64,000 bases of DNA from NCBI GenBank assembly GCA_012735135.1, contig JAAYHY010000104.1:1-64000 (forward strand), in the 5' to 3' direction. Position numbers and translations under genes: made by a program. Below are positions 1 through 64,000 of this stretch, in pieces. Within the stretch, counting starts at the first letter, position 1. The number at the start of each line of letters is the position of its first letter. The notes under the pieces are model-generated. The model saw only the letters and a list, made by a program, of their open reading frames with translations, did no database searches and was not told where the DNA came from. Source of the stretch: Bacillota bacterium (lineage in GTDB: Bacteria; Bacillota; UBA4882; UBA10575).

Positions 1-118
1 CAATCACATCCCCTTCTCTGGCGCCCGGTAAAAGTAGCACCAACATAGGTACAACCGAACCATTCTCCAACTCCACCAGGGCGTAATCGCCCTCAAAGCG
101 GTCGATAATCACCCGCAC
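1..118 (-). CDS. DUF3006-like small protein (3' end beyond window)
   Basis: Minus-strand translation from GTG at 118: VRVIIDRFEGDYALVELENGSVVPMLVLLLPGAREGDVI; typical DUF3006 N-terminus; purine-rich SD upstream. Confidence 0.65.
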   Translation of the reverse strand, partial: MRVIIDRFEGDYALVELENGSVVPMLVLLLPGAREGDVI

Positions 119-423
119 TTTAACTACCCCCTTCCCGATACTGATTATAGCTTTTCCATTAAAGTAGATTCAATCAAATAAAAAATCCCGATCCGTGTTT
201 GCTTCTTATTAACATATTCGTCACAGCGCTTCAACAGATTTTGGCAACTTTATTCCAGGTGTTCCGCTAACATAATAATATAATAATATAATAAGAGATT
301 TTTCTTGTGGAAGTTAGAAAGAGAAATAAGGACGTTTGTCCTCCCAAAACAAGGTTAGACAAAATTCGGAGACTCCTGTAAGCTATAAATGAAACAGGAG
401 AAACCGACAAACTGAGGAGGACA

Positions 424-708
424 ATGCAATTGGAAAAAGAAATACAAGAACGGATAGAAGCAAAAACTAGAGACAGCCTGCTTTATGAGACACTTGTCGT
501 GTACACCATGAGAGGTCAAACAATAGAGCGTGTTTTTGCGGGATGCCAAAGAGAAGCATTTTATGCGGTATACAAATTTAAGAGGCTTGGAAAGGCTGAA
601 GATGAAAGTTTTGCTTACTTATTCATGCATGAACCTGAAAAAACTGGCAAAATGGAGGAAATAACCCTTTGCTTTCTTCATTTATCCGTTATTTTTTCCG
701 AATTATGA
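424..708 (+). CDS. small hypothetical protein (94 aa)
   Basis: Strong SD (GAGGAGG) just upstream of ATG; followed by hairpin at 721-757. No family recognised. Confidence 0.55.
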   Translation: MQLEKEIQERIEAKTRDSLLYETLVVYTMRGQTIERVFAGCQREAFYAVYKFKRLGKAEDESFAYLFMHEPEKTGKMEEITLCFLHLSVIFSEL

Positions 709-720
709 CTGTAAATTTTG

Positions 721-757
721 AAACGGCGGTTTTAGCTTCTTACTAAAACCGCCGTTT
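721..757. terminator. hairpin, 15-bp perfect stem
   Basis: AAACGGCGGTTTTAG cttctta CTAAAACCGCCGTTT. Confidence 0.75.
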
Positions 758-763
758 GTCTAC

Positions 764-803
764 AGTCTGAAATACCGAACACTTTTGTTCGGTATTTCAG
801 ACT
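764..803. terminator. second tandem hairpin, 17-bp perfect stem
   Basis: AGTCTGAAATACCGAAC actttt GTTCGGTATTTCAGACT, between convergent genes. Confidence 0.7.
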
Positions 804-805
804 AA

Positions 806-1585
806 CTAGTGGTTAACTAGGGACTTATATTCCTTGGGCGAACAGCCCACATACTTTTTGAAGACATAATTGAAATATTTATACTCACCGATCCCACATA
901 AGAACCCAATTTCAGAAATGGCTAGTTTATCCTCTTGGAGTAGGGCGATGGCCTTCTGGATGCGGTACCGATTCAGGTATTCGATCACCGTGGTGCCCAA
1001 CGCCTTTTGAAACCGCTGGTTTATATACCGTTCGGAATAATGGACATGCTCAGCAAGATCCGAAAGGGTGATTTTTTGGCTGTAATGGTCGGTAATAAAA
1101 TCTAAAATCGACGTGACCAAAGGATCGTCCGGTTCTTCCAGTTTTAAATTGCTCAGTAGGGAAAGATTCTTAAGCTCCGCTCTACTTTGATTTTCTTGCC
1201 GCAAGAGGCGGATGTTTTTACATTCCAGCGCCGCCCGGTCCAGCGCTTCGAGGATTTCTTCCTGATTCAGCGGTTTCAGAATATAGTCGGAGACCCCGAT
1301 GCGAATAGCCTCTCTGGCGTATTCAAATTCAGAATAGCCGGTCAAAAGAATGGCTACGTAATCATACTGGTATTTTGTTTCCATGATCATCTCCAGCCCG
1401 TTCATCACCGGCATTTCGATATCGGTAATGACGATATCCGGGTTTAAGGTTTGAATCAGCTCCTTTCCTTCAACACCGTTGCGGGCCTCCCCCACCACGA
1501 CATAGCCGTGTTCTTCCCAAGGCACTGAATAGCGGATGCCTTTTCTGATAATATCCTCGTCTTCTACCAACACCACACTATACAT
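806..1585 (-). CDS. response regulator, YesN/AraC type
   Basis: MYSVVLVEDEDIIRKGI receiver plus C-terminal AraC HTH (SPKEYKSLV). ORF-track start is likely about 29 codons too long. Confidence 0.9.
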   Translation of the reverse strand: MYSVVLVEDEDIIRKGIRYSVPWEEHGYVVVGEARNGVEGKELIQTLNPDIVITDIEMPVMNGLEMIMETKYQYDYVAILLTGYSEFEYAREAIRIGVSDYILKPLNQEEILEALDRAALECKNIRLLRQENQSRAELKNLSLLSNLKLEEPDDPLVTSILDFITDHYSQKITLSDLAEHVHYSERYINQRFQKALGTTVIEYLNRYRIQKAIALLQEDKLAISEIGFLCGIGEYKYFNYVFKKYVGCSPKEYKSLVNH

Positions 1586-3275
1586 CTTTTTTCCCCCTAC
1601 AGAGCAGCTTTGCCGTGACCGTAAAAGATTTCCCCTCTTCGCTGTCGATGAAAAGCCCACACTCATTCCCATATTTCAAGATCAGCCGACGGGAGATGTT
1701 CTGTAAACCGTTGTGCTCCGTTTTAATCCCTTCGGAAACAATCATCCGCCGCAAGGTGGCCAATCTCTCCGCAGAAACCCCCGGACCGTCGTCTTTCACC
1801 TGCAAAAACAGATATCCACCCGCCAGCCAGCCCTTAATCTCAATCGAGAGCTCCATTTTTTTCTGGAATCCGTACTTAATACTGTTTTCAATCAAAGGTT
1901 GCAACAAAGGTTTTGGAATTGTGCAGCGGCCGCACTCGGGGGCGATTTCCACCCTAACCTTGAAACGCTCGCCAAATCTGGTTTTTTGAATAAAGAGGTA
2001 ATCTTCGATATACTCCATATCCTCGGCGAGCGCGACATCCCCCTTGGTGTTGTTGATGCTATAGCGGAGAATGTGGGTAAACCTTTCCAACAGATACATA
2101 GCTTTTTTTGGTTCCTCAAGGATTAGGTATTTGTTATTGTCCAAAGTATTGTAAATGAAATGAGGATTAATCTGCATCTGTAAGTTGCGCATTTCAATCA
2201 TGCTATTCAGTCTAATCAAATCGGTATTGCGCGTGTTTAGATCATTGATACTTTTCACCATTTTATTAATCTGGGTCCCGATCTCTTCAAACTCGTCGCC
2301 GGTATTAAGCTGGATGATATGCTCATTATCTTCGTACCGGAGAATACGAATCTCTTTCACCAGAGCATCGACGGATTTCGCATTCTTTTCGGCCATCATC
2401 TGCGCCAACTTCCTAAACATCACCAGCCAAATGTAGCCAAGCAAAACAATGGTGATCAAACCGATAATAATGTATAGCGAGTTCCGCGGGGAGTAGACCA
2501 GTGAATAAAGGATGGCATTTTTATCGGTCAGGATTCGTGTTCCAATCCGGTACCGGTTATTTTGAACGGTAATAAAGCGCCGTGTAGGGTCCATCTTGTA
2601 TTTGTTCGTGTTCCGTTCGGGGAGAAAGGCGTTTTTTGTATGGTAGATGATGGCGCCATCCAGATTTGTAATGATACAGTCATACTGATATTCGGAGAAA
2701 AGACTACCCCAGTCGTTCCCATTCAGATAAACCGTGACAAACCCGACCAATTCCCCCTTTTGGTAAAGGGGTTTGGCATAAACGCACTCCGAGCGGTCTC
2801 CGGAAAAATAATAGACCGTACTATAAATTGGCGTACCGGCCTTTAAAGCGTTGTCAGCCACGATTTTGTTAAATTCCGTCCGGTGTAAATTCAATGCCTC
2901 CTCACTGAAGCTGGTGTGGATGATCTCCCGCTGCCGGTTCATTAAAATGATATTAAGCCGTACCGGGCTGGTGTAGTTATACTTACTTAATGAGTACTGC
3001 ACTTCTTTACCGTTAGTAACACCGGTAATCCGGCGGACAAAAAGATCTTGGTTCTCCCGATCTTCCAGATAAGCAGTGACATCTGCATAGACCTCGTCAA
3101 AGCGGCGGTTTAAAAAATTAAGATGCCCTTCCACACTGAAGTTCTGTTCCAAATAGTTCAACCTGAAAATGGGAATGCAGAACAAGAGACAACCAATGAT
3201 CACTAAAAAAATGATCCTTTTTAGCGCCTGTTCTTCTAAATGCTTTTTAAATCGGCTCGTTGGTTTTTTATCCAT
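1578..3275 (-). CDS. sensor histidine kinase, YesM type
   Basis: TM regions, HAMP-like linker, MQINPHFIYNTLDN and HATPase motif ENSIKYGF; overlaps the response regulator start. Confidence 0.9.
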   Translation of the reverse strand: MDKKPTSRFKKHLEEQALKRIIFLVIIGCLLFCIPIFRLNYLEQNFSVEGHLNFLNRRFDEVYADVTAYLEDRENQDLFVRRITGVTNGKEVQYSLSKYNYTSPVRLNIILMNRQREIIHTSFSEEALNLHRTEFNKIVADNALKAGTPIYSTVYYFSGDRSECVYAKPLYQKGELVGFVTVYLNGNDWGSLFSEYQYDCIITNLDGAIIYHTKNAFLPERNTNKYKMDPTRRFITVQNNRYRIGTRILTDKNAILYSLVYSPRNSLYIIIGLITIVLLGYIWLVMFRKLAQMMAEKNAKSVDALVKEIRILRYEDNEHIIQLNTGDEFEEIGTQINKMVKSINDLNTRNTDLIRLNSMIEMRNLQMQINPHFIYNTLDNNKYLILEEPKKAMYLLERFTHILRYSINNTKGDVALAEDMEYIEDYLFIQKTRFGERFKVRVEIAPECGRCTIPKPLLQPLIENSIKYGFQKKMELSIEIKGWLAGGYLFLQVKDDGPGVSAERLATLRRMIVSEGIKTEHNGLQNISRRLILKYGNECGLFIDSEEGKSFTVTAKLLCRGKKDV

Positions 3276-3474
3276 TAATACATCCCACCGTAGTACCCAT
3301 GTCAACTAGCCTTTTAAATTGATACAAATTATTTCAGATTCGTCATTATTATAACACGATCGCTTCTCTGATCTCTATTCAACATGGACATTACGGTACA
3401 GGTAGATAGAGGTAATTCTAAAACTCTCCTGTTGTAGAAGGCGGCTAGGCCAGCATGATTATCTTACCCTTGAC

Positions 3475-4803
3475 TTAAAATACCTTGCCTACAAACGCAA
3501 AGACGGGTTCCATCCCTTCTTCCGTAAAGGCCAGATCCAAACAGATGTCAAACAAGGGAGTATTATAAAGGATACCCGTGCCCACACTTTTTTGGAGGGC
3601 AAAGTCGGCCTGGTCATTATAAACCGTACCGAGGTCGGTAAAGATTCTCCACTGCAGCGCTCCTAAAAATGGTTTCCGGGAACGGTGAAAAAGATTAAAA
3701 CTCCTTTCTAAACAGAGCAGGACGAGGTTAACCCCTTCCCGGTCATCAGAACCGTACCCCCGCACCAGGTTATTAAAATGCATGTTTATTTCCCGGCCCT
3801 GATTGATATGGCCTAAAAAGAGCAGGCCACGGTAGTTATGATAACGCAACGGCAGCCTTAGCCTGTAGACTTGGTAGTTTTCTTTTTCCACGGTACCGAA
3901 GGTAGCACTGAAACTGTAACTAAGGTTTTTCCCCCAATCGTCATAGAGATGACTCGCGGCAAAAACTGTGGCCAGTTGGGTATTGACCGGTTCTTTCATT
4001 TTGTCGCCACGTCCGATTTCCCCGGCGAAAAGCGCCAGATTAAAATAGCTACCCAAACCGTTATCGTAGGTAAACTGGGTCTTAAGACCATCCTGATAGT
4101 GGTAGCCCGGGTGGAGTGAGTTGCTTTCCCGAAAATAACCTAGTTCAGCCCAGGTGGGTAGGGTAAATGTATATTTTGCCGACAGATTGTAATAGAAAAG
4201 ATCATAGGATAAATCATAAGAACCACTGAGATTGGGCGAAAATTGTCTGTATTTAGCAGTCACGCCGGCGCCTAGCACCACTTCATTAAAAGGAAGAATT
4301 GGGTAGAAACTTACCTGAAAAGGTTTTTCCACTTGGGCCAGGATCTTGGCCAACTCGGCTTTGGCCGCCTCGTTCTTTTCGTAGATGGAAAGGAATTCGT
4401 TCAAGGCGGACAACGCTTTTTCCCTTTGTCCATCAAGGAGGTAGGCCCTTCCTAGGCGGCAGGCGGTAAGGGAATCCTGTTCTTCGTCTCCGAAGGAAGG
4501 CAGGTTCTCCAAAATTTTAATCGCTTTTTTCGGATGGTGGCCTAATAAATAGGGGGCTTGAATTAGATACTCGGCCATGAATCCCTGGGCATTGTAATTA
4601 TCCGGATCCGAAATTAATGTCTCCTCCAGTAAAAGATAGGCCTGGGGGAGGTAGGCAAACTCGTAAATAAAGCCGCGACCAGAGGGTCTTTCTAGAATCT
4701 CTTCAGCAAGTAACTGATGGTTCTCAATTTCACCCGCCAAGACTTGAACCCGACAAGTTAGGACCAAGGTTAGAAATAGAAGAATAAAAACCCTTTTTTT
4801 CAT
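3475..4803 (-). CDS. exported TPR protein with Omp85/surface-antigen-like beta-barrel C-terminus
   Basis: Signal peptide; TPR-like N-terminus; alternating aromatic strands; Omp85-like VRGYGSDDREG, later FTDLGTVY and terminal F (AFVGKVF). SD AAAGGAGG. Confidence 0.65.
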   Translation of the reverse strand: MKKRVFILLFLTLVLTCRVQVLAGEIENHQLLAEEILERPSGRGFIYEFAYLPQAYLLLEETLISDPDNYNAQGFMAEYLIQAPYLLGHHPKKAIKILENLPSFGDEEQDSLTACRLGRAYLLDGQREKALSALNEFLSIYEKNEAAKAELAKILAQVEKPFQVSFYPILPFNEVVLGAGVTAKYRQFSPNLSGSYDLSYDLFYYNLSAKYTFTLPTWAELGYFRESNSLHPGYHYQDGLKTQFTYDNGLGSYFNLALFAGEIGRGDKMKEPVNTQLATVFAASHLYDDWGKNLSYSFSATFGTVEKENYQVYRLRLPLRYHNYRGLLFLGHINQGREINMHFNNLVRGYGSDDREGVNLVLLCLERSFNLFHRSRKPFLGALQWRIFTDLGTVYNDQADFALQKSVGTGILYNTPLFDICLDLAFTEEGMEPVFAFVGKVF

Positions 4804-4905
4804 AATATTTGACCTCCTTTACCTAGAAAACGCCTTCGAAGCTTGTCGACTCACCCGGCTTTAATTTCCATCCCTTCTTGTGCTGGCAGAAGCCGGCGTG
4901 GGCAA

Positions 4906-5757
4906 CTACTTATATGTTTTGTCCCTTTCGCTTTCAATAAGGGCCCCCCAATCCTCTTTACTCACCTTTTTAGCCCACTGTAACTCGAGAATTTGCCCGT
5001 TTGGATAATAGGAACCCACATCATTAAAATCTTCAATCTTCACGATCTTACAGGTATCATCATTGGCAATCCAGATGTAAAAATCTTTCCCGAACATCGC
5101 CGCGAGCAACCCTTTACCGGTAAATTTATATTTCTGGCAGCCCACCCCGTTGACGCTCTCTTGACCAAGGTCCTCTCCGGCAAGATCACAATAAAGACCG
5201 TAGCGGTAGTAACCTACCTCAAATTTCTTTTGTTTTTGATTTAAAAATTTCATCCCCAAGGCAAGTTCGGTTGTTCTTTCAAAGGTGGGAAGCCTTTTAA
5301 ACTTTATTTGCTCGACATAGCTATTGATTGCCCCTTTTTTATCCCTGGACTTGCCTTCGCATTGCCAGTAATAATCATAAAAATTATCAACCGTTCGGCG
5401 GTGACTGATCGTATAATTGGGCGGGACATTTTCAACCGGATTCAAACATCTTATCTCCCTGCGCTTTGGCATAAAATAACGCCAGTCATATTCATAAAGA
5501 TAATGATAGACCACTGTGGGGTTTTTATAGGTAAAAAGGGTTTCAACTACATCTTCCGCGCTTATGTAAATGTAGTAGTCGCATATTCCACCCGTCTCAT
5601 CCCCCACGCCGGCACTAGTGTAGTAATACAAGGTACCAACGGCTATTTTATTCCGGTCAAAAACAAACAGATCCAAACTGTCACGGGCATCCACCGTTGA
5701 GCCTATCGCCAAAATCAATAAAAAAAGAAACAAGGTTACTTTCTTCATCTTTATCAC
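4906..5757 (-). CDS. exported protein of unknown function
   Basis: Signal peptide MKKVTLFLFLLILAIGSTVDA; possible LolA/DUF4412-like pattern (VNGVGCQKYKF...WIANDD), low certainty. Confidence 0.6.
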   Translation of the reverse strand: MIKMKKVTLFLFLLILAIGSTVDARDSLDLFVFDRNKIAVGTLYYYTSAGVGDETGGICDYYIYISAEDVVETLFTYKNPTVVYHYLYEYDWRYFMPKRREIRCLNPVENVPPNYTISHRRTVDNFYDYYWQCEGKSRDKKGAINSYVEQIKFKRLPTFERTTELALGMKFLNQKQKKFEVGYYRYGLYCDLAGEDLGQESVNGVGCQKYKFTGKGLLAAMFGKDFYIWIANDDTCKIVKIEDFNDVGSYYPNGQILELQWAKKVSKEDWGALIESERDKTYK

Positions 5758-5983
5758 CTCCAGTAAAAATTAGGGAAGATTGAGAAGAACAGCTTGTTTT
5801 CCCACATTTTACTACGGACAGTTCCTTTTGTCAAATTATTCTGACATCTTGGGTGGTCACTCGCGATGCAAGACTGAGGGTCTGCGCTTCGGCGCCACCG
5901 GGAACAGCAACCCACATTTGCTCCGGCAAAGGAAAATCTTGCTTTTCGGTCAATAAATGTGTACTATATTTAAAACTGAGGTG

Positions 5984-6691
5984 ATGCCGGTGGAGATTGC
6001 GCAGGACGAAATCTTAAGGTATTTGGGTTACCGGAACCAGAATCCAGACCCGGCGACGGCCAAACTGATCGCGGAATGCCTGAGTGAACTCAAAGCGGTG
6101 ATACGAGCAGGCGTGGTCTATCAGCGCTACCCGCTGGAGAAGCAAGGGGACCGGATTGGGCTTTCGGGGACGAACTTAACGATTTACAGTAAAGACCTCA
6201 GCCATCATCTGCGGCAGGCGGACCAATGCCTCCTGCTGGCCGCCACCTTGGGTCTGGGGCCTGACCAAAGGATCGCCACCTACGCCAGGCTGGACTTGGC
6301 CAGAGGAATCGTCCTGGATGCTTGTGCCACCGCAGCCATCGAGGCCCTCTGCGCTGAAGCCCAAAATAAGCTAAAGGCCAAACTGGCAAAGGAAGGATAT
6401 GCTCTCACCGGCCGGTATAGCCCAGGGTATGGCGATCTAGCCATAACGCTCCAGAAAGCCATCCTTGAGGTGCTCCGCGCTTACCCCCGGATCGGTCTGA
6501 CCGTGAATGAAGAGCACATTCTGCTCCCCCGCAAGTCGGTGACGGCCTTCATCGGTCTGGAGAAAAGGGAAGAAAGCGGGCGGGCCCAGGAGAGACCGGC
6601 GCCGGCCGCCGGGGTCAAAGCTGATGACCACTGCCGCCGTTGTCCGGATCAAACTTGTCGGTACAGAAAAGGTGGGGATCGTAATGGATAA
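5984..6691 (+). CDS. cobalamin-dependent methionine synthase activation-domain protein (stand-alone)
   Basis: Activation-domain-like sequence (LGLGPDQRIATYARLDLARGIVLDACATAAIEAL, GRYSPGYGDLAI); overlaps metH start by 8 nt. Start among 5957/5984/5990 uncertain. Confidence 0.8.
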   Translation: MPVEIAQDEILRYLGYRNQNPDPATAKLIAECLSELKAVIRAGVVYQRYPLEKQGDRIGLSGTNLTIYSKDLSHHLRQADQCLLLAATLGLGPDQRIATYARLDLARGIVLDACATAAIEALCAEAQNKLKAKLAKEGYALTGRYSPGYGDLAITLQKAILEVLRAYPRIGLTVNEEHILLPRKSVTAFIGLEKREESGRAQERPAPAAGVKADDHCRRCPDQTCRYRKGGDRNG

Positions 6692-9062
6692 GAAGCTTAA
6701 TTTCGATAACTTTCTAATCTTTGACGGTGCCATGGGCACGATGCTGCAAGCCTCCGGAATGAAGGGAGGAGAGCTGGCGGAGAGGTATAACCTGGAAAAG
6801 CCGGAGGTCATTTCAGGGATTCACCGCGCTTACCTCGCGGCGGGCGCGGAGGTGATCACCACCAATACTTTTAGCGCCAACCGGTTTAAGCTGGCGGAGG
6901 CCGGTTTGGACTTGGCCGAGGTCATCGGCGCGGCGGTGGCCATTGCCCGTCAGGCGGCCGGCCAACGCCTGGTCGCTTTGGATATCGGGCCGTTGGGGCG
7001 ACTGATGGAGCCCTACGGCAACTTAAGTTTTGAGGCCGCCTATGAGGCCTTCGCCGAACAGATCAGGCTTGGCCAAGCGGCGGGCGCCGACTTAATCCTG
7101 ATTGAAACCATGTCCGACCTCTACGAAGCAAAAGCCGCAATCCTAGCGGCCCGGGAGAATGCGGAATTGCCCGTCTTCTGTACAATGACTTTCCAAGCGG
7201 ATGGCCGGACGCTGACCGGGGCCGACCCCCTGACGGTAGTCAATGTGCTGCAAAGTTTGGGTGTAACCGCTTTGGGGATCAATTGCTCGCTCGGTCCCAA
7301 GGAGATTCTGCCTTTGGTCCGTACCGTCCTCAAGTTCGCCCAAGTCCCTGTCATAGTGCAACCCAACGCCGGCCTCCCCCAGCTGATAGGGGAAAAAACC
7401 ATTTACCAAATCATGCCGGCAGAGTTTGCCGCCTACGGCAAAGAAATGGCCATGGCCGGAGTGGGTATCTTGGGCGGCTGTTGCGGCACCACTCCCGATC
7501 ATATCAAAGCCCTGAAGGAAGCGGTGGGCGGTTTAAAACCGGTGGAAAGGAAAGTTCCGCGGCTTACAGCCGCCAGTTCAGCCACTACCACCGTGGCCTT
7601 AGGGGGGGAGATTAAGATCATCGGGGAACGTCTCAACCCCAGCGGCAAGAAGAGATTGAAGGAAGCTTTGCGGGAAGGGGATCTGGATTATCTCCTCCGG
7701 GAAGCGGTGGACCAAAGGGACAACGGCGCCCATATTCTCGATGTTAATGTGGGCCTTCCGGAGATTGATGAAAAAACGGTCATGGTAAAAGTAATCAAAG
7801 AAATCCAAGGTGTCATCAACCTCCCCCTCCAGATTGACAGTGTCCGGCCGGAGGTAATTGAGGCCGCCGTCCGGATCTGCAACGGACGGCCGATTATCAA
7901 TTCGGTCAACGGTGAAGAAAAGGCCATGGCGGCTATTCTTCCCACTGCCAAAAAATACGGTTGCCTGGTGGTGGCCTTGACGATGGACGAGAAGGGCATC
8001 CCGCCCACGGCGGAGGAAAGATTAAGGATTGCGGAACGGATCATCAATAAAGCCGCCGCCTATGGCCTACCCAAGGAAGACATCATCGTTGACTGTTTGG
8101 TCCTAACCGCTTCCGCCCAACAACGGGAAGTTCAGGAAACCATCAAAGCAGTACGTCTGGTCAAAGAAAAACTGGGGGTCAAAACAACACTGGGGGTGAG
8201 TAATGTCTCTTTTGGGCTACCCGCCCGTCCCCTTTTAAACCGGACCTTCCTCGCGGCGGCACTGGCCGCCGGCCTGGATGCGCCGATCATGAATCCACTG
8301 GATGCGGAGATGCGGGACACGGTCCGCGCCTTTAATGTGCTTTGGAATCATGATCGGGAGAGCAGGGACTTTATCAAGGCGTACTCCACGCCGGAAGAGA
8401 AACCGGCACTCCACCCCAGACGGGAACGGAAAGATCTGAAAACTTTGATCATCGCCGGCCTGAAGGAAGAAGCGGCGGCCGTAGTACGGGACCTGCTCAA
8501 AGCGGAGAAAGGACTGGCCATCGTCGATCATTACCTCATCCCCGCCCTTGACCTCGTTGGTGAACGCTACGAAAAGGGGGAGTTATTCCTGCCCCAGCTG
8601 ATCCAAGCGGCGGAGACGGTGAAAAGGGCCTTTGCCGTCATAAAAGAAGACCTGCGTAAAGAGGCTGGCCCGGCCGCGGCGGTCAGCAAAGGAAAGATTG
8701 TCATCGCGACAGTCAAAGGGGATGTCCATGATATCGGCAAGAATATCGTCAAACTTCTCTTGGAGAATTACGGTTTTACCGTTTATGCCCTGGGCAAAGA
8801 TGTGCCCAGCGCCGTCATTGTCGAGAAAGTCCGGGAAGAACAGGCGGCTTTGGTTGGCTTGAGCGCTTTGATGACAACGACCGTCCGGAACATGGCGGAA
8901 GCGCTCACGGCTTTACGCCACGCCTGCCCGGAGGTGAAAATAATGGTGGGCGGCGCCGTGCTCAATGAAGACTACGCCCAAAGGATCGGCGCCGATTTCT
9001 ACGGTAAAGATGCCCGGGAGGCGGTGAAAATTGCGGAAATGGTCTACCGAGAAAAAAACTGA
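6684..9062 (+). CDS. metH: cobalamin-dependent methionine synthase lacking the activation domain
   Basis: Hcy-binding (FDGAMGTMLQ, GGCCGTTPDHI), pterin-binding (IIGERLNPSGKK) and B12-binding (DVHDIGKNIV) motifs. Confidence 0.93.
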   Translation: MDKKLNFDNFLIFDGAMGTMLQASGMKGGELAERYNLEKPEVISGIHRAYLAAGAEVITTNTFSANRFKLAEAGLDLAEVIGAAVAIARQAAGQRLVALDIGPLGRLMEPYGNLSFEAAYEAFAEQIRLGQAAGADLILIETMSDLYEAKAAILAARENAELPVFCTMTFQADGRTLTGADPLTVVNVLQSLGVTALGINCSLGPKEILPLVRTVLKFAQVPVIVQPNAGLPQLIGEKTIYQIMPAEFAAYGKEMAMAGVGILGGCCGTTPDHIKALKEAVGGLKPVERKVPRLTAASSATTTVALGGEIKIIGERLNPSGKKRLKEALREGDLDYLLREAVDQRDNGAHILDVNVGLPEIDEKTVMVKVIKEIQGVINLPLQIDSVRPEVIEAAVRICNGRPIINSVNGEEKAMAAILPTAKKYGCLVVALTMDEKGIPPTAEERLRIAERIINKAAAYGLPKEDIIVDCLVLTASAQQREVQETIKAVRLVKEKLGVKTTLGVSNVSFGLPARPLLNRTFLAAALAAGLDAPIMNPLDAEMRDTVRAFNVLWNHDRESRDFIKAYSTPEEKPALHPRRERKDLKTLIIAGLKEEAAAVVRDLLKAEKGLAIVDHYLIPALDLVGERYEKGELFLPQLIQAAETVKRAFAVIKEDLRKEAGPAAAVSKGKIVIATVKGDVHDIGKNIVKLLLENYGFTVYALGKDVPSAVIVEKVREEQAALVGLSALMTTTVRNMAEALTALRHACPEVKIMVGGAVLNEDYAQRIGADFYGKDAREAVKIAEMVYREKN

Positions 9063-9101
9063 GGAGACCAGTTTCCCCCCTCTCCCAAAGAGATAAAGCA
9101 A

Positions 9102-9125
9102 AACCGGGTGGTGAACCACCCGGTT
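9102..9125. terminator. hairpin between convergent metH and aldo/keto reductase
   Basis: AACCGGGTGG tgaa CCACCCGGTT. Confidence 0.75.
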
Positions 9126-9130
9126 ATCTA

Positions 9131-10108
9131 CTACGCCAAAGCCTCCTCAATCTTTTGGAGAAGCTCCGGTGCGAGCTTTAGATCGACGGCTTTAACATTC
9201 TCCTCCACCTGTTCCGGACAGCTAGCGCCGATAATGGCCGCACTGATCCCCGATAGGCGCAGCACCCAGGCTAAGGCCAGGCGGGCCAGGGGAATTCCGG
9301 CTTCATCGGCGATCTGCTTAAGCGTTTCCACCTTCTGCAGGTTTTCGGTGGTCAGCAACCGCTGGATAAACTCTTTCCCTGCGGCGGAAGTGGCTCTGCT
9401 CCCTTCGGGTAGGGGCTGGTTCAGACGGTATTTACCGGTCAACACCCCTTGGGCGAGGGGTGAGAAAACCACTTGTCCAATCCCCTCCCGGACACAGACC
9501 GGGAGAATCTCTTCTTCAATCCCCCGTTCAAACATATTGTAACGGGGTTGGTTGGAGATAATCCGGTGCAGGCCCAAGTGCTCCCCAGTGCGCACGGCGT
9601 CGGTGATCTGCGCCGCCGTCCATTCACTGACCCCCGCATAGAGGATCTTGCCTTGGGTGACCAGATCATCCAAAGCCCGTAAGGTCTCCTCCAACGGCAC
9701 GGAGGGGTCGTAACGGTGACACTGGTAAAGATCGATGTAGTCGGTCCGTAGCCGGCGCAGGCTGGCATGGCATTGCTCCATAATATGTTTCCGGCTGAGC
9801 CCCCGGTCATTCGGGCCGTCCCCCATCGGAAAGTAGACTTTGGTGGCCAGCACATAACTCTCCCGGGGATATGGTTGCAAGGCCTCACCCATTACGGTCT
9901 CCGCTGCCCCCCGGCCATAGACGTTGGCGGTATCAAAAAAGTTAACCCCCAGCTCATATGCTTTTTTAATACAAGTCAGGGACCGCTCCTTCTCCACTGA
10001 AACGCCATATGTCAGCCAACTCCCCAAGGCAATCGCGCTGACGCGCAGTCCGCTCTTTCCCAATTGCCGGTACTCCATGATTCTCCCTTCCTCCCCGCGT
10101 TTTATCAT
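9131..10108 (-). CDS. aldo/keto reductase
   Basis: GKSGLRVSAIALGSW, FFDTANVYGRGAAE, YIDLYQCHRYD. Confidence 0.92.
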   Translation of the reverse strand: MIKRGEEGRIMEYRQLGKSGLRVSAIALGSWLTYGVSVEKERSLTCIKKAYELGVNFFDTANVYGRGAAETVMGEALQPYPRESYVLATKVYFPMGDGPNDRGLSRKHIMEQCHASLRRLRTDYIDLYQCHRYDPSVPLEETLRALDDLVTQGKILYAGVSEWTAAQITDAVRTGEHLGLHRIISNQPRYNMFERGIEEEILPVCVREGIGQVVFSPLAQGVLTGKYRLNQPLPEGSRATSAAGKEFIQRLLTTENLQKVETLKQIADEAGIPLARLALAWVLRLSGISAAIIGASCPEQVEENVKAVDLKLAPELLQKIEEALA

Positions 10109-10243
10109 TCTGAATTTAACCCGTTATGAAGTAAACTTGGACAAAGCAAACGAAAAACCTGCTCCGCCCAGGATTTTTTGTGGTCGGCAAAGGATGAAAG
10201 CGGGTCATATCACGTGTCCCAGTTTACCGGCGGCAGCAACTAC

Positions 10244-11251
10244 CTAGAGCTCTTTATACCGCCGGCAGGCGACCAAGTGCTCCGGTTCCGCTTGAACCAG
10301 TTCCGGTTCGGGCAGGTTCCGGCACTCGTCAGTAGCGAAAAGGCAACGGGGGTGGAAACGGCACCCCGCCGGGATCTGGGCCGCCGACGGGATCTCCCCT
10401 TTAATGGGAATCTCTTTAATCACATTCACCCTCCCCGGGACCGGCTCCGGAACCGCCGCAATCAACGCCCTGGTATAAGGATGCAAAGGATGGTCGATCA
10501 GCTCGCCGGCCGGGCCCATCTCCACAATCCGGCCCAGGTACATGACGGCGATCCGGTCGGTAAAATACCGGGCCGTCGATAAATCATGGGTGATATAAAG
10601 ATAAGTCAGATCCAAGTCTTGTTGGATCTCTTTCATCATGTGCAAGAGTTCCGCCCGGGTGGAGAGGTCGACCATGGAGACCGGTTCATCAGCCACGATA
10701 AAGCGGGGCGAAAGAATCAGGGTCCGCGCCGTGGCCACCCTTTGGCGCTGTCCGCCGCTGAGCATATGGGAAAACCGGTCCAAAAAATCCGAGGGTGGGG
10801 TGAGCTTCACTTTGGTGAGAGCGTCGGCGGCCAGGGCCAACTTTTCCTGTTCATTGCCGCCGAGCCGGTGGATGACCAAAGGCTCGGTGAGCACCTCACG
10901 GATGCGAAAACGGGGATTCATGGAGGCGTAGGGATCCTGGAAGATCATCTGCACCTCCCTTTTATACGCCTGGAGGGCTTCGGGGGATAGGTGGGTCACA
11001 TCCTGCCCCCGATAGAGCATCTGACCGCCGGTGGGATCCATCAGCTTCATGATGAGTTTACCGGTGGTGGTTTTACCACAACCCGACTCCCCGATCAGAC
11101 CGAAAATCTCCCCTTTTTTAATCTGGAAAGAAACCCCGTCCACCGCCCGCACCCAGGTCCTTTGGCCCCGTAATAACTGGCCTAAAGAACGTTTCACCGG
11201 GAACCATTTTTGCAAATTTTTGACTTCGAAGATAACCTCACTCATGACCAC
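10244..11251 (-). CDS. oligopeptide-type ABC transporter ATP-binding protein (OppF/DppF-like)
   Basis: Walker A GESGCGKTT, LSGGQRQRV, Opp C-terminal Cys-rich motif. Confidence 0.92.
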   Translation of the reverse strand: MVMSEVIFEVKNLQKWFPVKRSLGQLLRGQRTWVRAVDGVSFQIKKGEIFGLIGESGCGKTTTGKLIMKLMDPTGGQMLYRGQDVTHLSPEALQAYKREVQMIFQDPYASMNPRFRIREVLTEPLVIHRLGGNEQEKLALAADALTKVKLTPPSDFLDRFSHMLSGGQRQRVATARTLILSPRFIVADEPVSMVDLSTRAELLHMMKEIQQDLDLTYLYITHDLSTARYFTDRIAVMYLGRIVEMGPAGELIDHPLHPYTRALIAAVPEPVPGRVNVIKEIPIKGEIPSAAQIPAGCRFHPRCLFATDECRNLPEPELVQAEPEHLVACRRYKEL

Positions 11252-12206
11252 ACCTCCAGCAGGCTACAGTATGCGCCGGTTCAACCTCGACAAGCGGCGG
11301 TTCTTCCTGCCGGCAACGCTCCATCACCTGCGGACAACGGAGATGAAAACGGCAACCGGCCGGGGGCGCCAATAAATCCGGTGGTGTACCCGGGATAAAT
11401 GCCAGCTGATCAACCTTCTGCCGCAGGCGGGGTGTGGCTGCCATCAAAAGTTGGGTGTAAGGATGGGCGGCCCTTTGCGGCCCGTAAATCTGCTCATTGG
11501 TCCCAATCTCAACCACCTTGCCCGCATACATGACCATAATCCGGTCGGCCACTTCCGCTTCGGTAGCCAAATCATGGGTGATAAAAATGAAGGAGAGCTT
11601 TAATTGTTCCTTTAGTTGTTTTAGCAAGTTGATAATCTGGGCCTGCACCACCACGTCTAAAGCAGTGGTCGGCTCATCGCAGATGACCACCTGCGGTTCG
11701 AGGAAAAGAGCGGTGGCGATGACGATCCGCTGTTTCATCCCTCCGGAAAGTTCATGGGGATACCGGCGGAGCACATCGGCGGACAGACCCACCAGATTCA
11801 AATATTTAATAATTCTCTCCTCCGCTTCCTGCTTCGTCATCTTCCGGTGGGTAAGAATGGTTTCCATCATCTGTTTCCGGATGGTATAAACGGGAGTCAG
11901 GCAGTTCATCGCCCCTTGAAAGACCATGGCGATCTTCTCCCACCGGATCTGCTTGCGTAACTCATCCTCATTGAGCTTCAGGATATCCAAGCCGTCGAAG
12001 AGGATCTCCCCGGCGACGATCCGCCCCGGCGGGGTCGGCATATTCAAAAGGGCGGTGCCCAATGTGGTTTTCCCGCATCCCGACTCTCCGACCACCCCCA
12101 GGGTCTCTCCGGCGCGCAGGTCAAAGGAGACCCCATCAAGGGCGCGGATCACTCCTTTGCTCGTAAAATAATGCAATTTGATATTTTTGATCGCTAACTT
12201 TTCCAT
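11238..12206 (-). CDS. oligopeptide-type ABC transporter ATP-binding protein (OppD/DppD-like)
   Basis: GESGCGKTTLG, LSGGMKQRIVIA, CDEPTTALDV, C-terminal Cys motif. Confidence 0.92.
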   Translation of the reverse strand: MEKLAIKNIKLHYFTSKGVIRALDGVSFDLRAGETLGVVGESGCGKTTLGTALLNMPTPPGRIVAGEILFDGLDILKLNEDELRKQIRWEKIAMVFQGAMNCLTPVYTIRKQMMETILTHRKMTKQEAEERIIKYLNLVGLSADVLRRYPHELSGGMKQRIVIATALFLEPQVVICDEPTTALDVVVQAQIINLLKQLKEQLKLSFIFITHDLATEAEVADRIMVMYAGKVVEIGTNEQIYGPQRAAHPYTQLLMAATPRLRQKVDQLAFIPGTPPDLLAPPAGCRFHLRCPQVMERCRQEEPPLVEVEPAHTVACWRCGHE

Positions 12207-12213
12207 GGAGCAC

Positions 12214-13617
12214 CTACCTCGTTCTTAATTTTGGATTCAAGATTGTATCCATGGCAAAGCCGACAAAGGCAAAAGTCATGCCCATCAGCGCAATAAAGAG
12301 ACCCGGTGGAATAATCCACCACCATATCCCCTGTAAGACTGCTCCCCCTTGCATTGCATCATGGAGAATCTGCCCCCAGGTGACAATGGTGGCATCCCCT
12401 AACCCAAGAAGACTGACCGAAGCTTCATAGACAATGGAGACCGGAACCTGAAGCGCCATTGAGGCAAAGGCGTAGGGGATGACCTGGGGGAGCATATGTT
12501 TGAAAATGATCCGTCCGCGCGACGCCCCCAGGGCATGGGCGGCCTCCACGTAAATCTCTTCTTTAATCTGCAAGCCCATACTCCGGACGGTCCGGACGGA
12601 ACCAACCCAGAAAAAGGCGCACATCATCAGGATCATCGTCCAGATGCTAGGCTTAAAGACAGCGCTGACTACAATCATCACCGGGAGAAGGGGTATGCTT
12701 TGGAAAACTTCGTAGATCCGCATCATCACCAGATCAACAGCCCCGCCAAAATAGGCGCTGGTTACACCATAAAAAACACCGATAATCACCGCCACCGCCG
12801 AGGTCAGTAAACCGATGAGCAGGGCCCATTTCGTGCCCGCGATCACCCCGCTCCAGATATCCCGCTTGGAAGCATCGGTGCCCATTAAGCCAAAAACCCG
12901 CCCGGCGACCGTAAGGGCTGGTTCTTTCAGAAAAGCGCCGCTCCCTACGGCCACACAGGTTAACTTGATCCGGTATTCACCCTTCAGCGGCACCGGGTTC
13001 CGGAGAATCCCCGGTTCCGCCCGGGCAAAGAAGACCTCCACCGGTTTGACCGTAAATATAGAAACGCCACGGAGAACATCCGGGTCCTCGTAAGTTTTGA
13101 GAAAATCACCGACCGCGCCGGAGGCTTCCTTATCCAAGGAAAGGCGAACCGGGGCTTCACCGCTTAAGCGGATCGACTTTTTGGTCAGTTCAATGCTGAG
13201 GCCGTCGGGCCTTTCCAAATGAACAGCCAGATTAAGCAGGCCTTTCCCCGTCGCCCGCAACAGCAGATCGATCGGTGGCAGATCATACTTGTAATTATAT
13301 GTAAATACCGCCTCCACCATCTGGGTGTTGGCTGCCTTGCGCTCGCTTATTTCAGGTTTATCCAAAACCGCTTGGGGAGTGTAATCTTTCCTTGTGAACC
13401 AATTAACCCAAACCGGCGCCGCGTTTTTCGGGTTATCTTCCCAGTAGGTAATATCCCGCCACCGTCTCCCGGTCTCCGGGAAAGGGATTAACACCGGTTC
13501 CAAGATAACAATCAAAAGAAAGAGGCCGAACATGACCAAACCAACCATTCCGTACCTGACTTTACGGAACTCGCCCCAGAAATCGCGCAATGTCTCCCGT
13601 AAATCTTTCAACTTCAT
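12214..13617 (-). CDS. ABC transporter permease, OppC-like with large extracytoplasmic insertion
   Basis: BPD_transp_1 EAAHALGASRGRIIFKHMLPQ; about 200 residues inserted after TM1. Confidence 0.88.
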   Translation of the reverse strand: MKLKDLRETLRDFWGEFRKVRYGMVGLVMFGLFLLIVILEPVLIPFPETGRRWRDITYWEDNPKNAAPVWVNWFTRKDYTPQAVLDKPEISERKAANTQMVEAVFTYNYKYDLPPIDLLLRATGKGLLNLAVHLERPDGLSIELTKKSIRLSGEAPVRLSLDKEASGAVGDFLKTYEDPDVLRGVSIFTVKPVEVFFARAEPGILRNPVPLKGEYRIKLTCVAVGSGAFLKEPALTVAGRVFGLMGTDASKRDIWSGVIAGTKWALLIGLLTSAVAVIIGVFYGVTSAYFGGAVDLVMMRIYEVFQSIPLLPVMIVVSAVFKPSIWTMILMMCAFFWVGSVRTVRSMGLQIKEEIYVEAAHALGASRGRIIFKHMLPQVIPYAFASMALQVPVSIVYEASVSLLGLGDATIVTWGQILHDAMQGGAVLQGIWWWIIPPGLFIALMGMTFAFVGFAMDTILNPKLRTR

Positions 13618-14669
13618 GCTTTACCACCCACCTTAATCCTGGGATCAAGGACACCGTAGATCAGATCCAGGAGGACGAGCCCCGAAAGGTAAAAGAGGGT
13701 CGTGACCGCCAGATTCCCCATAAGGACCGGAATGTCATTCTGTTGGATCGCCACCCAATAAAGATTGCCCATCCCCGGCCAACTAAAGATCCCCTCGAAA
13801 ATTAACCCGCCGCCGACCGAGAAAAGCAGGGATAGAATGGACATGGTGGCGATAGGCGGAGCGGCTGAACGCAGGGTATGGCCATAAAGGACTTGGCGCT
13901 CGGAAAGGCCCCTCGCCCGCGCCGCCATAATATAATCTTCCTGCAAGGTACTGAGGACAATGTTTCTGGTCAGATAAGCCCGGCCCCAGAAACCGATCAG
14001 TACCAGAGTGAGCAGGGGAAGCGCCAGGTGATAGAGGAGATCAAGAACATAAGCGAAGCCTTGGGGCGGTGGTACGGAATGAAGGCCCCCCGAAGGGAAA
14101 ATGGCAATTTTATATACAAAAAGCATGATCAAGATCATCGCCACCCACCAGGTGGGCATCCCGTAAACTACCATTGTCATAATGGAGGTGGATTGGTCGA
14201 GGAATTTTCCTGGTTTTTGTGCCTTTTTCATCCCCAAGAGCACCCCGATGATAATGTCAATGGCCGTGGCCAGCGTAAAGAGGAGGATGGTCCGGGGGAT
14301 CTTCTCGCCAACGATGGTTAAAACCTTCCGTTCGCCGGCGGCTGAACGAATAATGGTCGAATTACCAAAGTCAAATTTTAAAGTACTGATCGCCCGCCAG
14401 AAGACTCGCGAAAGAAACGGTTCGTCCAAATGGTATCTTTTATAGTGAAAAGCCAGTCGTTCTTCTTGATACCGCTTTAATTCCGCCGCGCTCATAATAT
14501 GGCTTTGCACCATCATCTCCTGTTTGACCTGCTCCCCTATTTGGGCCCGGATCGTCTTTTCCATTACCGTATTAAACAAAGCGGAGTAAATAAAGATAAT
14601 GATGACATAAGTAAAAAAAACAGAGACAATACGGCGGATTACATATTTCCAGTACATTCGGTCTATCAC
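13614..14669 (-). CDS. ABC transporter permease, OppB-like
   Basis: ARARGLSERQVLYGHTLRSAAPPI; overlaps next permease. Confidence 0.9.
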   Translation of the reverse strand: MIDRMYWKYVIRRIVSVFFTYVIIIFIYSALFNTVMEKTIRAQIGEQVKQEMMVQSHIMSAAELKRYQEERLAFHYKRYHLDEPFLSRVFWRAISTLKFDFGNSTIIRSAAGERKVLTIVGEKIPRTILLFTLATAIDIIIGVLLGMKKAQKPGKFLDQSTSIMTMVVYGMPTWWVAMILIMLFVYKIAIFPSGGLHSVPPPQGFAYVLDLLYHLALPLLTLVLIGFWGRAYLTRNIVLSTLQEDYIMAARARGLSERQVLYGHTLRSAAPPIATMSILSLLFSVGGGLIFEGIFSWPGMGNLYWVAIQQNDIPVLMGNLAVTTLFYLSGLVLLDLIYGVLDPRIKVGGKA

Positions 14670-14842
14670 CCCATCCGCAACAACATTGCTGTTTTTCCGT
14701 TGTTTCCCGCTTCAAGCCCTCTCCTGGAGGCCCGGTATTTATTTTCTCCAACCATATCTGTCCACCGGAGAGAAACACAACGGGTCATAGCCAGCTTTCT
14801 CTTTGAGTAGCTCTTGAGGAAACCAAGTAATCCATTAAGAAA

Positions 14843-14866
14843 GGGCGCTCCCTTCCGGGAGCGCCC
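14843..14866. terminator. hairpin between SBP and permease genes
   Basis: GGGCGCTCCC ttcc GGGAGCGCCC. Confidence 0.7.
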
Positions 14867-14886
14867 CGGTTTATTTCCGGCAATGG

Positions 14887-17400
14887 TTAAAAGATAACCA
14901 GGCTTTCGGGTTTAACGGAAGGAACTGCCCCCTCGCCGGTGGCATTCCCCAGGATCGTATAGGAGCCGGCTTCCAGGTTCTTGGTGGCGCTGCCGGGGAT
15001 CACCACTTCATAAACGCCGGCTTTTACCTGTTTAGCGTCGAACCTTAGCTCAGCATCGTCGGTAATGAGGGTCAGGTAAACCTCGCCTTTCTCCACCGGA
15101 ATCCGGTCGTCTTCCGGATAAATCGTCTCGCTCACCGTCAAGGTGATTTTGATGTCTTTACCTTTTTCGTTAAAGACCGGAATATCCATCTGGTCAATGG
15201 AGAAGACAGGTGTTTTGAATTTGTTCACCCAGTCTTGCCCGGTGAAGGGATAGGACGAATCGCGGGATGCCCGTAACTCCGCATAGTTGGCGGATGTATC
15301 AAATTTGGCCAGGTAGAAGGGGCCATTACTGATATAGGCATGTTTGTAGGTATCGATGAATTTAACGGCCGCTTGATACCGCTTCACCGCCTGGTCCGGG
15401 GTGATATAGCCTTTAATCGAGACCGGAACATACTTTTCGGCGATCATCTTCTGAAGTTCCGCCTTGATATCGGCCACACAGGAAGGCCTTAAAACATCAA
15501 CCTGGGTCGTCCCCTGTTTTGTCTGGGAGAAACTGTAAACCGTCCCGGAAGCGCTGGTCTTACTGGCGACCATCCGCGCCAAGGCTTCGACAACCTCCCA
15601 GCAGACACCGATATGGTGACCGGAAGCGGTAACCGAAAAGCCCGGCGCAAAAGTGCCAACCATCCGTTCTTCGGAGGCCGGGAAGTAATAATCGAAGTAG
15701 GAGACGATCTCGTTCTTCTTGAAATCATAGATCCATCCCCGGTAAACCTTCGCATCCGGCCCCATTTTACTGGCGTATTCCTCGTCGTAGTAAGGATCGT
15801 TCTCCCCGTCCTTGCTGGCCCACTCTTGGAGGAAAGCCGCGGCATACATGTAATCGACCAACTCCATGGGCACGCCGTGGTGGTAGTTGGAGAAGACCAT
15901 TTTGTAGCGGACGGTGACCAGCGAATTCTGGCCGGCGCCCACCTTCACCCAAGCCTTTTTCGCCGGGTCGTAACGGACCGCTTCCGGATCGATGGACACC
16001 TTCCCGACCAGATTGCCTTCAGCGTCCAGTTCGGCGCCGTAACGGAGGGTGTTCATGAGCGGCACCGCCCGGTTGGGGGTCTGTATGGCCGTTACCGGGC
16101 TCTCAAAGAACTCCCAGTCCGTTAGGGGTCCAGCAATATAGTTACTATAAGTATCATTAAATCCGTCGACGCCCACCGGATCCCAGGCCGACATGAAAAG
16201 GGCGCCCTGGGCGGAAAATTGCGTCGCGCGTAATTCTTTATTTTTCGTATTGGCGGTGATTAAAGACCATTCGTTCAGCCCGTCGCCCAAGCCATAGGCA
16301 AATCTGTTGGTAAAGGCCGCTTTATTGGCCACAAAGTACTGATTCTGGTAGCAGACATAGATCCGGACCGCATCTTCCAGACCCAGCCTTAAAGCTTCCA
16401 AAGCGGTCTCCCAATACTCTTCTTCAGTCAAGCAGCTACCACTGTACGCCTTTTCCGTCAACCGGTCAATCTCGGCGTTGGTATAGTTCCAGTTGTCGGG
16501 GTTGGCGCCACCGGGCATGTAACCGTACCAAGGCGCATACATCTGGGCGACAATATGTTCCCACCAAGCCCGGGTCGCGCCGGCGCCCCAGCCCTCAGTA
16601 TAAATATGCCATTGGTAGTCGGCGGGGTTACCACCGTAAACCTCGTTGTTGCTTTTAGCCCGGTCCCACATCAACCGTTCCACTTTAATCTTGGCTTTCT
16701 CGATCTGTTGGGCGACATATTCGCCTTCTTTCGCCCGTCCCTCGGGATCATCCACCCGGATGGCGAATTTAACAGTGACCGGCTCCCCGTTAAAGGTCCA
16801 CCAGTCTTTGCCTTCTTTTAATTTACCTTTCAGCGCGGGCAGGTTCGCCGCCGCGGTCAACGCCGCTTTGATCTCCTGAAGGGCCCGTTCTTCATCGCCT
16901 TCTGGAGTTAGCCCTAACTTGGAAGCGATCAAGTTATAACGGTAAGTACCCGGTTGGCCGGGGGTAGCCATTGTCATCATCGCCCCGCCGGCGCCGCCAA
17001 GAATCTCGTCCACTATGTACTGGCGGTTAATCAAGTGGTTAATGGCAAACCTTACTTCCCGGATGGCAAAGGGGTTAAAATACTCTTTCCCATCAACCGT
17101 CACCGTATAAGGGGCTTCGTTGGGAATGGGGTTAAGGAGCAAGCTCCAACTCCCCGAAGGAATGGAGTAGATCTCCAATTTATCCAAGGTCGCCCGGTCC
17201 AACCCTTGGATGGCGGGACCATCCACCCCGTAATAGAAAATGTCGCTTTTGCCGGCAGCCACATCTTGGATGCCAATATCCTGTTGCATCCGGACATCAA
17301 AATAGACCCGGTCCAAAAAAGGCCCCTTTTCGGCAGCAAAGACCGTACTGGATAAGACTAACAAACACAACACCCAAAAGCAAACTCTTTTGAAGCTCAT
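14887..17400 (-). CDS. large ABC substrate-binding protein, family 5-like (837 aa)
   Basis: Signal peptide (LVLSSTVFAAEKG, no lipobox Cys), family 5 SBP features (FAIREVRFAINHLINRQ), Ig-like C-terminal extension. Confidence 0.88.
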   Translation of the reverse strand: MSFKRVCFWVLCLLVLSSTVFAAEKGPFLDRVYFDVRMQQDIGIQDVAAGKSDIFYYGVDGPAIQGLDRATLDKLEIYSIPSGSWSLLLNPIPNEAPYTVTVDGKEYFNPFAIREVRFAINHLINRQYIVDEILGGAGGAMMTMATPGQPGTYRYNLIASKLGLTPEGDEERALQEIKAALTAAANLPALKGKLKEGKDWWTFNGEPVTVKFAIRVDDPEGRAKEGEYVAQQIEKAKIKVERLMWDRAKSNNEVYGGNPADYQWHIYTEGWGAGATRAWWEHIVAQMYAPWYGYMPGGANPDNWNYTNAEIDRLTEKAYSGSCLTEEEYWETALEALRLGLEDAVRIYVCYQNQYFVANKAAFTNRFAYGLGDGLNEWSLITANTKNKELRATQFSAQGALFMSAWDPVGVDGFNDTYSNYIAGPLTDWEFFESPVTAIQTPNRAVPLMNTLRYGAELDAEGNLVGKVSIDPEAVRYDPAKKAWVKVGAGQNSLVTVRYKMVFSNYHHGVPMELVDYMYAAAFLQEWASKDGENDPYYDEEYASKMGPDAKVYRGWIYDFKKNEIVSYFDYYFPASEERMVGTFAPGFSVTASGHHIGVCWEVVEALARMVASKTSASGTVYSFSQTKQGTTQVDVLRPSCVADIKAELQKMIAEKYVPVSIKGYITPDQAVKRYQAAVKFIDTYKHAYISNGPFYLAKFDTSANYAELRASRDSSYPFTGQDWVNKFKTPVFSIDQMDIPVFNEKGKDIKITLTVSETIYPEDDRIPVEKGEVYLTLITDDAELRFDAKQVKAGVYEVVIPGSATKNLEAGSYTILGNATGEGAVPSVKPESLVIF

Positions 17401-17608
17401 CCCTTGACCTCCTTATTTTAATCTTATTTTTTATTAAATTAGAAGAACCTTCCCCCCAGACTCACCTCCCAACTGGCCAGCAAGACATCGTTTTGCCTTA
17501 ACTTTGGTAAAGAACAAATCCATATGTTATGATTAAAATTTTAAATACATAAAGTTCTTCATAGAACTAGATTTATCCTTTTTTAATAACCAATATTATT
17601 ACAAAAAA

Positions 17609-17640
17609 CCAAAAAGCATCCCTCCAGAGATGCTTTTTGG
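17609..17640 (-). terminator. hairpin downstream of ABC ATPase gene
   Basis: CCAAAAAGCATC cctccaga GATGCTTTTTGG. Confidence 0.75.
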
Positions 17641-17703
17641 CTAAATCGCTCTCGCTACTTACTTCCGGCTTTACCCATCCAACAGGCGACTACTTTGCCT
17701 TTA

Positions 17704-18693
17704 TCAACGTGCCTGATATAAAACCTTGATCACATCCTCAATCTGCGGTTCCCGGAGGGACAAATCCCTAATTGTGCTGCTCTTGTTCACCAAAGCAATA
17801 AATTCGTTGAGAGGAAAGGCGGTCAGATCCAGTTCCAATTCGACCTGATAAGTGGAGATCCGGTTGGTCACGGTGATCCCCGGCCGGTCCAGCGCGGGAA
17901 GGGGGTGGATGGTGGTCACGGCGATAATTTTCTTCTCCCCCAACTGCCGGCGTAAAGCGGGCAGGGCATCATCAAAGACCAGCTCCCCGTGGTTGATCAC
18001 AATCACCCTTTTGGCCAAATGCTCAATATCGCCCAGATCATGGGTGGTCAGGATGAAAGTCACCCCGCGCTGATTCATCTTCAGGATAAACTTGCGGATC
18101 TTGTCCTTGGCGATCACATCCAGACCGATGGTGGGTTCATCTAAAAAGACAATCTCTGGTTTATGGAGCATCGCCATGATAAACTCGCACTTCATCCGCT
18201 CCCCAAGGGAGAGTTGGCGGGTGGGTTTGCGGATCTGTCCCTCCACGTCCAGCAGTTCCACCATGTATTCCATGGTTCGTTTAAACTCCCGCTCCGGAAT
18301 GGCGTAGATGGCCTTGTTGAGATAAAAGGCGTCAATGGGCGGAATATCCCATAACAACTGGGATTTCTGGCCGAAAACCGCCCCGATTTTCGCCACGTAC
18401 TTTTTCCGGTCCCGCCAGGGCGTGTAACCCATAATATCAACTTTGCCGGAGGAAGGATAAAGAATCCCGGTTAAAATCTTGAGGGTGGTGGATTTTCCGG
18501 CGCCATTGGGCCCTAAAAAACCCACCAGTTCCCCCTGGTCAATCCGGAAGGAGATCCCTTTTAAGGCCTCAATATAAATGGGCTTCCGGACAAAGAGGCT
18601 TTTCAGCGTTTCCCCGAAACTGCTGCCCCGCTGGTATGATTTATATACCTTCTTTAAATCTTCAACGGTAATCAACATCTCAGCCACCTGCAC
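17704..18693 (-). CDS. ABC-2 type transporter ATP-binding protein
   Basis: GPNGAGKSTTLK, LSLGERMKCEFIMA, FLDEPTIGLD. Confidence 0.9.
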   Translation of the reverse strand: MQVAEMLITVEDLKKVYKSYQRGSSFGETLKSLFVRKPIYIEALKGISFRIDQGELVGFLGPNGAGKSTTLKILTGILYPSSGKVDIMGYTPWRDRKKYVAKIGAVFGQKSQLLWDIPPIDAFYLNKAIYAIPEREFKRTMEYMVELLDVEGQIRKPTRQLSLGERMKCEFIMAMLHKPEIVFLDEPTIGLDVIAKDKIRKFILKMNQRGVTFILTTHDLGDIEHLAKRVIVINHGELVFDDALPALRRQLGEKKIIAVTTIHPLPALDRPGITVTNRISTYQVELELDLTAFPLNEFIALVNKSSTIRDLSLREPQIEDVIKVLYQAR

Positions 18694-19462
18694 TGGTATA
18701 TTTTTTTAGCATCGCCCGCCAAAACGACAGGCTCCCGGCCAGAAAAAGGAAGCTGACCCCTACGGCCCTCCAGGTGCCGGGGGAAGGACGGCCCAGCAAA
18801 ACCGTGGCCGGCACGGAGCCGAGAATCGCGATGGGAATAATGCCCGTAATCACCGTCTGGACTGGCTTGGAGAAGATGGCCGCCGGATACAAGCCAAAGT
18901 TGGTCAGAGAATTAAAGATATCGTAAACCCGGATATTCCCGATCCAGACGATCCCGATCCCCGCTAAAGTCACCCCGTAGGCAAAAAGGGTCAGCAGGGT
19001 AATGAGAAACAGGGCCAAAAACTGGAGCCATTCCCCCACCCCCGGGGGTGGCAGCCGGCGCAAGGCCAGCGTGAACAAAGTAGCGCCGCCAATCAATTTC
19101 CCCAGATCCTCAGCGTCAAAGCCGGTCACAATCGCCATAAAAAGGGCGGATTTGGGCTTAATCATCAATAAGTCAAAGGCGCCACCGCGCACCCGTTCAA
19201 CGGTGTTCCAGACGATCCCGAAAAAGAAGGGATAGGCGATCCCCTTGCCCAAAAGAAAGACCCCTTGAATGAGCAAGGCTTCATACATACTCCAGCCGGG
19301 GAAACTGGCTCCGTTTTCATAGATCAAAATGGTGATCAGCGGCGCCGCCATCTCCACCAGCAGCATGATCAGAATACTTAGGAAATAGTCACCCCGGTAT
19401 GCCATCCGGCTCGCCAGCGCCGTCTTGACCCCCGCCAAGTAAATCCGAAGGTTAGTTCTCAT
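18680..19462 (-). CDS. ABC-2 permease (DUF990-like)
   Basis: Multi-TM; overlapping organisation with ATPase and second permease. Confidence 0.82.
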   Translation of the reverse strand: MRTNLRIYLAGVKTALASRMAYRGDYFLSILIMLLVEMAAPLITILIYENGASFPGWSMYEALLIQGVFLLGKGIAYPFFFGIVWNTVERVRGGAFDLLMIKPKSALFMAIVTGFDAEDLGKLIGGATLFTLALRRLPPPGVGEWLQFLALFLITLLTLFAYGVTLAGIGIVWIGNIRVYDIFNSLTNFGLYPAAIFSKPVQTVITGIIPIAILGSVPATVLLGRPSPGTWRAVGVSFLFLAGSLSFWRAMLKKYTSAGG

Positions 19463-20307
19463 GCGCCCACCCCCGTAAACCGCTTAATCCCGAAATACCA
19501 CAAAATCCGGGAGAGCAGAAACATGAGCACAACCGCCAAGAACTGCAGGGCCACCACCTGAGGAATGGGAAGAGTGATCCCGGCCAGTTCGTAATGGCCG
19601 ATGAAGACCCGGATCGGCGCATAGGTAATAAACTGAAAAGGAAGGTAGAAAAGGACTTTTTGCATTCCTTCGGAAAAAAAGGTTAATGGGATCAGCATCC
19701 CCGCCGAGAGATCCCGGAGCGTCAGAAAGGCCCGCCGGAGTCCTTCCGTCCTCGTCAGCCAAAAGGCGCTGAGCCCGATACAATAGTTGGTTAGAAAGAC
19801 CAGGATGAAACTTAAAGCCAGGGAAAGCAAAGCCCAGCTGGGCGCGGCAGGGATTAATTTGATCTTAAAGACAAAATAGAAAATCACGTAAATCGGCAGC
19901 ACTTCCACTAAAAGGGCGAGCAGCCGGTGGCCGACCTTTTCCGCAAAGGCATAAAAGCAGTGGGAAACCGGCCGCAGCATAAAAGTTAGAAAACCGCCGG
20001 TCCGTACCAGCCACTGGAGATTCCAGTCGGCCGAATCATAGGTCAGGTAGCCAATCACCGCCGTTATCCCGTAGTAAGTCAGCATTTCTTCCAGCGTCAA
20101 GCCATTAAGGGTCGTCCGGGTGGCGTAAACCGCCCGCCAAATAAACATTTGGGTCAAAAAAAAGACCGGGCCGACGAAGACAGAAACTGCCATTTGGTTG
20201 CGGTAAGCGGCCCACTCTTTATAGGAAGAAAGGGCGGTGGCTTTTAAGACGTTGACCAGATGAGAAATTCGTTTTCCTGCTCCGGAACGGCTAAGCAAAA
20301 TCTTCAA
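19459..20307 (-). CDS. ABC-2 permease (DUF990-like)
   Basis: Multi-TM; 4-nt overlap with 18680-19462. Confidence 0.82.
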   Translation of the reverse strand: MKILLSRSGAGKRISHLVNVLKATALSSYKEWAAYRNQMAVSVFVGPVFFLTQMFIWRAVYATRTTLNGLTLEEMLTYYGITAVIGYLTYDSADWNLQWLVRTGGFLTFMLRPVSHCFYAFAEKVGHRLLALLVEVLPIYVIFYFVFKIKLIPAAPSWALLSLALSFILVFLTNYCIGLSAFWLTRTEGLRRAFLTLRDLSAGMLIPLTFFSEGMQKVLFYLPFQFITYAPIRVFIGHYELAGITLPIPQVVALQFLAVVLMFLLSRILWYFGIKRFTGVGA

Positions 20308-20542
20308 CTCCCGGAAGAAAATAACTTTATAACCCAGATCATAGCAGAAACAATGGTTATAGACAAGAACAAATTAAAGAAAAGGAGACCAACCCCTCCG
20401 CTCTTGGTAAGGAAAGTCATTTCAATTTGCTAATTATAAAAATCATAAATCTAATTAATATTCATTTGCGACAATTACGAATAGGATTTCCTGGAGCGAT
20501 GTGGAAATAAAGAACTAATATTGCCGGTGGGGTCTTTCCTGA

Positions 20543-20565
20543 CAAGCCATTTCGAAGATGGCTTC
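20543..20565. other. hairpin in GH10 leader
   Basis: AAGCCAT ttcgaag-type loop ATGGCTT about 55 nt upstream of the ATG; function unknown. Confidence 0.4.
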
Positions 20566-20620
20566 ACCAGGTTTATAACCGCACCAGCTCTTAGAAGAGT
20601 AGAAGAGGAGGAGTAAACCC

Positions 20621-21862
20621 ATGAGAAAAATGGATGCCCGGATCAAAGAGGAACGGACGGCTGAGGTTACGCTGTTGATCACCACGGAGGATGATCACCC
20701 CCTGGCTGAACGGGAGGTGGAAATCGCCCAAACGAAACACCGCTTTCTCTTTGGCAGTAATGGATTTTTCCTTTTGCCCCTGGCCAACAACGAACTGACC
20801 GGGGCGGAAAAAGAACGGACGGCACAGATTGCCGAGCATTTTCTTGCCCTCATGAACTATGTGACCCTTCCCTTCTACTGGGGACGGTTTGAACCCGAAC
20901 CGGGCAAGCCCGATACCGAAAGATTACGGCAGACCGCCAAGTGGTGTGTGGAGCACGGTTTGCAGGTCAAAGGACACCCCCTTTGCTGGCATACGCTAAC
21001 GGCCCCCTGGCTGCTCCAGCTGACCAACGAAGAAATCATCGCCGCCCAGCTCGGCCGGATTAGACGGGATGTTTCCGCCTTTGCCGGCCTCATCGACTGC
21101 TGGGATGTGGTCAACGAAGCGGTAATCATGCCCAACTTCAATAAATACGACAACGGGATCACCCGGATCTGTAAAGAATTGGGGCGCATTAAAACCATCA
21201 AACTCATGTTTGAAGCGGCGCGCCAGACGAACCCCCAAGCCGTCTTGCTCTTAAACGACTTTGATGTGTCCCCGGCCTATGAGATCTTAATCGAGGGCTG
21301 TTTAGCGGCTGGTGTCCAGATCGACGTTATCGGGATCCAATCCCATATGCACCAAGGATACTGGGGCGTGGAAAAAACCGAACAGATCCTGGAACGTTTC
21401 GCCCGCTTTAACCTACCGCTGCATTTTACCGAAACGACCCTGGTCTCCGGGGCGCTGATGCCGCCGGAATATGAGGACCTCAACGACTACCAGGTTACCG
21501 ACTGGCCCAGCACTCAGGAGGGCGAGGAGCGCCAGGCCCGGGAGACCGTCCTTCACTACAAAACTCTCTTGGCCCATCCCTTGGTCACCGGGATCACCTG
21601 GTGGGACCTGCTCGACGGACAATGGCTCAATGCTCCCGGCGGTCTTTTGCGGAAGGACGGCTCCCCCAAACCGGCTTATGAGGAACTCCATAAATTAGTG
21701 AAGGGTGAATGGTGGCTGGCGCCGACCGTCTTCCGCACCGACCGGGAGGGAAAAGTTAAATTCCGGGGCTTTTTAGGAGATTACGAGCTACGCTACGCCG
21801 GCCGGCGGCTCCCCTTCCAACTGGAGGAAAAGGGCGAAGTTACGCTCAAACTCAAGCTTTAA
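20621..21862 (+). CDS. GH10 endo-1,4-beta-xylanase-like, no signal peptide
   Basis: GH10 motifs VKGHPLCWH, WDVVNEA (acid/base), LHFTET (nucleophile), ITWWDLLD; SD GGAGG. Confidence 0.9.
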   Translation: MRKMDARIKEERTAEVTLLITTEDDHPLAEREVEIAQTKHRFLFGSNGFFLLPLANNELTGAEKERTAQIAEHFLALMNYVTLPFYWGRFEPEPGKPDTERLRQTAKWCVEHGLQVKGHPLCWHTLTAPWLLQLTNEEIIAAQLGRIRRDVSAFAGLIDCWDVVNEAVIMPNFNKYDNGITRICKELGRIKTIKLMFEAARQTNPQAVLLLNDFDVSPAYEILIEGCLAAGVQIDVIGIQSHMHQGYWGVEKTEQILERFARFNLPLHFTETTLVSGALMPPEYEDLNDYQVTDWPSTQEGEERQARETVLHYKTLLAHPLVTGITWWDLLDGQWLNAPGGLLRKDGSPKPAYEELHKLVKGEWWLAPTVFRTDREGKVKFRGFLGDYELRYAGRRLPFQLEEKGEVTLKLKL

Positions 21863-21886
21863 GCAAAGGAGAAGGCAGCGCAAAAG

Positions 21887-21913
21887 AGAAACCCGCTTTG
21901 GCAGCGGGTTTCT
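21887..21913 (+). terminator. hairpin after GH10 gene
   Basis: AGAAACCCGCT ttggc AGCGGGTTTCT. Confidence 0.8.
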
Positions 21914-21938
21914 TATTATTGGGCAAAAGCTTACAAGG

Positions 21939-22487
21939 TTACTCCTTGAAGAGTTCTGCACTGATCTGCAGGTACAGTTCGTAATTTTCCCGGTCGAAGC
22001 AGACAAAAATAACCTTTTTGATCCGGGGATCCTTGGCTAAAAAATCCGTCACCGTCCGGAGGGCGATCTCCGCCGCTAGCGCTTTCGGGAAACGATAGAC
22101 TCCGGTACTAATGTTGGGAAAGGCAATGGTCCCTACCCCGTGGGCGACGGCCAGGGCCAGGCTGTTCCGGTAACAATCGGCGAGCATCCGGGGTTCATCC
22201 TGCGCTCCACCCCGCCAAACCGGGCCTACGGTATGGATGACGTATTTGGCCGGCAACTTGCCGGCGGTTGTGATCACCGCTTCCCCGGTGGGACAGCCCC
22301 CCTGCCGGCTCCGGATCCTTTGGCACGCCGCCAAGATCTCCGGTCCACCGGCCCGGTGGATCGCGCCGTCAACTCCGCCGCCCCCCAAGAGGCTGCTGTT
22401 GGCGGCATTGCCGATGGCGTCGGCCGGAATTTTGGTTATATCGCCCGGGATAATCTCGATCCTGTCTTTGCCTTTTATTACTGACAC
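21939..22487 (-). CDS. macro domain protein (ADP-ribose/O-acetyl-ADP-ribose processing)
   Basis: [63 protein letters not shown]. Confidence 0.93.
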
Positions 22488-22611
22488 CAGATGTTCCCTC
22501 CCCGTGCCCCTATGCTCAATCTTCCCCTGCCAATGACATGTCTTGGTTTACGTACTCGCCGGTTATGCCAATTATCACCTCGAAGGGAACGAATAGTGTT
22601 CTTCGTTACTC

Positions 22612-22700
22612 AGAGAATACCTTCGATGTTTGTCGACTCACCCGGCTTTGAATTTCATTACTCAGTTCAAAACTGACAGTAGCCGGCGTGAGCGACTACC
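22612..22700 (-). other. recurring ~85-nt intergenic leader element (copy B)
   Basis: Minus: GTAGTCGCTCACGCCGGCT...AAAGCCGGGTGAGTCGACAAACATCGAAGG...TTCTCTGAG; matches copy A at 4825-4910. Confidence 0.6.
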
Positions 22701-22702
22701 TT

Positions 22703-22886
22703 GAATTTCTTCGTCAGATCTTTGCGAAGCGGAGCTTGAAAGCGGGTCGCGCGGCAGGGAAGCCGTGCGCCCTGTTGGTTAAGGAGGAACCATCAAGCGG
22801 TTACCCGCTTTCAACGGAGCTGAACTTTAGAATACGCGAAGAAATTCTTTGGAGCGAGGAAACACCATTCGGTCCCCGGGAGGAAT
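22703..22886. ncRNA. candidate structured RNA or mobile-element-derived RNA (copy 1)
   Basis: Nested perfect helices: 22703-22713/22837-22847 (11 bp), 22736-22747/22803-22814 (12 bp), 22748-22755/22762-22769 (8 bp, one G.U). 3' part repeated at 46328-46436. Confidence 0.6.
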
Positions 22887-22894
22887 AATGATCT

Positions 22895-24541
22895 CTACTC
22901 CAACCCCAAATAGGCGCTGATCTCCAGCGAGGCTTTGCGCGCCGTATCAAGGGATTCCCCTTGTTCCTCCCGGTAATCTTTGATGATGTTTTCGGTCCCG
23001 GAGGCCCGTTTCAGGACCCAGACGCCGCCGGTTAAGACCACTTTCACCCCGTCCCCGATCGCCAACCGTTCAATCGTCCGTCCGGCAATCTTCTTTCCGG
23101 CCAGTAAGGCCTTGACCTGGCCGGGATCGGCCGCCAACCGGGCGAGGCGGGCTTTTTGCTCCGGCCGGGCCGGGCGGTCCTCCCGTTCATACTGGTAGGG
23201 ACCGTACTCTTTTTCCAGTTCCTGGTAGAGGAGACCGATCTCCTTACCGGTCGCCGCCATGACCTCCATCATCAAGAGGACAGCGGCGATCCCGTCCTTT
23301 TCCGTCACCCATAAACTCCCGTCCCGCCGCGGAAAGGAGACCCCGGCGCTCTCTTCTCCGGCCAAGACATATTTCCCCGCCTGCAACCCGGCCACGTAAT
23401 GCTTGAAGCCGACATTCACCTCGTAGGCGGGACGGCCGTACCGGGCGGCGATCCGGTCCAGCAGATGGGTGGTGCCGATGGTGCGTCCCACCCCCATCGC
23501 CGCCGGGAAATTCCGGTGCGCCGCCAGGTAGTCAAAGAGCACACACAAAACATGATTGGGGTTTAAGATCCCGGTGGTGTCTTCGCCCCCAAAACGGTCG
23601 GCATCATTGTCATTGGCCCCGATGAAGGAGACCCGGAGCCTTTCCCGCATCCCCGCCACCGCCATCATCACATAACGGGAAGACGGATCCCCCCGGAGCT
23701 TACCGTCCCAATCGTAAGTCCGGTGGGAAGAAGCGGGATCCGGTTCCGCCAGCACCACGTCGATTTGGGTTCCGTACAGATCGTTAACCGCCTCATAATA
23801 CCCGTTGGCTGAACCGCCCAAGGGGGTAACGGCGAAGCGTTCCTTTTTGATCAGATCCATATCCACCACCGTGCCCAAGTCCCGGACATAGGGGGTGAGG
23901 AGATCCACCGGTTGGACCAGCCTCTTTTCGATGGCGGTTTGGTAGGGCATCCGTTTAATCGCCGCCGGATGCTCCAGGTAGTAATTGCTCTTTTCATCGA
24001 TGGGTTTCGTGTTTGTATTCGGCCCGCCGTCCAAACCGTTACTCTTATACCCGGCGTCTTCAGGAGGATTATGGGAAGCGGTGATGATCACCCCTTCCAC
24101 CTTTTCCCCGCGGGCCACCCGGGTCAGAATGGCATGGGAAATAACCGGGGTCGGTGTGCTCCTTCCTCCCTGATGGATTAATACCTCCATCCCATTGCCG
24201 GTAAAAACCTCGATGGCCGTTTCCTGAGCCAAATCGGAAGCGAAACGCACATCTTTCCCCATCACCACCGGACCAAGGGGTCGATCCCGCAAAGCGGCGG
24301 GGAGAACGGGCCCGAAAGTTCCATGTTCGTGCCGTAAATCCACCAGCGCCTGGGTCATCGCCGCCACATGGCGGTCGGAAAAACCCGGCCCAACCGGGCC
24401 CCGGTGGCCGGAAGTCCCGTTTTTAACCGGTTTTAATTCCCCTTGGGGATTAGTGTACCATGCCGTGATCTGTTCTTTGGAATAGAGATCCTCGGGCCGG
24501 GCTTGCTGACCGGCCAGCGGATGCAGTAAACGTGGCGCCAT
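22895..24541 (-). CDS. pgm: phosphoglucomutase, alpha-D-glucose-phosphate-specific
   Basis: GTSGHRG, TASHNPPEDAGYKSNGLDGG, DNDADRFGG, KRASGTENIIKDY. Start set to the ATG with spaced GGAGG. Confidence 0.92.
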   Translation of the reverse strand: MAPRLLHPLAGQQARPEDLYSKEQITAWYTNPQGELKPVKNGTSGHRGPVGPGFSDRHVAAMTQALVDLRHEHGTFGPVLPAALRDRPLGPVVMGKDVRFASDLAQETAIEVFTGNGMEVLIHQGGRSTPTPVISHAILTRVARGEKVEGVIITASHNPPEDAGYKSNGLDGGPNTNTKPIDEKSNYYLEHPAAIKRMPYQTAIEKRLVQPVDLLTPYVRDLGTVVDMDLIKKERFAVTPLGGSANGYYEAVNDLYGTQIDVVLAEPDPASSHRTYDWDGKLRGDPSSRYVMMAVAGMRERLRVSFIGANDNDADRFGGEDTTGILNPNHVLCVLFDYLAAHRNFPAAMGVGRTIGTTHLLDRIAARYGRPAYEVNVGFKHYVAGLQAGKYVLAGEESAGVSFPRRDGSLWVTEKDGIAAVLLMMEVMAATGKEIGLLYQELEKEYGPYQYEREDRPARPEQKARLARLAADPGQVKALLAGKKIAGRTIERLAIGDGVKVVLTGGVWVLKRASGTENIIKDYREEQGESLDTARKASLEISAYLGLE

Positions 24542-25008
24542 CTTCATTCCTCCTTGCGCATTGCCGCTTAAACAAGACGGTTTAAGCTTATCCTTACACC
24601 TATTATTACCATAAATCCACCGTGAACTGTCTGTTATTTCTTGACCCAACCAGTGTTTCCTGCTTTAAAGTTCACCCTTTGCCAGCGCTTTTATCTTTTT
24701 CCGTAATCTAAGGCAGGAATAAAAGATTTCATGTTTAATAATTATTTAGAATCACACTACCTACTTGGATCCTTAATTCCCATTACCTTAATCTGCACCT
24801 TGGTAAACGTTTGGGATAAATTTTTGTTAATTCTTGAAGAAGATATCCTGTCTTAGCCGTTCCATTCAATCACCACCTTGATGTAGTTTTATACCCAAGT
24901 GTAGTAGAACAGAAATGGGGTGGTAGCGGAGAGAAAGTTTCCACATGTTACACCTTAGATTTTTCCTGAAGGTAAAAATTACTAAAAGGAAAGGGGTAAA
25001 AAAGACCA

Positions 25009-26079
25009 ATGAAAAAATACTTACTCTGCTTAATGGTTGTTCTTCTTGCCCTCAGCTTAACCGGTTGCTTCCAAAAGAAAGCCGATGAGAAGTTAATCGG
25101 TGTGGCCATGCCGACCCAGTCGTTACAACGTTGGAACCAAGACGGCGCCAATATGAAAGCGAAACTGGAAGAGAAGGGGTACAAAGTTGACCTCCAGTAT
25201 GCCAACAATGACGTCAACACCCAGATTCAACAGTTGGAAAATATGATTACGAAAAAAGCTAAGGTACTGGTCATTGCTTCGATCGACGGTTCGGCGCTGA
25301 CCGAAGTCTTACGGAAAGCGGCGGAGAACAAGATTAAAGTCATCGCTTACGACCGGTTAATTATGAACTCCGAACATGTGGACTACTATGCCACTTTTGA
25401 CAATTTCAAAGTAGGTGTGATCCAGGGCCAATACATCGAAGAAAAACTGGGCTTGAAATCGAATGACGGTCCCTTCAATATTGAATTATTTGCCGGCTCC
25501 CCCGACGACAATAACGCCTACTTCTTCAACAATGGGGCCATGAGCATCCTCCAGCCGTATATCGACGCCGGAAAACTGATTGTCCCCAGTAAGCAAACGG
25601 ATTTTACAACCATCGCCATTCACGGCTGGGATTCGGCCGACGCGCAAGCCCGCATGGATAACCTGATCACCGCCCACTACGCCGGTGGCCGCAAACTCGA
25701 TGCGGTGCTCTCCCCCAACGACAGCCTGGCGATTGGGATCATCACCTCCCTCAGGTACGCGGGATACGGCACTCCTGATAAACCGTTCCCGATCATTACC
25801 GGGCAAGACTGCGATAAAGCCAACGTGATCGCCATGATCAAAGGCGAGCAGTCCATGTCCATCTTTAAAGACACCAGAACCTTGGCGGCCCAAGTGGTGG
25901 AAATGGTGGAAGCCATCATGAAAGGGGAAGAAGCGCCGGTCAACGATACGACAACCTATCATAATGGTGTCAAATACGTGCCGTCCTTCCTTTGCGAGCC
26001 TGTCTATGCCGATGTCAACAACTACCGGCAACTCCTCATCGAGAGTGGCTATTACACCGAAGCCGATCTGCAGCTATAA
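25009..26079 (+). CDS. multiple-sugar-binding lipoprotein (ChvE/XylF-like)
   Basis: Lipobox LSLTGC; periplasmic binding protein features (PMSQ.. type; VIAYDRLIMNSEHVDYY). Confidence 0.9.
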   Translation: MKKYLLCLMVVLLALSLTGCFQKKADEKLIGVAMPTQSLQRWNQDGANMKAKLEEKGYKVDLQYANNDVNTQIQQLENMITKKAKVLVIASIDGSALTEVLRKAAENKIKVIAYDRLIMNSEHVDYYATFDNFKVGVIQGQYIEEKLGLKSNDGPFNIELFAGSPDDNNAYFFNNGAMSILQPYIDAGKLIVPSKQTDFTTIAIHGWDSADAQARMDNLITAHYAGGRKLDAVLSPNDSLAIGIITSLRYAGYGTPDKPFPIITGQDCDKANVIAMIKGEQSMSIFKDTRTLAAQVVEMVEAIMKGEEAPVNDTTTYHNGVKYVPSFLCEPVYADVNNYRQLLIESGYYTEADLQL

Positions 26080-26217
26080 TCTTTCAAAAATAAAACTGGT
26101 TCAATTCGGATGACATTTAGTCAACCATTGAAAACCAACAGTGATCTGGGCAGATTCCATTTTCGAATCTGCCCAGAAACTCTATACCATGGGAACATGC
26201 GCAAAGGGCGGGATTAA

Positions 26218-27753
26218 ATGCAAACTATACTTGAGATGAGAAACATTACCAAGTGTTTTGGTAGTGTCAAAGCGCTCGATAATGTCAATTTCCAAGTTGA
26301 AGCCGGCGAGATCCATGCGCTGGTCGGCGAAAACGGAGCGGGTAAATCTACGCTCATGAATGTCTTAAGCGGTGTGCATCCTTATGGCACCTATAGCGGA
26401 GAGATTATTTATCAGGGTAAACACTGTATTTTCCGGAGTATCAGAGATAGTGAAAAAAACGGGATTGTTATTATCCACCAAGAACTGGCGCTCATTCCTT
26501 ACCTTTCCATCGGCGAAAATATCTTTCTCGGTAATGAACGGGCAAAAATGGCCGTGATTGACTGGGAAAAAACCCATTGGGACGCAACCCAGATCTTGAG
26601 AAAGGTTGGTCTCAAAGAAAACTCTCACGTGCTGATTAAAGATCTCGGGGTTGGAAAACAACAACTGGTGGAGATCGCCAAAGCTTTAGCCAAGAATGTG
26701 CAGCTTTTGATCTTGGATGAACCCACGGCAGCGCTCAACGAAGAAGATGCCGATAATTTGTTACGGCTCTTATTAGAATTGAAAAAAACCGGAATCACTT
26801 CCATCCTTATCTCCCATAAACTACACGAAGTGATTAAAGTCGCAGATTCCATCACCATCCTTCGGGACGGCGCCACCATCGAAACCCTCAAAGTTAACCA
26901 CGGGGAGATCAGTGAGGACCGGATCATTAAAGGAATGGTCGGCCGGGAACTGGTAGACCGTTTCCCCAAACGCCGTCCAAGAATTGGTGATGTCTACTTT
27001 GAGGTCAGGAACTGGAACGTCGATGACCCCCTCATTGACGGACGTAGGGTAATTAAAGATGTCAATATCAAAGTCCATAAAGGGGAGATTGTGGGCATCG
27101 CGGGCCTGATGGGTTCGGGGCGAACCGAGTTTGCCATGAGTGTTTTTGGCAAGGCTTATGGTAAAAATATCAGCGGGCAGATCTTCAAAGAGGGACAAGA
27201 AATTGAGCTTAACAATGTCCAACAAGCCATCAATAATGGACTGGCCTATGTGACCGAAGACCGGAAAACGGCCGGTCTCATTGCCATCGAAGATATCAAA
27301 CACAATATCTCTTTATCAAGTTTGAAAAAGATCAGTAAACGATGGATCATTAATGATCACCAAGAGAATGAAGCGGCGCTGACCTATCGTCAAAAACTGA
27401 ATATTAAATCCTCAAGCATCTTCCAGAAAGTCCAGAACCTCTCCGGCGGGAATCAACAAAAAGTAGTGCTTGCCAAATGGATCTTTGCGGCGCCGGATAT
27501 TTTAATCCTGGACGAGCCGACCCGGGGCATTGATGTCGGCGCCAAATATGAAATTTATACGATCATAAATCACCTGGCTGAGGAGGGTAAAGCAATTATC
27601 TTTATCTCCTCGGAACTTCCCGAAATACTGGGAATCTGCGATCGGATCTATGTAATGAACGAAGGAAGAATCGTTGGCGAACTCATGAAAGAAGAGGCAT
27701 CGCAGGAAAGTATAATGAAATGCATAATGCAAAGTAATAGGGGGCGTTACTGA
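26218..27753 (+). CDS. mmsA: sugar ABC transporter ATP-binding protein (MmsA/GguA-like)
   Basis: Two ABC domains: [42 protein letters not shown]. Confidence 0.92.
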
Positions 27754-28955
27754 TGGAGACCGTAAAGGCGAAACCCGTTAAATTTGAATCGATCGGATTT
27801 GCCTTAAAGAGCAATATCCGCCAATATGCAATGCTTATTGCCTTAATTGTCATCATGTTATTCTTCCAAATTGCCACCAACGGTATTCTGCTGGTCCCGA
27901 TGAATGTGACCAATCTAATCCTCCAAAACAGTTATGTCTTGATTTTGGCCATCGGGATGACCCTTTGTATTCTGACCGGTGGTAATATTGACCTGTCGGT
28001 TGGCTCGGTCGCCGCTTTTATCTCCGCGATCGTGGGGACACTGATCATCCGCCAAAAAGTGGACGTCACCGTGTCCATCGTTATCGGGTTGATCATTGGC
28101 GCCGTAATCGGACTCTGGCAGGGTTTCTGGATTGCTTATGTGCGCATCCCCGCCTTTATTGTTACCTTAGCCGGAATGCTTATGTTCCGGGGGTTAACCA
28201 ACACCATTTTAAAGGGGCTTACTTTATCACCGTTCCCAAAATCCTTCCAAATGATTAGTTCCGGTTATATTCCGGATCTCTTTCCTTTCTTCGGATCCAG
28301 CTTCAACCTCACGCCGATCGTTGTTTCCGTTATCTTATCCATTATCCTCCTTTATTTTCAGATCAAGAAGCGAAGAAATAAAATAAAAAACGAGACGGAA
28401 TTAATACCCCGTTCCTTGTTTGTTACCCAAATCCTCTTTACCCTCGTGGCGATCAACCTTTTTGCCTACGCTTTAGCCGCCTACAAAGGTATCCCGATTA
28501 TCTTGGTTATTCTAGGTGTGCTCATTGGCGCCTACCACTTTTTCACCACCAAGACGGTCCCGGGGCGCTACATCTATGCGATGGGCGGTAACGAAAAAGC
28601 GGCCAAACTCTCGGGGATTAACACCAATAAGGTCCTTTTCTTTGTCTATTTGAACATGTCGGTGCTGGCGGCGTTAGCCGGGATTGCCTTTTCCGCCCGG
28701 ACCGACTCGGCCTTCCCGTTACTTGGCACCAACTTTGAACTGGACGCCATCGCCGCCTGCTTTATCGGTGGCGCTTCCGCCACCGGCGGAATCGGCTCGG
28801 TAGTCGGGACGATTATCGGCGCTTTGGTCATGGGGGTCCTCAATAACGGGATGTCCATCATGGGGATTGGGATCGATTGGCAGATGACGATTAAAGGTTT
28901 TGTCCTCTTAATGGCTGTCGCCTTTGATGTGTACTCGAAAAATAAAGCCAAATAG
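27753..28955 (+). CDS. mmsB: sugar ABC transporter permease (MmsB/GguB-like)
   Basis: LTGGNIDLSVGSV motif; stop/start overlap with mmsA. Confidence 0.92.
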   Translation: METVKAKPVKFESIGFALKSNIRQYAMLIALIVIMLFFQIATNGILLVPMNVTNLILQNSYVLILAIGMTLCILTGGNIDLSVGSVAAFISAIVGTLIIRQKVDVTVSIVIGLIIGAVIGLWQGFWIAYVRIPAFIVTLAGMLMFRGLTNTILKGLTLSPFPKSFQMISSGYIPDLFPFFGSSFNLTPIVVSVILSIILLYFQIKKRRNKIKNETELIPRSLFVTQILFTLVAINLFAYALAAYKGIPIILVILGVLIGAYHFFTTKTVPGRYIYAMGGNEKAAKLSGINTNKVLFFVYLNMSVLAALAGIAFSARTDSAFPLLGTNFELDAIAACFIGGASATGGIGSVVGTIIGALVMGVLNNGMSIMGIGIDWQMTIKGFVLLMAVAFDVYSKNKAK

Positions 28956-29016
28956 TCCCCCGCCCCAGCAAGCCGGGCACATGATCGGCGGTTCCCCACG
29001 GAGGACTTGAAGCAAT

Positions 29017-29047
29017 GAAAAACCTGCTTAAAAAGCAGGTTTTTTCG
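29017..29047. terminator. bidirectional-looking hairpin
   Basis: GAAAAACCTGCTT aaa AAGCAGGTTTTTTC. Confidence 0.8.
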
Positions 29048-29104
29048 TTGCTTTAATTTACATCACCCGGTCCAAGCTAGGCGATGGCCAACTTGGGGAA
29101 CTAC

Positions 29105-30484
29105 CTAAAAGAAATTGGCGGCAATAAGATTGATAATAATTATCGCTGGAACCAGGTATTTGATTAACGGCTCCCACCAGTCTTCCACCTTAATCTTTTC
29201 CGCGCCGAGGTTAACCTGTTCTTTGAATTTCTTGAAACCAATGCTCCAGGCGGTGAAGAGGCACATAATCAGACCGGAAAGGATCAGGAAGATATTGGCG
29301 GAAACAACATCAAAGAAGGTGAACATATCCATCCCAAACCATTTGATGTGGGCCAGGGGTCCACAAGCCAGCACGGAGAAGAGACTCAGCGCGAAGGTGA
29401 CTGCAATGCTGAGCCAGGTGGCTTTCACCCGGTCTTTACTCCGGTCCATCTTAAAGAGGTCCATAATCGAACTGGATAGAAACTCGGTAAAAGCGATGGC
29501 GGAAGTAAGCGCGGCAATCAGGACACCTATGAAGAACAAGATACCGATAATCGTGCCGCCGGGCATAGTCGCAAAGACGCTGGGCATTGTTTTAAAGAGG
29601 AGGCCAAAACCGGCGTCGGGCTGGACACCAACGGCAAAAGCGGCGGGGAAGATCACCAGGCCGGCCAGTAAAGCAAAACCGGTGTCCATGAATACAACTT
29701 TGGTGATGTCGGAAGGAATATCCGCATCTTTCTTAAGATAACTCCCATAGACCCAACTGGCGCCTTGTCCAACGCCAATGGATAAAAAGACCTGTCCGAT
29801 GGCGGCAACGACCGCACTGAAACTGAGCTTGGAAAAATCGGGTTTAAGGTAAAATTTTAGTCCTTGTCCCGCCCCGGGTAATGTCATCGAATAAACAGCC
29901 AGACCGGCAAATAAAAGAACCATGAGGGGCATGGCCACTTTCGCCACGGCTTCCACCCCTTTGACCAACCCCCGGGCCACGATAACCCCAAGCATTACGA
30001 GGACAAGAATTTCATAGATCAGGGTTGTGCCGGTGTTGGTATAAAGGGAGTCAAACCAGAGGGAAATTGCTTGGAGATTCATGCCCCTGAAAGTACCGGT
30101 CAGGAAAGCAACGGCATACTTTAAAACCCACCCGATAATCATCACGTAGTAGGAGAAGATCATGAGACCACCGATAAAACCAAAGATCCCGCCTAACTGC
30201 CAGAATTTATTCTTTGTTAGCTTAATATTCCCGGTGATCGGCGAACTTTGCGACTCCCGGCCCAAGTTATATTCGACAATCATGAGCGGGATCCCCATCA
30301 CTACGGCCACTGCCAGGTAGACCAAAAGAAAGGCCGCCCCGCCGTATTGACCGGTAATATAAGGGAATCTCCAAATATTACCTAGCCCAATACTCCAACT
30401 GGCGGCGGCAAAGATGAATCCGATCCGGGAAGCCCAAGATTCCCGCTTGGCCACGGTGGATACTTCTGTAGTTTTGTTTGACAT
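29105..30484 (-). CDS. sodium-dependent transporter, NSS (SNF) family
   Basis: WSIGLGNIWRFPYITGQYGGAAFLLVY; SD AAGGAGG before ATG at 30484. Confidence 0.93.
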   Translation of the reverse strand: MSNKTTEVSTVAKRESWASRIGFIFAAASWSIGLGNIWRFPYITGQYGGAAFLLVYLAVAVVMGIPLMIVEYNLGRESQSSPITGNIKLTKNKFWQLGGIFGFIGGLMIFSYYVMIIGWVLKYAVAFLTGTFRGMNLQAISLWFDSLYTNTGTTLIYEILVLVMLGVIVARGLVKGVEAVAKVAMPLMVLLFAGLAVYSMTLPGAGQGLKFYLKPDFSKLSFSAVVAAIGQVFLSIGVGQGASWVYGSYLKKDADIPSDITKVVFMDTGFALLAGLVIFPAAFAVGVQPDAGFGLLFKTMPSVFATMPGGTIIGILFFIGVLIAALTSAIAFTEFLSSSIMDLFKMDRSKDRVKATWLSIAVTFALSLFSVLACGPLAHIKWFGMDMFTFFDVVSANIFLILSGLIMCLFTAWSIGFKKFKEQVNLGAEKIKVEDWWEPLIKYLVPAIIIINLIAANFF

Positions 30485-30512
30485 CCTTTCATCCTCCTTT
30501 GCATATTCAGTT

Positions 30513-30896
30513 TTAGATTCCGGCAATAACATCGATTTCGACCCGCAGACCGCCAAAGATCTGAACCCCGGAAACACATAACCTGGCCGGAAAGTCGGTC
30601 CCGAAAAATTCCCGGTAAACTTGGTTCATTTCATCAAAATCATTAATATCCGCTAAATAAACATGACATTTCAGCACGTTCTTCAGGTCGCTGCCGGCTG
30701 CTTCCAACACAGCTTTAATATTAAGAAGCACTCTTCTGGTCTGTTCCGCAACTGTTCCATGTTGTAACATTCCACTTTCCGGGTCGATCGCAACCTGTCC
30801 GGAGAGAAAGAGTAAATTTCCAAAACGGACTGCTTGCGAATAAGGTCCTACTGCTTCCGGCGCCTGTTCCGTAGTGATGATTTCCCGCACCTGCAT
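30513..30896 (-). CDS. RidA family (YjgF) reactive enamine/imine deaminase
   Basis: EAVGPYSQAVRFGNLLFLSGQVAIDPESG; FPARLCVSG. Confidence 0.93.
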   Translation of the reverse strand: MQVREIITTEQAPEAVGPYSQAVRFGNLLFLSGQVAIDPESGMLQHGTVAEQTRRVLLNIKAVLEAAGSDLKNVLKCHVYLADINDFDEMNQVYREFFGTDFPARLCVSGVQIFGGLRVEIDVIAGI

Positions 30897-30932
30897 CCCC
30901 CCTTTCTATCTGGAATTTCCGCCCGCCCATGT

Positions 30933-32222
30933 TCATTTCTGGGCTTGGATCTCTTCTATTATTTCCAAGAGGCACTTGTCGGTTTCCACCATTCCCGGGT
31001 TGTTGAGCTGCCCCAGCTTGGCAAAGGTGTGTTCAATGTTATGGGAGACGATTCCGTTGGCCGGAGGGATAAAGACTTTTTTCTTTGTCGCAAGATAAGC
31101 ATATTCGATCGCCGTGGCCGTCGCCGTACTCAGCTTGTAAGCGCAGGATTCCTTTGCGCCGTCACAAACGATGCCGGCCAGGGCGCCTAAAACCGAATGC
31201 ATTGCGTTGACCATATCCGTATAGCTTCCATCCAACAGATACACAGTTGCTGCCGCCACACCGGTCGCTGCCGCCACCGAACAGCCACAAAAAGCAGTCA
31301 TTCTTTTGATATGACCTTTAATATAAATGGTTATCGCTGAACTGATCGCCAGCGCCCTGGCCAATTTGACTTCAGGAGCCTTTAAAGCTTCCGCCGCCGC
31401 CAAAACTCCCAGGAAATTAGTGATTCCATGGTTCCCGCTACCGGCGATGGCCATAATCGGGACTTTTAGACCGATCATCCGGGCTTCCGCCGCCGCTGCC
31501 GTATACAGCTTACCTAGGATCATACCGGAATAGGGAAATTCGCTTTCTTTGACCATCCCGGAAAGGGCGGGGCCCATGACGGTGTTTTTATTACGGATCC
31601 CTTCTTCGGCCGCGGCTTTGTTTACCTTGGCGTCTTCAAGTAAAAAGCGGAGTTCTTCAAGGCCGAGCCCTTGGATCGTTTCGATCAGATCGGCAATTTT
31701 ATAATGAATTAGTTCATCGACACTCCCCTCCGTTGCGTCCACTGGTTTTTGGAAGAGGATTTGGTTATTTCGACCCGTTTCCGTTATGTTGGAGTAATCC
31801 CCCTGAATTACCGTCCAAGCCCGGTTACGGGCGCTTAAGACCTCGGCCTTGATGTACAAAGGATCGGGCGTGCTCTTTAGGTATGAGACTTCCACCCGGT
31901 TGGCTTTTAACAACTCCTGAGCGGCCTGAACAATTTGGTCATCGACATGGTCAAGTAAGCCAAGGCCCTCGGCGGTCCACTGGGCCAAGTAAATACCTAA
32001 AGCGGCCGCCTGGCGCAACCCCCGCTGGTTGGTTCCCGGGACCCCCACACTAATCCCATTCTTATATACATTGGGACTAACCGCTACTCGAATTTGGTCG
32101 GGCTTATCACCCAAAACCGCAGTGGCTTCGGCCACGGCCAGCGCCACCGCCCCCGGATCCGTGCAACCAGTCGATTTTTCGATCTCTTTCTTCAGGACTT
32201 CAATCAGCAGCGCTTTATCCAT
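30933..32222 (-). CDS. cyuA: L-cysteine desulfidase / L-serine dehydratase alpha-like (CyuA/YhaM, UPF0597)
   Basis: STGCTDPGAVALAVA, AIAGSGNHGITNFLGV, CDGAKESCAYKLS. Confidence 0.85.
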   Translation of the reverse strand: MDKALLIEVLKKEIEKSTGCTDPGAVALAVAEATAVLGDKPDQIRVAVSPNVYKNGISVGVPGTNQRGLRQAAALGIYLAQWTAEGLGLLDHVDDQIVQAAQELLKANRVEVSYLKSTPDPLYIKAEVLSARNRAWTVIQGDYSNITETGRNNQILFQKPVDATEGSVDELIHYKIADLIETIQGLGLEELRFLLEDAKVNKAAAEEGIRNKNTVMGPALSGMVKESEFPYSGMILGKLYTAAAAEARMIGLKVPIMAIAGSGNHGITNFLGVLAAAEALKAPEVKLARALAISSAITIYIKGHIKRMTAFCGCSVAAATGVAAATVYLLDGSYTDMVNAMHSVLGALAGIVCDGAKESCAYKLSTATATAIEYAYLATKKKVFIPPANGIVSHNIEHTFAKLGQLNNPGMVETDKCLLEIIEEIQAQK

Positions 32223-32450
32223 TCCTCCATCTCCTTTATCAATGATGCAGCATAACCCAACTTCTCTGTTCGCTTCAATAAATTTAATAATTAAGATTAA
32301 TGATCGGTCACCTCTTTCCTCTGGAGTTCTAACCTCTTTGTCCTCAAGAATAATACTTTGGTCTTATAGTTGACATAAACTTTCTTGGTTTTTTTAACCC
32401 CCTTCTCACCTTTTATTACCTTATCTGTAACATCCGGATAAAGGCAATAA

Positions 32451-32500
32451 AAATCCCTGATCGATCGGGAGTAACAGAAATCCCCGGATCAATCAGGGGT
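32451..32500 (-). terminator. long imperfect palindrome / terminator-like
   Basis: Minus: CCCCTGATTGATCCGGGGATTTCTGTTACTCCCGATCGATCAGGGATTTTT. Confidence 0.6.
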
Positions 32501-32542
32501 TACATCAGAAAGGCCCACGCTGCTGGTCGACCCACCCGGGTT

Positions 32543-33994
32543 TTATAAAACTAATTCTTTATATTCGCTGGGACTTATCCCTTCATGCTTGCGGAAAGCT
32601 TCACTGAAATAGTTTGGATCCGCATAACCCACCGCCGCCGCAACCTGGGAAACCGCAAGCCCGTTTTGGCTTAGCAGTTGCTTGGCTTTATCCATCCGGA
32701 TGGCAATCAGATAACTCTTAAAGGGAACGCCAATTTCTTCTTTAAAGAGACGGCTAAAATAACCGGGGCTGATGTTCAGTTCCCGGGCGACCGTGACAAG
32801 GGAAATATCTTCGGAATAGTGTTCGAGTAGGTAATTAACCGCTTTCGCCACCAATGGTTGCCGGCTCGGAATTCCCGCGCTGATCTGCCCATGAATTTTA
32901 CCCACCAACCATTGGAAATCCCGCTCCAGGTGAGCGACGGAAAACCAAAAGGAAGCCGGTTTGAGAACGGAAGCACCGTTTAACCACAGGCCTTCACTGA
33001 TTCCCACCATCTTCAAGGCGTTGATTAAAGCTTCAACCCATGTCCTCAACACCGGATAGCTATGCTCACTCAAGGCCACCAGCCGGGGGACCATATTATG
33101 CAACATCTCATCAATTTGACCGGTTTCACCCCGGCGCACCAGGTTAACCAACTGTTGTTCCATGGTTACGGGATAGTCATAGCGTTTCTTCCTTCTCTCC
33201 TTTACAGTCTGGGCATATTCGAGGATCCGGGCCGCCGGATAAAAGATCTTATGGTTACAGGCCATCAGCGCCTGTTGGTACAGTTCGGCTAAAGCCCCGG
33301 AACCCCCCAGTCCAAGAACCAACTCTTGGCCGAAACGGCGGACAAAACCCGCGGCAATGCCGGATAATGTCTTCTTGATCTCCGACAGATCATCCTTTAG
33401 GTAAGCAATGACCCGCTCTTCCATTACTTCGACTTTACTCCCCGCCGGTAACTCCGAAGCAAAAAAAGCCGCATAGTCGTCTAACTTGTCACCGGTCTCG
33501 GCAAAACCGGCGACAATAACCGTCGACACACTAAAGCCCAGACAGTCTTGGGCTTTGCGTGTGCGGTCCGTTTCCAGCAAAGGCCAGACCGGTTGGGCGC
33601 CGGCGCTGATCAGGGCGTTATGTTTTTGCAAGGCTTCCCCGATCGTAGCCAGGAGAAGTTTTGGTCTGACCGGTTTGGAAAGGTAATGGTTGATGCCGAA
33701 AGACATCGCTTCCCGGGCGTATTCAAATTCGTTATAAGCAGTAACGATAATAATTTCCGTCCGTAACCGCTGTTTCCGTACATACCTGGCTACTTCAAGC
33801 CCGGATTTTCCCTTTAATCTAATATCCAGGAGGATCAGGTCGGGCTTCCAGACGGCGATCACGTCGATTGCCTCTTCCACGGTTTCTGCCACTTTAACCA
33901 TTGTCTGGCCATAAACCGCAGAAATCTCCGCCTGAAGTTCGTTTCTTTCGTAGGGTTCATCCTCAATAATCAAAATTTTACTCATTCTCCGCAC
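32543..33994 (-). CDS. response regulator, YesN/AraC type
   Basis: ILIIEDEPYERNEL receiver; AraC HTH YADPNYFSEAFRKHEGISPSEYK. Confidence 0.92.
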   Translation of the reverse strand: MRRMSKILIIEDEPYERNELQAEISAVYGQTMVKVAETVEEAIDVIAVWKPDLILLDIRLKGKSGLEVARYVRKQRLRTEIIIVTAYNEFEYAREAMSFGINHYLSKPVRPKLLLATIGEALQKHNALISAGAQPVWPLLETDRTRKAQDCLGFSVSTVIVAGFAETGDKLDDYAAFFASELPAGSKVEVMEERVIAYLKDDLSEIKKTLSGIAAGFVRRFGQELVLGLGGSGALAELYQQALMACNHKIFYPAARILEYAQTVKERRKKRYDYPVTMEQQLVNLVRRGETGQIDEMLHNMVPRLVALSEHSYPVLRTWVEALINALKMVGISEGLWLNGASVLKPASFWFSVAHLERDFQWLVGKIHGQISAGIPSRQPLVAKAVNYLLEHYSEDISLVTVARELNISPGYFSRLFKEEIGVPFKSYLIAIRMDKAKQLLSQNGLAVSQVAAAVGYADPNYFSEAFRKHEGISPSEYKELVL

Positions 33995-34679
33995 CTCGGC
34001 CTAGATTTATGGGTAAAGACAAGGTCACTTCCGTACCACGCCCAGGTCTGCTCTTGATGGAAAAACAATAGCGGTCACCGTAAAACAGATCCAGCCTTGC
34101 TTTGACATTTTTGATCCCCATCCCGCTGGTTTGAACCCGGGAAGGCTCAATTTGCCCGTTTAAAATCTGATCCACCTTCTCCTGGTTCATACCGACGCCA
34201 TTATCGATTATTTTAATGATGACTTCAGCACCGTCCCGCGCCGCAGAAACGTTGATGGAACCTTTTCTTGAAAGGGGCTCCACCCCATGGATCACCGCAT
34301 TCTCGACCAAAGGTTGCAGGGAGAAGACGGGAATCATCGTGTCTTCCACTGCTTTTTCCAGCCAAATTTCGGTTTCCAACTGACCTATATACCGCATCCT
34401 TTGGATCTTTAAGTAACTTTCCAGATGGTGGAATTCTTCCCCAAGGGTACAACTGGAATAAGATGTGGTATAACTGCGCCGTAAAAGATCGGATAAGTTA
34501 TAAATAAGGTCGGCGGTCTGTTCCGCCTTTTCCTTTAAGGCTACCCTCGCCACTAAATTCAGGGTGTTAAAGAGGAAGTGGGGACTGATTTGCGCTTGTA
34601 AAAAACGGAACTGGGTCTCCCGTAAATTCTTCTCCAGCTTGATTTTGTCGGTCAATTGTTTGGCCTGCAATTCACCCAT
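33978..34679 (-). CDS. histidine kinase domain protein (lacks own sensor)
   Basis: LQAQISPHFLFNTLN, ENAVIHGVEP, DNGVGMNQEK; starts 1 codon after an in-frame TAG ending the PocR ORF. Confidence 0.88.
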   Translation of the reverse strand: MGELQAKQLTDKIKLEKNLRETQFRFLQAQISPHFLFNTLNLVARVALKEKAEQTADLIYNLSDLLRRSYTTSYSSCTLGEEFHHLESYLKIQRMRYIGQLETEIWLEKAVEDTMIPVFSLQPLVENAVIHGVEPLSRKGSINVSAARDGAEVIIKIIDNGVGMNQEKVDQILNGQIEPSRVQTSGMGIKNVKARLDLFYGDRYCFSIKSRPGRGTEVTLSLPINLGRGAENE

Positions 34680-34682
34680 TTC

Positions 34683-35192
34683 CTACTGGGTTTCGGTGAT
34701 GGAGATATATTCGGCCAGCAAGGACAGGAACATCATCGTGGTCGCCAGATCCCTTTCGTTCACCACTTTTACCTTTTTCCCATAGGCAATCAGTTTTTTC
34801 GCATCCAGCGCCAGTTCTTTTGCTTTTAACGGCAAAGCCGATAAAAACTTCTTTTTTTCACCCGCCATCAGCATCTGTCCACAGGTGACGCTATAATTGC
34901 ATTTACCATTGATCACAATCGGGATCGTAATCATCGTCAAACCCATATAACATTGGGTTATTCTTGGTTTAAGCTCTTTTTCCGCTTCTTCGCATAAATT
35001 ATTACATTCCATACACTTGGGGCCGCCTTTTTCACTATTAATCACATACTTACAAAACTCGGAGAAAATGTTTAAGTTAAAGGGAAGAACCGATCGCCCT
35101 TGGCTATCCATAAACGAGATCGAATGTCCAGTCACAGAAATAAATGTATGGTTAACCTTTTCCATCATTTTGATAATATTCTGCTGCGACAA
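34683..35192 (-). CDS. PocR ligand-binding domain protein
   Basis: FCKYVINSEKGGPKCMECNNLCEEAEKELKPRITQCYMGLTMITIPIVINGK: PocR-type Cys pattern; same frame as the downstream kinase. Confidence 0.82.
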   Translation of the reverse strand: MSQQNIIKMMEKVNHTFISVTGHSISFMDSQGRSVLPFNLNIFSEFCKYVINSEKGGPKCMECNNLCEEAEKELKPRITQCYMGLTMITIPIVINGKCNYSVTCGQMLMAGEKKKFLSALPLKAKELALDAKKLIAYGKKVKVVNERDLATTMMFLSLLAEYISITETQ

Positions 35193-35457
35193 AGCAACCC
35201 CCCCTTATCCGAATGCGCCTTTGGTCCTTATTACCTTTTCTTCGGCCCTTCAAAAATACCTTTAATTGAGGTCTTCTCTTTCTCCCTGTTTAGCCGGGAC
35301 GGCCAAGGATGGGAACAAAGAAAAGATCAACATTGCTCAGCCGGATATTTAAGTATTTTGTGATCATCACGACCTAATCGACGCCCAAGGTAGAGATAGA
35401 GAATCCCCTGAAGAATTTTTAGCGCCTGTTTTGTGCCGGCAGGTGAGACAGAGTAAA

Positions 35458-35492
35458 ACAGCAACCGGCGTTAAGGCCGGTTGCTGTTCGTT
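35458..35492. terminator. hairpin between SIMPL gene and upstream region
   Basis: AACAGCAACCGGC gttaag GCCGGTTGCTGTT. Confidence 0.75.
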
Positions 35493-35550
35493 AGAATCAC
35501 TCATTTTTCCTGGCAAGGCCGCCTTGGAAGGCCGGAAAGCTTGAAAACCC

Positions 35551-36264
35551 CTATTTCAAGCCAAAGGTCACATGGGCCGTAACCCGGATCTGTTGCTGCC
35601 GGGTTGAGGTGTCGTGGATCCCGCCCGATTCAACCCGGGTCGAATTGGGTTCGGTGATCTGAAACACACCCGAACGGACCGATACGATCTTGCCGACTTT
35701 CACATCGGTCTGTTCCACCATCTTTTCCGCCCGTTCCCGGGCATTTTTCGTTGCTTCCCCCACCAGTTCCTTTTTGAGTTCATCGATGCCGGAATAAAAA
35801 TATTCCAGATTCGAATTGATCGTTCCTCCGTCCAGGAGTTCCATCGGGTCGAAGGCCATCTTTTCCACCGTATCCACCTGGTCGGTGATGATATAAATCG
35901 TCTGTTGGAAGTGGTATCCCCGGAAGATCCGCGCCTCTGAGGTATAATCGTACTCCTTGTAAACCTGGGCTGGTTTCATCGTCACACAGTCACGCCCGAT
36001 GCCTTTCGTTTCAAGTAAAGCGAAGATCTTTTCCCGGACCGTTTTTAGCCTCTCATAACCGGCGGATAGATTGTCGCCCAAAATATCCTCTTCAATATTG
36101 AGCGTCCATTTCACGGTATCCGCTTCAAAGTTTTGGGAAGCCGCCCCGACCACAGTGATGGTCTGTCCCGGATTCTGCGCCCGGTAAAAATAGGAGCCAA
36201 AGATAACCGCGGAAATGATTAATGAGACCCCAAGGATTAACCCCGCTTTTATTCCGGAATTCAT
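35551..36264 (-). CDS. SIMPL (DUF541) domain exported protein
   Basis: N-terminal TM; ITVVGAASQNFEADTVKWTLNI; ERAEKMVEQTDVKVGKIVSV. Confidence 0.85.
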   Translation of the reverse strand: MNSGIKAGLILGVSLIISAVIFGSYFYRAQNPGQTITVVGAASQNFEADTVKWTLNIEEDILGDNLSAGYERLKTVREKIFALLETKGIGRDCVTMKPAQVYKEYDYTSEARIFRGYHFQQTIYIITDQVDTVEKMAFDPMELLDGGTINSNLEYFYSGIDELKKELVGEATKNARERAEKMVEQTDVKVGKIVSVRSGVFQITEPNSTRVESGGIHDTSTRQQQIRVTAHVTFGLK

Positions 36265-36710
36265 TTTGTTTCCCCCCTCTATAGCCTTAAATTTCCCCCA
36301 TAAAATTTGGAAAACCAACGGTAATCACCATGCCATCCTTTCTAAAAGTACATTATGGGGTTTCTTTTTCCTCTATGCATTTCCTGGGAATCATTTCGCC
36401 AAACCCCCATGCTTATCCTCCAGAGGAAAAGGCAATCCTTGCCACAAGCGATAAGAGGTTTTTCTTGGTAGTCCTCCACCCCATCTCAAAGCCGGATGAA
36501 GAATAATTTTGGTCTCAGGGAACTTTCCGGCAAGTTTAATTAAAATTAATTAAAAATTAAAAGAAGGAAAACAGGGAATAATGGGTTCAAACCTGTATCC
36601 TTCCAGGGGGAAAATGAGGGGGAATAATCAAAACAGATGAACCGGGGGAACCCTTCTCCACCATGAGAAGGAGTGGTCGTGGAAACCCACTAAAAAAAAC
36701 AAAGGAGCGG

Positions 36711-37340
36711 TTGGATTTGGTAAAAAAAGACTCTCTTCATCTCACTATAATGCTCTCCGTTTTTTACGTGGCCGCACAGATGTTATCGGACATTACCAGT
36801 TTAAAGATTATTTCCTTGTTCGGCTGGAGTATGGACGCGGGGACTTTAATTTATCCAATTACCTTCACCTTGCGGGATCTGGTCCATAAAGTGGCCGGCC
36901 TAAAAGTAGCGCGCCTGCTGATTTTTCTCGCCGCCGGGATCAACCTCTTTATGGCCGGGTTGTTTTGGTTGGTCTCGATTTTGCCGCCGGATCTGTCCGT
37001 CGGGTTACAAACCGAATTTGGGCTGGTTCTATCCCCGGTTTTCCGGATTACGCTTGCTTCCATCGTTGCCGAAGTGGTGGCGGAATTGATTGACGGGCAA
37101 GTCTATGAAATCTGGGTGAAGAAGTTTAAGGACAGTTGGCAATGGGGGCGGGTTTTAGCCTCAAATCTGATCAGTGTGCCGGTGGATTCTTTTATCTTTG
37201 TATGTGTCGCCTTTTCCGGTGTGCTTCCTTTTTCCGTGCTGATCTCTATTTTCACCACCAATGTTCTTTTAAAATTGCTGGTGGCGATCTTGTCGATGCC
37301 GGCCATTTATTTGGTTCGCGGGACCAAACCGGCTTCTTAA
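36711..37340 (+). CDS. queuosine precursor transporter family (YhhQ/VUT)
   Basis: MLSDITSLKIISLFGWSMDAGTLIYPITFTLRDLVHKV. TTG start preceded by AAAGGAGCGG. Confidence 0.85.
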   Translation: MDLVKKDSLHLTIMLSVFYVAAQMLSDITSLKIISLFGWSMDAGTLIYPITFTLRDLVHKVAGLKVARLLIFLAAGINLFMAGLFWLVSILPPDLSVGLQTEFGLVLSPVFRITLASIVAEVVAELIDGQVYEIWVKKFKDSWQWGRVLASNLISVPVDSFIFVCVAFSGVLPFSVLISIFTTNVLLKLLVAILSMPAIYLVRGTKPAS

Positions 37341-37436
37341 CCAATTCCGGTCAGACCCTATCTTGGTTGTGGATTATTCCTCCCCTGTTCATTATTACTC
37401 CATCTCTTCACCGGAAACACGACCGTTAATTGCAAA

Positions 37437-37459
37437 GAACCCCCCTGTTGGGGGGTTTT
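37437..37459. terminator. hairpin ACCCCCCTGTTGGGGGGTTTTT
   Basis: C6/G6 stem with T-tract. Confidence 0.7.
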
Positions 37460-37512
37460 TAGGTTATTCGGTTTTTTTCCGTGACCGGTTAATGTTAAAG
37501 CAAGGCCTTTCC

Positions 37513-38718
37513 TTAAACATCCTTGCCGGCGCCCACTTCGCCGGCTTTCGTGATCGCCAATTTAGCAAAGAAGGGACCAATAATTTCATAGATCACCACC
37601 GCGCCTAAGACTACCGTCGTCACCACCTCGGCAATTTCGGCAAAATTCTGTTGCACCATTAAGCTAAGACCAATCGCCACCCCGGCCTGAGGAATCAAGC
37701 CCAACCCCAGATACTTTTGGACGGTGCGCGGCGCGTGACTTAAAACCGCACCTAACCAAGCTCCCAACATCTTCCCTAGCACACGGCTGATAATAAAGAC
37801 AACGCCGATTACCCCTACCTTCTGTAAGACGGCCAACTCCAGATTGGCGCCGGCCAGCACAAAAAAGAGAACATAAATGGGGGTGTCAATCGATTTCACC
37901 AGGGCGAAAAGGCGGCCGCTTTCCTGTGGGAAGAGGTTGACCGCCATACAACCCATAGTCATACAGGTTAACAAGGAAGACAGATGAAGGGCTTCGGCCA
38001 GCCCGGTTAAGCCCAAGATTAAGCCTAGGGTCACCACCAGTTTATCTTCTTGCTCTTTAAAGCGGGAACTGATGAGGAGGAGCAGCCACCCAAAGATGAT
38101 ACCCAGTAAAAGTGAACCGAGGATTTCCCAGAGCGGCGTAGCCACCATCGCCAGTAAACCACCGCTTACTTTCCCCGCCATCACTTTGGCGACGGCCATA
38201 CATAAACCGAAAATAATCAGGCAAAGGGCATCATCAATGGCCACTACGGCCAAAAGGTTCTCCGTCAATGGTCCTTTCGCTTTATACTGGCGAAGCACCA
38301 TAATGGTGGCGGCCGGCGCCGTCGCCGTGGAAATGGCGCCAAAGATTAAAGCCTTATACAGTTCCACCCCGGCGAGCAGGGTCAGGGATAAAGTTACGAA
38401 GAGAAAGGCGCCAATCACCTGAACAACCGCGATCACAACTGAAGTCTTTCCGCATTGCTTCAACTGTTTTAGGGAAAACTCTCCTCCGATTAAAAAGGCG
38501 ATCAGCCCCAAGGCAATAGAATTAACCGGCGTCAACTCGGTGATAAGCTCTGGGGAAACAATCCCAAGCAGGGAGGGGCCGAAAAACAAGCCGGCCACTA
38601 AATAACCGGTTACCGCCGGCAATTTAAGATAGTTAATCAATTTGCCAAACGTAAAGCCTGCCACAAGGATTAAACCGATAAAAAGTACCATCTCCATCCT
38701 CTCCGACTCCCGTTTCAA
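37513..38718 (-). CDS. cation:proton antiporter (CPA2-like)
   Basis: 12-TM-like; AVTGYLVAGLFFGPSLLGI, AISTATAPAATIMVLRQY. Confidence 0.88.
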   Translation of the reverse strand: MKRESERMEMVLFIGLILVAGFTFGKLINYLKLPAVTGYLVAGLFFGPSLLGIVSPELITELTPVNSIALGLIAFLIGGEFSLKQLKQCGKTSVVIAVVQVIGAFLFVTLSLTLLAGVELYKALIFGAISTATAPAATIMVLRQYKAKGPLTENLLAVVAIDDALCLIIFGLCMAVAKVMAGKVSGGLLAMVATPLWEILGSLLLGIIFGWLLLLISSRFKEQEDKLVVTLGLILGLTGLAEALHLSSLLTCMTMGCMAVNLFPQESGRLFALVKSIDTPIYVLFFVLAGANLELAVLQKVGVIGVVFIISRVLGKMLGAWLGAVLSHAPRTVQKYLGLGLIPQAGVAIGLSLMVQQNFAEIAEVVTTVVLGAVVIYEIIGPFFAKLAITKAGEVGAGKDV

Positions 38719-38758
38719 GATTCTTAATTAAGCATTAAGTAAGCATTAGCACCTTACG

Positions 38759-39160
38759 TTAACCATTATCCTGCTCGGATTGGTTTTGAATAAATTTTCT
38801 CCCCAACCCGACCGCTTTGACCACCGGCACCACAAACATCAGACCGGTACAAGCCTCTGCAAAATTATGGAACATAGTCGATAATTTCTCCATCGCCTGG
38901 TTGATCTTCTCCGGATGTTTGGAAAGGGCAAAAATGGTTCGATTATGCGCATGTTCTTTGGTCATCAACCCTTTAAGGCCAAAAAAGATCGGAATATTGG
39001 CGGATAGCACTTTCGCCATGCCCTGGGTCTCGATGACGGTAGCGCCCCGCATTTCACATTCTAAAAGGACCTCCAAAACTTGCTCTGTTTTCTCCGGATC
39101 ATCAACAATAATAAATAAAGCTTGAATCATTTCCTCACTCATCTTTTTACCCTCCTGCAC
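38759..39160 (-). CDS. PII-like signalling protein
   Basis: Ferredoxin-like pattern ALFIIVDDPEKTEQVLEVLLECEMRGATVIETQGMAKVL; adjacent to antiporter. Confidence 0.6.
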   Translation of the reverse strand: MQEGKKMSEEMIQALFIIVDDPEKTEQVLEVLLECEMRGATVIETQGMAKVLSANIPIFFGLKGLMTKEHAHNRTIFALSKHPEKINQAMEKLSTMFHNFAEACTGLMFVVPVVKAVGLGRKFIQNQSEQDNG

Positions 39161-39339
39161 TCCTTATCTTCGCTCCTCTTGCCAAAAAGGCCGAAGTTTT
39201 CGGTCCGAATCCTTCACCACTCAATTCTACTCCTTGCCGTCTTGACAATTCAAGGTCAACTCGTTAAATAAACGGTAAACTATGGCATAGAAATAGATCA
39301 GAAAAGGAGCCAGCTTTACCGCTGCCTCCTTCTCTTGTT

Positions 39340-39759
39340 TTATTCCCCGATAATTTTGATTAGCACCTTTTTCCGCCGCTGGCCATCAAACTCGCCATAA
39401 AAGATCTGCTCCCAAGGGCCGAAATCTAATTTACCCCCGGTTACCGCCACCACTACTTCCCTTCCCATAACCTGCCTTTTCAGGTGGGCGTCGCCGTTAT
39501 CTTCCCCGGTGAGGTTGTGGTAATATTGGGAGGTGGGTTCATGGGGAGCGAGCTTTTCCAACCAGTTCCGGAAATCCTGCCATAAACCCCTTTCATGGTC
39601 ATTGATAAAGACACTGGCTGTGATATGCATCGCATTGACCAGGCATAGACCTTCCTTGATTCCGCTTTCCGCCAAGGCGGCTTCAACCTGGTCGGTGATG
39701 TTAATTAGCTCGACCCGCTCTTTGGTCTGGAAAACCAGTTCTTTTCGGTACGACTTCAT
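39340..39759 (-). CDS. YjbQ/UPF0047 family (secondary thiamine-phosphate synthase-like)
   Basis: [46 protein letters not shown]. Confidence 0.9.
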
Positions 39760-39912
39760 GCGATCACCTCATTTATGATTCTTATCAACAGTATGGTAAT
39801 TCTGCTTTCTTCTCTCCTTCCCTCGTTAGCTTTTCATCCCGCCAATAAAAAATCCGCCCTGGGGGCGGTTGACCTGTTCCGATCCGGATCTCCCTAATGA
39901 TTGGTTAACCTT

Positions 39913-40389
39913 TCAGAGCTTTACCTTCATCACCGTCGAACGGGGAGTTACTTTCCCCGGGTAAAGATGGAGTTCTCGCACCGCTTCCATATTGGTGATC
40001 AATAACGGGATCAGAGTCGATTTGGCCTTTTCGGAAATGAGCTTCAAATCAAACTCCATAAGTTTCTCACCGGCTTTTACCTGTTGGTTTGTCCGGACAA
40101 AGCTTTTGAATCCTTCTCCTTGCATCTCCACGGTATCGATGCCAATATGAATCAGAATCTCCAATCCTTCTTTCGTCCGCAAGCCGATGGCATGTTGTGT
40201 CGGGAAGACCTGTACGACTTCACAGTTGACCGGAGCATACAGCACTCCTTCCTCCGGTCTGAAGGCCAAACCATCACCAACCATTTTCCCGGCAAATACC
40301 TCGTCGGGAACTTCCATCAGATCAACGGTATCTCCCTTGACCGGTGCTTTAATTTCCACAATTTTTTCCTTTTTAAAGAGGCCCAGCAC
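39913..40389 (-). CDS. PTS glucose-type EIIA component
   Basis: PVKGDTVDLMEVPDEVFAGKMVGDGLAFRPEEG; EILIHIGIDTVEMQGEGF. Confidence 0.93.
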   Translation of the reverse strand: MLGLFKKEKIVEIKAPVKGDTVDLMEVPDEVFAGKMVGDGLAFRPEEGVLYAPVNCEVVQVFPTQHAIGLRTKEGLEILIHIGIDTVEMQGEGFKSFVRTNQQVKAGEKLMEFDLKLISEKAKSTLIPLLITNMEAVRELHLYPGKVTPRSTVMKVKL

Positions 40390-40471
40390 TTTCCAATTTC
40401 CTCCTCAGCCAGCAATATTCGCTTTGCCTGGTTAGTAGTTATTTACTCCTTTGTAGATTTTTCCGCTCCGC

Positions 40472-41614
40472 TCACCGCAGGGGAAAGACTTGTTCCCCGG
40501 CCACATAGGTCATTAATACATGAAAATCTTCATCCCACAAGACCAGATCCGCATCCATACCCGGAGCGATGTTCCCTTTCCGGTTTTCAAGCCGGAGGAT
40601 CCGGGCCGGATTGACGGTAGCCAGCTTGATAACTTCCTCGAAAGGTAGTCCTGTATTCCGCCGGAAATTGGCGAGCGCCCGGTTCATCACTAGCGTACTT
40701 CCGGCTAAGGTGCCATCCGGCAGACGGGCTTGACCGGCTTTAACCTGCACCGCCAGACCGCCCAGGTCATATCTGCCGTCCGCCAAAAGACAAGCCCGCA
40801 TCGCATCGGTAATCAAAACCAGTCTCTCCGGGCCCTTCATTTTTAGGACCAGTTCTTGGACGGCCGGCGCCACGTGAATATTATCGGCGATCAATTCACA
40901 ATCTACCGGTTGTAAAAGAGCCGCCCCGACGGCGCCCGGCTGACGATGGTGGAGAGGGGACATTGCGTTAAACAGGTGGGTAACATGGGTAGCACCGGCA
41001 TTCATCCCTCGGATCATCTCTTCGTAAGTGGCATTGGTATGACCAAGCGAGACCACTACCCCGGCGTCAACCATTTTTTTGATGAACGCTAAAGCCCCTT
41101 CGCTCTCCGGGGCGACCGTAATCAGCCGGATCACTTCCAGATAGGGCTGGAGCCAAGCCCAGTCCGGCGGGATAATATAACGTTCATCATGGGCCCCTTT
41201 ATACTTTACATTGATAAAGGGGCCTTCCAGATTACACCCTAAGATTTGCGCGCCGGGGCCGCAGTCCCCGGCCATGGCCGCCTTAATCCGGCGCAAGGCC
41301 TGTTCGATCCTGGTTTTTTCCATCGTGATCGTGGTGGGCAGAAAAGCAGTGACCCCGGTCGCCACCAAATGACGGGCCATTTCTCTTAAAGCCCGCTCGT
41401 CCTCATCCATCACATCATAACCGGCGCAGCCATGGATGTGAAGGTCAATAAATCCGGCGGACAGAAAGGCGCCGCCCCCGTCGACCACTTCCAAACCGGG
41501 GCCAAGCCGGTTTTCGCCGGTAATTTCCCTGATTCTTTGGTCAAATATTACTCCTTGGTGTTCTTTAATCCCTTCTGCGGTGACTAATTTAATGTTCTTA
41601 ATTGCCTTCATCAC
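40472..41614 (-). CDS. nagA: N-acetylglucosamine-6-phosphate deacetylase
   Basis: FIDLHIHGCAGYDVMD, NLEGPFIN, GHTNATYEEM, THLFNAMSPLHHRQPG. Confidence 0.93.
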   Translation of the reverse strand: MMKAIKNIKLVTAEGIKEHQGVIFDQRIREITGENRLGPGLEVVDGGGAFLSAGFIDLHIHGCAGYDVMDEDERALREMARHLVATGVTAFLPTTITMEKTRIEQALRRIKAAMAGDCGPGAQILGCNLEGPFINVKYKGAHDERYIIPPDWAWLQPYLEVIRLITVAPESEGALAFIKKMVDAGVVVSLGHTNATYEEMIRGMNAGATHVTHLFNAMSPLHHRQPGAVGAALLQPVDCELIADNIHVAPAVQELVLKMKGPERLVLITDAMRACLLADGRYDLGGLAVQVKAGQARLPDGTLAGSTLVMNRALANFRRNTGLPFEEVIKLATVNPARILRLENRKGNIAPGMDADLVLWDEDFHVLMTYVAGEQVFPLR

Positions 41615-41678
41615 ACTAAACTCCCTAACTCCACCATGTTGCTTAATGATTTACGAAAACAGGAAAATAAAACTATTT

Positions 41679-42578
41679 TCAGCGGTTCACCGAACGGGCC
41701 ATCCGCCGGTAAGTATGGCGACGGCCGCGAATGGCTAGACTGTAACGGAGAATATTCTCCGGAACCGCAATTCCGGGGTAACCCGCATCACCAATATGGT
41801 GAAGATCGGTTCCGGTCATTTTGCAAAGGAGGGCAATCTCCCGAATCGTTTCCGCATCAGCCCCTTCTTGTGAAGTTCCGATGGTGGTCATCGTCAGAAC
41901 TCCACGGCGATGGGCTACTTGCACCAAACCCCTGATATACTCCATCGTAATCCCCGGTACTGTTCCGGGGGCCGGGAGTAAAAGCACATCACAACCCGCA
42001 GCGATAAACTCTTCCACCTCTTCGGCGGTGACCAGTTCCGTTCCGCTCTCTTCGATGACACCGGCAGCATGCATTTTACCGGCGCCGATAAACAGTTCAT
42101 CCCCGACTTCCTGCTTAATTTGGGTTAGTGCTTTGGTGATCTCCCGGTTCGAGGCGGCGGTACCGGGGTTCCCGGTCAGAACGATAAAATCGGCGCCCAT
42201 CTCCCGCGCCCGCCGGGCGTTAAGGATAGAAGCGCGACGCCCAGGGGGCACCCGGGTGGACTCGCCTACCGCTTCCAGATTAACCCCAATTAGCCTTCCC
42301 GTCAACCTTTTAATCTCCCTGATTACCGCGGCGGGTTCATGGGGAGGGAGACCATAATAGACCGGATTTTCCAGATCAAGCATATTCAGAAGGAGCAGGT
42401 CGGCGCCGCAGGCGGCGGCCAGTTCCGCATTGCTGATATCAAATAACAAGGGAGGAAAGGCGCCGATGACTTCACTAACTAACACCCGGCCTTCACTGGC
42501 GGCAATGGACGCCAAGATCTCCGCTTTGGTCATCCCTTGCCAATCAGAAGTACTACAATCAAGAAAGCGCTGAACCAT
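41679..42578 (-). CDS. DUF7916-like TIM-barrel protein
   Basis: FIVLTGNPGTAASNREI, DLHHIGDAGYPGIAVPENI; SD GAGGTGG before ATG at 42578. Confidence 0.7.
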   Translation of the reverse strand: MVQRFLDCSTSDWQGMTKAEILASIAASEGRVLVSEVIGAFPPLLFDISNAELAAACGADLLLLNMLDLENPVYYGLPPHEPAAVIREIKRLTGRLIGVNLEAVGESTRVPPGRRASILNARRAREMGADFIVLTGNPGTAASNREITKALTQIKQEVGDELFIGAGKMHAAGVIEESGTELVTAEEVEEFIAAGCDVLLLPAPGTVPGITMEYIRGLVQVAHRRGVLTMTTIGTSQEGADAETIREIALLCKMTGTDLHHIGDAGYPGIAVPENILRYSLAIRGRRHTYRRMARSVNR

Positions 42579-42593
42579 CTTGACCACCTCGAA

Positions 42594-42682
42594 TCAGAAA
42601 ATGCTATGATGCTTGTCGCCTCATCAAGCTTTGATTTAATACCCTTTTGAAATTGATGCGTCGCTGGTATGGGCGATTACCA
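42594..42682 (-). other. recurring leader element (copy D)
   Basis: Minus: GTAATCGCCCATACCAGC...AAAGCTTGATGAGGCGACAAGCATCATAGCATTTTCTGAT, directly upstream of the SD of the 42578 gene. Confidence 0.5.
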
Positions 42683-42699
42683 TTAATTTTATAAGGATT

Positions 42700-42721
42700 G
42701 CAGGAGCCTTTAGGCTCCTGC
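42700..42721. terminator. hairpin after EIIB remnant
   Basis: GCAGGAGCC ttta GGCTCCTGC. Confidence 0.75.
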
Positions 42722-42746
42722 AGACCTTTTACTTGGTTATGACGCT

Positions 42747-43023
42747 TCAGTTCTTGTTGGCCATGACCGCTTTCATATGGGTCACCAACGGGTCGGCGAC
42801 AGTACCAACTACAATTTGGAAGTTGTTCCCCGCCAGCTTCAAGACGCCGGTCGCGCCCAGTTCCTTCAGGCGGGTTTCTTCAACCTGCGCGCTGTTGTCC
42901 ACCGTTATCGATGAACCCGGCGGAAAAAGTAAACCCGCACCGCATGCCTAACGCGGTCGTCACCGCCAAGCTGATTCCGCTTAGTAAAGCATGCAAGATG
43001 TAGAGGACCGGCGCCAGGAACAT
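42747..43023 (-). pseudogene. nagE: PTS GlcNAc-type EIICB remnant: EIIC segment joined to EIIB C-terminus
   Basis: Minus: MFLAPVLYILHALLSGISLAVTTALGMRCGFTFSAGFID (43023-42907), then frameshifted TVDNSAQVEETRLKELGATGVLKLAGNNFQIVVGTVADPLVTHMKAVMANKN* (42906-42747). Confidence 0.85.
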
Positions 43024-43025
43024 AC

Positions 43026-43277
43026 TACGTGCTCAGTTACGGAATCTCCTCCAAACCCATCGGCCTCTTGGTGGTCGGTCTGATCATCGGCGTTATCTAC
43101 TACTTCACCTTTGTTTACTTCATTAAAAAGCTTAATATCCCCACGCCTGGACGGATTGAAGAAGAGTCCGGCGCTTTACTCAACTTAAGCAATCCCGAAC
43201 TCCGGGAGAAGGCCGCCGCCATCTTGGCCGCCCTGGGGGGTAAAGAAAACATCAAAGCATTGGATGCTTGTATTACC
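43026..43277 (+). pseudogene. nagE: inverted PTS EIICB segment: EIIC C-terminus, linker and EIIB N-terminus
   Basis: YVLSYGISSKPIGLLVVGLIIGVIYYFTFVYFIKKLNIPTPGR...NPELREKAAAILAALGGKENIKALDACIT: the segment missing between FID and VDNSAQ on the minus strand. Confidence 0.85.
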
Positions 43278-44093
43278 GACCTCCTCGTCGGGCACCGCGG
43301 CGTAAAGCTCTTCTTCCATCATCGCGGCGACCTGCTTCGCTAAGCGGTAAGAACTTTTATAGGTCTTTTTGATGACCGGAAGCAGTTCGTTTTTGATAGA
43401 AATCTGTTTGAGGATCCGCTCCACCGCATAACGGATATGGGAGGCGAAACGGGCGTAATCAATAGATTTACGGTCGATCTCCACCTTAAGCTCATCCTCA
43501 ATAATCTCGATGGCGGAATTGCAGAGATAAGCGTATTTGACCGTATTGGAGAGGCGGTCTTTTGTCTTCAGGGAATGGATATGCAGGGCAATAAATCCGG
43601 CCTCCTCCTCGGGAATCCGCATGTTAAGCGCTTTTTCCAACAGTTGGGTCGCTTCTTTGGCGATGGCCAGTTCTTGGGGGTATAAAGTTTCAATCTCCAC
43701 CATGAACGGGTTTTCAATCTGGTCGTTGTCTTGCAAGCGGAAAACGGTAAAGGCAATATGGTCGGTCAACCGCACGTGCATCTCTTCATCCAGTTCGCCG
43801 GTGGCGGAAGAGATCAGGTGTATTACCTCCTCGCAGGTTCCCACCAACCCATCATCGATCTCGGTGATCAATTGTTGAAAACGCCGCTTGGTTTCGGGAT
43901 TTTCGATCACAAAGACCCGTTCAAAAACGGTATCAGCCGGAATCTGATCCCCCGCTTTGGCACCGAAGCCGATCCCCTTTTTAATTAAGATCTTCTCAAT
44001 CCCTTTGTGTTGCGCTAAGACTACATTGTTGTTGAATGGTTTAAGCACGGTATAAGTGGCCGGCAAAGCTCGCCCCCCACCTTTCTTGACCAA
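43276..44093 (-). CDS. BglG/LicT-family antiterminator, C-terminally truncated in PRD2
   Basis: CAT domain VLKPFNNNVVLAQHKGIEKILIKKGIGFGAKAGD; two PRDs; homologous sequence stops at VPDEEVG where the inverted PTS segment begins. Confidence 0.85.
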
Positions 44094-44254
44094 TTCCCCA
44101 GTTTAAACTATTCATCCTTTAACAACATTATAACATACCGGTCAAAAATGCAACCCCGATCCGTCCTTCTTTTCTTCCCGACCCAAGCTTGAGTTTAAAA
44201 TTTTGTTGCCAAAAGGCCCATTCTTGAGTAAAATAAAGATAAAGAAATAATGAC

Positions 44255-44320
44255 AGGTGTGTCACTGGTAACCCCAGGCATTAACCTAACCTTATTTAAG
44301 GTTTGTGGTTAATGCCTTTT
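44255..44320 (+). promoter_or_regulatory. RAT-like antiterminator overlapping intrinsic terminator, upstream of ptsI
   Basis: AGGTGTGTCACTGGTAACCCCAGGCATTAACC overlapping AGGCATTAACC...GGTTAATGCCTTTT. Confidence 0.7.
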
Positions 44321-44346
44321 AATTTATCCGCAGGAGGTGGTTCCCC

Positions 44347-46050
44347 ATGTACACGGGTATACCGGCTTCCCCCGGGATCGCCATCGGTAAAGCCCTGGTG
44401 CTCACCAAAAAAAAGGTGGCGTCGGAGAAAAAGACCGTTACAGACGTAACCGCAGAAAAGAACCGTTTTCATCAGGCCTTAAACGCCGCCAAAGCCAAGC
44501 TGGACCAGTTAATTGGCCAGGCCTATGCGGAGCAACAAAAGGAGACCGCGGCCATCCTGGAAACCCACCGCCTCATCTTAGAGGATCCGGACCTTTTGGC
44601 TAAAGTCGAAACTGAAATCACGGAAAAAAAGGTTAATGCCGAGTTCGCCCTGGAAAAAGCCTTGGGTTTCTACATCGAGCTTTTGGCCGGGAGTGATAAT
44701 GCCTACTTTCAAGAAAGAACCGCCGATCTCAAAGATGTGCTGAGCTACGTTAATCCTTTTTTGACCGGAGAAGAAGAGATCGATCCCTTTCCCATCAAAG
44801 GTAAGTGCATTCTTGTGGCTCCCGAACTTACCCCCTCTGATACAGCCCGGCTACCGCTCAACCTGGTGCAGGGGTTCATCACCGAAAGCGGCGGCCCTAC
44901 TTCCCATACGGCAATCATCGCCCGCTCCTTGGAATTGCCGGCCGTCGTCGGGGTCGCCCGGATTACGGCCGAGGTTAAAAATGATGATTTGTTAATTATT
45001 GACGGCGGGGAGGGGACGGTCCTGGTCAACCCCGCCCCAGAAACGGTCGAAACCTACCGGAAAAAAGAAAGGGCGCTTCGCGCGGAAAGAGAGGCGCTCT
45101 CCGCCTTAAAGAACGCTCCCGCCCGGACCAAAGACGGCAAAACCATTAATCTGCTGGCCAACATCGGTGAACCCTGGGAGTTAACCAAAGCGCTGGAGTA
45201 TGGCGCCGACGGGATCGGTCTCTACCGGACCGAATATTTGTTTATGAACCGGGACACCCTGCCCACCGAGGAAGAACAGTTTGAGGCCTATAAAGAAGTT
45301 TTAACCAAGATGGAAGGCAAACCGGTCGTCATCCGGACGCTGGATATCGGCGGCGACAAAAATGTGCCTGCTATAGGGTTAGCGCCGGAGAGCAACCCCT
45401 TCCTCGGGTACCGGGCTATCCGGCTGTGTCTTGCGGACCGGAATTTATTCGTTACCCAACTCCGCGCCCTTTACCGGGCTTCCGTCTATGGTCAGCTCAG
45501 AATAATGTTTCCGCTGATCTCCAGTATTGAGGAATACCGATCCGCCGTAAAAATCGCCGGTGAAGTCCGGTTGGCGTTAATCAAGGAAGGGCGCCAGATC
45601 GGCTGCCACGTCCCGCTCGGGATTATGGTCGAGGTTCCCTCCGTCGCCCTCCTGGCTGATGTCTTCGCGAAAGAAGTGGATTTCTTCAGTATCGGCACCA
45701 ATGACCTCATCCAGTATACCTTGGCGGTCGACCGGATGAATGAACGCATCTCCCATCTATATAGCCCCTTCCACCCCGCTGTGTTGCGTTTAATTAAAAT
45801 GGTGATCGACCACGCCCGGCGGGAAGGGATCGAAGTCAGCATGTGCGGGGAGATGGCCGGCGATCCCCGTCTCACCCGTCTTTTAATCGGTCTCGGGCTC
45901 CAATCCTTTAGCGTAAGTCCCTCCTCCCTGTGGACGGTGAAGAAAGAGATCATGAAGGTGAAAACCAAACCGGCCAAAACTTTCGCCAGGAAAGTTCTTC
46001 TCCAGTCAACCGCCGCCGAAATTAAGGAGTATATAGAAACCAAAGCATAA
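44347..46050 (+). CDS. ptsI: PTS enzyme I
   Basis: GGPTSHTAIIARSLELPAVVG; DGIGLYRTEYLFM; SD GGAGGTGG. Confidence 0.96.
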   Translation: MYTGIPASPGIAIGKALVLTKKKVASEKKTVTDVTAEKNRFHQALNAAKAKLDQLIGQAYAEQQKETAAILETHRLILEDPDLLAKVETEITEKKVNAEFALEKALGFYIELLAGSDNAYFQERTADLKDVLSYVNPFLTGEEEIDPFPIKGKCILVAPELTPSDTARLPLNLVQGFITESGGPTSHTAIIARSLELPAVVGVARITAEVKNDDLLIIDGGEGTVLVNPAPETVETYRKKERALRAEREALSALKNAPARTKDGKTINLLANIGEPWELTKALEYGADGIGLYRTEYLFMNRDTLPTEEEQFEAYKEVLTKMEGKPVVIRTLDIGGDKNVPAIGLAPESNPFLGYRAIRLCLADRNLFVTQLRALYRASVYGQLRIMFPLISSIEEYRSAVKIAGEVRLALIKEGRQIGCHVPLGIMVEVPSVALLADVFAKEVDFFSIGTNDLIQYTLAVDRMNERISHLYSPFHPAVLRLIKMVIDHARREGIEVSMCGEMAGDPRLTRLLIGLGLQSFSVSPSSLWTVKKEIMKVKTKPAKTFARKVLLQSTAAEIKEYIETKA

Positions 46051-46063
46051 GGAGTGATTCGTC

Positions 46064-46327
46064 ATGCGGGAACTAACCGTGACCATTAAAACGAAAACCG
46101 GATTGCACGCCCGGCCGGCCGCCCTCCTCGTCAATACAGTATCAAAAGGAAAGAGCAAGGTAACGATCGAAAAGAACGGAAAGGAAGCAAACCTCAAAAG
46201 CCTCCTCGGTTTATTAAGCCTGGGGGTGGAAGAAAACGATACGGTCACCATCAAAGTGGACGGCAAAGATGAGGATGAGATCATCGCCGCCTTAAGCCAA
46301 TGTGCTAAAGAGAATGAACTCTGGTAG
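46064..46327 (+). CDS. ptsH: HPr phosphocarrier protein
   Basis: KTGLHARPAALLV; KSLLGLLSLGV. Confidence 0.95.
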   Translation: MRELTVTIKTKTGLHARPAALLVNTVSKGKSKVTIEKNGKEANLKSLLGLLSLGVEENDTVTIKVDGKDEDEIIAALSQCAKENELW

Positions 46328-46436
46328 CCGGAGCTGAATGGTGTCCCTTGCTCCGGTGAATCGCCTGGCGTATTCTAAAGCTCAGCTTCGTTGAAAGCGG
46401 GCAACCGCTTGATGGTTCCTCTTGAACCAAAAGCGG
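46328..46436. ncRNA. candidate structured RNA (copy 2, partial, opposite orientation)
   Basis: 46369-46420 matches the reverse complement of 22785-22836 at 49/52 positions by eye, plus shared downstream GGAGC-AGG-ACACCATTC. Confidence 0.5.
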
Positions 46437-46455
46437 CCGGCGGCGATCCCATTAC

Positions 46456-47178
46456 CTAGCCGCATTCACCTTTGAGTACCTTTTGGTTTGCCGCATGGAT
46501 CAGGCGTTCCTCTTCGGTGACGAAGACAACTTCCGTTCCTGCCTTTAAGTGGCGGAGATAATCAATGTTCCCCTCCACCTCTTCAAGAGTTAAGTTTTTA
46601 GCATGACCGGCCATCAGCAGCTGTGGCCGGTATTTTTTATACTCCTCCAAAGTCCGGAGGTAAGCGTCAAGATCCGGATCTTCCACATAAACCAGGGGCC
46701 GTTCCAGATTATCACCCACATAGAGGAGACGGTCCTCATGGTCAAAAAGGGAAATACTGTCGGCGGTATGACCGGGGCTGTAAAAGAGTTCGATCCCTTC
46801 CTCCGGAAAGAAAAGCCGCTGCTCAAAGGTGATGGTCGGTAGTCGCCGCTCTACCCTGCCCCGGCGGTATTTTCCGTATTTCGCCAACTCCTGCTCCCAG
46901 CCCGCCGCCAACAACTCCCGGCAGCGCCGGTGGCTGACCACTTCCCCTGTAAAAGCACAGTTCCCCCAGACATGATCCCAGTGAAAATGGGTATTGACCA
47001 CCATTACCTCCCGCCCTTCCGGCATATCCTGTAGAACCGGTTCCATGCTCAGGCTGCCACAGAAAGTATCGATCACCCAGACCCGCCGGGCAGATTTGAT
47101 CACGTACACAAAGGTCGCCATCGGAAGATCAGAAAAATGGTAAGCAGTCGCCCGGGTGGTTATCTTTTCTTTCGTCAA
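46456..47178 (-). CDS. MBL-fold metallo-hydrolase
   Basis: NTHFHWDHVWGN; YSPGHTADSISLFD; AGHAKN. Confidence 0.9.
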   Translation of the reverse strand: MTKEKITTRATAYHFSDLPMATFVYVIKSARRVWVIDTFCGSLSMEPVLQDMPEGREVMVVNTHFHWDHVWGNCAFTGEVVSHRRCRELLAAGWEQELAKYGKYRRGRVERRLPTITFEQRLFFPEEGIELFYSPGHTADSISLFDHEDRLLYVGDNLERPLVYVEDPDLDAYLRTLEEYKKYRPQLLMAGHAKNLTLEEVEGNIDYLRHLKAGTEVVFVTEEERLIHAANQKVLKGECG

Positions 47179-47461
47179 TCCAATGCCCTCCTTCTTCTTC
47201 CTCCCGGAATGATGAGCGCGCCCCTGATTGTTCTCCCCTGTTTTATCTTTTTGAAAAACTTATCTTCACGCAAGGAATCATCTCCTGGATTTTTTTGGGA
47301 ATAAACTCCATATAATAAGTAGGCTAATCGAATTAAAACTGGGCTTTACCACATTTTTTAGCTAAGCCCGACAAAAAATTGGCCAAAAACTAACCAGTGC
47401 GGAAAATTCAATCTTCTTTTGCATCTTTTTTTCCCGGGCGCATATTATTTTAGTAACTTGC

Positions 47462-47490
47462 CGGTAGTCGCTCACGCCGGCTTCCGCCAG
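47462..47490 (+). other. 5' arm of recurring leader element (copy C)
   Basis: CGGTAGTCGCTCACGCCGGCTTCCGCCAG; matches the minus-strand arm at about 4885-4910. Confidence 0.45.
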
Positions 47491-47514
47491 AAAAACAGTT
47501 AACGGGGGATTTCC

Positions 47515-48396
47515 ATGAAAAACCGTGTTCATTTATGGGTCTGCCTGATCTTTACAGTAACGTTTTGTCTTATCGCGCCGGCGGCGGCAGGGGAGTTGCA
47601 ATTCTTAACTTTTCCGGCGGTGGCGCCGGTCACTGAGACAAGTCTTTCCTTACCCTTTACCCTACCGGCGTCCACCGCATCAGCCGTTAGCTTCCGGTGC
47701 TCCGCCTTAATGGATACAGCAACCGGAAACCGGATTAGTCCGGACCGCATTTCGCTCTCCTACAATCAGAAAACGGTTGGCCCCAACCAACTGCTCACCC
47801 TGACCCCGCAGCCAACGGGAGGGCCGGAAGCAGGGAGCACCCGTGAATTTGGGCTGCAGATCAATTTTCTTCCCTCCGATCCCCCGGGCGAATACGAGGG
47901 AATAATCGAAGCGGTTCTTCACCATTCAACGCAAGACACGGAACGGATCTCCCTTTGGGTAAAAACCCGGGTCTTGCCCTGGATTAAACTGGAACGAGTA
48001 TCGGGCCAGCCTTTTCCGGGCTTCGATTCTCTTTCTTCCCTTACTGAAAGCAATTTGACGATCACCGAACCACTCAAACTGTTACTTGCCTCCAACACCC
48101 ACTGGCAGCTGTATCTGAGAGTCGGGACGGCCATACCCCATCATGATCCGGAATTTCCTCTCCAGATTAGGATTGGGCGCCCCGGTAAAGCAGGGGAGGA
48201 GAAAAAAACGCTCCTGGCCAACGGCCCCGCTCAGCTGGTCGCGGCTGGCCCGCCGACGGTGGTTGGAGATGGTTTGACGCCTGCCAATTACTGGACCGAA
48301 CTTTATCTTTCCGCTTCCATTGCCGACTGGCGCCAATACCCCACCGGAAATCATCAGTTGACTTTTTACCTTTCCGGTCAGACTATCACCCCGTAA
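47515..48396 (+). CDS. exported protein, putative surface-organelle subunit (minor/tip candidate)
   Basis: Signal peptide ending APAAAGE; beta-rich; C-terminal YPTGNHQLTFYLSG resembles pilin-like final strand; first gene of chaperone-usher-like cluster. Confidence 0.5.
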   Translation: MKNRVHLWVCLIFTVTFCLIAPAAAGELQFLTFPAVAPVTETSLSLPFTLPASTASAVSFRCSALMDTATGNRISPDRISLSYNQKTVGPNQLLTLTPQPTGGPEAGSTREFGLQINFLPSDPPGEYEGIIEAVLHHSTQDTERISLWVKTRVLPWIKLERVSGQPFPGFDSLSSLTESNLTITEPLKLLLASNTHWQLYLRVGTAIPHHDPEFPLQIRIGRPGKAGEEKKTLLANGPAQLVAAGPPTVVGDGLTPANYWTELYLSASIADWRQYPTGNHQLTFYLSGQTITP

Positions 48397-48477
48397 GGGA
48401 AAACCCAGAGGTTACATACCGGTAGGTGGCGCGGATCACCGGTTTGTAATAAATAAAATAAATGCGAGGTCGATACA

Positions 48478-49299
48478 ATGAGGAAATCTCTTTCTCTCTT
48501 CCTAACCTTAACTCTCCTGATGCTCACCACCTTAGCGTTCGCCCAAAGTGTCTGGGGCAACCCGCCTCCGCCATGGTGGGATCCCCAATGGATCAATTAT
48601 GATAATCACTTGTGGGATGACGGAGCAATCACTTGGACGGAGGTCGACGAAAAACACGTCAATGTCCCCTGGATTGACCGGGATAACGCCCTTTATGACG
48701 AGAACAATCCGGAACGGGGTCAATCCGTGGAGATGACGCTCCTGACCCGGGCTTATATCCCCTGCTATCTCGAGATGCGGGTCACCGGGAACGAGGGCCA
48801 GACCACCATCCAAAGCTTCGGGCCTTTGGCAAAACCGGAAGCCGAACCCACTAGCTATATCTTAGCTTTTGATAATGAAATCGGCGGTTTTGTCGATGAA
48901 AACTGGAATTCGCTGGGGCATGGACGCAACGCCGAAATTTATCCCGGCGATTTCTGGAAAAATGTATATATCCAAGGTTGCGACATCTTTAAAGTTGAAG
49001 TTTACGCCAATGATGATTATAAGTACGAAGTACAGGCCAGCCCTCTCACCCCCTATGACGCCAATACCGAAGGGAATGCCCTTGATAGCCTTTATCTCCA
49101 GATGAGGTATAAGTTGGGTCTTTACGGGAATTTTAGCCGGACCCACACCTTTGACCGGCCGGACGAGATTGAAGAGATCGCTGTTATGGACGCCTGTGAG
49201 GAACTGACCGTTTACCACCAATTCCGGGTTCCTTATTCCCGTAACATCGCCCATGGCCGCTACGACGGAAAGGTAATCTTCCGCGCCTATACCCTCTAA
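48478..49299 (+). CDS. exported protein, putative major subunit
   Basis: Signal peptide; Trp/Asp-rich N-terminus WGNPPPPWWDPQWINYDNHLWDDG; C-terminal GRYDGKVIFRAYTL. Confidence 0.5.
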   Translation: MRKSLSLFLTLTLLMLTTLAFAQSVWGNPPPPWWDPQWINYDNHLWDDGAITWTEVDEKHVNVPWIDRDNALYDENNPERGQSVEMTLLTRAYIPCYLEMRVTGNEGQTTIQSFGPLAKPEAEPTSYILAFDNEIGGFVDENWNSLGHGRNAEIYPGDFWKNVYIQGCDIFKVEVYANDDYKYEVQASPLTPYDANTEGNALDSLYLQMRYKLGLYGNFSRTHTFDRPDEIEEIAVMDACEELTVYHQFRVPYSRNIAHGRYDGKVIFRAYTL

Positions 49300-49383
49300 A
49301 CCGCTTTGCGCTTTTGATGAAATCCGGCTGGTGTTCGCGCCGCACCAGCCGATCTTTTACTATCCCTAAGGGAGGAACGGACA

Positions 49384-50187
49384 ATGTTTAAACCATCCCA
49401 ACCCAAGTTTTTATACCGTCTGGTTACAGTAACCCTGGCCCTGGCGCTCTTCGCGTCAAGCGTTTATGGCGTCGCCCGGGTCGAACCCAGTAAATTCCTT
49501 TTTACGCTAAAACCGGGCGAACGGATCACAGAGGCGATTAAAGTCACCAATACCCAAGCGACGGTGGCGGAATATACGGCCGTCATTTATGATTGGACGC
49601 TGAACGACGAAGGCCACCTGGTAACTTCTCCCGCCGGACAACGGGCAGATACTTTAGCCGGCCTGATAAAATTTAACCCCCGCCGCTTTAAACTGGAACC
49701 AGGCCAAAGCCAGTATGTCCGTTTTACCCTGACCGCTCCCAAAGACGGCGATTGGTTGGAGAGAAGGGGGATTATCTTTTTTGAGGAAAGCCGTCCCCCG
49801 GAAGACAATGCGGTTGGCTCGACCGTCGTCATCCAAGTCGGCGCCACCGTTTATCTAAGCTTTACGGAAACGGTCAATTCTTTCCGCGCCTATGGCCTAA
49901 AAATCGAAACCGGGGAAGAAGGCCCGCCCGTTCTCCTCATTGATCTGGCCAATGAAGGGCAAGCCCATATCAGCTACCGGGTCAACTACCGGATCACTAA
50001 AGAAAGTGGCGGACTTTTCGAAGAAAACACCTCCGGGGAACAACTGATTCTGCCGGGCAGTCGATATGTTGCCCGCTTTCCCTTTACGAACACCCCGCCG
50101 GCGGGTAACTACAAAATTACGGTCAACATCAGTTTTACCGGGACAGCACGGACCCTCTCGAAAGTAGTCCCGTTTTCCATACCCTGA
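49384..50187 (+). CDS. PapD-like periplasmic chaperone
   Basis: Signal peptide; RVEPSKFLFTLKPGERITEAIKVTNTQATVAEYTAVIYDW...RFKLEPGQSQYVRFTLTAP...ERRGIIFFEE: PapD-type domain pattern, second Ig-like domain. Confidence 0.7.
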   Translation: MFKPSQPKFLYRLVTVTLALALFASSVYGVARVEPSKFLFTLKPGERITEAIKVTNTQATVAEYTAVIYDWTLNDEGHLVTSPAGQRADTLAGLIKFNPRRFKLEPGQSQYVRFTLTAPKDGDWLERRGIIFFEESRPPEDNAVGSTVVIQVGATVYLSFTETVNSFRAYGLKIETGEEGPPVLLIDLANEGQAHISYRVNYRITKESGGLFEENTSGEQLILPGSRYVARFPFTNTPPAGNYKITVNISFTGTARTLSKVVPFSIP

Positions 50188-50228
50188 GTTATGTCCTTGT
50201 GGCGGACCGGAATTAGGGGGAATCAAAA

Positions 50229-53200
50229 ATGGTAAACAAAAGCAATCATGCTTTTTGCTTTAAATCACTAAGCGCTGTTCTGATCTGTTTCTTCCTTGCG
50301 TTAGGCGCCGGAACGCAGCTTTACGGCCAAGAATCCACCCCCATGGAGACCAGCATCGCCCTGCTGGTAATTAAAGTGGGAGATAATATTTACTTCCAGG
50401 ACCCCGCCTTTGAACTTCTGGACCTTGACACTCATCTCTTAGTCCCGGTCAACCGTCTGGCAACCAGCCTTGACCTGGATCTGTCTTATCACCGGAGCGA
50501 AAAGAAACTGGTGCTTACCAATAACCTTAACCAAAAGAAAGCCGAGATCTTTTGGGAAGAGAAACTCTACCGGATCGACAACCGCCTTTTTTTAAGCAAA
50601 GAACCACCCCTTTTCTTCCAGGGGAATGTCTTTGTCAGTCTTCCTTTTCTCGCATCCTTCCTGGAGGCTGAATTTGACTGGGATTTTCGTTATCAAGCGC
50701 TTACGCTTAATGTAGAAGAAGGTTTACTTAAAGCAACGCCAGCCACGATCAGGCCGGAACTTTCGGAAAAGGCCGCCCAAAAAGAACTGCCGCCCAAAGA
50801 AGGCCCGCCCTTCGCCTTAAGTTCAGTCCGGTATAAATTCGGGCTGGAACACCGGAAGGAGGCCCCTAACGATAAGAGCCTCGACGGACTCTTTAAACTA
50901 CGGTTGGATGGCTATGCCGGAGAGTGGGCGCTTTCTGCCGCCGGTGGGGTTAGACAGGATTTTTACAACGGGGTTCTTACGCCCGAACTCTCCCTTTTGC
51001 GAGCCGAGTACCATAAAGATAATGAACTCATCATCATCGGCAATGCCGATCTTGATCTAGAGAAAACCTTCGGGAAAAAAGAGATCTGGGGCGCTTTATA
51101 TATGACCCCCGACTTCCAGTTCCGCAGGGAATTGTTTGCCTATACCGACGTGTCCGGCCCTGCGGAAGCCGGCGATCAGGTTTTACTTTATCTAAATGAT
51201 CTGCTCTGGGAGACTAAACAGTTGGATGCCGACGGCACATACCTTTTTCTTGATGTACCTTTACAGATTAACCGGGTGAATCGCCTCCGGGTGGTGATCC
51301 AAAAAGCCGACGGGGAGACTTATGAAACGATCCGTGAGGTCGCTGCTAGTCCCCGTATCTTATCGAAAGACCGGAACGAACTGACGGTCGCCACCGGTCT
51401 TTACCGGAAAAACGGCGTTAACGAGTGGGAAGGGGCTATGGTCGGCTACCGGCAACAGATCGCCTTAACGGAAAATATCACCTTTGGCCAAGAAACCTCG
51501 GTATCCGCTCCCTACATCAATTTTCCCGAATATAGCTATATCGGTGCTGACACAGGTATCGCTTTTCGGCTGAATAAAAACCTTATTTTTACCCTCGACT
51601 GGTTAATCGGGGGGGAAATTGGGAAAGAGGTCAACACCGGAATTGAATCTTCCCTTTTATACTGTTTAGAGAAGGGTTTTTTCGAAAGCGTGATCTACTA
51701 TATACCGGAGCCGGTGACCAAAGGGGTCCGCTCACAAGCCGGTCAAGGAACCAAGCTCCGTTCCGAACATGAACTCCAAAATAACCTGCTCTTCGAGGCC
51801 GAGGGGTATTTATCCAAATCCACTCCGGAATCCCCCCCCTGGTCTGCAGACGGCGTTAACCTGTCCCTGACGAAAAGATACGGCCATTATAACCAAAACA
51901 GTCTGGCCGGACAGGTAAATAAAAAGTGGTTGACCCAAGAGGTCAAGGCCGGCCACTATAAAGCAGACGTAACTAGCGGCGCCGTCAAACATACCCTCCG
52001 GGAACGGACCGTCGGCGCCAGTACGGAAGGGGAAGTGGTGAACACCAGGTATTATTGGGACAACAACGGTCCATATCGCCGGCTTAATCTAAACGTCAAA
52101 ACCGATTTGACTTTGGCTTTGACCAATAACTTCCTTTTTGGTCTGGCTTTGGATACGGTCAATACTTGGCAGGAAGAAACCTATAGAGGCTTACGCCTCC
52201 TCGGCGAAACCGACGCCAAATGGAGCTTAACCGATGATACCCTGTTGGCCGGAAATATAACCCTCGAAAGCAGCAATGACCCGCAAAAAGATCCTTCTTT
52301 TCACCTGAAAAAATTAAAAACCGGCCTTCTCTTTCAGCATTTTTTCAACCCGGAATTAAATATGTACGCCGAAGCCAGCCGTGCCCGCGAGTCGTTTCGG
52401 GTTGAAGCGAACGTTTATCGCTATACCACCGCCCGCCTAGGGCTCAATTGGCATACCACCGACCGGACCGGAAAGATCGGGGGGCAAATCGGTTACCGCT
52501 CGCCGGTGGGAAGCCGGGTATTCCCCCAGTGGTCTTACCGTTTAAGCTTGGAGAAATACCTGCCTTCCGCCTTTTTAGTGGAATTGACCCTTGAACGCCT
52601 TTTTGATGGAATCTGGGATCCGAATCCGGAGGATGTGATCCGTTTCACGGTCAGCCGTGCCCTTAGTTTTGCCGACGGGAAGATCAAACCTTACCGCTAT
52701 ACCGAAGAAGATCTGTCCGCACGGGTCGGCGGGGTGGTCTATTTGGATATCAACGCCAACGGCCGGTTTGATGAAGGAGACAAAACCCTCGCCGGAATTA
52801 AAATTCTCGCCGATGGACGGCTTGCCATCTCCAATGAGAAGGGGGAATATATGTTCTCGAATTTACCCCCCGGTATTTACCGCGTGGATTTTCATCTTCC
52901 TTCGTTGCCGGCAAATTACACCCCCGTCACCGAGCCCCAGTTAATTCGGCTCCGCGCGCAAGAAAACTTCTTTATCGATTTCGCGGTGACTGTTAATGGC
53001 TCCGTCAGTGGTCTTGTTTTCCATGACATCAATGCCGACGGACAATTGAACCCCGGTGAACAACCTTTATCCTGGGTCGGTGTGATCCTTGATGAGGGCC
53101 GGCAAAAAATCTTTACCGGTGCGGACGGCACTTTCTACTTCGAAGGGGTCTCCCTGGGCGCCCATACCATTACCCTGGACCCGGAGAGTCTCCCTGCCGG

Positions 53201-53297
53201 TCTCACCATTTCCGGCCATGATCTAAAAACCGTAATCCTAACGGAAGAGGAGTTGGATGTGGCGGATCTTCTTTTCCCGTTGGTCAAAACCGATTAG
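50229..53297 (+). CDS. usher-like outer-membrane beta-barrel protein with N-terminal stalk-like and C-terminal SdrD-B/CarboxypepD_reg-like domains
   Basis: Usher plug-like FAYTDVSGPAEAGDQVLLYLNDLLWETKQLDADGTYLFLDVPLQINRVNRLRVVIQ; many amphipathic strands; VVYLDINANGRFDEGDKTLAGIKI and VFHDINADGQLNPGEQPL repeats. Confidence 0.7.
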   Translation: MVNKSNHAFCFKSLSAVLICFFLALGAGTQLYGQESTPMETSIALLVIKVGDNIYFQDPAFELLDLDTHLLVPVNRLATSLDLDLSYHRSEKKLVLTNNLNQKKAEIFWEEKLYRIDNRLFLSKEPPLFFQGNVFVSLPFLASFLEAEFDWDFRYQALTLNVEEGLLKATPATIRPELSEKAAQKELPPKEGPPFALSSVRYKFGLEHRKEAPNDKSLDGLFKLRLDGYAGEWALSAAGGVRQDFYNGVLTPELSLLRAEYHKDNELIIIGNADLDLEKTFGKKEIWGALYMTPDFQFRRELFAYTDVSGPAEAGDQVLLYLNDLLWETKQLDADGTYLFLDVPLQINRVNRLRVVIQKADGETYETIREVAASPRILSKDRNELTVATGLYRKNGVNEWEGAMVGYRQQIALTENITFGQETSVSAPYINFPEYSYIGADTGIAFRLNKNLIFTLDWLIGGEIGKEVNTGIESSLLYCLEKGFFESVIYYIPEPVTKGVRSQAGQGTKLRSEHELQNNLLFEAEGYLSKSTPESPPWSADGVNLSLTKRYGHYNQNSLAGQVNKKWLTQEVKAGHYKADVTSGAVKHTLRERTVGASTEGEVVNTRYYWDNNGPYRRLNLNVKTDLTLALTNNFLFGLALDTVNTWQEETYRGLRLLGETDAKWSLTDDTLLAGNITLESSNDPQKDPSFHLKKLKTGLLFQHFFNPELNMYAEASRARESFRVEANVYRYTTARLGLNWHTTDRTGKIGGQIGYRSPVGSRVFPQWSYRLSLEKYLPSAFLVELTLERLFDGIWDPNPEDVIRFTVSRALSFADGKIKPYRYTEEDLSARVGGVVYLDINANGRFDEGDKTLAGIKILADGRLAISNEKGEYMFSNLPPGIYRVDFHLPSLPANYTPVTEPQLIRLRAQENFFIDFAVTVNGSVSGLVFHDINADGQLNPGEQPLSWVGVILDEGRQKIFTGADGTFYFEGVSLGAHTITLDPESLPAGLTISGHDLKTVILTEEELDVADLLFPLVKTD

Positions 53298-53383
53298 TCT
53301 GCCTCCCGGCTTTACGCTTTCCCGGATCTTCGGTTTTGACTAGGTGTTCAATATTAAGGAGAAAAGGTTCATCATTTAAAATT

Positions 53384-53411
53384 AAGGCAGTGCCGGCCAC
53401 AGCACTGCCTT
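53384..53411. terminator. hairpin between convergent genes
   Basis: AGGCAGTGC cggccaca GCACTGCCT TTTATTT. Confidence 0.75.
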
Positions 53412-53657
53412 TTATTTCTCCCTATACCGGTATAAGAGATCAAAATCGGTCTCAAGATTTTCCATTTTTTTGCTGAACCAAACTCGCGCGTCATCCAAAG
53501 CTTTGTTATAGATTACCGTGCCGAGGTTGTTAAGGAAAAAGTCTAATATGTTTTCCGCGGCGATTACGCCAATGGTTTCTTCTCTTTCCTGTTCAAAAAA
53601 AGTTTGCACCTCCTGAACCAGGAGCTTCTTTTCTTCCGGAGAAAGATTGATTGCCAT
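53412..53657 (-). CDS. DUF2164 family protein
   Basis: INLSPEEKKLLVQEVQTFFEQEREETIGVIAAENILDFFLNNLG; start 53657 or 53663. Confidence 0.8.
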   Translation of the reverse strand: MAINLSPEEKKLLVQEVQTFFEQEREETIGVIAAENILDFFLNNLGTVIYNKALDDARVWFSKKMENLETDFDLLYRYREK

Positions 53658-53730
53658 CCCCATCCCTCTTTCCACAGTTATTGACGTATCCGGAAACGCC
53701 CACCGGTGCCCTATCTTTCCTTTACAAACA

Positions 53731-54387
53731 TTAGCACCCCAAAAGGTGACAAAATTCTTCCGGGCAAAAAACAGCAAGTGTCGCTGCTCTCCAGGTAACA
53801 CGGGGGTTATCGGCAGCGGTCCCTACCCCGATGACCCGCATACCGGCAGCCAAGGCTGCTTCCACCCCGGCATCGGCATCTTCAACAACAACACAATGGG
53901 AGGGGGCAACCCGTAGCCTCTCCGCCGCCAGCAAAAAAACTTCCGGGTCAGGTTTGCTTTTCGTAAGGTCATTCCCATCAACAACCACATCAAAGTAGTC
54001 TTTTAGACCAATCCGTTCCAGAATTAACGGTGTATTCTTACTGGAAGAACCAACTGCAATCTTGATCCCCTTTTTTCTTAGCTCTGTCAAGATTACCATA
54101 ACTCCGGGTAAAATACAATCGGGTGTCAACTCCTGAACAAACTGACGATAATAAGCGTTTTTCCGATCGGCCAGCGCTTTGATCTCCTCCGGATAATAGG
54201 TCCGTTCCGCCTTTTCCAAGATAATCGCCAAAGAATCCATCCGGCCGACACCCCGTAACCGCCGGTTAATCTCCGCATCGAAATAGATGCCTTCCTCCCC
54301 GGTCAATCTTTTCCAGGCCCGGTAATGGCAATCATCCGTCGCCACAATAACCCCATCCAGATCAAAAATAACCGCTTCCGTCTTCAA
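53731..54387 (-). CDS. pgmB: beta-phosphoglucomutase (HAD)
   Basis: AVIFDLDGVIVATDDCHYRAWKRL; GSSSKN; KPDPEVFL. TTG start after GGAGGATTGAC. Confidence 0.9.
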   Translation of the reverse strand: MKTEAVIFDLDGVIVATDDCHYRAWKRLTGEEGIYFDAEINRRLRGVGRMDSLAIILEKAERTYYPEEIKALADRKNAYYRQFVQELTPDCILPGVMVILTELRKKGIKIAVGSSSKNTPLILERIGLKDYFDVVVDGNDLTKSKPDPEVFLLAAERLRVAPSHCVVVEDADAGVEAALAAGMRVIGVGTAADNPRVTWRAATLAVFCPEEFCHLLGC

Positions 54388-54389
54388 AG

Positions 54390-56777
54390 TCAATCCTCCT
54401 CCGGTCCACCTTGATCTAGCGGCCCATGCCAAGGTTCCTTACCGAGCATTTTTTCCTCGGCAAAGTGATAGATGACGAGAGGATCGCCCTGTAGCAACCG
54501 GTAAGCGGCCCCGTTCCGGTCCACAGTTACCATGATTTTCCTCCCCCGGTAGCTTACCTGGAACCTGTATCCTTGCCAATGGGCGGGTAAATAGGGGGCA
54601 AAACATAAGCGATCTCCGCAAACCCGCATCCCGGCAAAACCATAGACCACACCCATCCAAGCTCCCCCCATGCTCGCCGTGTGAATTCCATCTTTCGTAT
54701 TGCCATTATAATCATCCAGATCCAAACGGACCGTCGCCCTAAAGTAGTCATAAGCCTTCCCATGATAAGCAGGAAGGCGGCTGGTAGTGCCGATTTCAGA
54801 AGCGACAATACTGAAGATCGCGGGCGAAAGGGAGGAGTCATGGGTGGTCAGGGGTTCATAATAGTCGTAGTTTCGTTTCTTCTGGTCGGCGGAGAAATAA
54901 TGGCCAAGCAAAAACAAGGCCAGTACCACATCGGCTTGTTTGCAGACTTGGGCCCGGTAAAGGAGTAAAGGATGGTAATGAAGGAGTAAAGGAAACTTCT
55001 CCGGTGGAGTCGCTTCCAGATCCCAAACGGGTTTATCTAAAAAGGTATCATCCTGGGCCAAGATCCCCCGGCTCGGATCATAGGGAAGATACATTTCTTC
55101 CCCTGCTTTCACCCAGAGGCCAACCTCTTCCGCCGTCAGACCGATTTTAGTCGCTAACCTCCGGTAAACAGCGGGAGCCTCTTCCTCTAGCCAGATGGCG
55201 ACACGGGCGGCAAAGGCCAGATGTTCCCTGGCCATCAGATTGGTGTAACAGTTATTATCCACCAAAGCCGTGTATTCATCAGGTCCGGTGACAACGTTGA
55301 TACAGAACCGTCCATCTTTACGGGGGTTAAAAAAACCCACCGCCATCCAGAACCGGGCGGTCTCAAAGAGAATCTCCGCGCCATAGTCCGTTAAAAAATC
55401 CCAGTCTCCCGTGATCTCCACATATTTTTGGATGGCATAGGCGATATCGGCATTGATATGATACTGGGCGGTTCCCGCCGGAAAGAAGGTGGAACACTCC
55501 GCGCCTCCGATCGTGCGCCATGGGTAAAGGGCCCCCCGGGAGAGACCAATCTCCCAAGCCCGCCTGCGGGCTTGGTCCAATGTACGGTAGCGGTAAAGTA
55601 ATAAGGCTTTAGCCACGGCTGGATTGTAATTGAGAAAGAACGGCATGATGTAGATCTCCGTGTCCCAGAAATAGTGCCCTTCGTAGCCTTCGCCGGTCAA
55701 CCCTTTGGCGCCGATGCTGGTGAAGCCGTCGGTTCCAGCCGCCTGGAGCAAGTGAAAGGCATTAAACCGCAGGCCTTGTTGTACATGATCGTCCCCTTCT
55801 ATTTCAATGTCGGCCTGTTCCCAAAAGCCGTCGAGAAAAGCTTTTTGTTCTTGACACAAATACGCAAAGCCGTCCCTTTCCGCTTCTTTGGCCCAAGTTT
55901 CGGCCGCTGTCATCAGATCGGCCCCGGCCTCCCCCTGGCGGGCAGTTAAATAGGCTAAATATTTGTAAAGCCGTACCGGTTTCCCCGCTTCCGCGGCAAA
56001 TTCATAGCTGGCCCCGACCATTAAAGGCCGGACAATCGTCTCCACCTTACTCAAGGGGCCGTCGGTTTGGTTGCACATCGCACAAGCCAAATAAAGACCG
56101 GATTTCTTCGTCCTTTGCCAGAGGATTCCCCCTCTGGAATCGATCTTGCGCTTTTCCACTTCCAAACTTCTTCCTTTTAGAGCTGAGCCGACCCGGGGAT
56201 CCTTTTTCATTTCCAGATTCCGTACGTCGCCATCAAGGGCGGAAAAGAGGCGGATCTTTCCACAAAAATTGAGGGGGGTTACTTCATAAGCGATGGCGGC
56301 CACCGGTTTCCTGGTTAATGAGACTAACCGGGTGATCGCCAGCCTCACCTCGCGCCCAGCCGGCGACCGCCATACCAAAGCACGGCGTAAAACCCCATTT
56401 TTCAGATCCAGTGTTCTCCGGTAAGTCAGCAGCTCACCGGTGAAGATCTGAAACTCCTCCTCTTCCAGATAAAGTTTGATCAATTTCCCGTTGGTAATGT
56501 TCAGCATGGTCTGGCTTTTTTCCGGATAACCGAAGGCGGCCTCCGGATATTTCAGATCTCCCGTCTCATAAAAGCCATTAATATAAGTCCCTTCCACGCT
56601 GGTTCCAGCCGGTCCGTTATATCCTTCCTCAAAATTACCCCGCATGCCCAGATAACCGTTGCCCAGTGAAAAAATGGTCTCATTCCGTAAATTATAAGCC
56701 GGTAAAAATTGCTCTTCGCTAACTTCCCACGGGGACACAGGATAAATCGGCGCCCCTTCTTTCGGTCGCTTTTTCAA
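54390..56777 (-). CDS. GH65 family disaccharide phosphorylase
   Basis: FSLGNGYLGMRGNFEEGY; GEGYEGHYFWDTEIY; VTGPDEYTALVDNNCYTNLMA. Confidence 0.92.
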   Translation of the reverse strand: MKKRPKEGAPIYPVSPWEVSEEQFLPAYNLRNETIFSLGNGYLGMRGNFEEGYNGPAGTSVEGTYINGFYETGDLKYPEAAFGYPEKSQTMLNITNGKLIKLYLEEEEFQIFTGELLTYRRTLDLKNGVLRRALVWRSPAGREVRLAITRLVSLTRKPVAAIAYEVTPLNFCGKIRLFSALDGDVRNLEMKKDPRVGSALKGRSLEVEKRKIDSRGGILWQRTKKSGLYLACAMCNQTDGPLSKVETIVRPLMVGASYEFAAEAGKPVRLYKYLAYLTARQGEAGADLMTAAETWAKEAERDGFAYLCQEQKAFLDGFWEQADIEIEGDDHVQQGLRFNAFHLLQAAGTDGFTSIGAKGLTGEGYEGHYFWDTEIYIMPFFLNYNPAVAKALLLYRYRTLDQARRRAWEIGLSRGALYPWRTIGGAECSTFFPAGTAQYHINADIAYAIQKYVEITGDWDFLTDYGAEILFETARFWMAVGFFNPRKDGRFCINVVTGPDEYTALVDNNCYTNLMAREHLAFAARVAIWLEEEAPAVYRRLATKIGLTAEEVGLWVKAGEEMYLPYDPSRGILAQDDTFLDKPVWDLEATPPEKFPLLLHYHPLLLYRAQVCKQADVVLALFLLGHYFSADQKKRNYDYYEPLTTHDSSLSPAIFSIVASEIGTTSRLPAYHGKAYDYFRATVRLDLDDYNGNTKDGIHTASMGGAWMGVVYGFAGMRVCGDRLCFAPYLPAHWQGYRFQVSYRGRKIMVTVDRNGAAYRLLQGDPLVIYHFAEEKMLGKEPWHGPLDQGGPEED

Positions 56778-56882
56778 GATGCTTCTCCTTTGCCATGCTG
56801 ATTAGTGGTTAACCATTCGGGTTAGGTATCCTAGGGGACGGGTCCGGATTGACCACCCGGACCCGTTTCTCCCCATTGGGTT

Positions 56883-58088
56883 TTATCGCTTGTTATCTTC
56901 GATATACTTCGCCCATTTTTCCAAAGTCGGTTTGACCGGCTTACCTTCGATGACACATTCCCGGAAAGCTTCGTTCAATGCCTTTTCCACCGCGGAGTAG
57001 TAGACCAGGTTCGGCCGGGCTTCGGCGTGGGCCAGGGCTTCATTGATCGCGTCAAAGTACGGTTGTTGCCAGGCGGCTACTTTTCCGTAGGCATCGCTCC
57101 GCACCGCCGGCCAACCATTATGCGTCGTCAGGACCTCCTGAACTTCTTTGGAGATCAAGTATTTAGCCAGCTCAATCGCGAGCATTTTGTTGGGAGCGCC
57201 TTTCGGAATGCCGATTACTTCCCCGCCAAGGACGTGCGATTCTTTCACCGGACCACGCCAACCGTGGTAGGCTAAAACTTCTTTCTTGCCGCCATCCTTA
57301 ACAATGACATTCATCCCAAAAGGCCAGTTTTGGCCCAGATAAACCGATTCGGTGGCAATATGTTGGTTCATAAAGTTCCAATTGGCTGTCTTCGAGTCGG
57401 GGGAGAGATAAGGCCAGAGTTTTTGGAGGAACATGAAAGCTTCAAAACAGCCTTTATCATTCAACACCACCGGATCCCCGCCGGCGCTGCGGCAGAAATC
57501 AAAGAGATGGGCTGCGGTGCAAGACGAAAGGTCGGCTTTGATCGCCACCCGGCCGACGCCTTCTTTTTCATAGAAAAACTTCGCCACTTCGAAGAGTTGA
57601 TCCCAATTGGCCGGGGGCTCCAAACCATACTGGGCAAACTTGGCCGAATTGTAGAAAGCAATCTCCACATTGGGACGGTAAGGCAAAAAGTATAATTTTC
57701 CGTCAAATTCACCCACTTCCACCAGGGAAGGATAGACGGTGGCCGGGATCAGGGAACGAAAGGCGCTGAGATCTTCCACTAAATCTTTCTCCACCAAAGT
57801 AGCCAAACGCATATTATCCTGGGCAATCAGGTCAATATCCATCCGGTTGGCCCGGACCCGGGCTTCCAGAATTTTTTCGGTGTCCTGCGCTTCTGCTTGG
57901 TAGGCTTCGATTTTGACGTTATGCTCTTTTTCAAAAGCGGGGAAGACCAACTCCCGCATAACCTTCCATTCTTCTTCCGCCAGTCCCATAATCACCTTAA
58001 TACTTTTGGGCGCCGCCGCGGTCACAAGGGAAAAGACCAAACTGAGCAGCGCCAAACCGAACAGGAAGCGAAGGGTTCTTTTCATCAA
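56883..58088 (-). CDS. sugar ABC transporter substrate-binding protein (family 1)
   Basis: Signal peptide without lipobox Cys (FSLVTAAAPKSIKV); GKLYFLPYRPNVEIAFYN. Confidence 0.9.
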   Translation of the reverse strand: MMKRTLRFLFGLALLSLVFSLVTAAAPKSIKVIMGLAEEEWKVMRELVFPAFEKEHNVKIEAYQAEAQDTEKILEARVRANRMDIDLIAQDNMRLATLVEKDLVEDLSAFRSLIPATVYPSLVEVGEFDGKLYFLPYRPNVEIAFYNSAKFAQYGLEPPANWDQLFEVAKFFYEKEGVGRVAIKADLSSCTAAHLFDFCRSAGGDPVVLNDKGCFEAFMFLQKLWPYLSPDSKTANWNFMNQHIATESVYLGQNWPFGMNVIVKDGGKKEVLAYHGWRGPVKESHVLGGEVIGIPKGAPNKMLAIELAKYLISKEVQEVLTTHNGWPAVRSDAYGKVAAWQQPYFDAINEALAHAEARPNLVYYSAVEKALNEAFRECVIEGKPVKPTLEKWAKYIEDNKR

Positions 58089-58162
58089 TCGGATCCTCCT
58101 CTATTATTTTTTGATCTTACTTACCCATAACCGGTAAAAACTTTTTTTCCGTGTCCACCTCC

Positions 58163-59038
58163 TCAATACTTTATAGCGCCGGAGAGATAATCATTTCGCA
58201 GGAAGTTTTGCAGAACAAAAGTAACCACCATAACCGGGATCGTTAAGAAAACTGCATAGGCGGCCGATTCAAACCAGTTTCCCCGGCGCACGTAATAATA
58301 GGTTTTGATCGGAAGGGTCGACTCGGCCAGACAAAGGTAAACAGCATAGGTGAATTCATTCCAAGACTCCAGCCAGCATAAGATACTGGCCGCCGCGATC
58401 CCGGTCAGGGAGAGCGGTAAAACCACCTTAGCCAAGGCCTGTACCTTATCACACCCGTCCACCATGGCTGATTGTTCCAGATCCTTGGGAATTGAATCAA
58501 AAGTTCCCGTTAAGATCCAGGCCATCAAGGGTAAAACCTTGATCAGATGGGCCAGGATCAAGCCCAAATTGGTGTCGACCAACCCCCAGCGGACAAAGGT
58601 AACCGAGATCGGCAGGGCGATTCCGACCTCGGGAAACATCCGGGTGGAAAAGATCGCGAGCAAGACGCCATATTTTATCTTCCGTGGCAAGCGGGAGATG
58701 ACATAAGCCCCCGGAGCGGCGATAATTATACCGGAAAGAGCGACAAAAGTGGCCACCACTATACTTTTCCAGAGAGGGACCCAGATGTGGCCGGCGGCCA
58801 AAACTTTGCGCCAATGGCTCCAAGTAAAATTCTTAATTAAAAAGGGCGGGTGTTGCGTGAGAATATCTTGGGGCGCGCTGACGGAGATCTTAATCAGGAG
58901 CAGAATCGGGGCCAGGATAAAGAAGATCGTCAGCGCAATAAAGAGGACCCGCATACTTCGGCTAAAGGCCCGGTAAAACTTTTTCCGATTCCTGGTTCTC
59001 TCCACCAAGGCAAGGTCCATCCGTTTCACTGTTTTCAT
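58163..59038 (-). CDS. carbohydrate ABC permease (MalG-like)
   Basis: EQSAMVDGCDKVQALAKVVLPLSLTGIAA. Confidence 0.92.
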   Translation of the reverse strand: MKTVKRMDLALVERTRNRKKFYRAFSRSMRVLFIALTIFFILAPILLLIKISVSAPQDILTQHPPFLIKNFTWSHWRKVLAAGHIWVPLWKSIVVATFVALSGIIIAAPGAYVISRLPRKIKYGVLLAIFSTRMFPEVGIALPISVTFVRWGLVDTNLGLILAHLIKVLPLMAWILTGTFDSIPKDLEQSAMVDGCDKVQALAKVVLPLSLTGIAAASILCWLESWNEFTYAVYLCLAESTLPIKTYYYVRRGNWFESAAYAVFLTIPVMVVTFVLQNFLRNDYLSGAIKY

Positions 59039-59901
59039 TGGTCAACCTCCCTTGAACCAACCGTTAAAATATAACCGAAGACAAACAGGGCGATCACGAT
59101 TAACAAAATGGTGGAAGCCGCGCCGGAGGCGTGGATATTATTGTAATCAAAATATTCACTATAGGCATAGGTTCCAAGAAACATCGTGTTCCGCCCGGCA
59201 AGCACCATCGGTAATTCAAAGATACGGAAGGCGTCAATCGCCCGTAAGATCAGGGCGATGGTAAAGAAGGGTTTAATCAGAGGCAAAGTTATCCGGAAAA
59301 AATGTTGCGCCGGGGAAGCGCCGTCAATTGCCGAAGCTTCGTAAACATCGGCCGGAATACTCTCCAAACCGGAAAGGAGCAGAATGATCACCAGCGGCGT
59401 AACTTTCCACATATCGGCAACGGCAACCATAAATAGGGTCCGGAGGCCTCCCTGCGCCCAGTCAATAGGTAACTTAATCAAACCTAGCCGGTAGAGGAAT
59501 TCATTTAGGTATCCGTTCGAACTGAAAATGTATAACATAACTACCCCGGAGACAATCGTCGGGACCCCCATCGGAATCATGGTAATCGCCCGGAAAATGC
59601 CGCGGAACCTGCTTTTGGTGGTTAAAAGCAAGGCAACAACCATCCCGGTACTCATTTCCAACGCCAAACCGATGAACGTGACCAGAATGGTATTCTTCAA
59701 AGCATCACCAAACTTACGGTTACCCACAATCACCCGGTAGTTTTCCAGGGTTGGAAAGGCGCCGCTAACCGGATCCTGAAAGCTATAGAAGATACACTGT
59801 AAGACCGGATAAAGGGTAAAACCGAGGATAAAAAGGAGGAGCGGTAAGACCATCACCATCTCCAGTTTATGGTGTTTAAAAAGGTTTCTTAAGGTTGACA
59901 C
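59035..59901 (-). CDS. carbohydrate ABC permease (MalF-like)
   Basis: YEASAIDGASPAQHFFRITLPLIKPFF. Confidence 0.92.
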   Translation of the reverse strand: MSTLRNLFKHHKLEMVMVLPLLLFILGFTLYPVLQCIFYSFQDPVSGAFPTLENYRVIVGNRKFGDALKNTILVTFIGLALEMSTGMVVALLLTTKSRFRGIFRAITMIPMGVPTIVSGVVMLYIFSSNGYLNEFLYRLGLIKLPIDWAQGGLRTLFMVAVADMWKVTPLVIILLLSGLESIPADVYEASAIDGASPAQHFFRITLPLIKPFFTIALILRAIDAFRIFELPMVLAGRNTMFLGTYAYSEYFDYNNIHASGAASTILLIVIALFVFGYILTVGSREVDQ

Positions 59902-60183
59902 CTATTTCACCGCCTTAATTGGTCTTGCTTCCACCAACCCGATGGGGACTGGCAAGTAAATGGTAACAAACAAATAGGTTAAAATGGAGTGAATATCTTT
60001 TGACTTCTGTTGTATTCTTGACGAATTCACCGGGGCAAAATAACAACCCCGGCCGCCGGGTGGCGGAAAGGGTTAATTTCTTTTAATCTGTAGCAAATTT
60101 TTGCAATTATCCGGAACCGGTTGCCGCCCAGGAGTGGATCTTGTAAACTAAAAGGGAAACCAACCTCATAAAGGATGGCGCCC

Positions 60184-61812
60184 ATGTATCGAGTAATGTT
60201 AATCGATGATGAACCGATTATTTTGGAAAAATTACAAAATGTAATCGATTGGGAGAAAGAGAATTGCCGGATCGTGGCGGTGGCCGGCAACGGCGCCGAA
60301 GCCATGAAACTCTGCCGCGATTTGAAACCGCAGATTATCTTCTCCGATATTTACATGCCGCTCATGGACGGGCTGGAACTGGCGGAAGAGATTAAAAACC
60401 TCCTCCCCGAGAGCCTGGTCATCCTGATCAGCGGGTATAATGAATTCGCCTATGCCCAAAAAGCGATTGAAGCGGGAGTCTTTCGTTACCTCCTCAAACC
60501 AATCCGCGCCGGCGAACTCAGTAAAATCCTGGCGGAAGCCAAAAACTGTTTGACTGAACGCCGGCAGGCGGCGGAAGAAAAAATCCGTCTGCAGAACTTG
60601 ATCAAAAAAAATCTCCCGGGGTTACGGGAGAAATTCTTCGTTAAACTAATCAACGGCCAACTGGGTCCGGAAGACTTAAAGGAACAACTGGCTTTTTTGG
60701 AGATCAAACTTCAGGGGGAATGGTGGGGAATAATCCTCTTTCACCTTGACAACTATCCCCAACTGGCGCTGAAAAAGAAAGAAGCCGAACTCCAATTCTA
60801 CCAGTTCCATCTCCTGGAGTTAATTAAGAAACGGTATACCACCCCCTCCTTTTTATATCCCTTTATCCATAGACCCGCCGAAATCGTCCTGCTTTATGGT
60901 TTGACTGATCCCGGCGAAGAAAAGAAGTTATACGAAACCACCCTCTTTGTCCAGGACGAGATCCTGAAGACCGATGGCGTTTCCTTCTCCGCCGGTTTTG
61001 GCGGCCTCTATCCTGAACTGGTTTCCCTGGAACGTTCTTACCAGGAAGCCCTGCTCGCGTTGGAATTCAAGGTCTGGACCGGCGCCAACGCCCTCATTCC
61101 CTACAAAGATATTGAAAGTTCCAAATCTGGCCGGTTACTCCACCACCGGGAACAGGAAACCTTCTCCTCTCTCCTCCGGGAAGGCAACCGGGAGAAGATC
61201 CTTGGCTTTATACAGCAGATCTTCGCCACCCTCAAAACCGAAAATTACCTGCACATGCCGAAAAGTTATCTGCTGTTGACCGTTTTGGATCTGGTCAACC
61301 AGATCATCCGTTCCCTTCTTGAATTTAACGGCTCCTTAGAAGAAATTTACGGTCCGGCTTTTGATCCGGTCCGGGAGATCAACAGCTTCGAAACCTTGGA
61401 CCAACTCCAGACCTGGCTGGAAAAAATGGCCTGCCAAGCGTTGGCGTTTATCAACGACCATAAACAAAAGGTCGGCCGGAACTTTGTGGAGAAAGCCCGG
61501 GAATATATTGAGGAGAACTTCCGCGATCCCGACCTGAACCTGGAGAAAGTCGCTGACCAGGTTTATATCAGTTCTTGCTACCTGAGTCGTTTGTTCAAAG
61601 AAGTCACCGCCTATTCCTTCACCGAATACCTGAACCGGCGGCGGGTGAGCGAAGCGGAAAAACTCCTCCTCACCACGGGGGCGAAAATCTATGAAGTCGC
61701 CGAAGCGGTAGGGTTCCGTGATAGTCACTATTTCGGGATTGTCTTCAAAAAAATAACCGGACTGGCCCCCAGCGAATACCGGGACCAAATCCGGTCCAAT
61801 CCCTTTGCCTAA
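60184..61812 (+). CDS. response regulator, YesN/AraC type
   Basis: YRVMLIDDEPIILEKLQ; AraC HTH DSHYFGIVFKKITGLAPSEYR. Start 60175 or 60184. Confidence 0.92.
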   Translation: MYRVMLIDDEPIILEKLQNVIDWEKENCRIVAVAGNGAEAMKLCRDLKPQIIFSDIYMPLMDGLELAEEIKNLLPESLVILISGYNEFAYAQKAIEAGVFRYLLKPIRAGELSKILAEAKNCLTERRQAAEEKIRLQNLIKKNLPGLREKFFVKLINGQLGPEDLKEQLAFLEIKLQGEWWGIILFHLDNYPQLALKKKEAELQFYQFHLLELIKKRYTTPSFLYPFIHRPAEIVLLYGLTDPGEEKKLYETTLFVQDEILKTDGVSFSAGFGGLYPELVSLERSYQEALLALEFKVWTGANALIPYKDIESSKSGRLLHHREQETFSSLLREGNREKILGFIQQIFATLKTENYLHMPKSYLLLTVLDLVNQIIRSLLEFNGSLEEIYGPAFDPVREINSFETLDQLQTWLEKMACQALAFINDHKQKVGRNFVEKAREYIEENFRDPDLNLEKVADQVYISSCYLSRLFKEVTAYSFTEYLNRRRVSEAEKLLLTTGAKIYEVAEAVGFRDSHYFGIVFKKITGLAPSEYRDQIRSNPFA

Positions 61813-63704
61813 AGCGTTTTCCCCTCCTCCGGCGCTTTGACGGGCAGCAATATATCGACCCGGGTGCCGGTCCCCTCCTTACTGCTGTAAGTTAACCCGT
61901 AGGCCGCTCCGAAGTATAATTTGATCCTGGAATTAATATTGACCACACTATACCCTTTACCTTCCGTCTCCGGATTCAATTGGGGTTCCGCCAACAAAAC
62001 CTGGAGCGCAGCCAGTTTTTCCGGACTCATCCCTACGCCGTCGTCGAGCACTGACAGCTTAACCAGGTCAGGACCGATCCGGCGCCCCAAGATGACAATG
62101 GCGCCCCGTCCGTCCAACTTCGGTTTGATCCCATGGTAAATGGCATTTTCAATCAGAGGCTGCAAGGTTATCTTGACAATCAGGTGCTTTTTGATCTCTT
62201 CATCAACATTGATCACATAATCCAACTTGTCTTGATAGCGGATCCTCTGCACACGCAGGTAATTTTCGGCATGTTCCAGCTCTTCGCCAATCTGGATTAT
62301 GTCGCGTCCCCCCGAGAGGGTCACCCGGAAGATCGTCGATAAGGACTCCAGCAGTTCCATCGCGATCTCCCGCCGGCCGGTCGCTACCATCCAGGAGATG
62401 GAATCCAGGGTGTTATACAGAAAATGCGGATTGATTTGGGCATGAAGCATCTTCAAAGCTATTTTCCGCTTAAAGATCTGTTCCTGGTAAATTTCCTCCA
62501 ATAAGCGGGCCAGATGCTCAATCATCCGGTTTAACTGTTGGGAAAGCTGCTCGATTTCGATACTTCCTGTTTCATGGACCCGTAGGCTTAAGTCTCCAGT
62601 CTCCACCTTTTGCATAAAAGCACAGATGTTCTTGATTGGCCGGGTAATCTTCCCGGCAGCCAGCACTGCCATGGCGGTAAAAGCGGCCAACACCAAAATG
62701 CCTCCGGTCAGAATGCGATTTCGCACCTTCCGGGCGGAAGCCTGAAATTCTTGACTGGCGATGACTCCCACTAACTTCCAGCGGTTGGGGGTGATCTCCT
62801 GAAAATGAATAAAACTGTTCCGCCCGTTAAACTTTCCTTCCATACTTCCTTCCGGGGCGGTTTCCAATTGCCGGAGGGAGGCGTCGTCCAGGGGAATCGG
62901 GCAGAGTATCAAATTTTTTTCCCCGGCGGCCAGAATCTGCAGCTTCCGGTCGATAATATACAGCCGCCCGGTCTTCCCGAGGACAATATCTTCGATCAGA
63001 TCGGAAAGCCGGGCCAGATTAATACTGGCCACCAGGTATCCGAGGCCCGTTTTGGTCTGAGGATCAGCGAGCCATTTCCCTACCACCAACTGGTTGAGTT
63101 CTTCCCGGAGGATCTCTTGGGGCAAATTCACCATCAGGCGGGCGCCTACTTGGTTATAGAAAATATCAGACCAGACTACTTTTCCTTGGGCTGACCGGAT
63201 CATCGCGAGGAGCTCGGGGGATAAGTAATGCTCGATCCCATAAACCGTGAAATGATCCCGCCGTCCAATGATCACGGTGGGCTTTTGCGGATCAGCGCCA
63301 TAGATGATCAAATCATCAATCAGGTTCTTCGTCAGCCGCCGGTTTCCGGTGCTGACTTGGTAGTTATTAAGGTTGATCGAATCCACCAACAGCTTGGCCA
63401 GACTGCGCTGGGAGACTTTTAGATCTTGTTTGCCCAACATTTGCAGCCTGTAATCGGCGGCGATAAAATTTAACGTGTTTTCCACCAGATTAAACTTGGT
63501 TTCGATCTCATCTTTGGTGCGTTTGAGGATCGAGGCCGTATAAAGTTTAAAGTTGGCCTTTAACTCGGTAATCGCCTGGATGTATGCGATTACTGAAACA
63601 AAGACCATCATCAACACCGCCGTGATTAAAAAAAAGATCGATAATTGCCGTTGAAAAGTTAACCGGTCAAAGACCGATCTTCCTTTCGCCAGGTTAATGA
63701 TCAC
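61809..63704 (-). CDS. sensor histidine kinase, YesM type
   Basis: Extracellular sensor, HAMP, MLHAQINPHFLYNTLDSISW, ENAIYHGIKP. Confidence 0.93.
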   Translation of the reverse strand: MIINLAKGRSVFDRLTFQRQLSIFFLITAVLMMVFVSVIAYIQAITELKANFKLYTASILKRTKDEIETKFNLVENTLNFIAADYRLQMLGKQDLKVSQRSLAKLLVDSINLNNYQVSTGNRRLTKNLIDDLIIYGADPQKPTVIIGRRDHFTVYGIEHYLSPELLAMIRSAQGKVVWSDIFYNQVGARLMVNLPQEILREELNQLVVGKWLADPQTKTGLGYLVASINLARLSDLIEDIVLGKTGRLYIIDRKLQILAAGEKNLILCPIPLDDASLRQLETAPEGSMEGKFNGRNSFIHFQEITPNRWKLVGVIASQEFQASARKVRNRILTGGILVLAAFTAMAVLAAGKITRPIKNICAFMQKVETGDLSLRVHETGSIEIEQLSQQLNRMIEHLARLLEEIYQEQIFKRKIALKMLHAQINPHFLYNTLDSISWMVATGRREIAMELLESLSTIFRVTLSGGRDIIQIGEELEHAENYLRVQRIRYQDKLDYVINVDEEIKKHLIVKITLQPLIENAIYHGIKPKLDGRGAIVILGRRIGPDLVKLSVLDDGVGMSPEKLAALQVLLAEPQLNPETEGKGYSVVNINSRIKLYFGAAYGLTYSSKEGTGTRVDILLPVKAPEEGKTL

Positions 63705-63725
63705 CCACCCCCTACGGCCCCGGCT

Positions 63726-64000
63726 TTACTCATCCTCATAATACTGCTTTATTTCCCGTTCGATATTGGCAATCGCTTCGGCAGGGTCAATTATTCCGGA
63801 GAGGGCTTGATGGAAATTAATCTGCATTGCTTCGGAAAGCGCTGGATAATAGGGGGAGACCGGCCGGGGTCTGGCCGCTAAAAAATTCGGCAACAACTCT
63901 TCATAATAGGGGTTGACCGCCAACACCTCTTCATCACGGTAGACCGCGATCCGGGTCGGCAGACGGCCCCCAACCATCGCATGAAACTTTTGGGCGTCAA
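63726..64000 (-). CDS. sugar ABC substrate-binding protein C-terminus (5' end beyond window)
   Basis: Open to window edge; MVGGRLPTRIAVYRDEEVLAVNPYYEELLPNFLAARPRPVSPYYPALSEAMQINFHQALSG typical of family 1 SBPs. Confidence 0.8.
   Translation of the reverse strand, partial: DAQKFHAMVGGRLPTRIAVYRDEEVLAVNPYYEELLPNFLAARPRPVSPYYPALSEAMQINFHQALSGIIDPAEAIANIEREIKQYYEDE

Follow-up and report, generated by a model that had tools for sequence, protein, structure and literature searches.

Between two minus-strand genes, which we take to encode a phosphoglucomutase-like protein and a macrodomain protein, the window (the whole 64,000-nt stretch that was analysed) contains a composite repeat of about 311 bp, in which a hairpin module, B, is inserted into a longer palindromic module, A (Table 1). 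We orient the element by its UCC strand, the one that runs in the same direction as the gene upstream. The initial annotation had delimited a candidate structured RNA at 22703-22886; this interval covers the core part of the element rather than a lone RNA, and the left part, from near 22575, had been missed. The ends at 22575 and 22885 were placed by the symmetry of the terminal inverted repeats (TIRs) together with the TA dinucleotides that border the whole element at 22573-22574 and 22886-22887. Module B likewise reads GTCGCTCACGCCGGCT...AGCCGGGTGAGTCGAC...CTGAG between two TAs, at 22607-22608 and 22697-22698. The interval is non-coding, as had been proposed, with only a mechanical 66-aa ORF (22688-22888) and no supported gene across it.

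Table 1. Coordinates of the composite element, its structural parts and further module copies in the window
Feature	Position	Strand	Evidence
Complete composite element (module A carrying module B)	22575-22885	-	~311 bp; repeated part 22585-22879 by BLAST
Imperfect TIR, low-coordinate end, TCACCTCGAAGGGAACGAATAGTGTTC	22575-22601		Sequence; agrees with A ends of other copies
Module B, 88-bp hairpin, inserted into module A	22609-22696	-	Identical ends in 19 B copies
Module A core, Y-shaped palindrome hit by both covariance models, R1 and R2	22702-22846	-	139 bits (window sequence belonged to the R1 training set)
Outer 11-bp helix, 22703-22713/22837-22847	22703-22847		Arms perfect
Tandem G·A mismatch, GA 22726-22727 opposite GA 22822-22823	22724-22825	+	Four letters kept in 21-25 of 25 copies
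Inner 12-bp helix, 22736-22747/22803-22814, with both hairpins inside	22736-22814		Arms perfect
Apical hairpin, 22748-22755/22762-22769, loop AGGGAA carrying GGA	22748-22769	+	GGA (UCC on -) in 24/25 copies
Apical hairpin GGTT-AAGGAGG-AACC, GGA in loop	22777-22791	+	GGA (UCC on -) in 23/25 copies
Imperfect TIR, high-coordinate end, GGAAACACCATTCGGTCCCCGGGAGGAA, terminating GAATGGTGTTTCC on -	22858-22885		Sequence and TIR pattern search
Module B copy standing alone, UCC/GTCGCTCAC oriented on -	4819-4909	-	BLAST against own genome
Second module A copy, truncated, beginning at the upstream gene's stop codon	46327-46437	+	84% over 98 bp to window copy

The 11-bp and 12-bp helices first described from the letters alone are nested and perfect, and the accompanying 8-bp helix is present as one of the two apical hairpins, although one of its pairs is G·U. 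A nested pair of 11 and 12 bp arises in only 1 of 20,000 dinucleotide shuffles of 22703-22886, and the fold z-score of the interval is -1.9 on the + strand and -4.0 on the - strand; the nested helices are real and beyond chance.

A BLAST search of 22500-22900 against its own 2.56-Mb genome, a check that the initial annotation had suggested, returned 42 places, which split into two sets corresponding to module A (query 201-380) and module B (query ~86-203). The module A set comprises the window copy, five other full copies at 79-87% identity, and half copies. The ends of module A are TIRs, and the TIR pattern CNGGGNCNGAATGGTGTTTCC, with up to three mismatches, matched the genome 54 times compared with 3 for the reversed control. 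Module B has one asymmetric end; 19 copies share identical ends, the left flank of module B copies being TA and the right end often reading AGG followed by TA. Module B lies inside module A at the same position in several loci (the window, L008, L009, L023, L025 and L127), and the reverse nesting, with A inside a B-like outer unit, occurs at L003 and L038. Within the window, the block GGAGCGAGGAAACACCATTC, thought to recur at 46.3 kb, is absent elsewhere even with three mismatches, but a diverged, truncated copy of the element does lie there (~46327-46437). A half copy of module B (GGTAGTCGCTCACGCCGGCT) is also present at 47464-47482, shortly ahead of a gene start.

Comparison with related genomes identified orthologous sites without the element. 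The insertion at L003 is absent from four relatives (G002, G003, G006 and G008), in which the flanks abut; in G000, which carries it, a three-base repeat (TAG) borders the insertion on either side, and the site is exactly a stop codon with a ribosome-binding site after it. The module B nested in the window element has TA on both sides, with A next on the right, so that the unit being repeated is apparently TA, not TAG. At L005, the element begins at the TA of a stop codon, as is often the case for the flanking TA; G003 lacks this element, and G008 has the right half only. The window site has a counterpart in a relative (L081, DUQR01000033.1) in which 368 bp are absent and the flanking coding DNA is ~85% identical; this junction is fuzzy rather than clean because ~60 nt of host-side sequence also differ. 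Duplications of TA alone are short, and some copies have no TA on one side. Orthologous sites without insertion, together with TA repeated on both sides, imply that the modules move. Thus, their presence at dozens of sites, the two-module mosaics, the empty orthologous sites and the flanking TA show that modules A and B are mobile, and the interval belongs to one copy of a mobile repeat dispersed in the genome, in line with the "mobile relic" that the initial annotation had entertained. Target duplications appear to differ by lineage: TA here, 6-7 bp in G043, and in G058 a stretch of ~21 bp that includes a terminator hairpin.

The fold of module A extends well beyond recognizable sequence similarity. 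Built on six copies of the own genome, the covariance model R1 detects strongly diverged members in other, related genera, among them GC-rich copies in G009 (60-64 bits) whose sequence barely aligns and whose fold is the same (z -10.5). In a 25-sequence alignment fitted to the covariance model, 40 of 55 pairs showed changes on both sides (98 cells versus 17.4 in shuffles), and in an unfitted MAFFT alignment without g3, 14 of 41 pairs did so (24 cells versus 5.7), although the shuffle values are not probabilities because the copies are related. These compensatory changes show that the architecture, a single extended palindrome whose tip branches as a Y into two hairpins, has been kept despite strong sequence divergence between genera. 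Additional copies and covariation, two of the observations by which the RNA candidate was to be tested, were both found, and the covariation is strong. Covariation alone, however, is no proof of a functional RNA, given that palindromic mobile DNA can yield it.

Departures from pairing provide a simple, reusable test of which strand, if any, is selected as RNA. At pairs with a Watson-Crick consensus, G·U and A·C departures were 29:32, without strand bias; TPP riboswitches of related genomes, run through the same programs, gave 34:0, with pairs in that control not limited to Watson-Crick consensus and chosen by RNAalifold, which avoids A·C. The equality of G·U and A·C suggests that single copies decay without strand preference, as mobile DNA would. 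A separate RNAalifold count per strand gave a 60:23 excess of G·U on the GGA strand, which we discarded as misleading because some pairs have G·U as their consensus; the excess is gone once counting is limited to pairs with a Watson-Crick consensus. Two consensus pairs are G·U on the + strand only, and the tandem G·A letters of that strand are among the best conserved, so that some strand-specific role, as RNA or single-stranded DNA, may exist; the ancestral folded strand may have been the + (GGA) strand, in either form.

We searched 61 genomes with a second covariance model, R2, and found matches in all genera of the family but one, as well as in G043 (16 places), G058 (6), G031 (3) and G039, with a marginal match in G030. 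Those in G058 and G031 coincide, on the opposite strand, with above-cut-off matches to the Rfam family TwoAYGGAY (RF01731). Four other loci (L140, L143, L151 and L135) match TwoAYGGAY below the cut-off, the best family member being L135 with 28 bits against a gathering cut-off of 43 bits. RF01731 has no match in the window or in its own genome, the window copy included, and across the whole window no Rfam family reaches its cut-off. The window family is a distant relative of TwoAYGGAY, with homology established through the intermediates in G058 and G031. TwoAYGGAY and the related Bacillaceae-1 RNA (RF01690) share with it a stem leading to two hairpins with GGA loops, a tandem G·A and dispersed multi-copy occurrence. 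It differs from TwoAYGGAY in falling below the RF01731 cut-off, in its loop letters, and in being shown here to be mobile DNA; the GGA core is kept in 23/25 and 24/25 copies, and the full AYGGAY is mostly missing, the loops being mostly CAGGAGG and AUGGAGG. The idea of a new ncRNA class accordingly needs qualification, as the family is related to a known Rfam motif and its single copies carry no sign of RNA-strand selection. TwoAYGGAY occurs at 27 places in G055 and 10 in G058 (E<=0.01), which suggests that it is itself a dispersed repeat.

TwoAYGGAY was first described with the RNA status "probable" (PMC2864571), and has since been proposed to bind CsrA, with a tandem G·A noted in its stem (PMC4333381). 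The window family could, by extension, be a functional structured RNA of this type, for instance a CsrA-binding sponge with two GGA loops that has multiplied in the genome. The GGA in both apical loops, the tandem G·A with covariation, the proposed CsrA binding of TwoAYGGAY (PMC4333381) and the presence of CsrA in the own genome all fit this scenario, which we nonetheless consider unlikely. Genomes with copies but without CsrA offer a direct test of the CsrA idea: CsrA was not found in three g3 genomes (G009, G014 and G015) with 10, 7 and 5 matches, respectively, so CsrA is unlikely to maintain the fold there. The equal G·U and A·C departures also count against an RNA, as do the copy number and nesting, which are typical of a mobile repeat. 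Moreover, the strand in the sense of the neighboring gene mostly carries UCC, not GGA. When g3 is set aside, 21 of 23 module A copies have an upstream gene that is co-directional with the UCC strand (p=6.6e-5, from crude ORF-based gene calls and copies that are not fully independent), and this gene usually lies <100 nt away; the distant G043 copies show no orientation bias (6:4). Loci that contain the gene neighboring the window copy come from metagenome-assembled genomes labelled "Bacillota bacterium" and "Hydrogenispora sp."

Taken together, these data make it probable that the locus holds a non-autonomous, ERIC/MITE-like, palindromic mobile element that targets TA, is non-coding, and represents a divergent branch near TwoAYGGAY. 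As in the ERIC, Correia and RUP MITEs, the units are short, non-coding and palindromic, lie between genes and have inverted ends and TA at the target (PMC2229807). Their dispersal in many copies, the TA duplication and the empty sites in relatives also agree with an ERIC-like MITE. The window family has no sequence relation to those elements, and is distinguished by a Y-shaped core kept by covariation across genera, by the nesting of A and B, and by its host, from a little-known group of Bacillota. RUP, in addition, has an IS630 partner, whereas no IS630 transposase was found in the genus of the window. No autonomous element between TIR pairs, nor an autonomous partner with the same ends, was found in the own genome, a fragmented metagenome-assembled genome; the only wide TIR pair there, spanning 1.1 kb in C69, holds a short derivative at one end and no transposon.

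This model of a TA-targeting element invokes an enzyme, since lost or still unrecognised, that would have worked in trans, reading either the ends or the folded strand and placing the element at TA. The fold would be needed while a lineage is mobile, with neutral decay in each inserted copy. Module A copies would settle mostly just downstream of a gene and in one orientation, and the fold in the window is probably co-transcribed behind the phosphoglucomutase-like gene, where it may tune mRNA processing in the manner of ERIC, whose effect on the mRNA upstream depends on its orientation (PMC2229807).

A further scenario is a REP/RAYT-type system in which an IS200-like Y1 transposase moves the palindromes. 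The palindromes of such systems also adjoin the 3' ends of genes, and module B is often preceded, at its base, by GTAG, the tetranucleotide that marks REP sequences in other bacteria. Y1 transposases (PF01797; IS200/RAYT) are, however, absent from the own genus and from G008; elsewhere in the family, a weak one occurs in G009, and the only strong gene, L071 in G012, a member rich in module B, is a relic with two stop codons (G012:C139:14305-14625). As the insertions also have TA repeated on both sides and the unit is far longer, we regard this scenario as very improbable. An omega RNA of an IS605/TnpB-type element, a likewise structured non-coding sequence linked to mobility, was suggested by a resemblance seen in the initial annotation only, and can be practically dismissed, as no TnpB (PF07282) was found in cis, in the own genome or in the 12 family genomes searched, there is no TnpB or IscB-type neighbor, no omega/HEARO or other relevant Rfam family matches the window at the gathering cut-off or at E<=10, and the ends and target differ. 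TnpB, Y1 and IS630, all absent from the genus, were accordingly rejected as movers.

These findings connect TwoAYGGAY, an orphan Rfam motif for which a CsrA-binding RNA has until now been the guess, with a family of dispersed mobile elements. A bolder generalisation, which we find rather doubtful, is that TwoAYGGAY, Bacillaceae-1 and the window family form one Bacillota superfamily of Y-shaped mobile palindromes that have kept their shape but not their sequence. A transposition enzyme would then act on the folded single strand of their DNA, with its GGA loops and tandem G·A; the orphan Rfam "RNAs" would be misread DNA elements.

Several copies have unusual arrangements. At L039 (G011), module A is surrounded by tandem outer units, each with a CCCCAGC..GCTGGGG hairpin. 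L130 (G000) and L060 (G006) share an unusual form of module A, in which the apical hairpin has gained an additional insert, and have similar flanks, representing either a shared subfamily or an orthologous insertion. In the complete chromosome of G043, the sixteen model matches (L153-L168) lie within a repeat with inverted ends GATTCYRCTGCAAAA...TTTTGCAGTRGARTC, and several copies have flanking direct repeats of 6-7 bp, identified by eye (L156 GCTCTAT, L159 ATATCTT, L167 AAATTTT and L162 CAAAGCT). In G058, all three TwoAYGGAY-type copies examined (L187, L188 and L193) have a near-identical local terminator hairpin (~21 bp) on both sides, and these hairpins differ from site to site, as if insertion at terminators duplicates them.

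Follow-up and report, generated by a model that had tools for sequence, protein, structure and literature searches.

Positions 47515–53297 of the window (the whole 64,000-nucleotide stretch of DNA analysed here), which comes from a diderm Bacillota bacterium of the Limnochordia (Hydrogenispora-like), very probably encode a chaperone-usher (CU) pathway that is both complete and divergent. The formation of a fibre is its predicted outcome. Chaperone-usher systems build fibres across the outer membrane, the pili of E. coli being an example, and here subunit, chaperone and usher genes lie linked in a relative of Gram-positive bacteria that bears an outer membrane. We read the locus as a new variant of the pathway, from a branch that has so far gone unlabelled, by which fibres may be assembled. 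The original prediction of a divergent outer-membrane system for the export of fibres or adhesins was supported and proved largely right, fibre assembly itself being its conditional part.

The locus consists of four open reading frames on the + strand, separated by intergenic gaps of 81, 84 and 41 bases: subunit 1 (47515..48396, 293 aa), subunit 2 (48478..49299, 273 aa), a PapD-like periplasmic chaperone (49384..50187, 267 aa) and an usher-like outer-membrane protein (50229..53297, 1022 aa). The four co-oriented, closely spaced genes described at the outset were confirmed at these positions, and the N-termini of all four proteins, read from the sequence, resemble signal peptides. The order subunit 1, subunit 2, chaperone, usher is kept in at least 10 Hydrogenispora-like genomes in which the flanking genes differ, and the cultured Orenia metallireducens, from another order (Halanaerobiales), has the same four-gene order; the conserved linkage that had been proposed as a check was thus found. 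Comparison with the nearest relative (L021) gave dN/dS values of 0.32 for subunit 1, 0.24 for subunit 2, 0.18 for the chaperone and 0.22 for the usher. Given these values, the same-order relatives with different flanks and the occurrence in O. metallireducens, the four genes are under purifying selection and are not chance open reading frames. Searches with the Pfam and NCBIfam models for PapD and Usher left all four proteins unmatched, even at an E-value of 10, so the CU family names used here rest on remote-homology tests. An Rfam search of the window returned no RNA family, and viral contigs scanned with the usher gave no match.

The 1022-aa protein was assigned by HHalign alignment to known ushers and by Foldseek. 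Its profile matched known ushers at 98.2% over 663 columns, plug on plug, whereas LptD, BamA and FhuA controls reached at most 0.7%; single classical ushers matched the profile weakly (0.3–60% probability). In the AF2 model, with strands assigned by DSSP, the first six predicted barrel strands (aa 195–292; 50811..51104, +) precede a plug-like beta domain (aa 303–372; 51135..51344, +), which has six short strands in the model and aligns in HHalign with usher plugs, that of FimD included. About 22 further barrel strands are predicted to follow (aa 384–815; 51378..52673, +), with low confidence at aa 450–540. Six strands ahead of the plug is the classical usher layout. The model is of low confidence overall (pLDDT 67, pTM 0.47). 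Its best 18 PDB matches in Foldseek were all FimD or PapC (best E 4.3e-27 over 1020 columns) and the next match, a non-usher, had an E-value of 1.9e-7; with TM-scores of ~0.3 and this pTM, a closed 24-strand barrel lies beyond the model's support. Searching PDB sequences with the usher and the chaperone in phmmer returned the SdrD part and chance matches only. The Pfam Usher model (PF00577) found no match in the window's own genome, while the E. coli control was matched, and nothing above cut-off in 399 Bacillota genomes. Because profile comparison detects the usher relationship, we attribute this absence to the limited range of the model. Sequence profiles and the structural model point to an outer-membrane usher with a large barrel plugged after strand six, in agreement with the usher-like barrel and plug originally proposed for this gene.

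The ends of this protein had been described as unusual. At the place of the usher N-domain lies a stalk-like domain (aa 67–153; 50427..50687, +), which may substitute for that domain or be a divergent form of it. It is matched above cut-off by Cu_amine_oxidN1 (PF07833; E 3.8e-8), a model also matched, weakly or clearly, in relatives; HHalign gave no match of the N-terminal region to single usher N-domains. Towards the C-terminus, SdrD_B (PF17210) matched two stretches (E 4.6e-16), corresponding to SdrD_B/CarboxypepD_reg-like module 1 (aa 832–925; 52722..53003, +) and module 2 (aa 926–1020; 53004..53288, +), the latter carrying matches to PF17210 and PF13715 (second stretch) and conserved in relative A2. 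Pfam thus bore out the stalk-like domain and both modules, but the C-terminal pair is no local oddity: it is typical of the branch, and such modules are present in distant relatives too. EcpC, an alternative usher of E. coli, has a CarboxypepD_reg match at its C-terminus (E 1e-4). The Foldseek alignment to FimD/PapC, spanning 1020 columns, was taken as a whole.

The 267-aa protein was assigned by HHalign to known chaperones and by a tree. Its profile matched known CU chaperones at 98.4% in profile–profile comparison and single archaic chaperones at 74–96% (95.9 and 95.8% without the signal peptide), compared with 0.1% for the FimH and EcpD controls; single classical chaperones matched weakly (0–3% probability). 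For the archaic comparison, operons that carry the annotation SCPU-chaperone-usher were taken from Deinococcus taeanensis, Variovorax and Burkholderia. The window chaperone left PF00345 of Pfam unmatched. An N-x-G-x-x-H-x-R motif in chaperone domain 2 is shared with archaic systems. In archaic and alternative chaperones the carboxylate anchor is formed by an Arg of domain 1 together with an Arg and a Tyr of domain 2 (PMC4654587). Basic residue 128 of the window chaperone lies near the position of the domain-1 anchor Arg in an alignment of uncertain register; the domain-2 Arg is kept in relatives and is Ser197 in the window chaperone, and the Tyr is not conserved, its position being occupied by Leu, Val or Ile, a point weighed against the CU reading. 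Remote homology points to a PapD-family periplasmic chaperone with two Ig domains, and the PapD-like identity first suggested for this gene holds at the level of profile comparison.

The exported, beta-rich character proposed for the products of the two upstream genes fits their signal-peptide-like N-termini. Subunit 1, a two-domain protein whose gene also leads the block in relatives, has no Pfam match; in its family each half ends in a G-x-Y/H-type strand (n = 10 aligned), and HHalign found no match between either half and subunit 2. Alignment of subunit 2 with 19 relatives revealed a C-terminal pilin-like strand motif, G-x-Y-x-G...(14 residues; 49255..49296, +), with a Gly at position −14 from the C-terminus in 19/19 subunit-2 proteins. 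A Gly 14 residues from the C-terminus is a hallmark of pilins. Most of the archaic SCPU subunits compared carry the same G-x-Y-x-(D) motif, at −13. The AF2 model of subunit 2 shows a beta-sandwich in the C-terminal half and is not confident in the N-terminal half; Foldseek matched it to generic beta-sandwiches with low TM-scores and to no pilin. The incomplete Ig folds expected of the two proteins stay a prediction, with the Gly at −14 as a pilin-like feature beside a partly confident sandwich that matches no pilin. HHalign comparison of the subunits with the SCPU set gave 3% and 16%, and nothing significant with DUF4402, FimA or EcpA; neither subunit matched the Pfam SCPU model (PF05229). Subunit 1 is likely a candidate tip or specialised two-domain fibre subunit, and subunit 2 is likely the candidate main fibre subunit.

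These subunits also bear on whether a fibre is built at all. Just two subunit genes are present, known pilins have no detectable homology to their products and no fibre has been seen, so the system could be a CU-derived exporter of single proteins or short complexes, i.e. an adhesin secretion device that does not polymerise fibres. We consider this unlikely, because the pilin-like C-terminal strand with its Gly is kept throughout the subunit-2 family, the chaperone, the plug and the subunit gene order are retained, and members of the wider branch (L107 and L111) have several small subunits. According to the fibre-building pathway that we favour, Sec would export both subunits and the chaperone, and in the periplasm the two-Ig-domain chaperone would donate a strand to each unfinished subunit before handing it over to the plugged 1022-aa outer-membrane barrel. 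There, the N-terminal segment of the next subunit would displace the chaperone strand, and a linear fibre would grow via the barrel onto the cell surface. We infer donor-strand exchange, the subunit roles, fibre formation and an adhesive function.

Relatives of the chaperone were found in 60/399 Bacillota genomes of the phylum sample. Omp85 was present in 55/60 chaperone-positive genomes versus 47/339 chaperone-negative genomes, in 16/16 genomes with usher matches covering the barrel, and in the window's own genome. LptD was not found, which bears on the nature of the outer membrane and was counted against the CU reading. The strong Omp85 association opposes a WxL/DUF916-like complex binding peptidoglycan or the cell surface, in which the 267-aa protein would be a relative of WxL-interacting proteins and the product of 1022 aa would be an SdrD_B adhesin or porin. 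Such a complex would accord with the SdrD_B and stalk domains that Gram-positive surface proteins often carry, and with weak, sub-cut-off Pfam matches of the chaperone to WxLIP_PGBD (E 0.007) and fn3_5 (E 5e-5). It is nonetheless highly improbable in view of the long series of amphipathic strands with a plug, the FimD/PapC structural matches and the HHalign results with their controls, and no LPXTG or WxL features were seen. The WxL-complex reading was rejected, the WxLIP_PGBD score of 16.9 bits falling below the cut-off of 27.3 and HHalign favouring a CU system.

In a tree of 33 chaperones, the window branch (A) and two related groups (B and C) were united with support of 89/93, apart from the classical (100/100), alternative (100/99) and archaic (73/71) groups, such that the window chaperone falls outside all three. 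Unannotated systems of Deinococcus, Polaromonas and Pseudoalteromonas grouped with the window branch; the Polaromonas chaperone passes the PapD_N (PF00345) cut-off (25.3 versus 23 bits) and adjoins a large SdrD_B-tailed protein. It is moderately likely that a further major CU lineage, with SdrD_B-tailed ushers and its own chaperone group, extends over diderm Bacillota, Deinococcus and some Proteobacteria and was overlooked because Pfam and NCBIfam models fall short of it; since it tracks the outer membrane in Bacillota, it may predate loss of that membrane in monoderms. CU systems have been given for Proteobacteria, Cyanobacteria and Deinococcus-Thermus only (PMC4654587), and the papers found on CU systems in diderm Firmicutes and on DUF4402 described no such system. 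If true, the presence of a CU branch in Limnochordia and in Halanaerobiales would mean that these organisms have a surface fibre of known class; it would also provide a separate lineage for comparing the evolution of strand donation, and supply a gene marker that tracks the outer membrane in Bacillota, a phylum in which the step from diderm to monoderm is under debate. The whole branch, including the Deinococcus and Proteobacteria loci, is now annotated as hypothetical or carboxypeptidase-like protein.

Archaic (sigma) CU systems, such as Csu of Acinetobacter, share with the window locus the gene order subunit-chaperone-usher, the chaperone profile match (74–96%), the domain-2 N-x-G-x-x-H-x-R motif and the C-terminal G-x-Y strand of the subunits. 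However, the window locus has no PF00577, PF13953, PF00345 or PF05229 matches, its 1022-aa usher has a stalk-like N-domain and two SdrD_B modules, its subunits are unrelated in sequence and its chaperone lies on a separate branch. Alternative (alpha, CS1/Ecp) systems resemble it in the CarboxypepD_reg match at the C-terminus of EcpC, as at that of the window usher, and in the 79% HHalign match of EcpB to the chaperone profile, but the locus has no TcfC/CooC_C match, EcpC fails to align to the barrel profile (0.2%), and the chaperone groups elsewhere. With classical systems (FimC/FimD) it shares a plug aligned to that of FimD and FimD/PapC as best structural matches, whereas single classical chaperones reached only 0–3% and the window usher lacks PapC_N/PapC_C and has other C-terminal domains. 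The plasmid-borne systems of Polaromonas JS666, Pseudoalteromonas Bsw20308 and Deinococcus carry the annotations hypothetical, 'fimbria/pilus periplasmic chaperone' or 'carboxypeptidase-like'. Although their N-terminal domains and subunits are different (DUF4402 in Polaromonas), they too combine chaperone-like, large SdrD_B-tailed and small exported beta proteins; their chaperones match at 96–99% in HHalign and belong to the same chaperone group, and the barrel and plug of the Polaromonas and Pseudoalteromonas proteins match at 90–96%.

The region 47515-53297 holds four co-oriented, closely spaced ORFs on the forward strand, with intergenic gaps of 81, 84 and 41 bases, and the original prediction had placed them correctly: subunit 1 (47515-48396), subunit 2 (48478-49299), a chaperone (49384-50187) and an usher (50229-53297). 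All four begin with a signal-peptide-like N-terminal segment. Searches of Pfam and NCBIfam gave zero matches for subunits 1 and 2, only sub-threshold Ig/Fn3-like matches for the chaperone, and Cu_amine_oxidN1 (E 3.8e-8) and SdrD_B (E 4.6e-16) for the 1022-aa protein; the PapD and Usher models of these libraries matched none of the four. The chaperone-usher (CU) label was therefore unsupported by annotation alone and was tested by other means.

Ten known chaperones (FimC, SfmC, YadV, YehC, YfcS, EcpB, EcpE and three archaic ones) were combined into one profile, which a profile of the window-family chaperones (n=15) matched at 98.4% over 207 columns, signal peptides included. Following removal of the signal peptides, the window-family profile matched single archaic chaperones at 95.9, 95.8 and 74%, EcpB at 79% and EcpE at 57%, whereas classical chaperones scored 0-3% and controls 0.1%. 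By sequence, these values argue for the proposed PapD-like identity of the 49384 product and place its kinship on the non-classical side. The domain 2 motif N-x-G-x-x-H-x-R is shared with an archaic Variovorax chaperone (there N-N-G-N-A-H-V-R); at residue 197 of the window chaperone (49972-49974), within this motif, Ser stands where nearly all relatives have Arg. The archaic carboxylate anchor in CsuC consists of Arg89, Arg174 and Tyr196 (PMC4654587). The domain-2 Arg of the anchor is kept in relatives and is Ser in the window chaperone, the Tyr position is Leu/Ile/Val, and a basic residue at 128 falls close to the position of the domain-1 Arg, in an uncertain register; thus the anchor of this family appears to differ in part from the archaic one.

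Against seven known ushers combined into a profile, the usher-family profile (n=13) reached 98.2% across 663 columns, and LptD, BamA and FhuA controls scored below 1%. Profile-profile alignment places the GDQVLLYLNDLLWETKQLDADGTYLFLDVPL segment of the window usher onto the plug of known ushers; for the plug alone, matches reached about 91% with the relatives from Polaromonas and Pseudoalteromonas, and 40-41% with individual ushers (FimD and those of Deinococcus). An AF2 model from a 14-sequence alignment (pLDDT 67, pTM 0.47) shows six long strands followed by a plug-like domain of six strands (303-372) and then by about 22 further strands. Its best 18 Foldseek matches in the PDB were all FimD/PapC chains (E 4.3e-27 to 2e-10), and the first non-usher match had E 1.9e-7. 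The barrel with plug that had been proposed is thus favoured by the aligned plug and these best matches, while its closed geometry and strand number are predicted only, because Foldseek TM-scores were only about 0.3. The stalk-like N-domain occupies the position of the ushers' chaperone-binding domain. The C-terminal SdrD_B/CarboxypepD_reg modules, called unusual in the original prediction, are no local oddity: they recur in Orenia, UBA4881 and UBA4882 ushers and in Polaromonas, Pseudoalteromonas and Deinococcus proteins, and EcpC, the alternative usher of E. coli, has a CarboxypepD_reg match over its C-terminal domain.

Sequence comparison of the subunits with SCPU, DUF4402, FimA and EcpA gave no match, and the AF2 model of subunit 2 was confident only in its C-terminal half, with generic beta-sandwich matches. 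The C-terminal strand of subunit 2 reads G-x-Y-x-G..., with Gly exactly 14 residues from the end in 19/19 aligned sequences (down to 19% identity); Gly at -14 is a pilin signature.

A simple protein search detected the usher in 13/50 good genomes of a first sample of relatives. A chaperone-alignment scan of 85,462 species genomes yielded 19 loci, every one in Bacillota, and among them a complete four-gene block in the cultured Orenia metallireducens. Loci L021-L029 of relatives also keep the order subunit 1, subunit 2, chaperone, usher, and contigs from fragmented assemblies retain it in part, so that the expected linkage was found. Purifying selection on the four genes is clear from dN/dS of 0.18-0.32 against L021, the nearest relative. 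Genes flanking the block vary among relatives; in the window, named by eye from translations, they are phosphotransferase-type and metallo-hydrolase-like genes (43185-47178) and a sugar phosphorylase, a phosphoglucomutase and an ABC sugar transporter set (53731-59901). An extended cluster in a UBA4882 MAG (L051, 8358-16587) carries two chaperones, a second two-domain protein and two short subunit-2-like proteins that lack the long N-terminal segment.

The source genome is 99% complete, with 2.56 Mb in 161 contigs. It has an Omp85/BamA homologue (E 1.5e-28), but a search for LptD found none. Its close relatives include Bacillota MAGs, one of which is labelled Hydrogenispora sp. Diderm Bacillota include the class Limnochordia (PMC11448272), to which the genome probably belongs, judging by its Hydrogenispora, UBA4881 and UBA4882 relatives. 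In a sample of 399 genomes of the phylum, chaperone matches with E of at most 1e-6 occurred in 60 and Omp85 in 102, and PF00577, the known Usher family, had 0 above-threshold matches. Omp85 was present in 55/60 chaperone-positive and 47/339 other genomes (odds ratio 68), a difference whose Fisher p of 4e-33 overstates the case because the genomes are not phylogenetically independent, and in 16/16 genomes with a barrel-covering usher match. Five genomes (G048, G051, G235, G299, G382) had a chaperone-profile match and no Omp85 match; possible reasons are Ig-like surface proteins in monoderms and incompleteness of the genomes.

Homology and linkage support CU machinery at the locus and, overall, the original prediction of a divergent outer-membrane fibre or adhesin export system, with the correction that the C-terminal modules are shared by distant relatives. 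According to the model, Sec would export the proteins, and the chaperone would hold the subunits and deliver them to the plugged barrel, where strand exchange would produce a fibre on the cell surface. We infer strand exchange, fibre formation, the subunit roles and an adhesive function.

No published CU system was found for diderm Firmicutes. The source genome has a second CU-like locus (L107, G000:C79:5000-22232, 7239-12958), with a 270-aa chaperone-like protein (11617-12429; A8 HMM E 2.6e-19), several exported beta proteins of small size and, on the opposite strand, an 893-aa SdrD_B-tailed protein with an Ig/NEW3-like N-terminal part; this type also occurs in L108, L109, L112, L114, L115 and Deinococcus plasmids (L061, L065). 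On Polaromonas sp. JS666 plasmid 2 (L062, 4160-9501), DUF4402 proteins adjoin a PapD_N-positive chaperone and a large SdrD_B/CarboxypepD_reg protein with an usher-like plug match, which points to DUF4402 as a family of pilin-like subunits.

In a tree of 33 chaperones, support was 87/89 for the window family (A), 99/96 for a Bacillota and Deinococcus group (B) and 100/99 for the Polaromonas/Pseudoalteromonas type (C). A, B and C join each other (89/93) and are separate from the archaic, alternative and classical chaperones; with long distances and no fixed root, this shows a grouping and does not prove a clade. The Polaromonas chaperone exceeds the PapD_N cut-off and so ties this branch to the PapD family. 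The locus is a further variant of the CU pathway, undetected by Pfam and NCBIfam.
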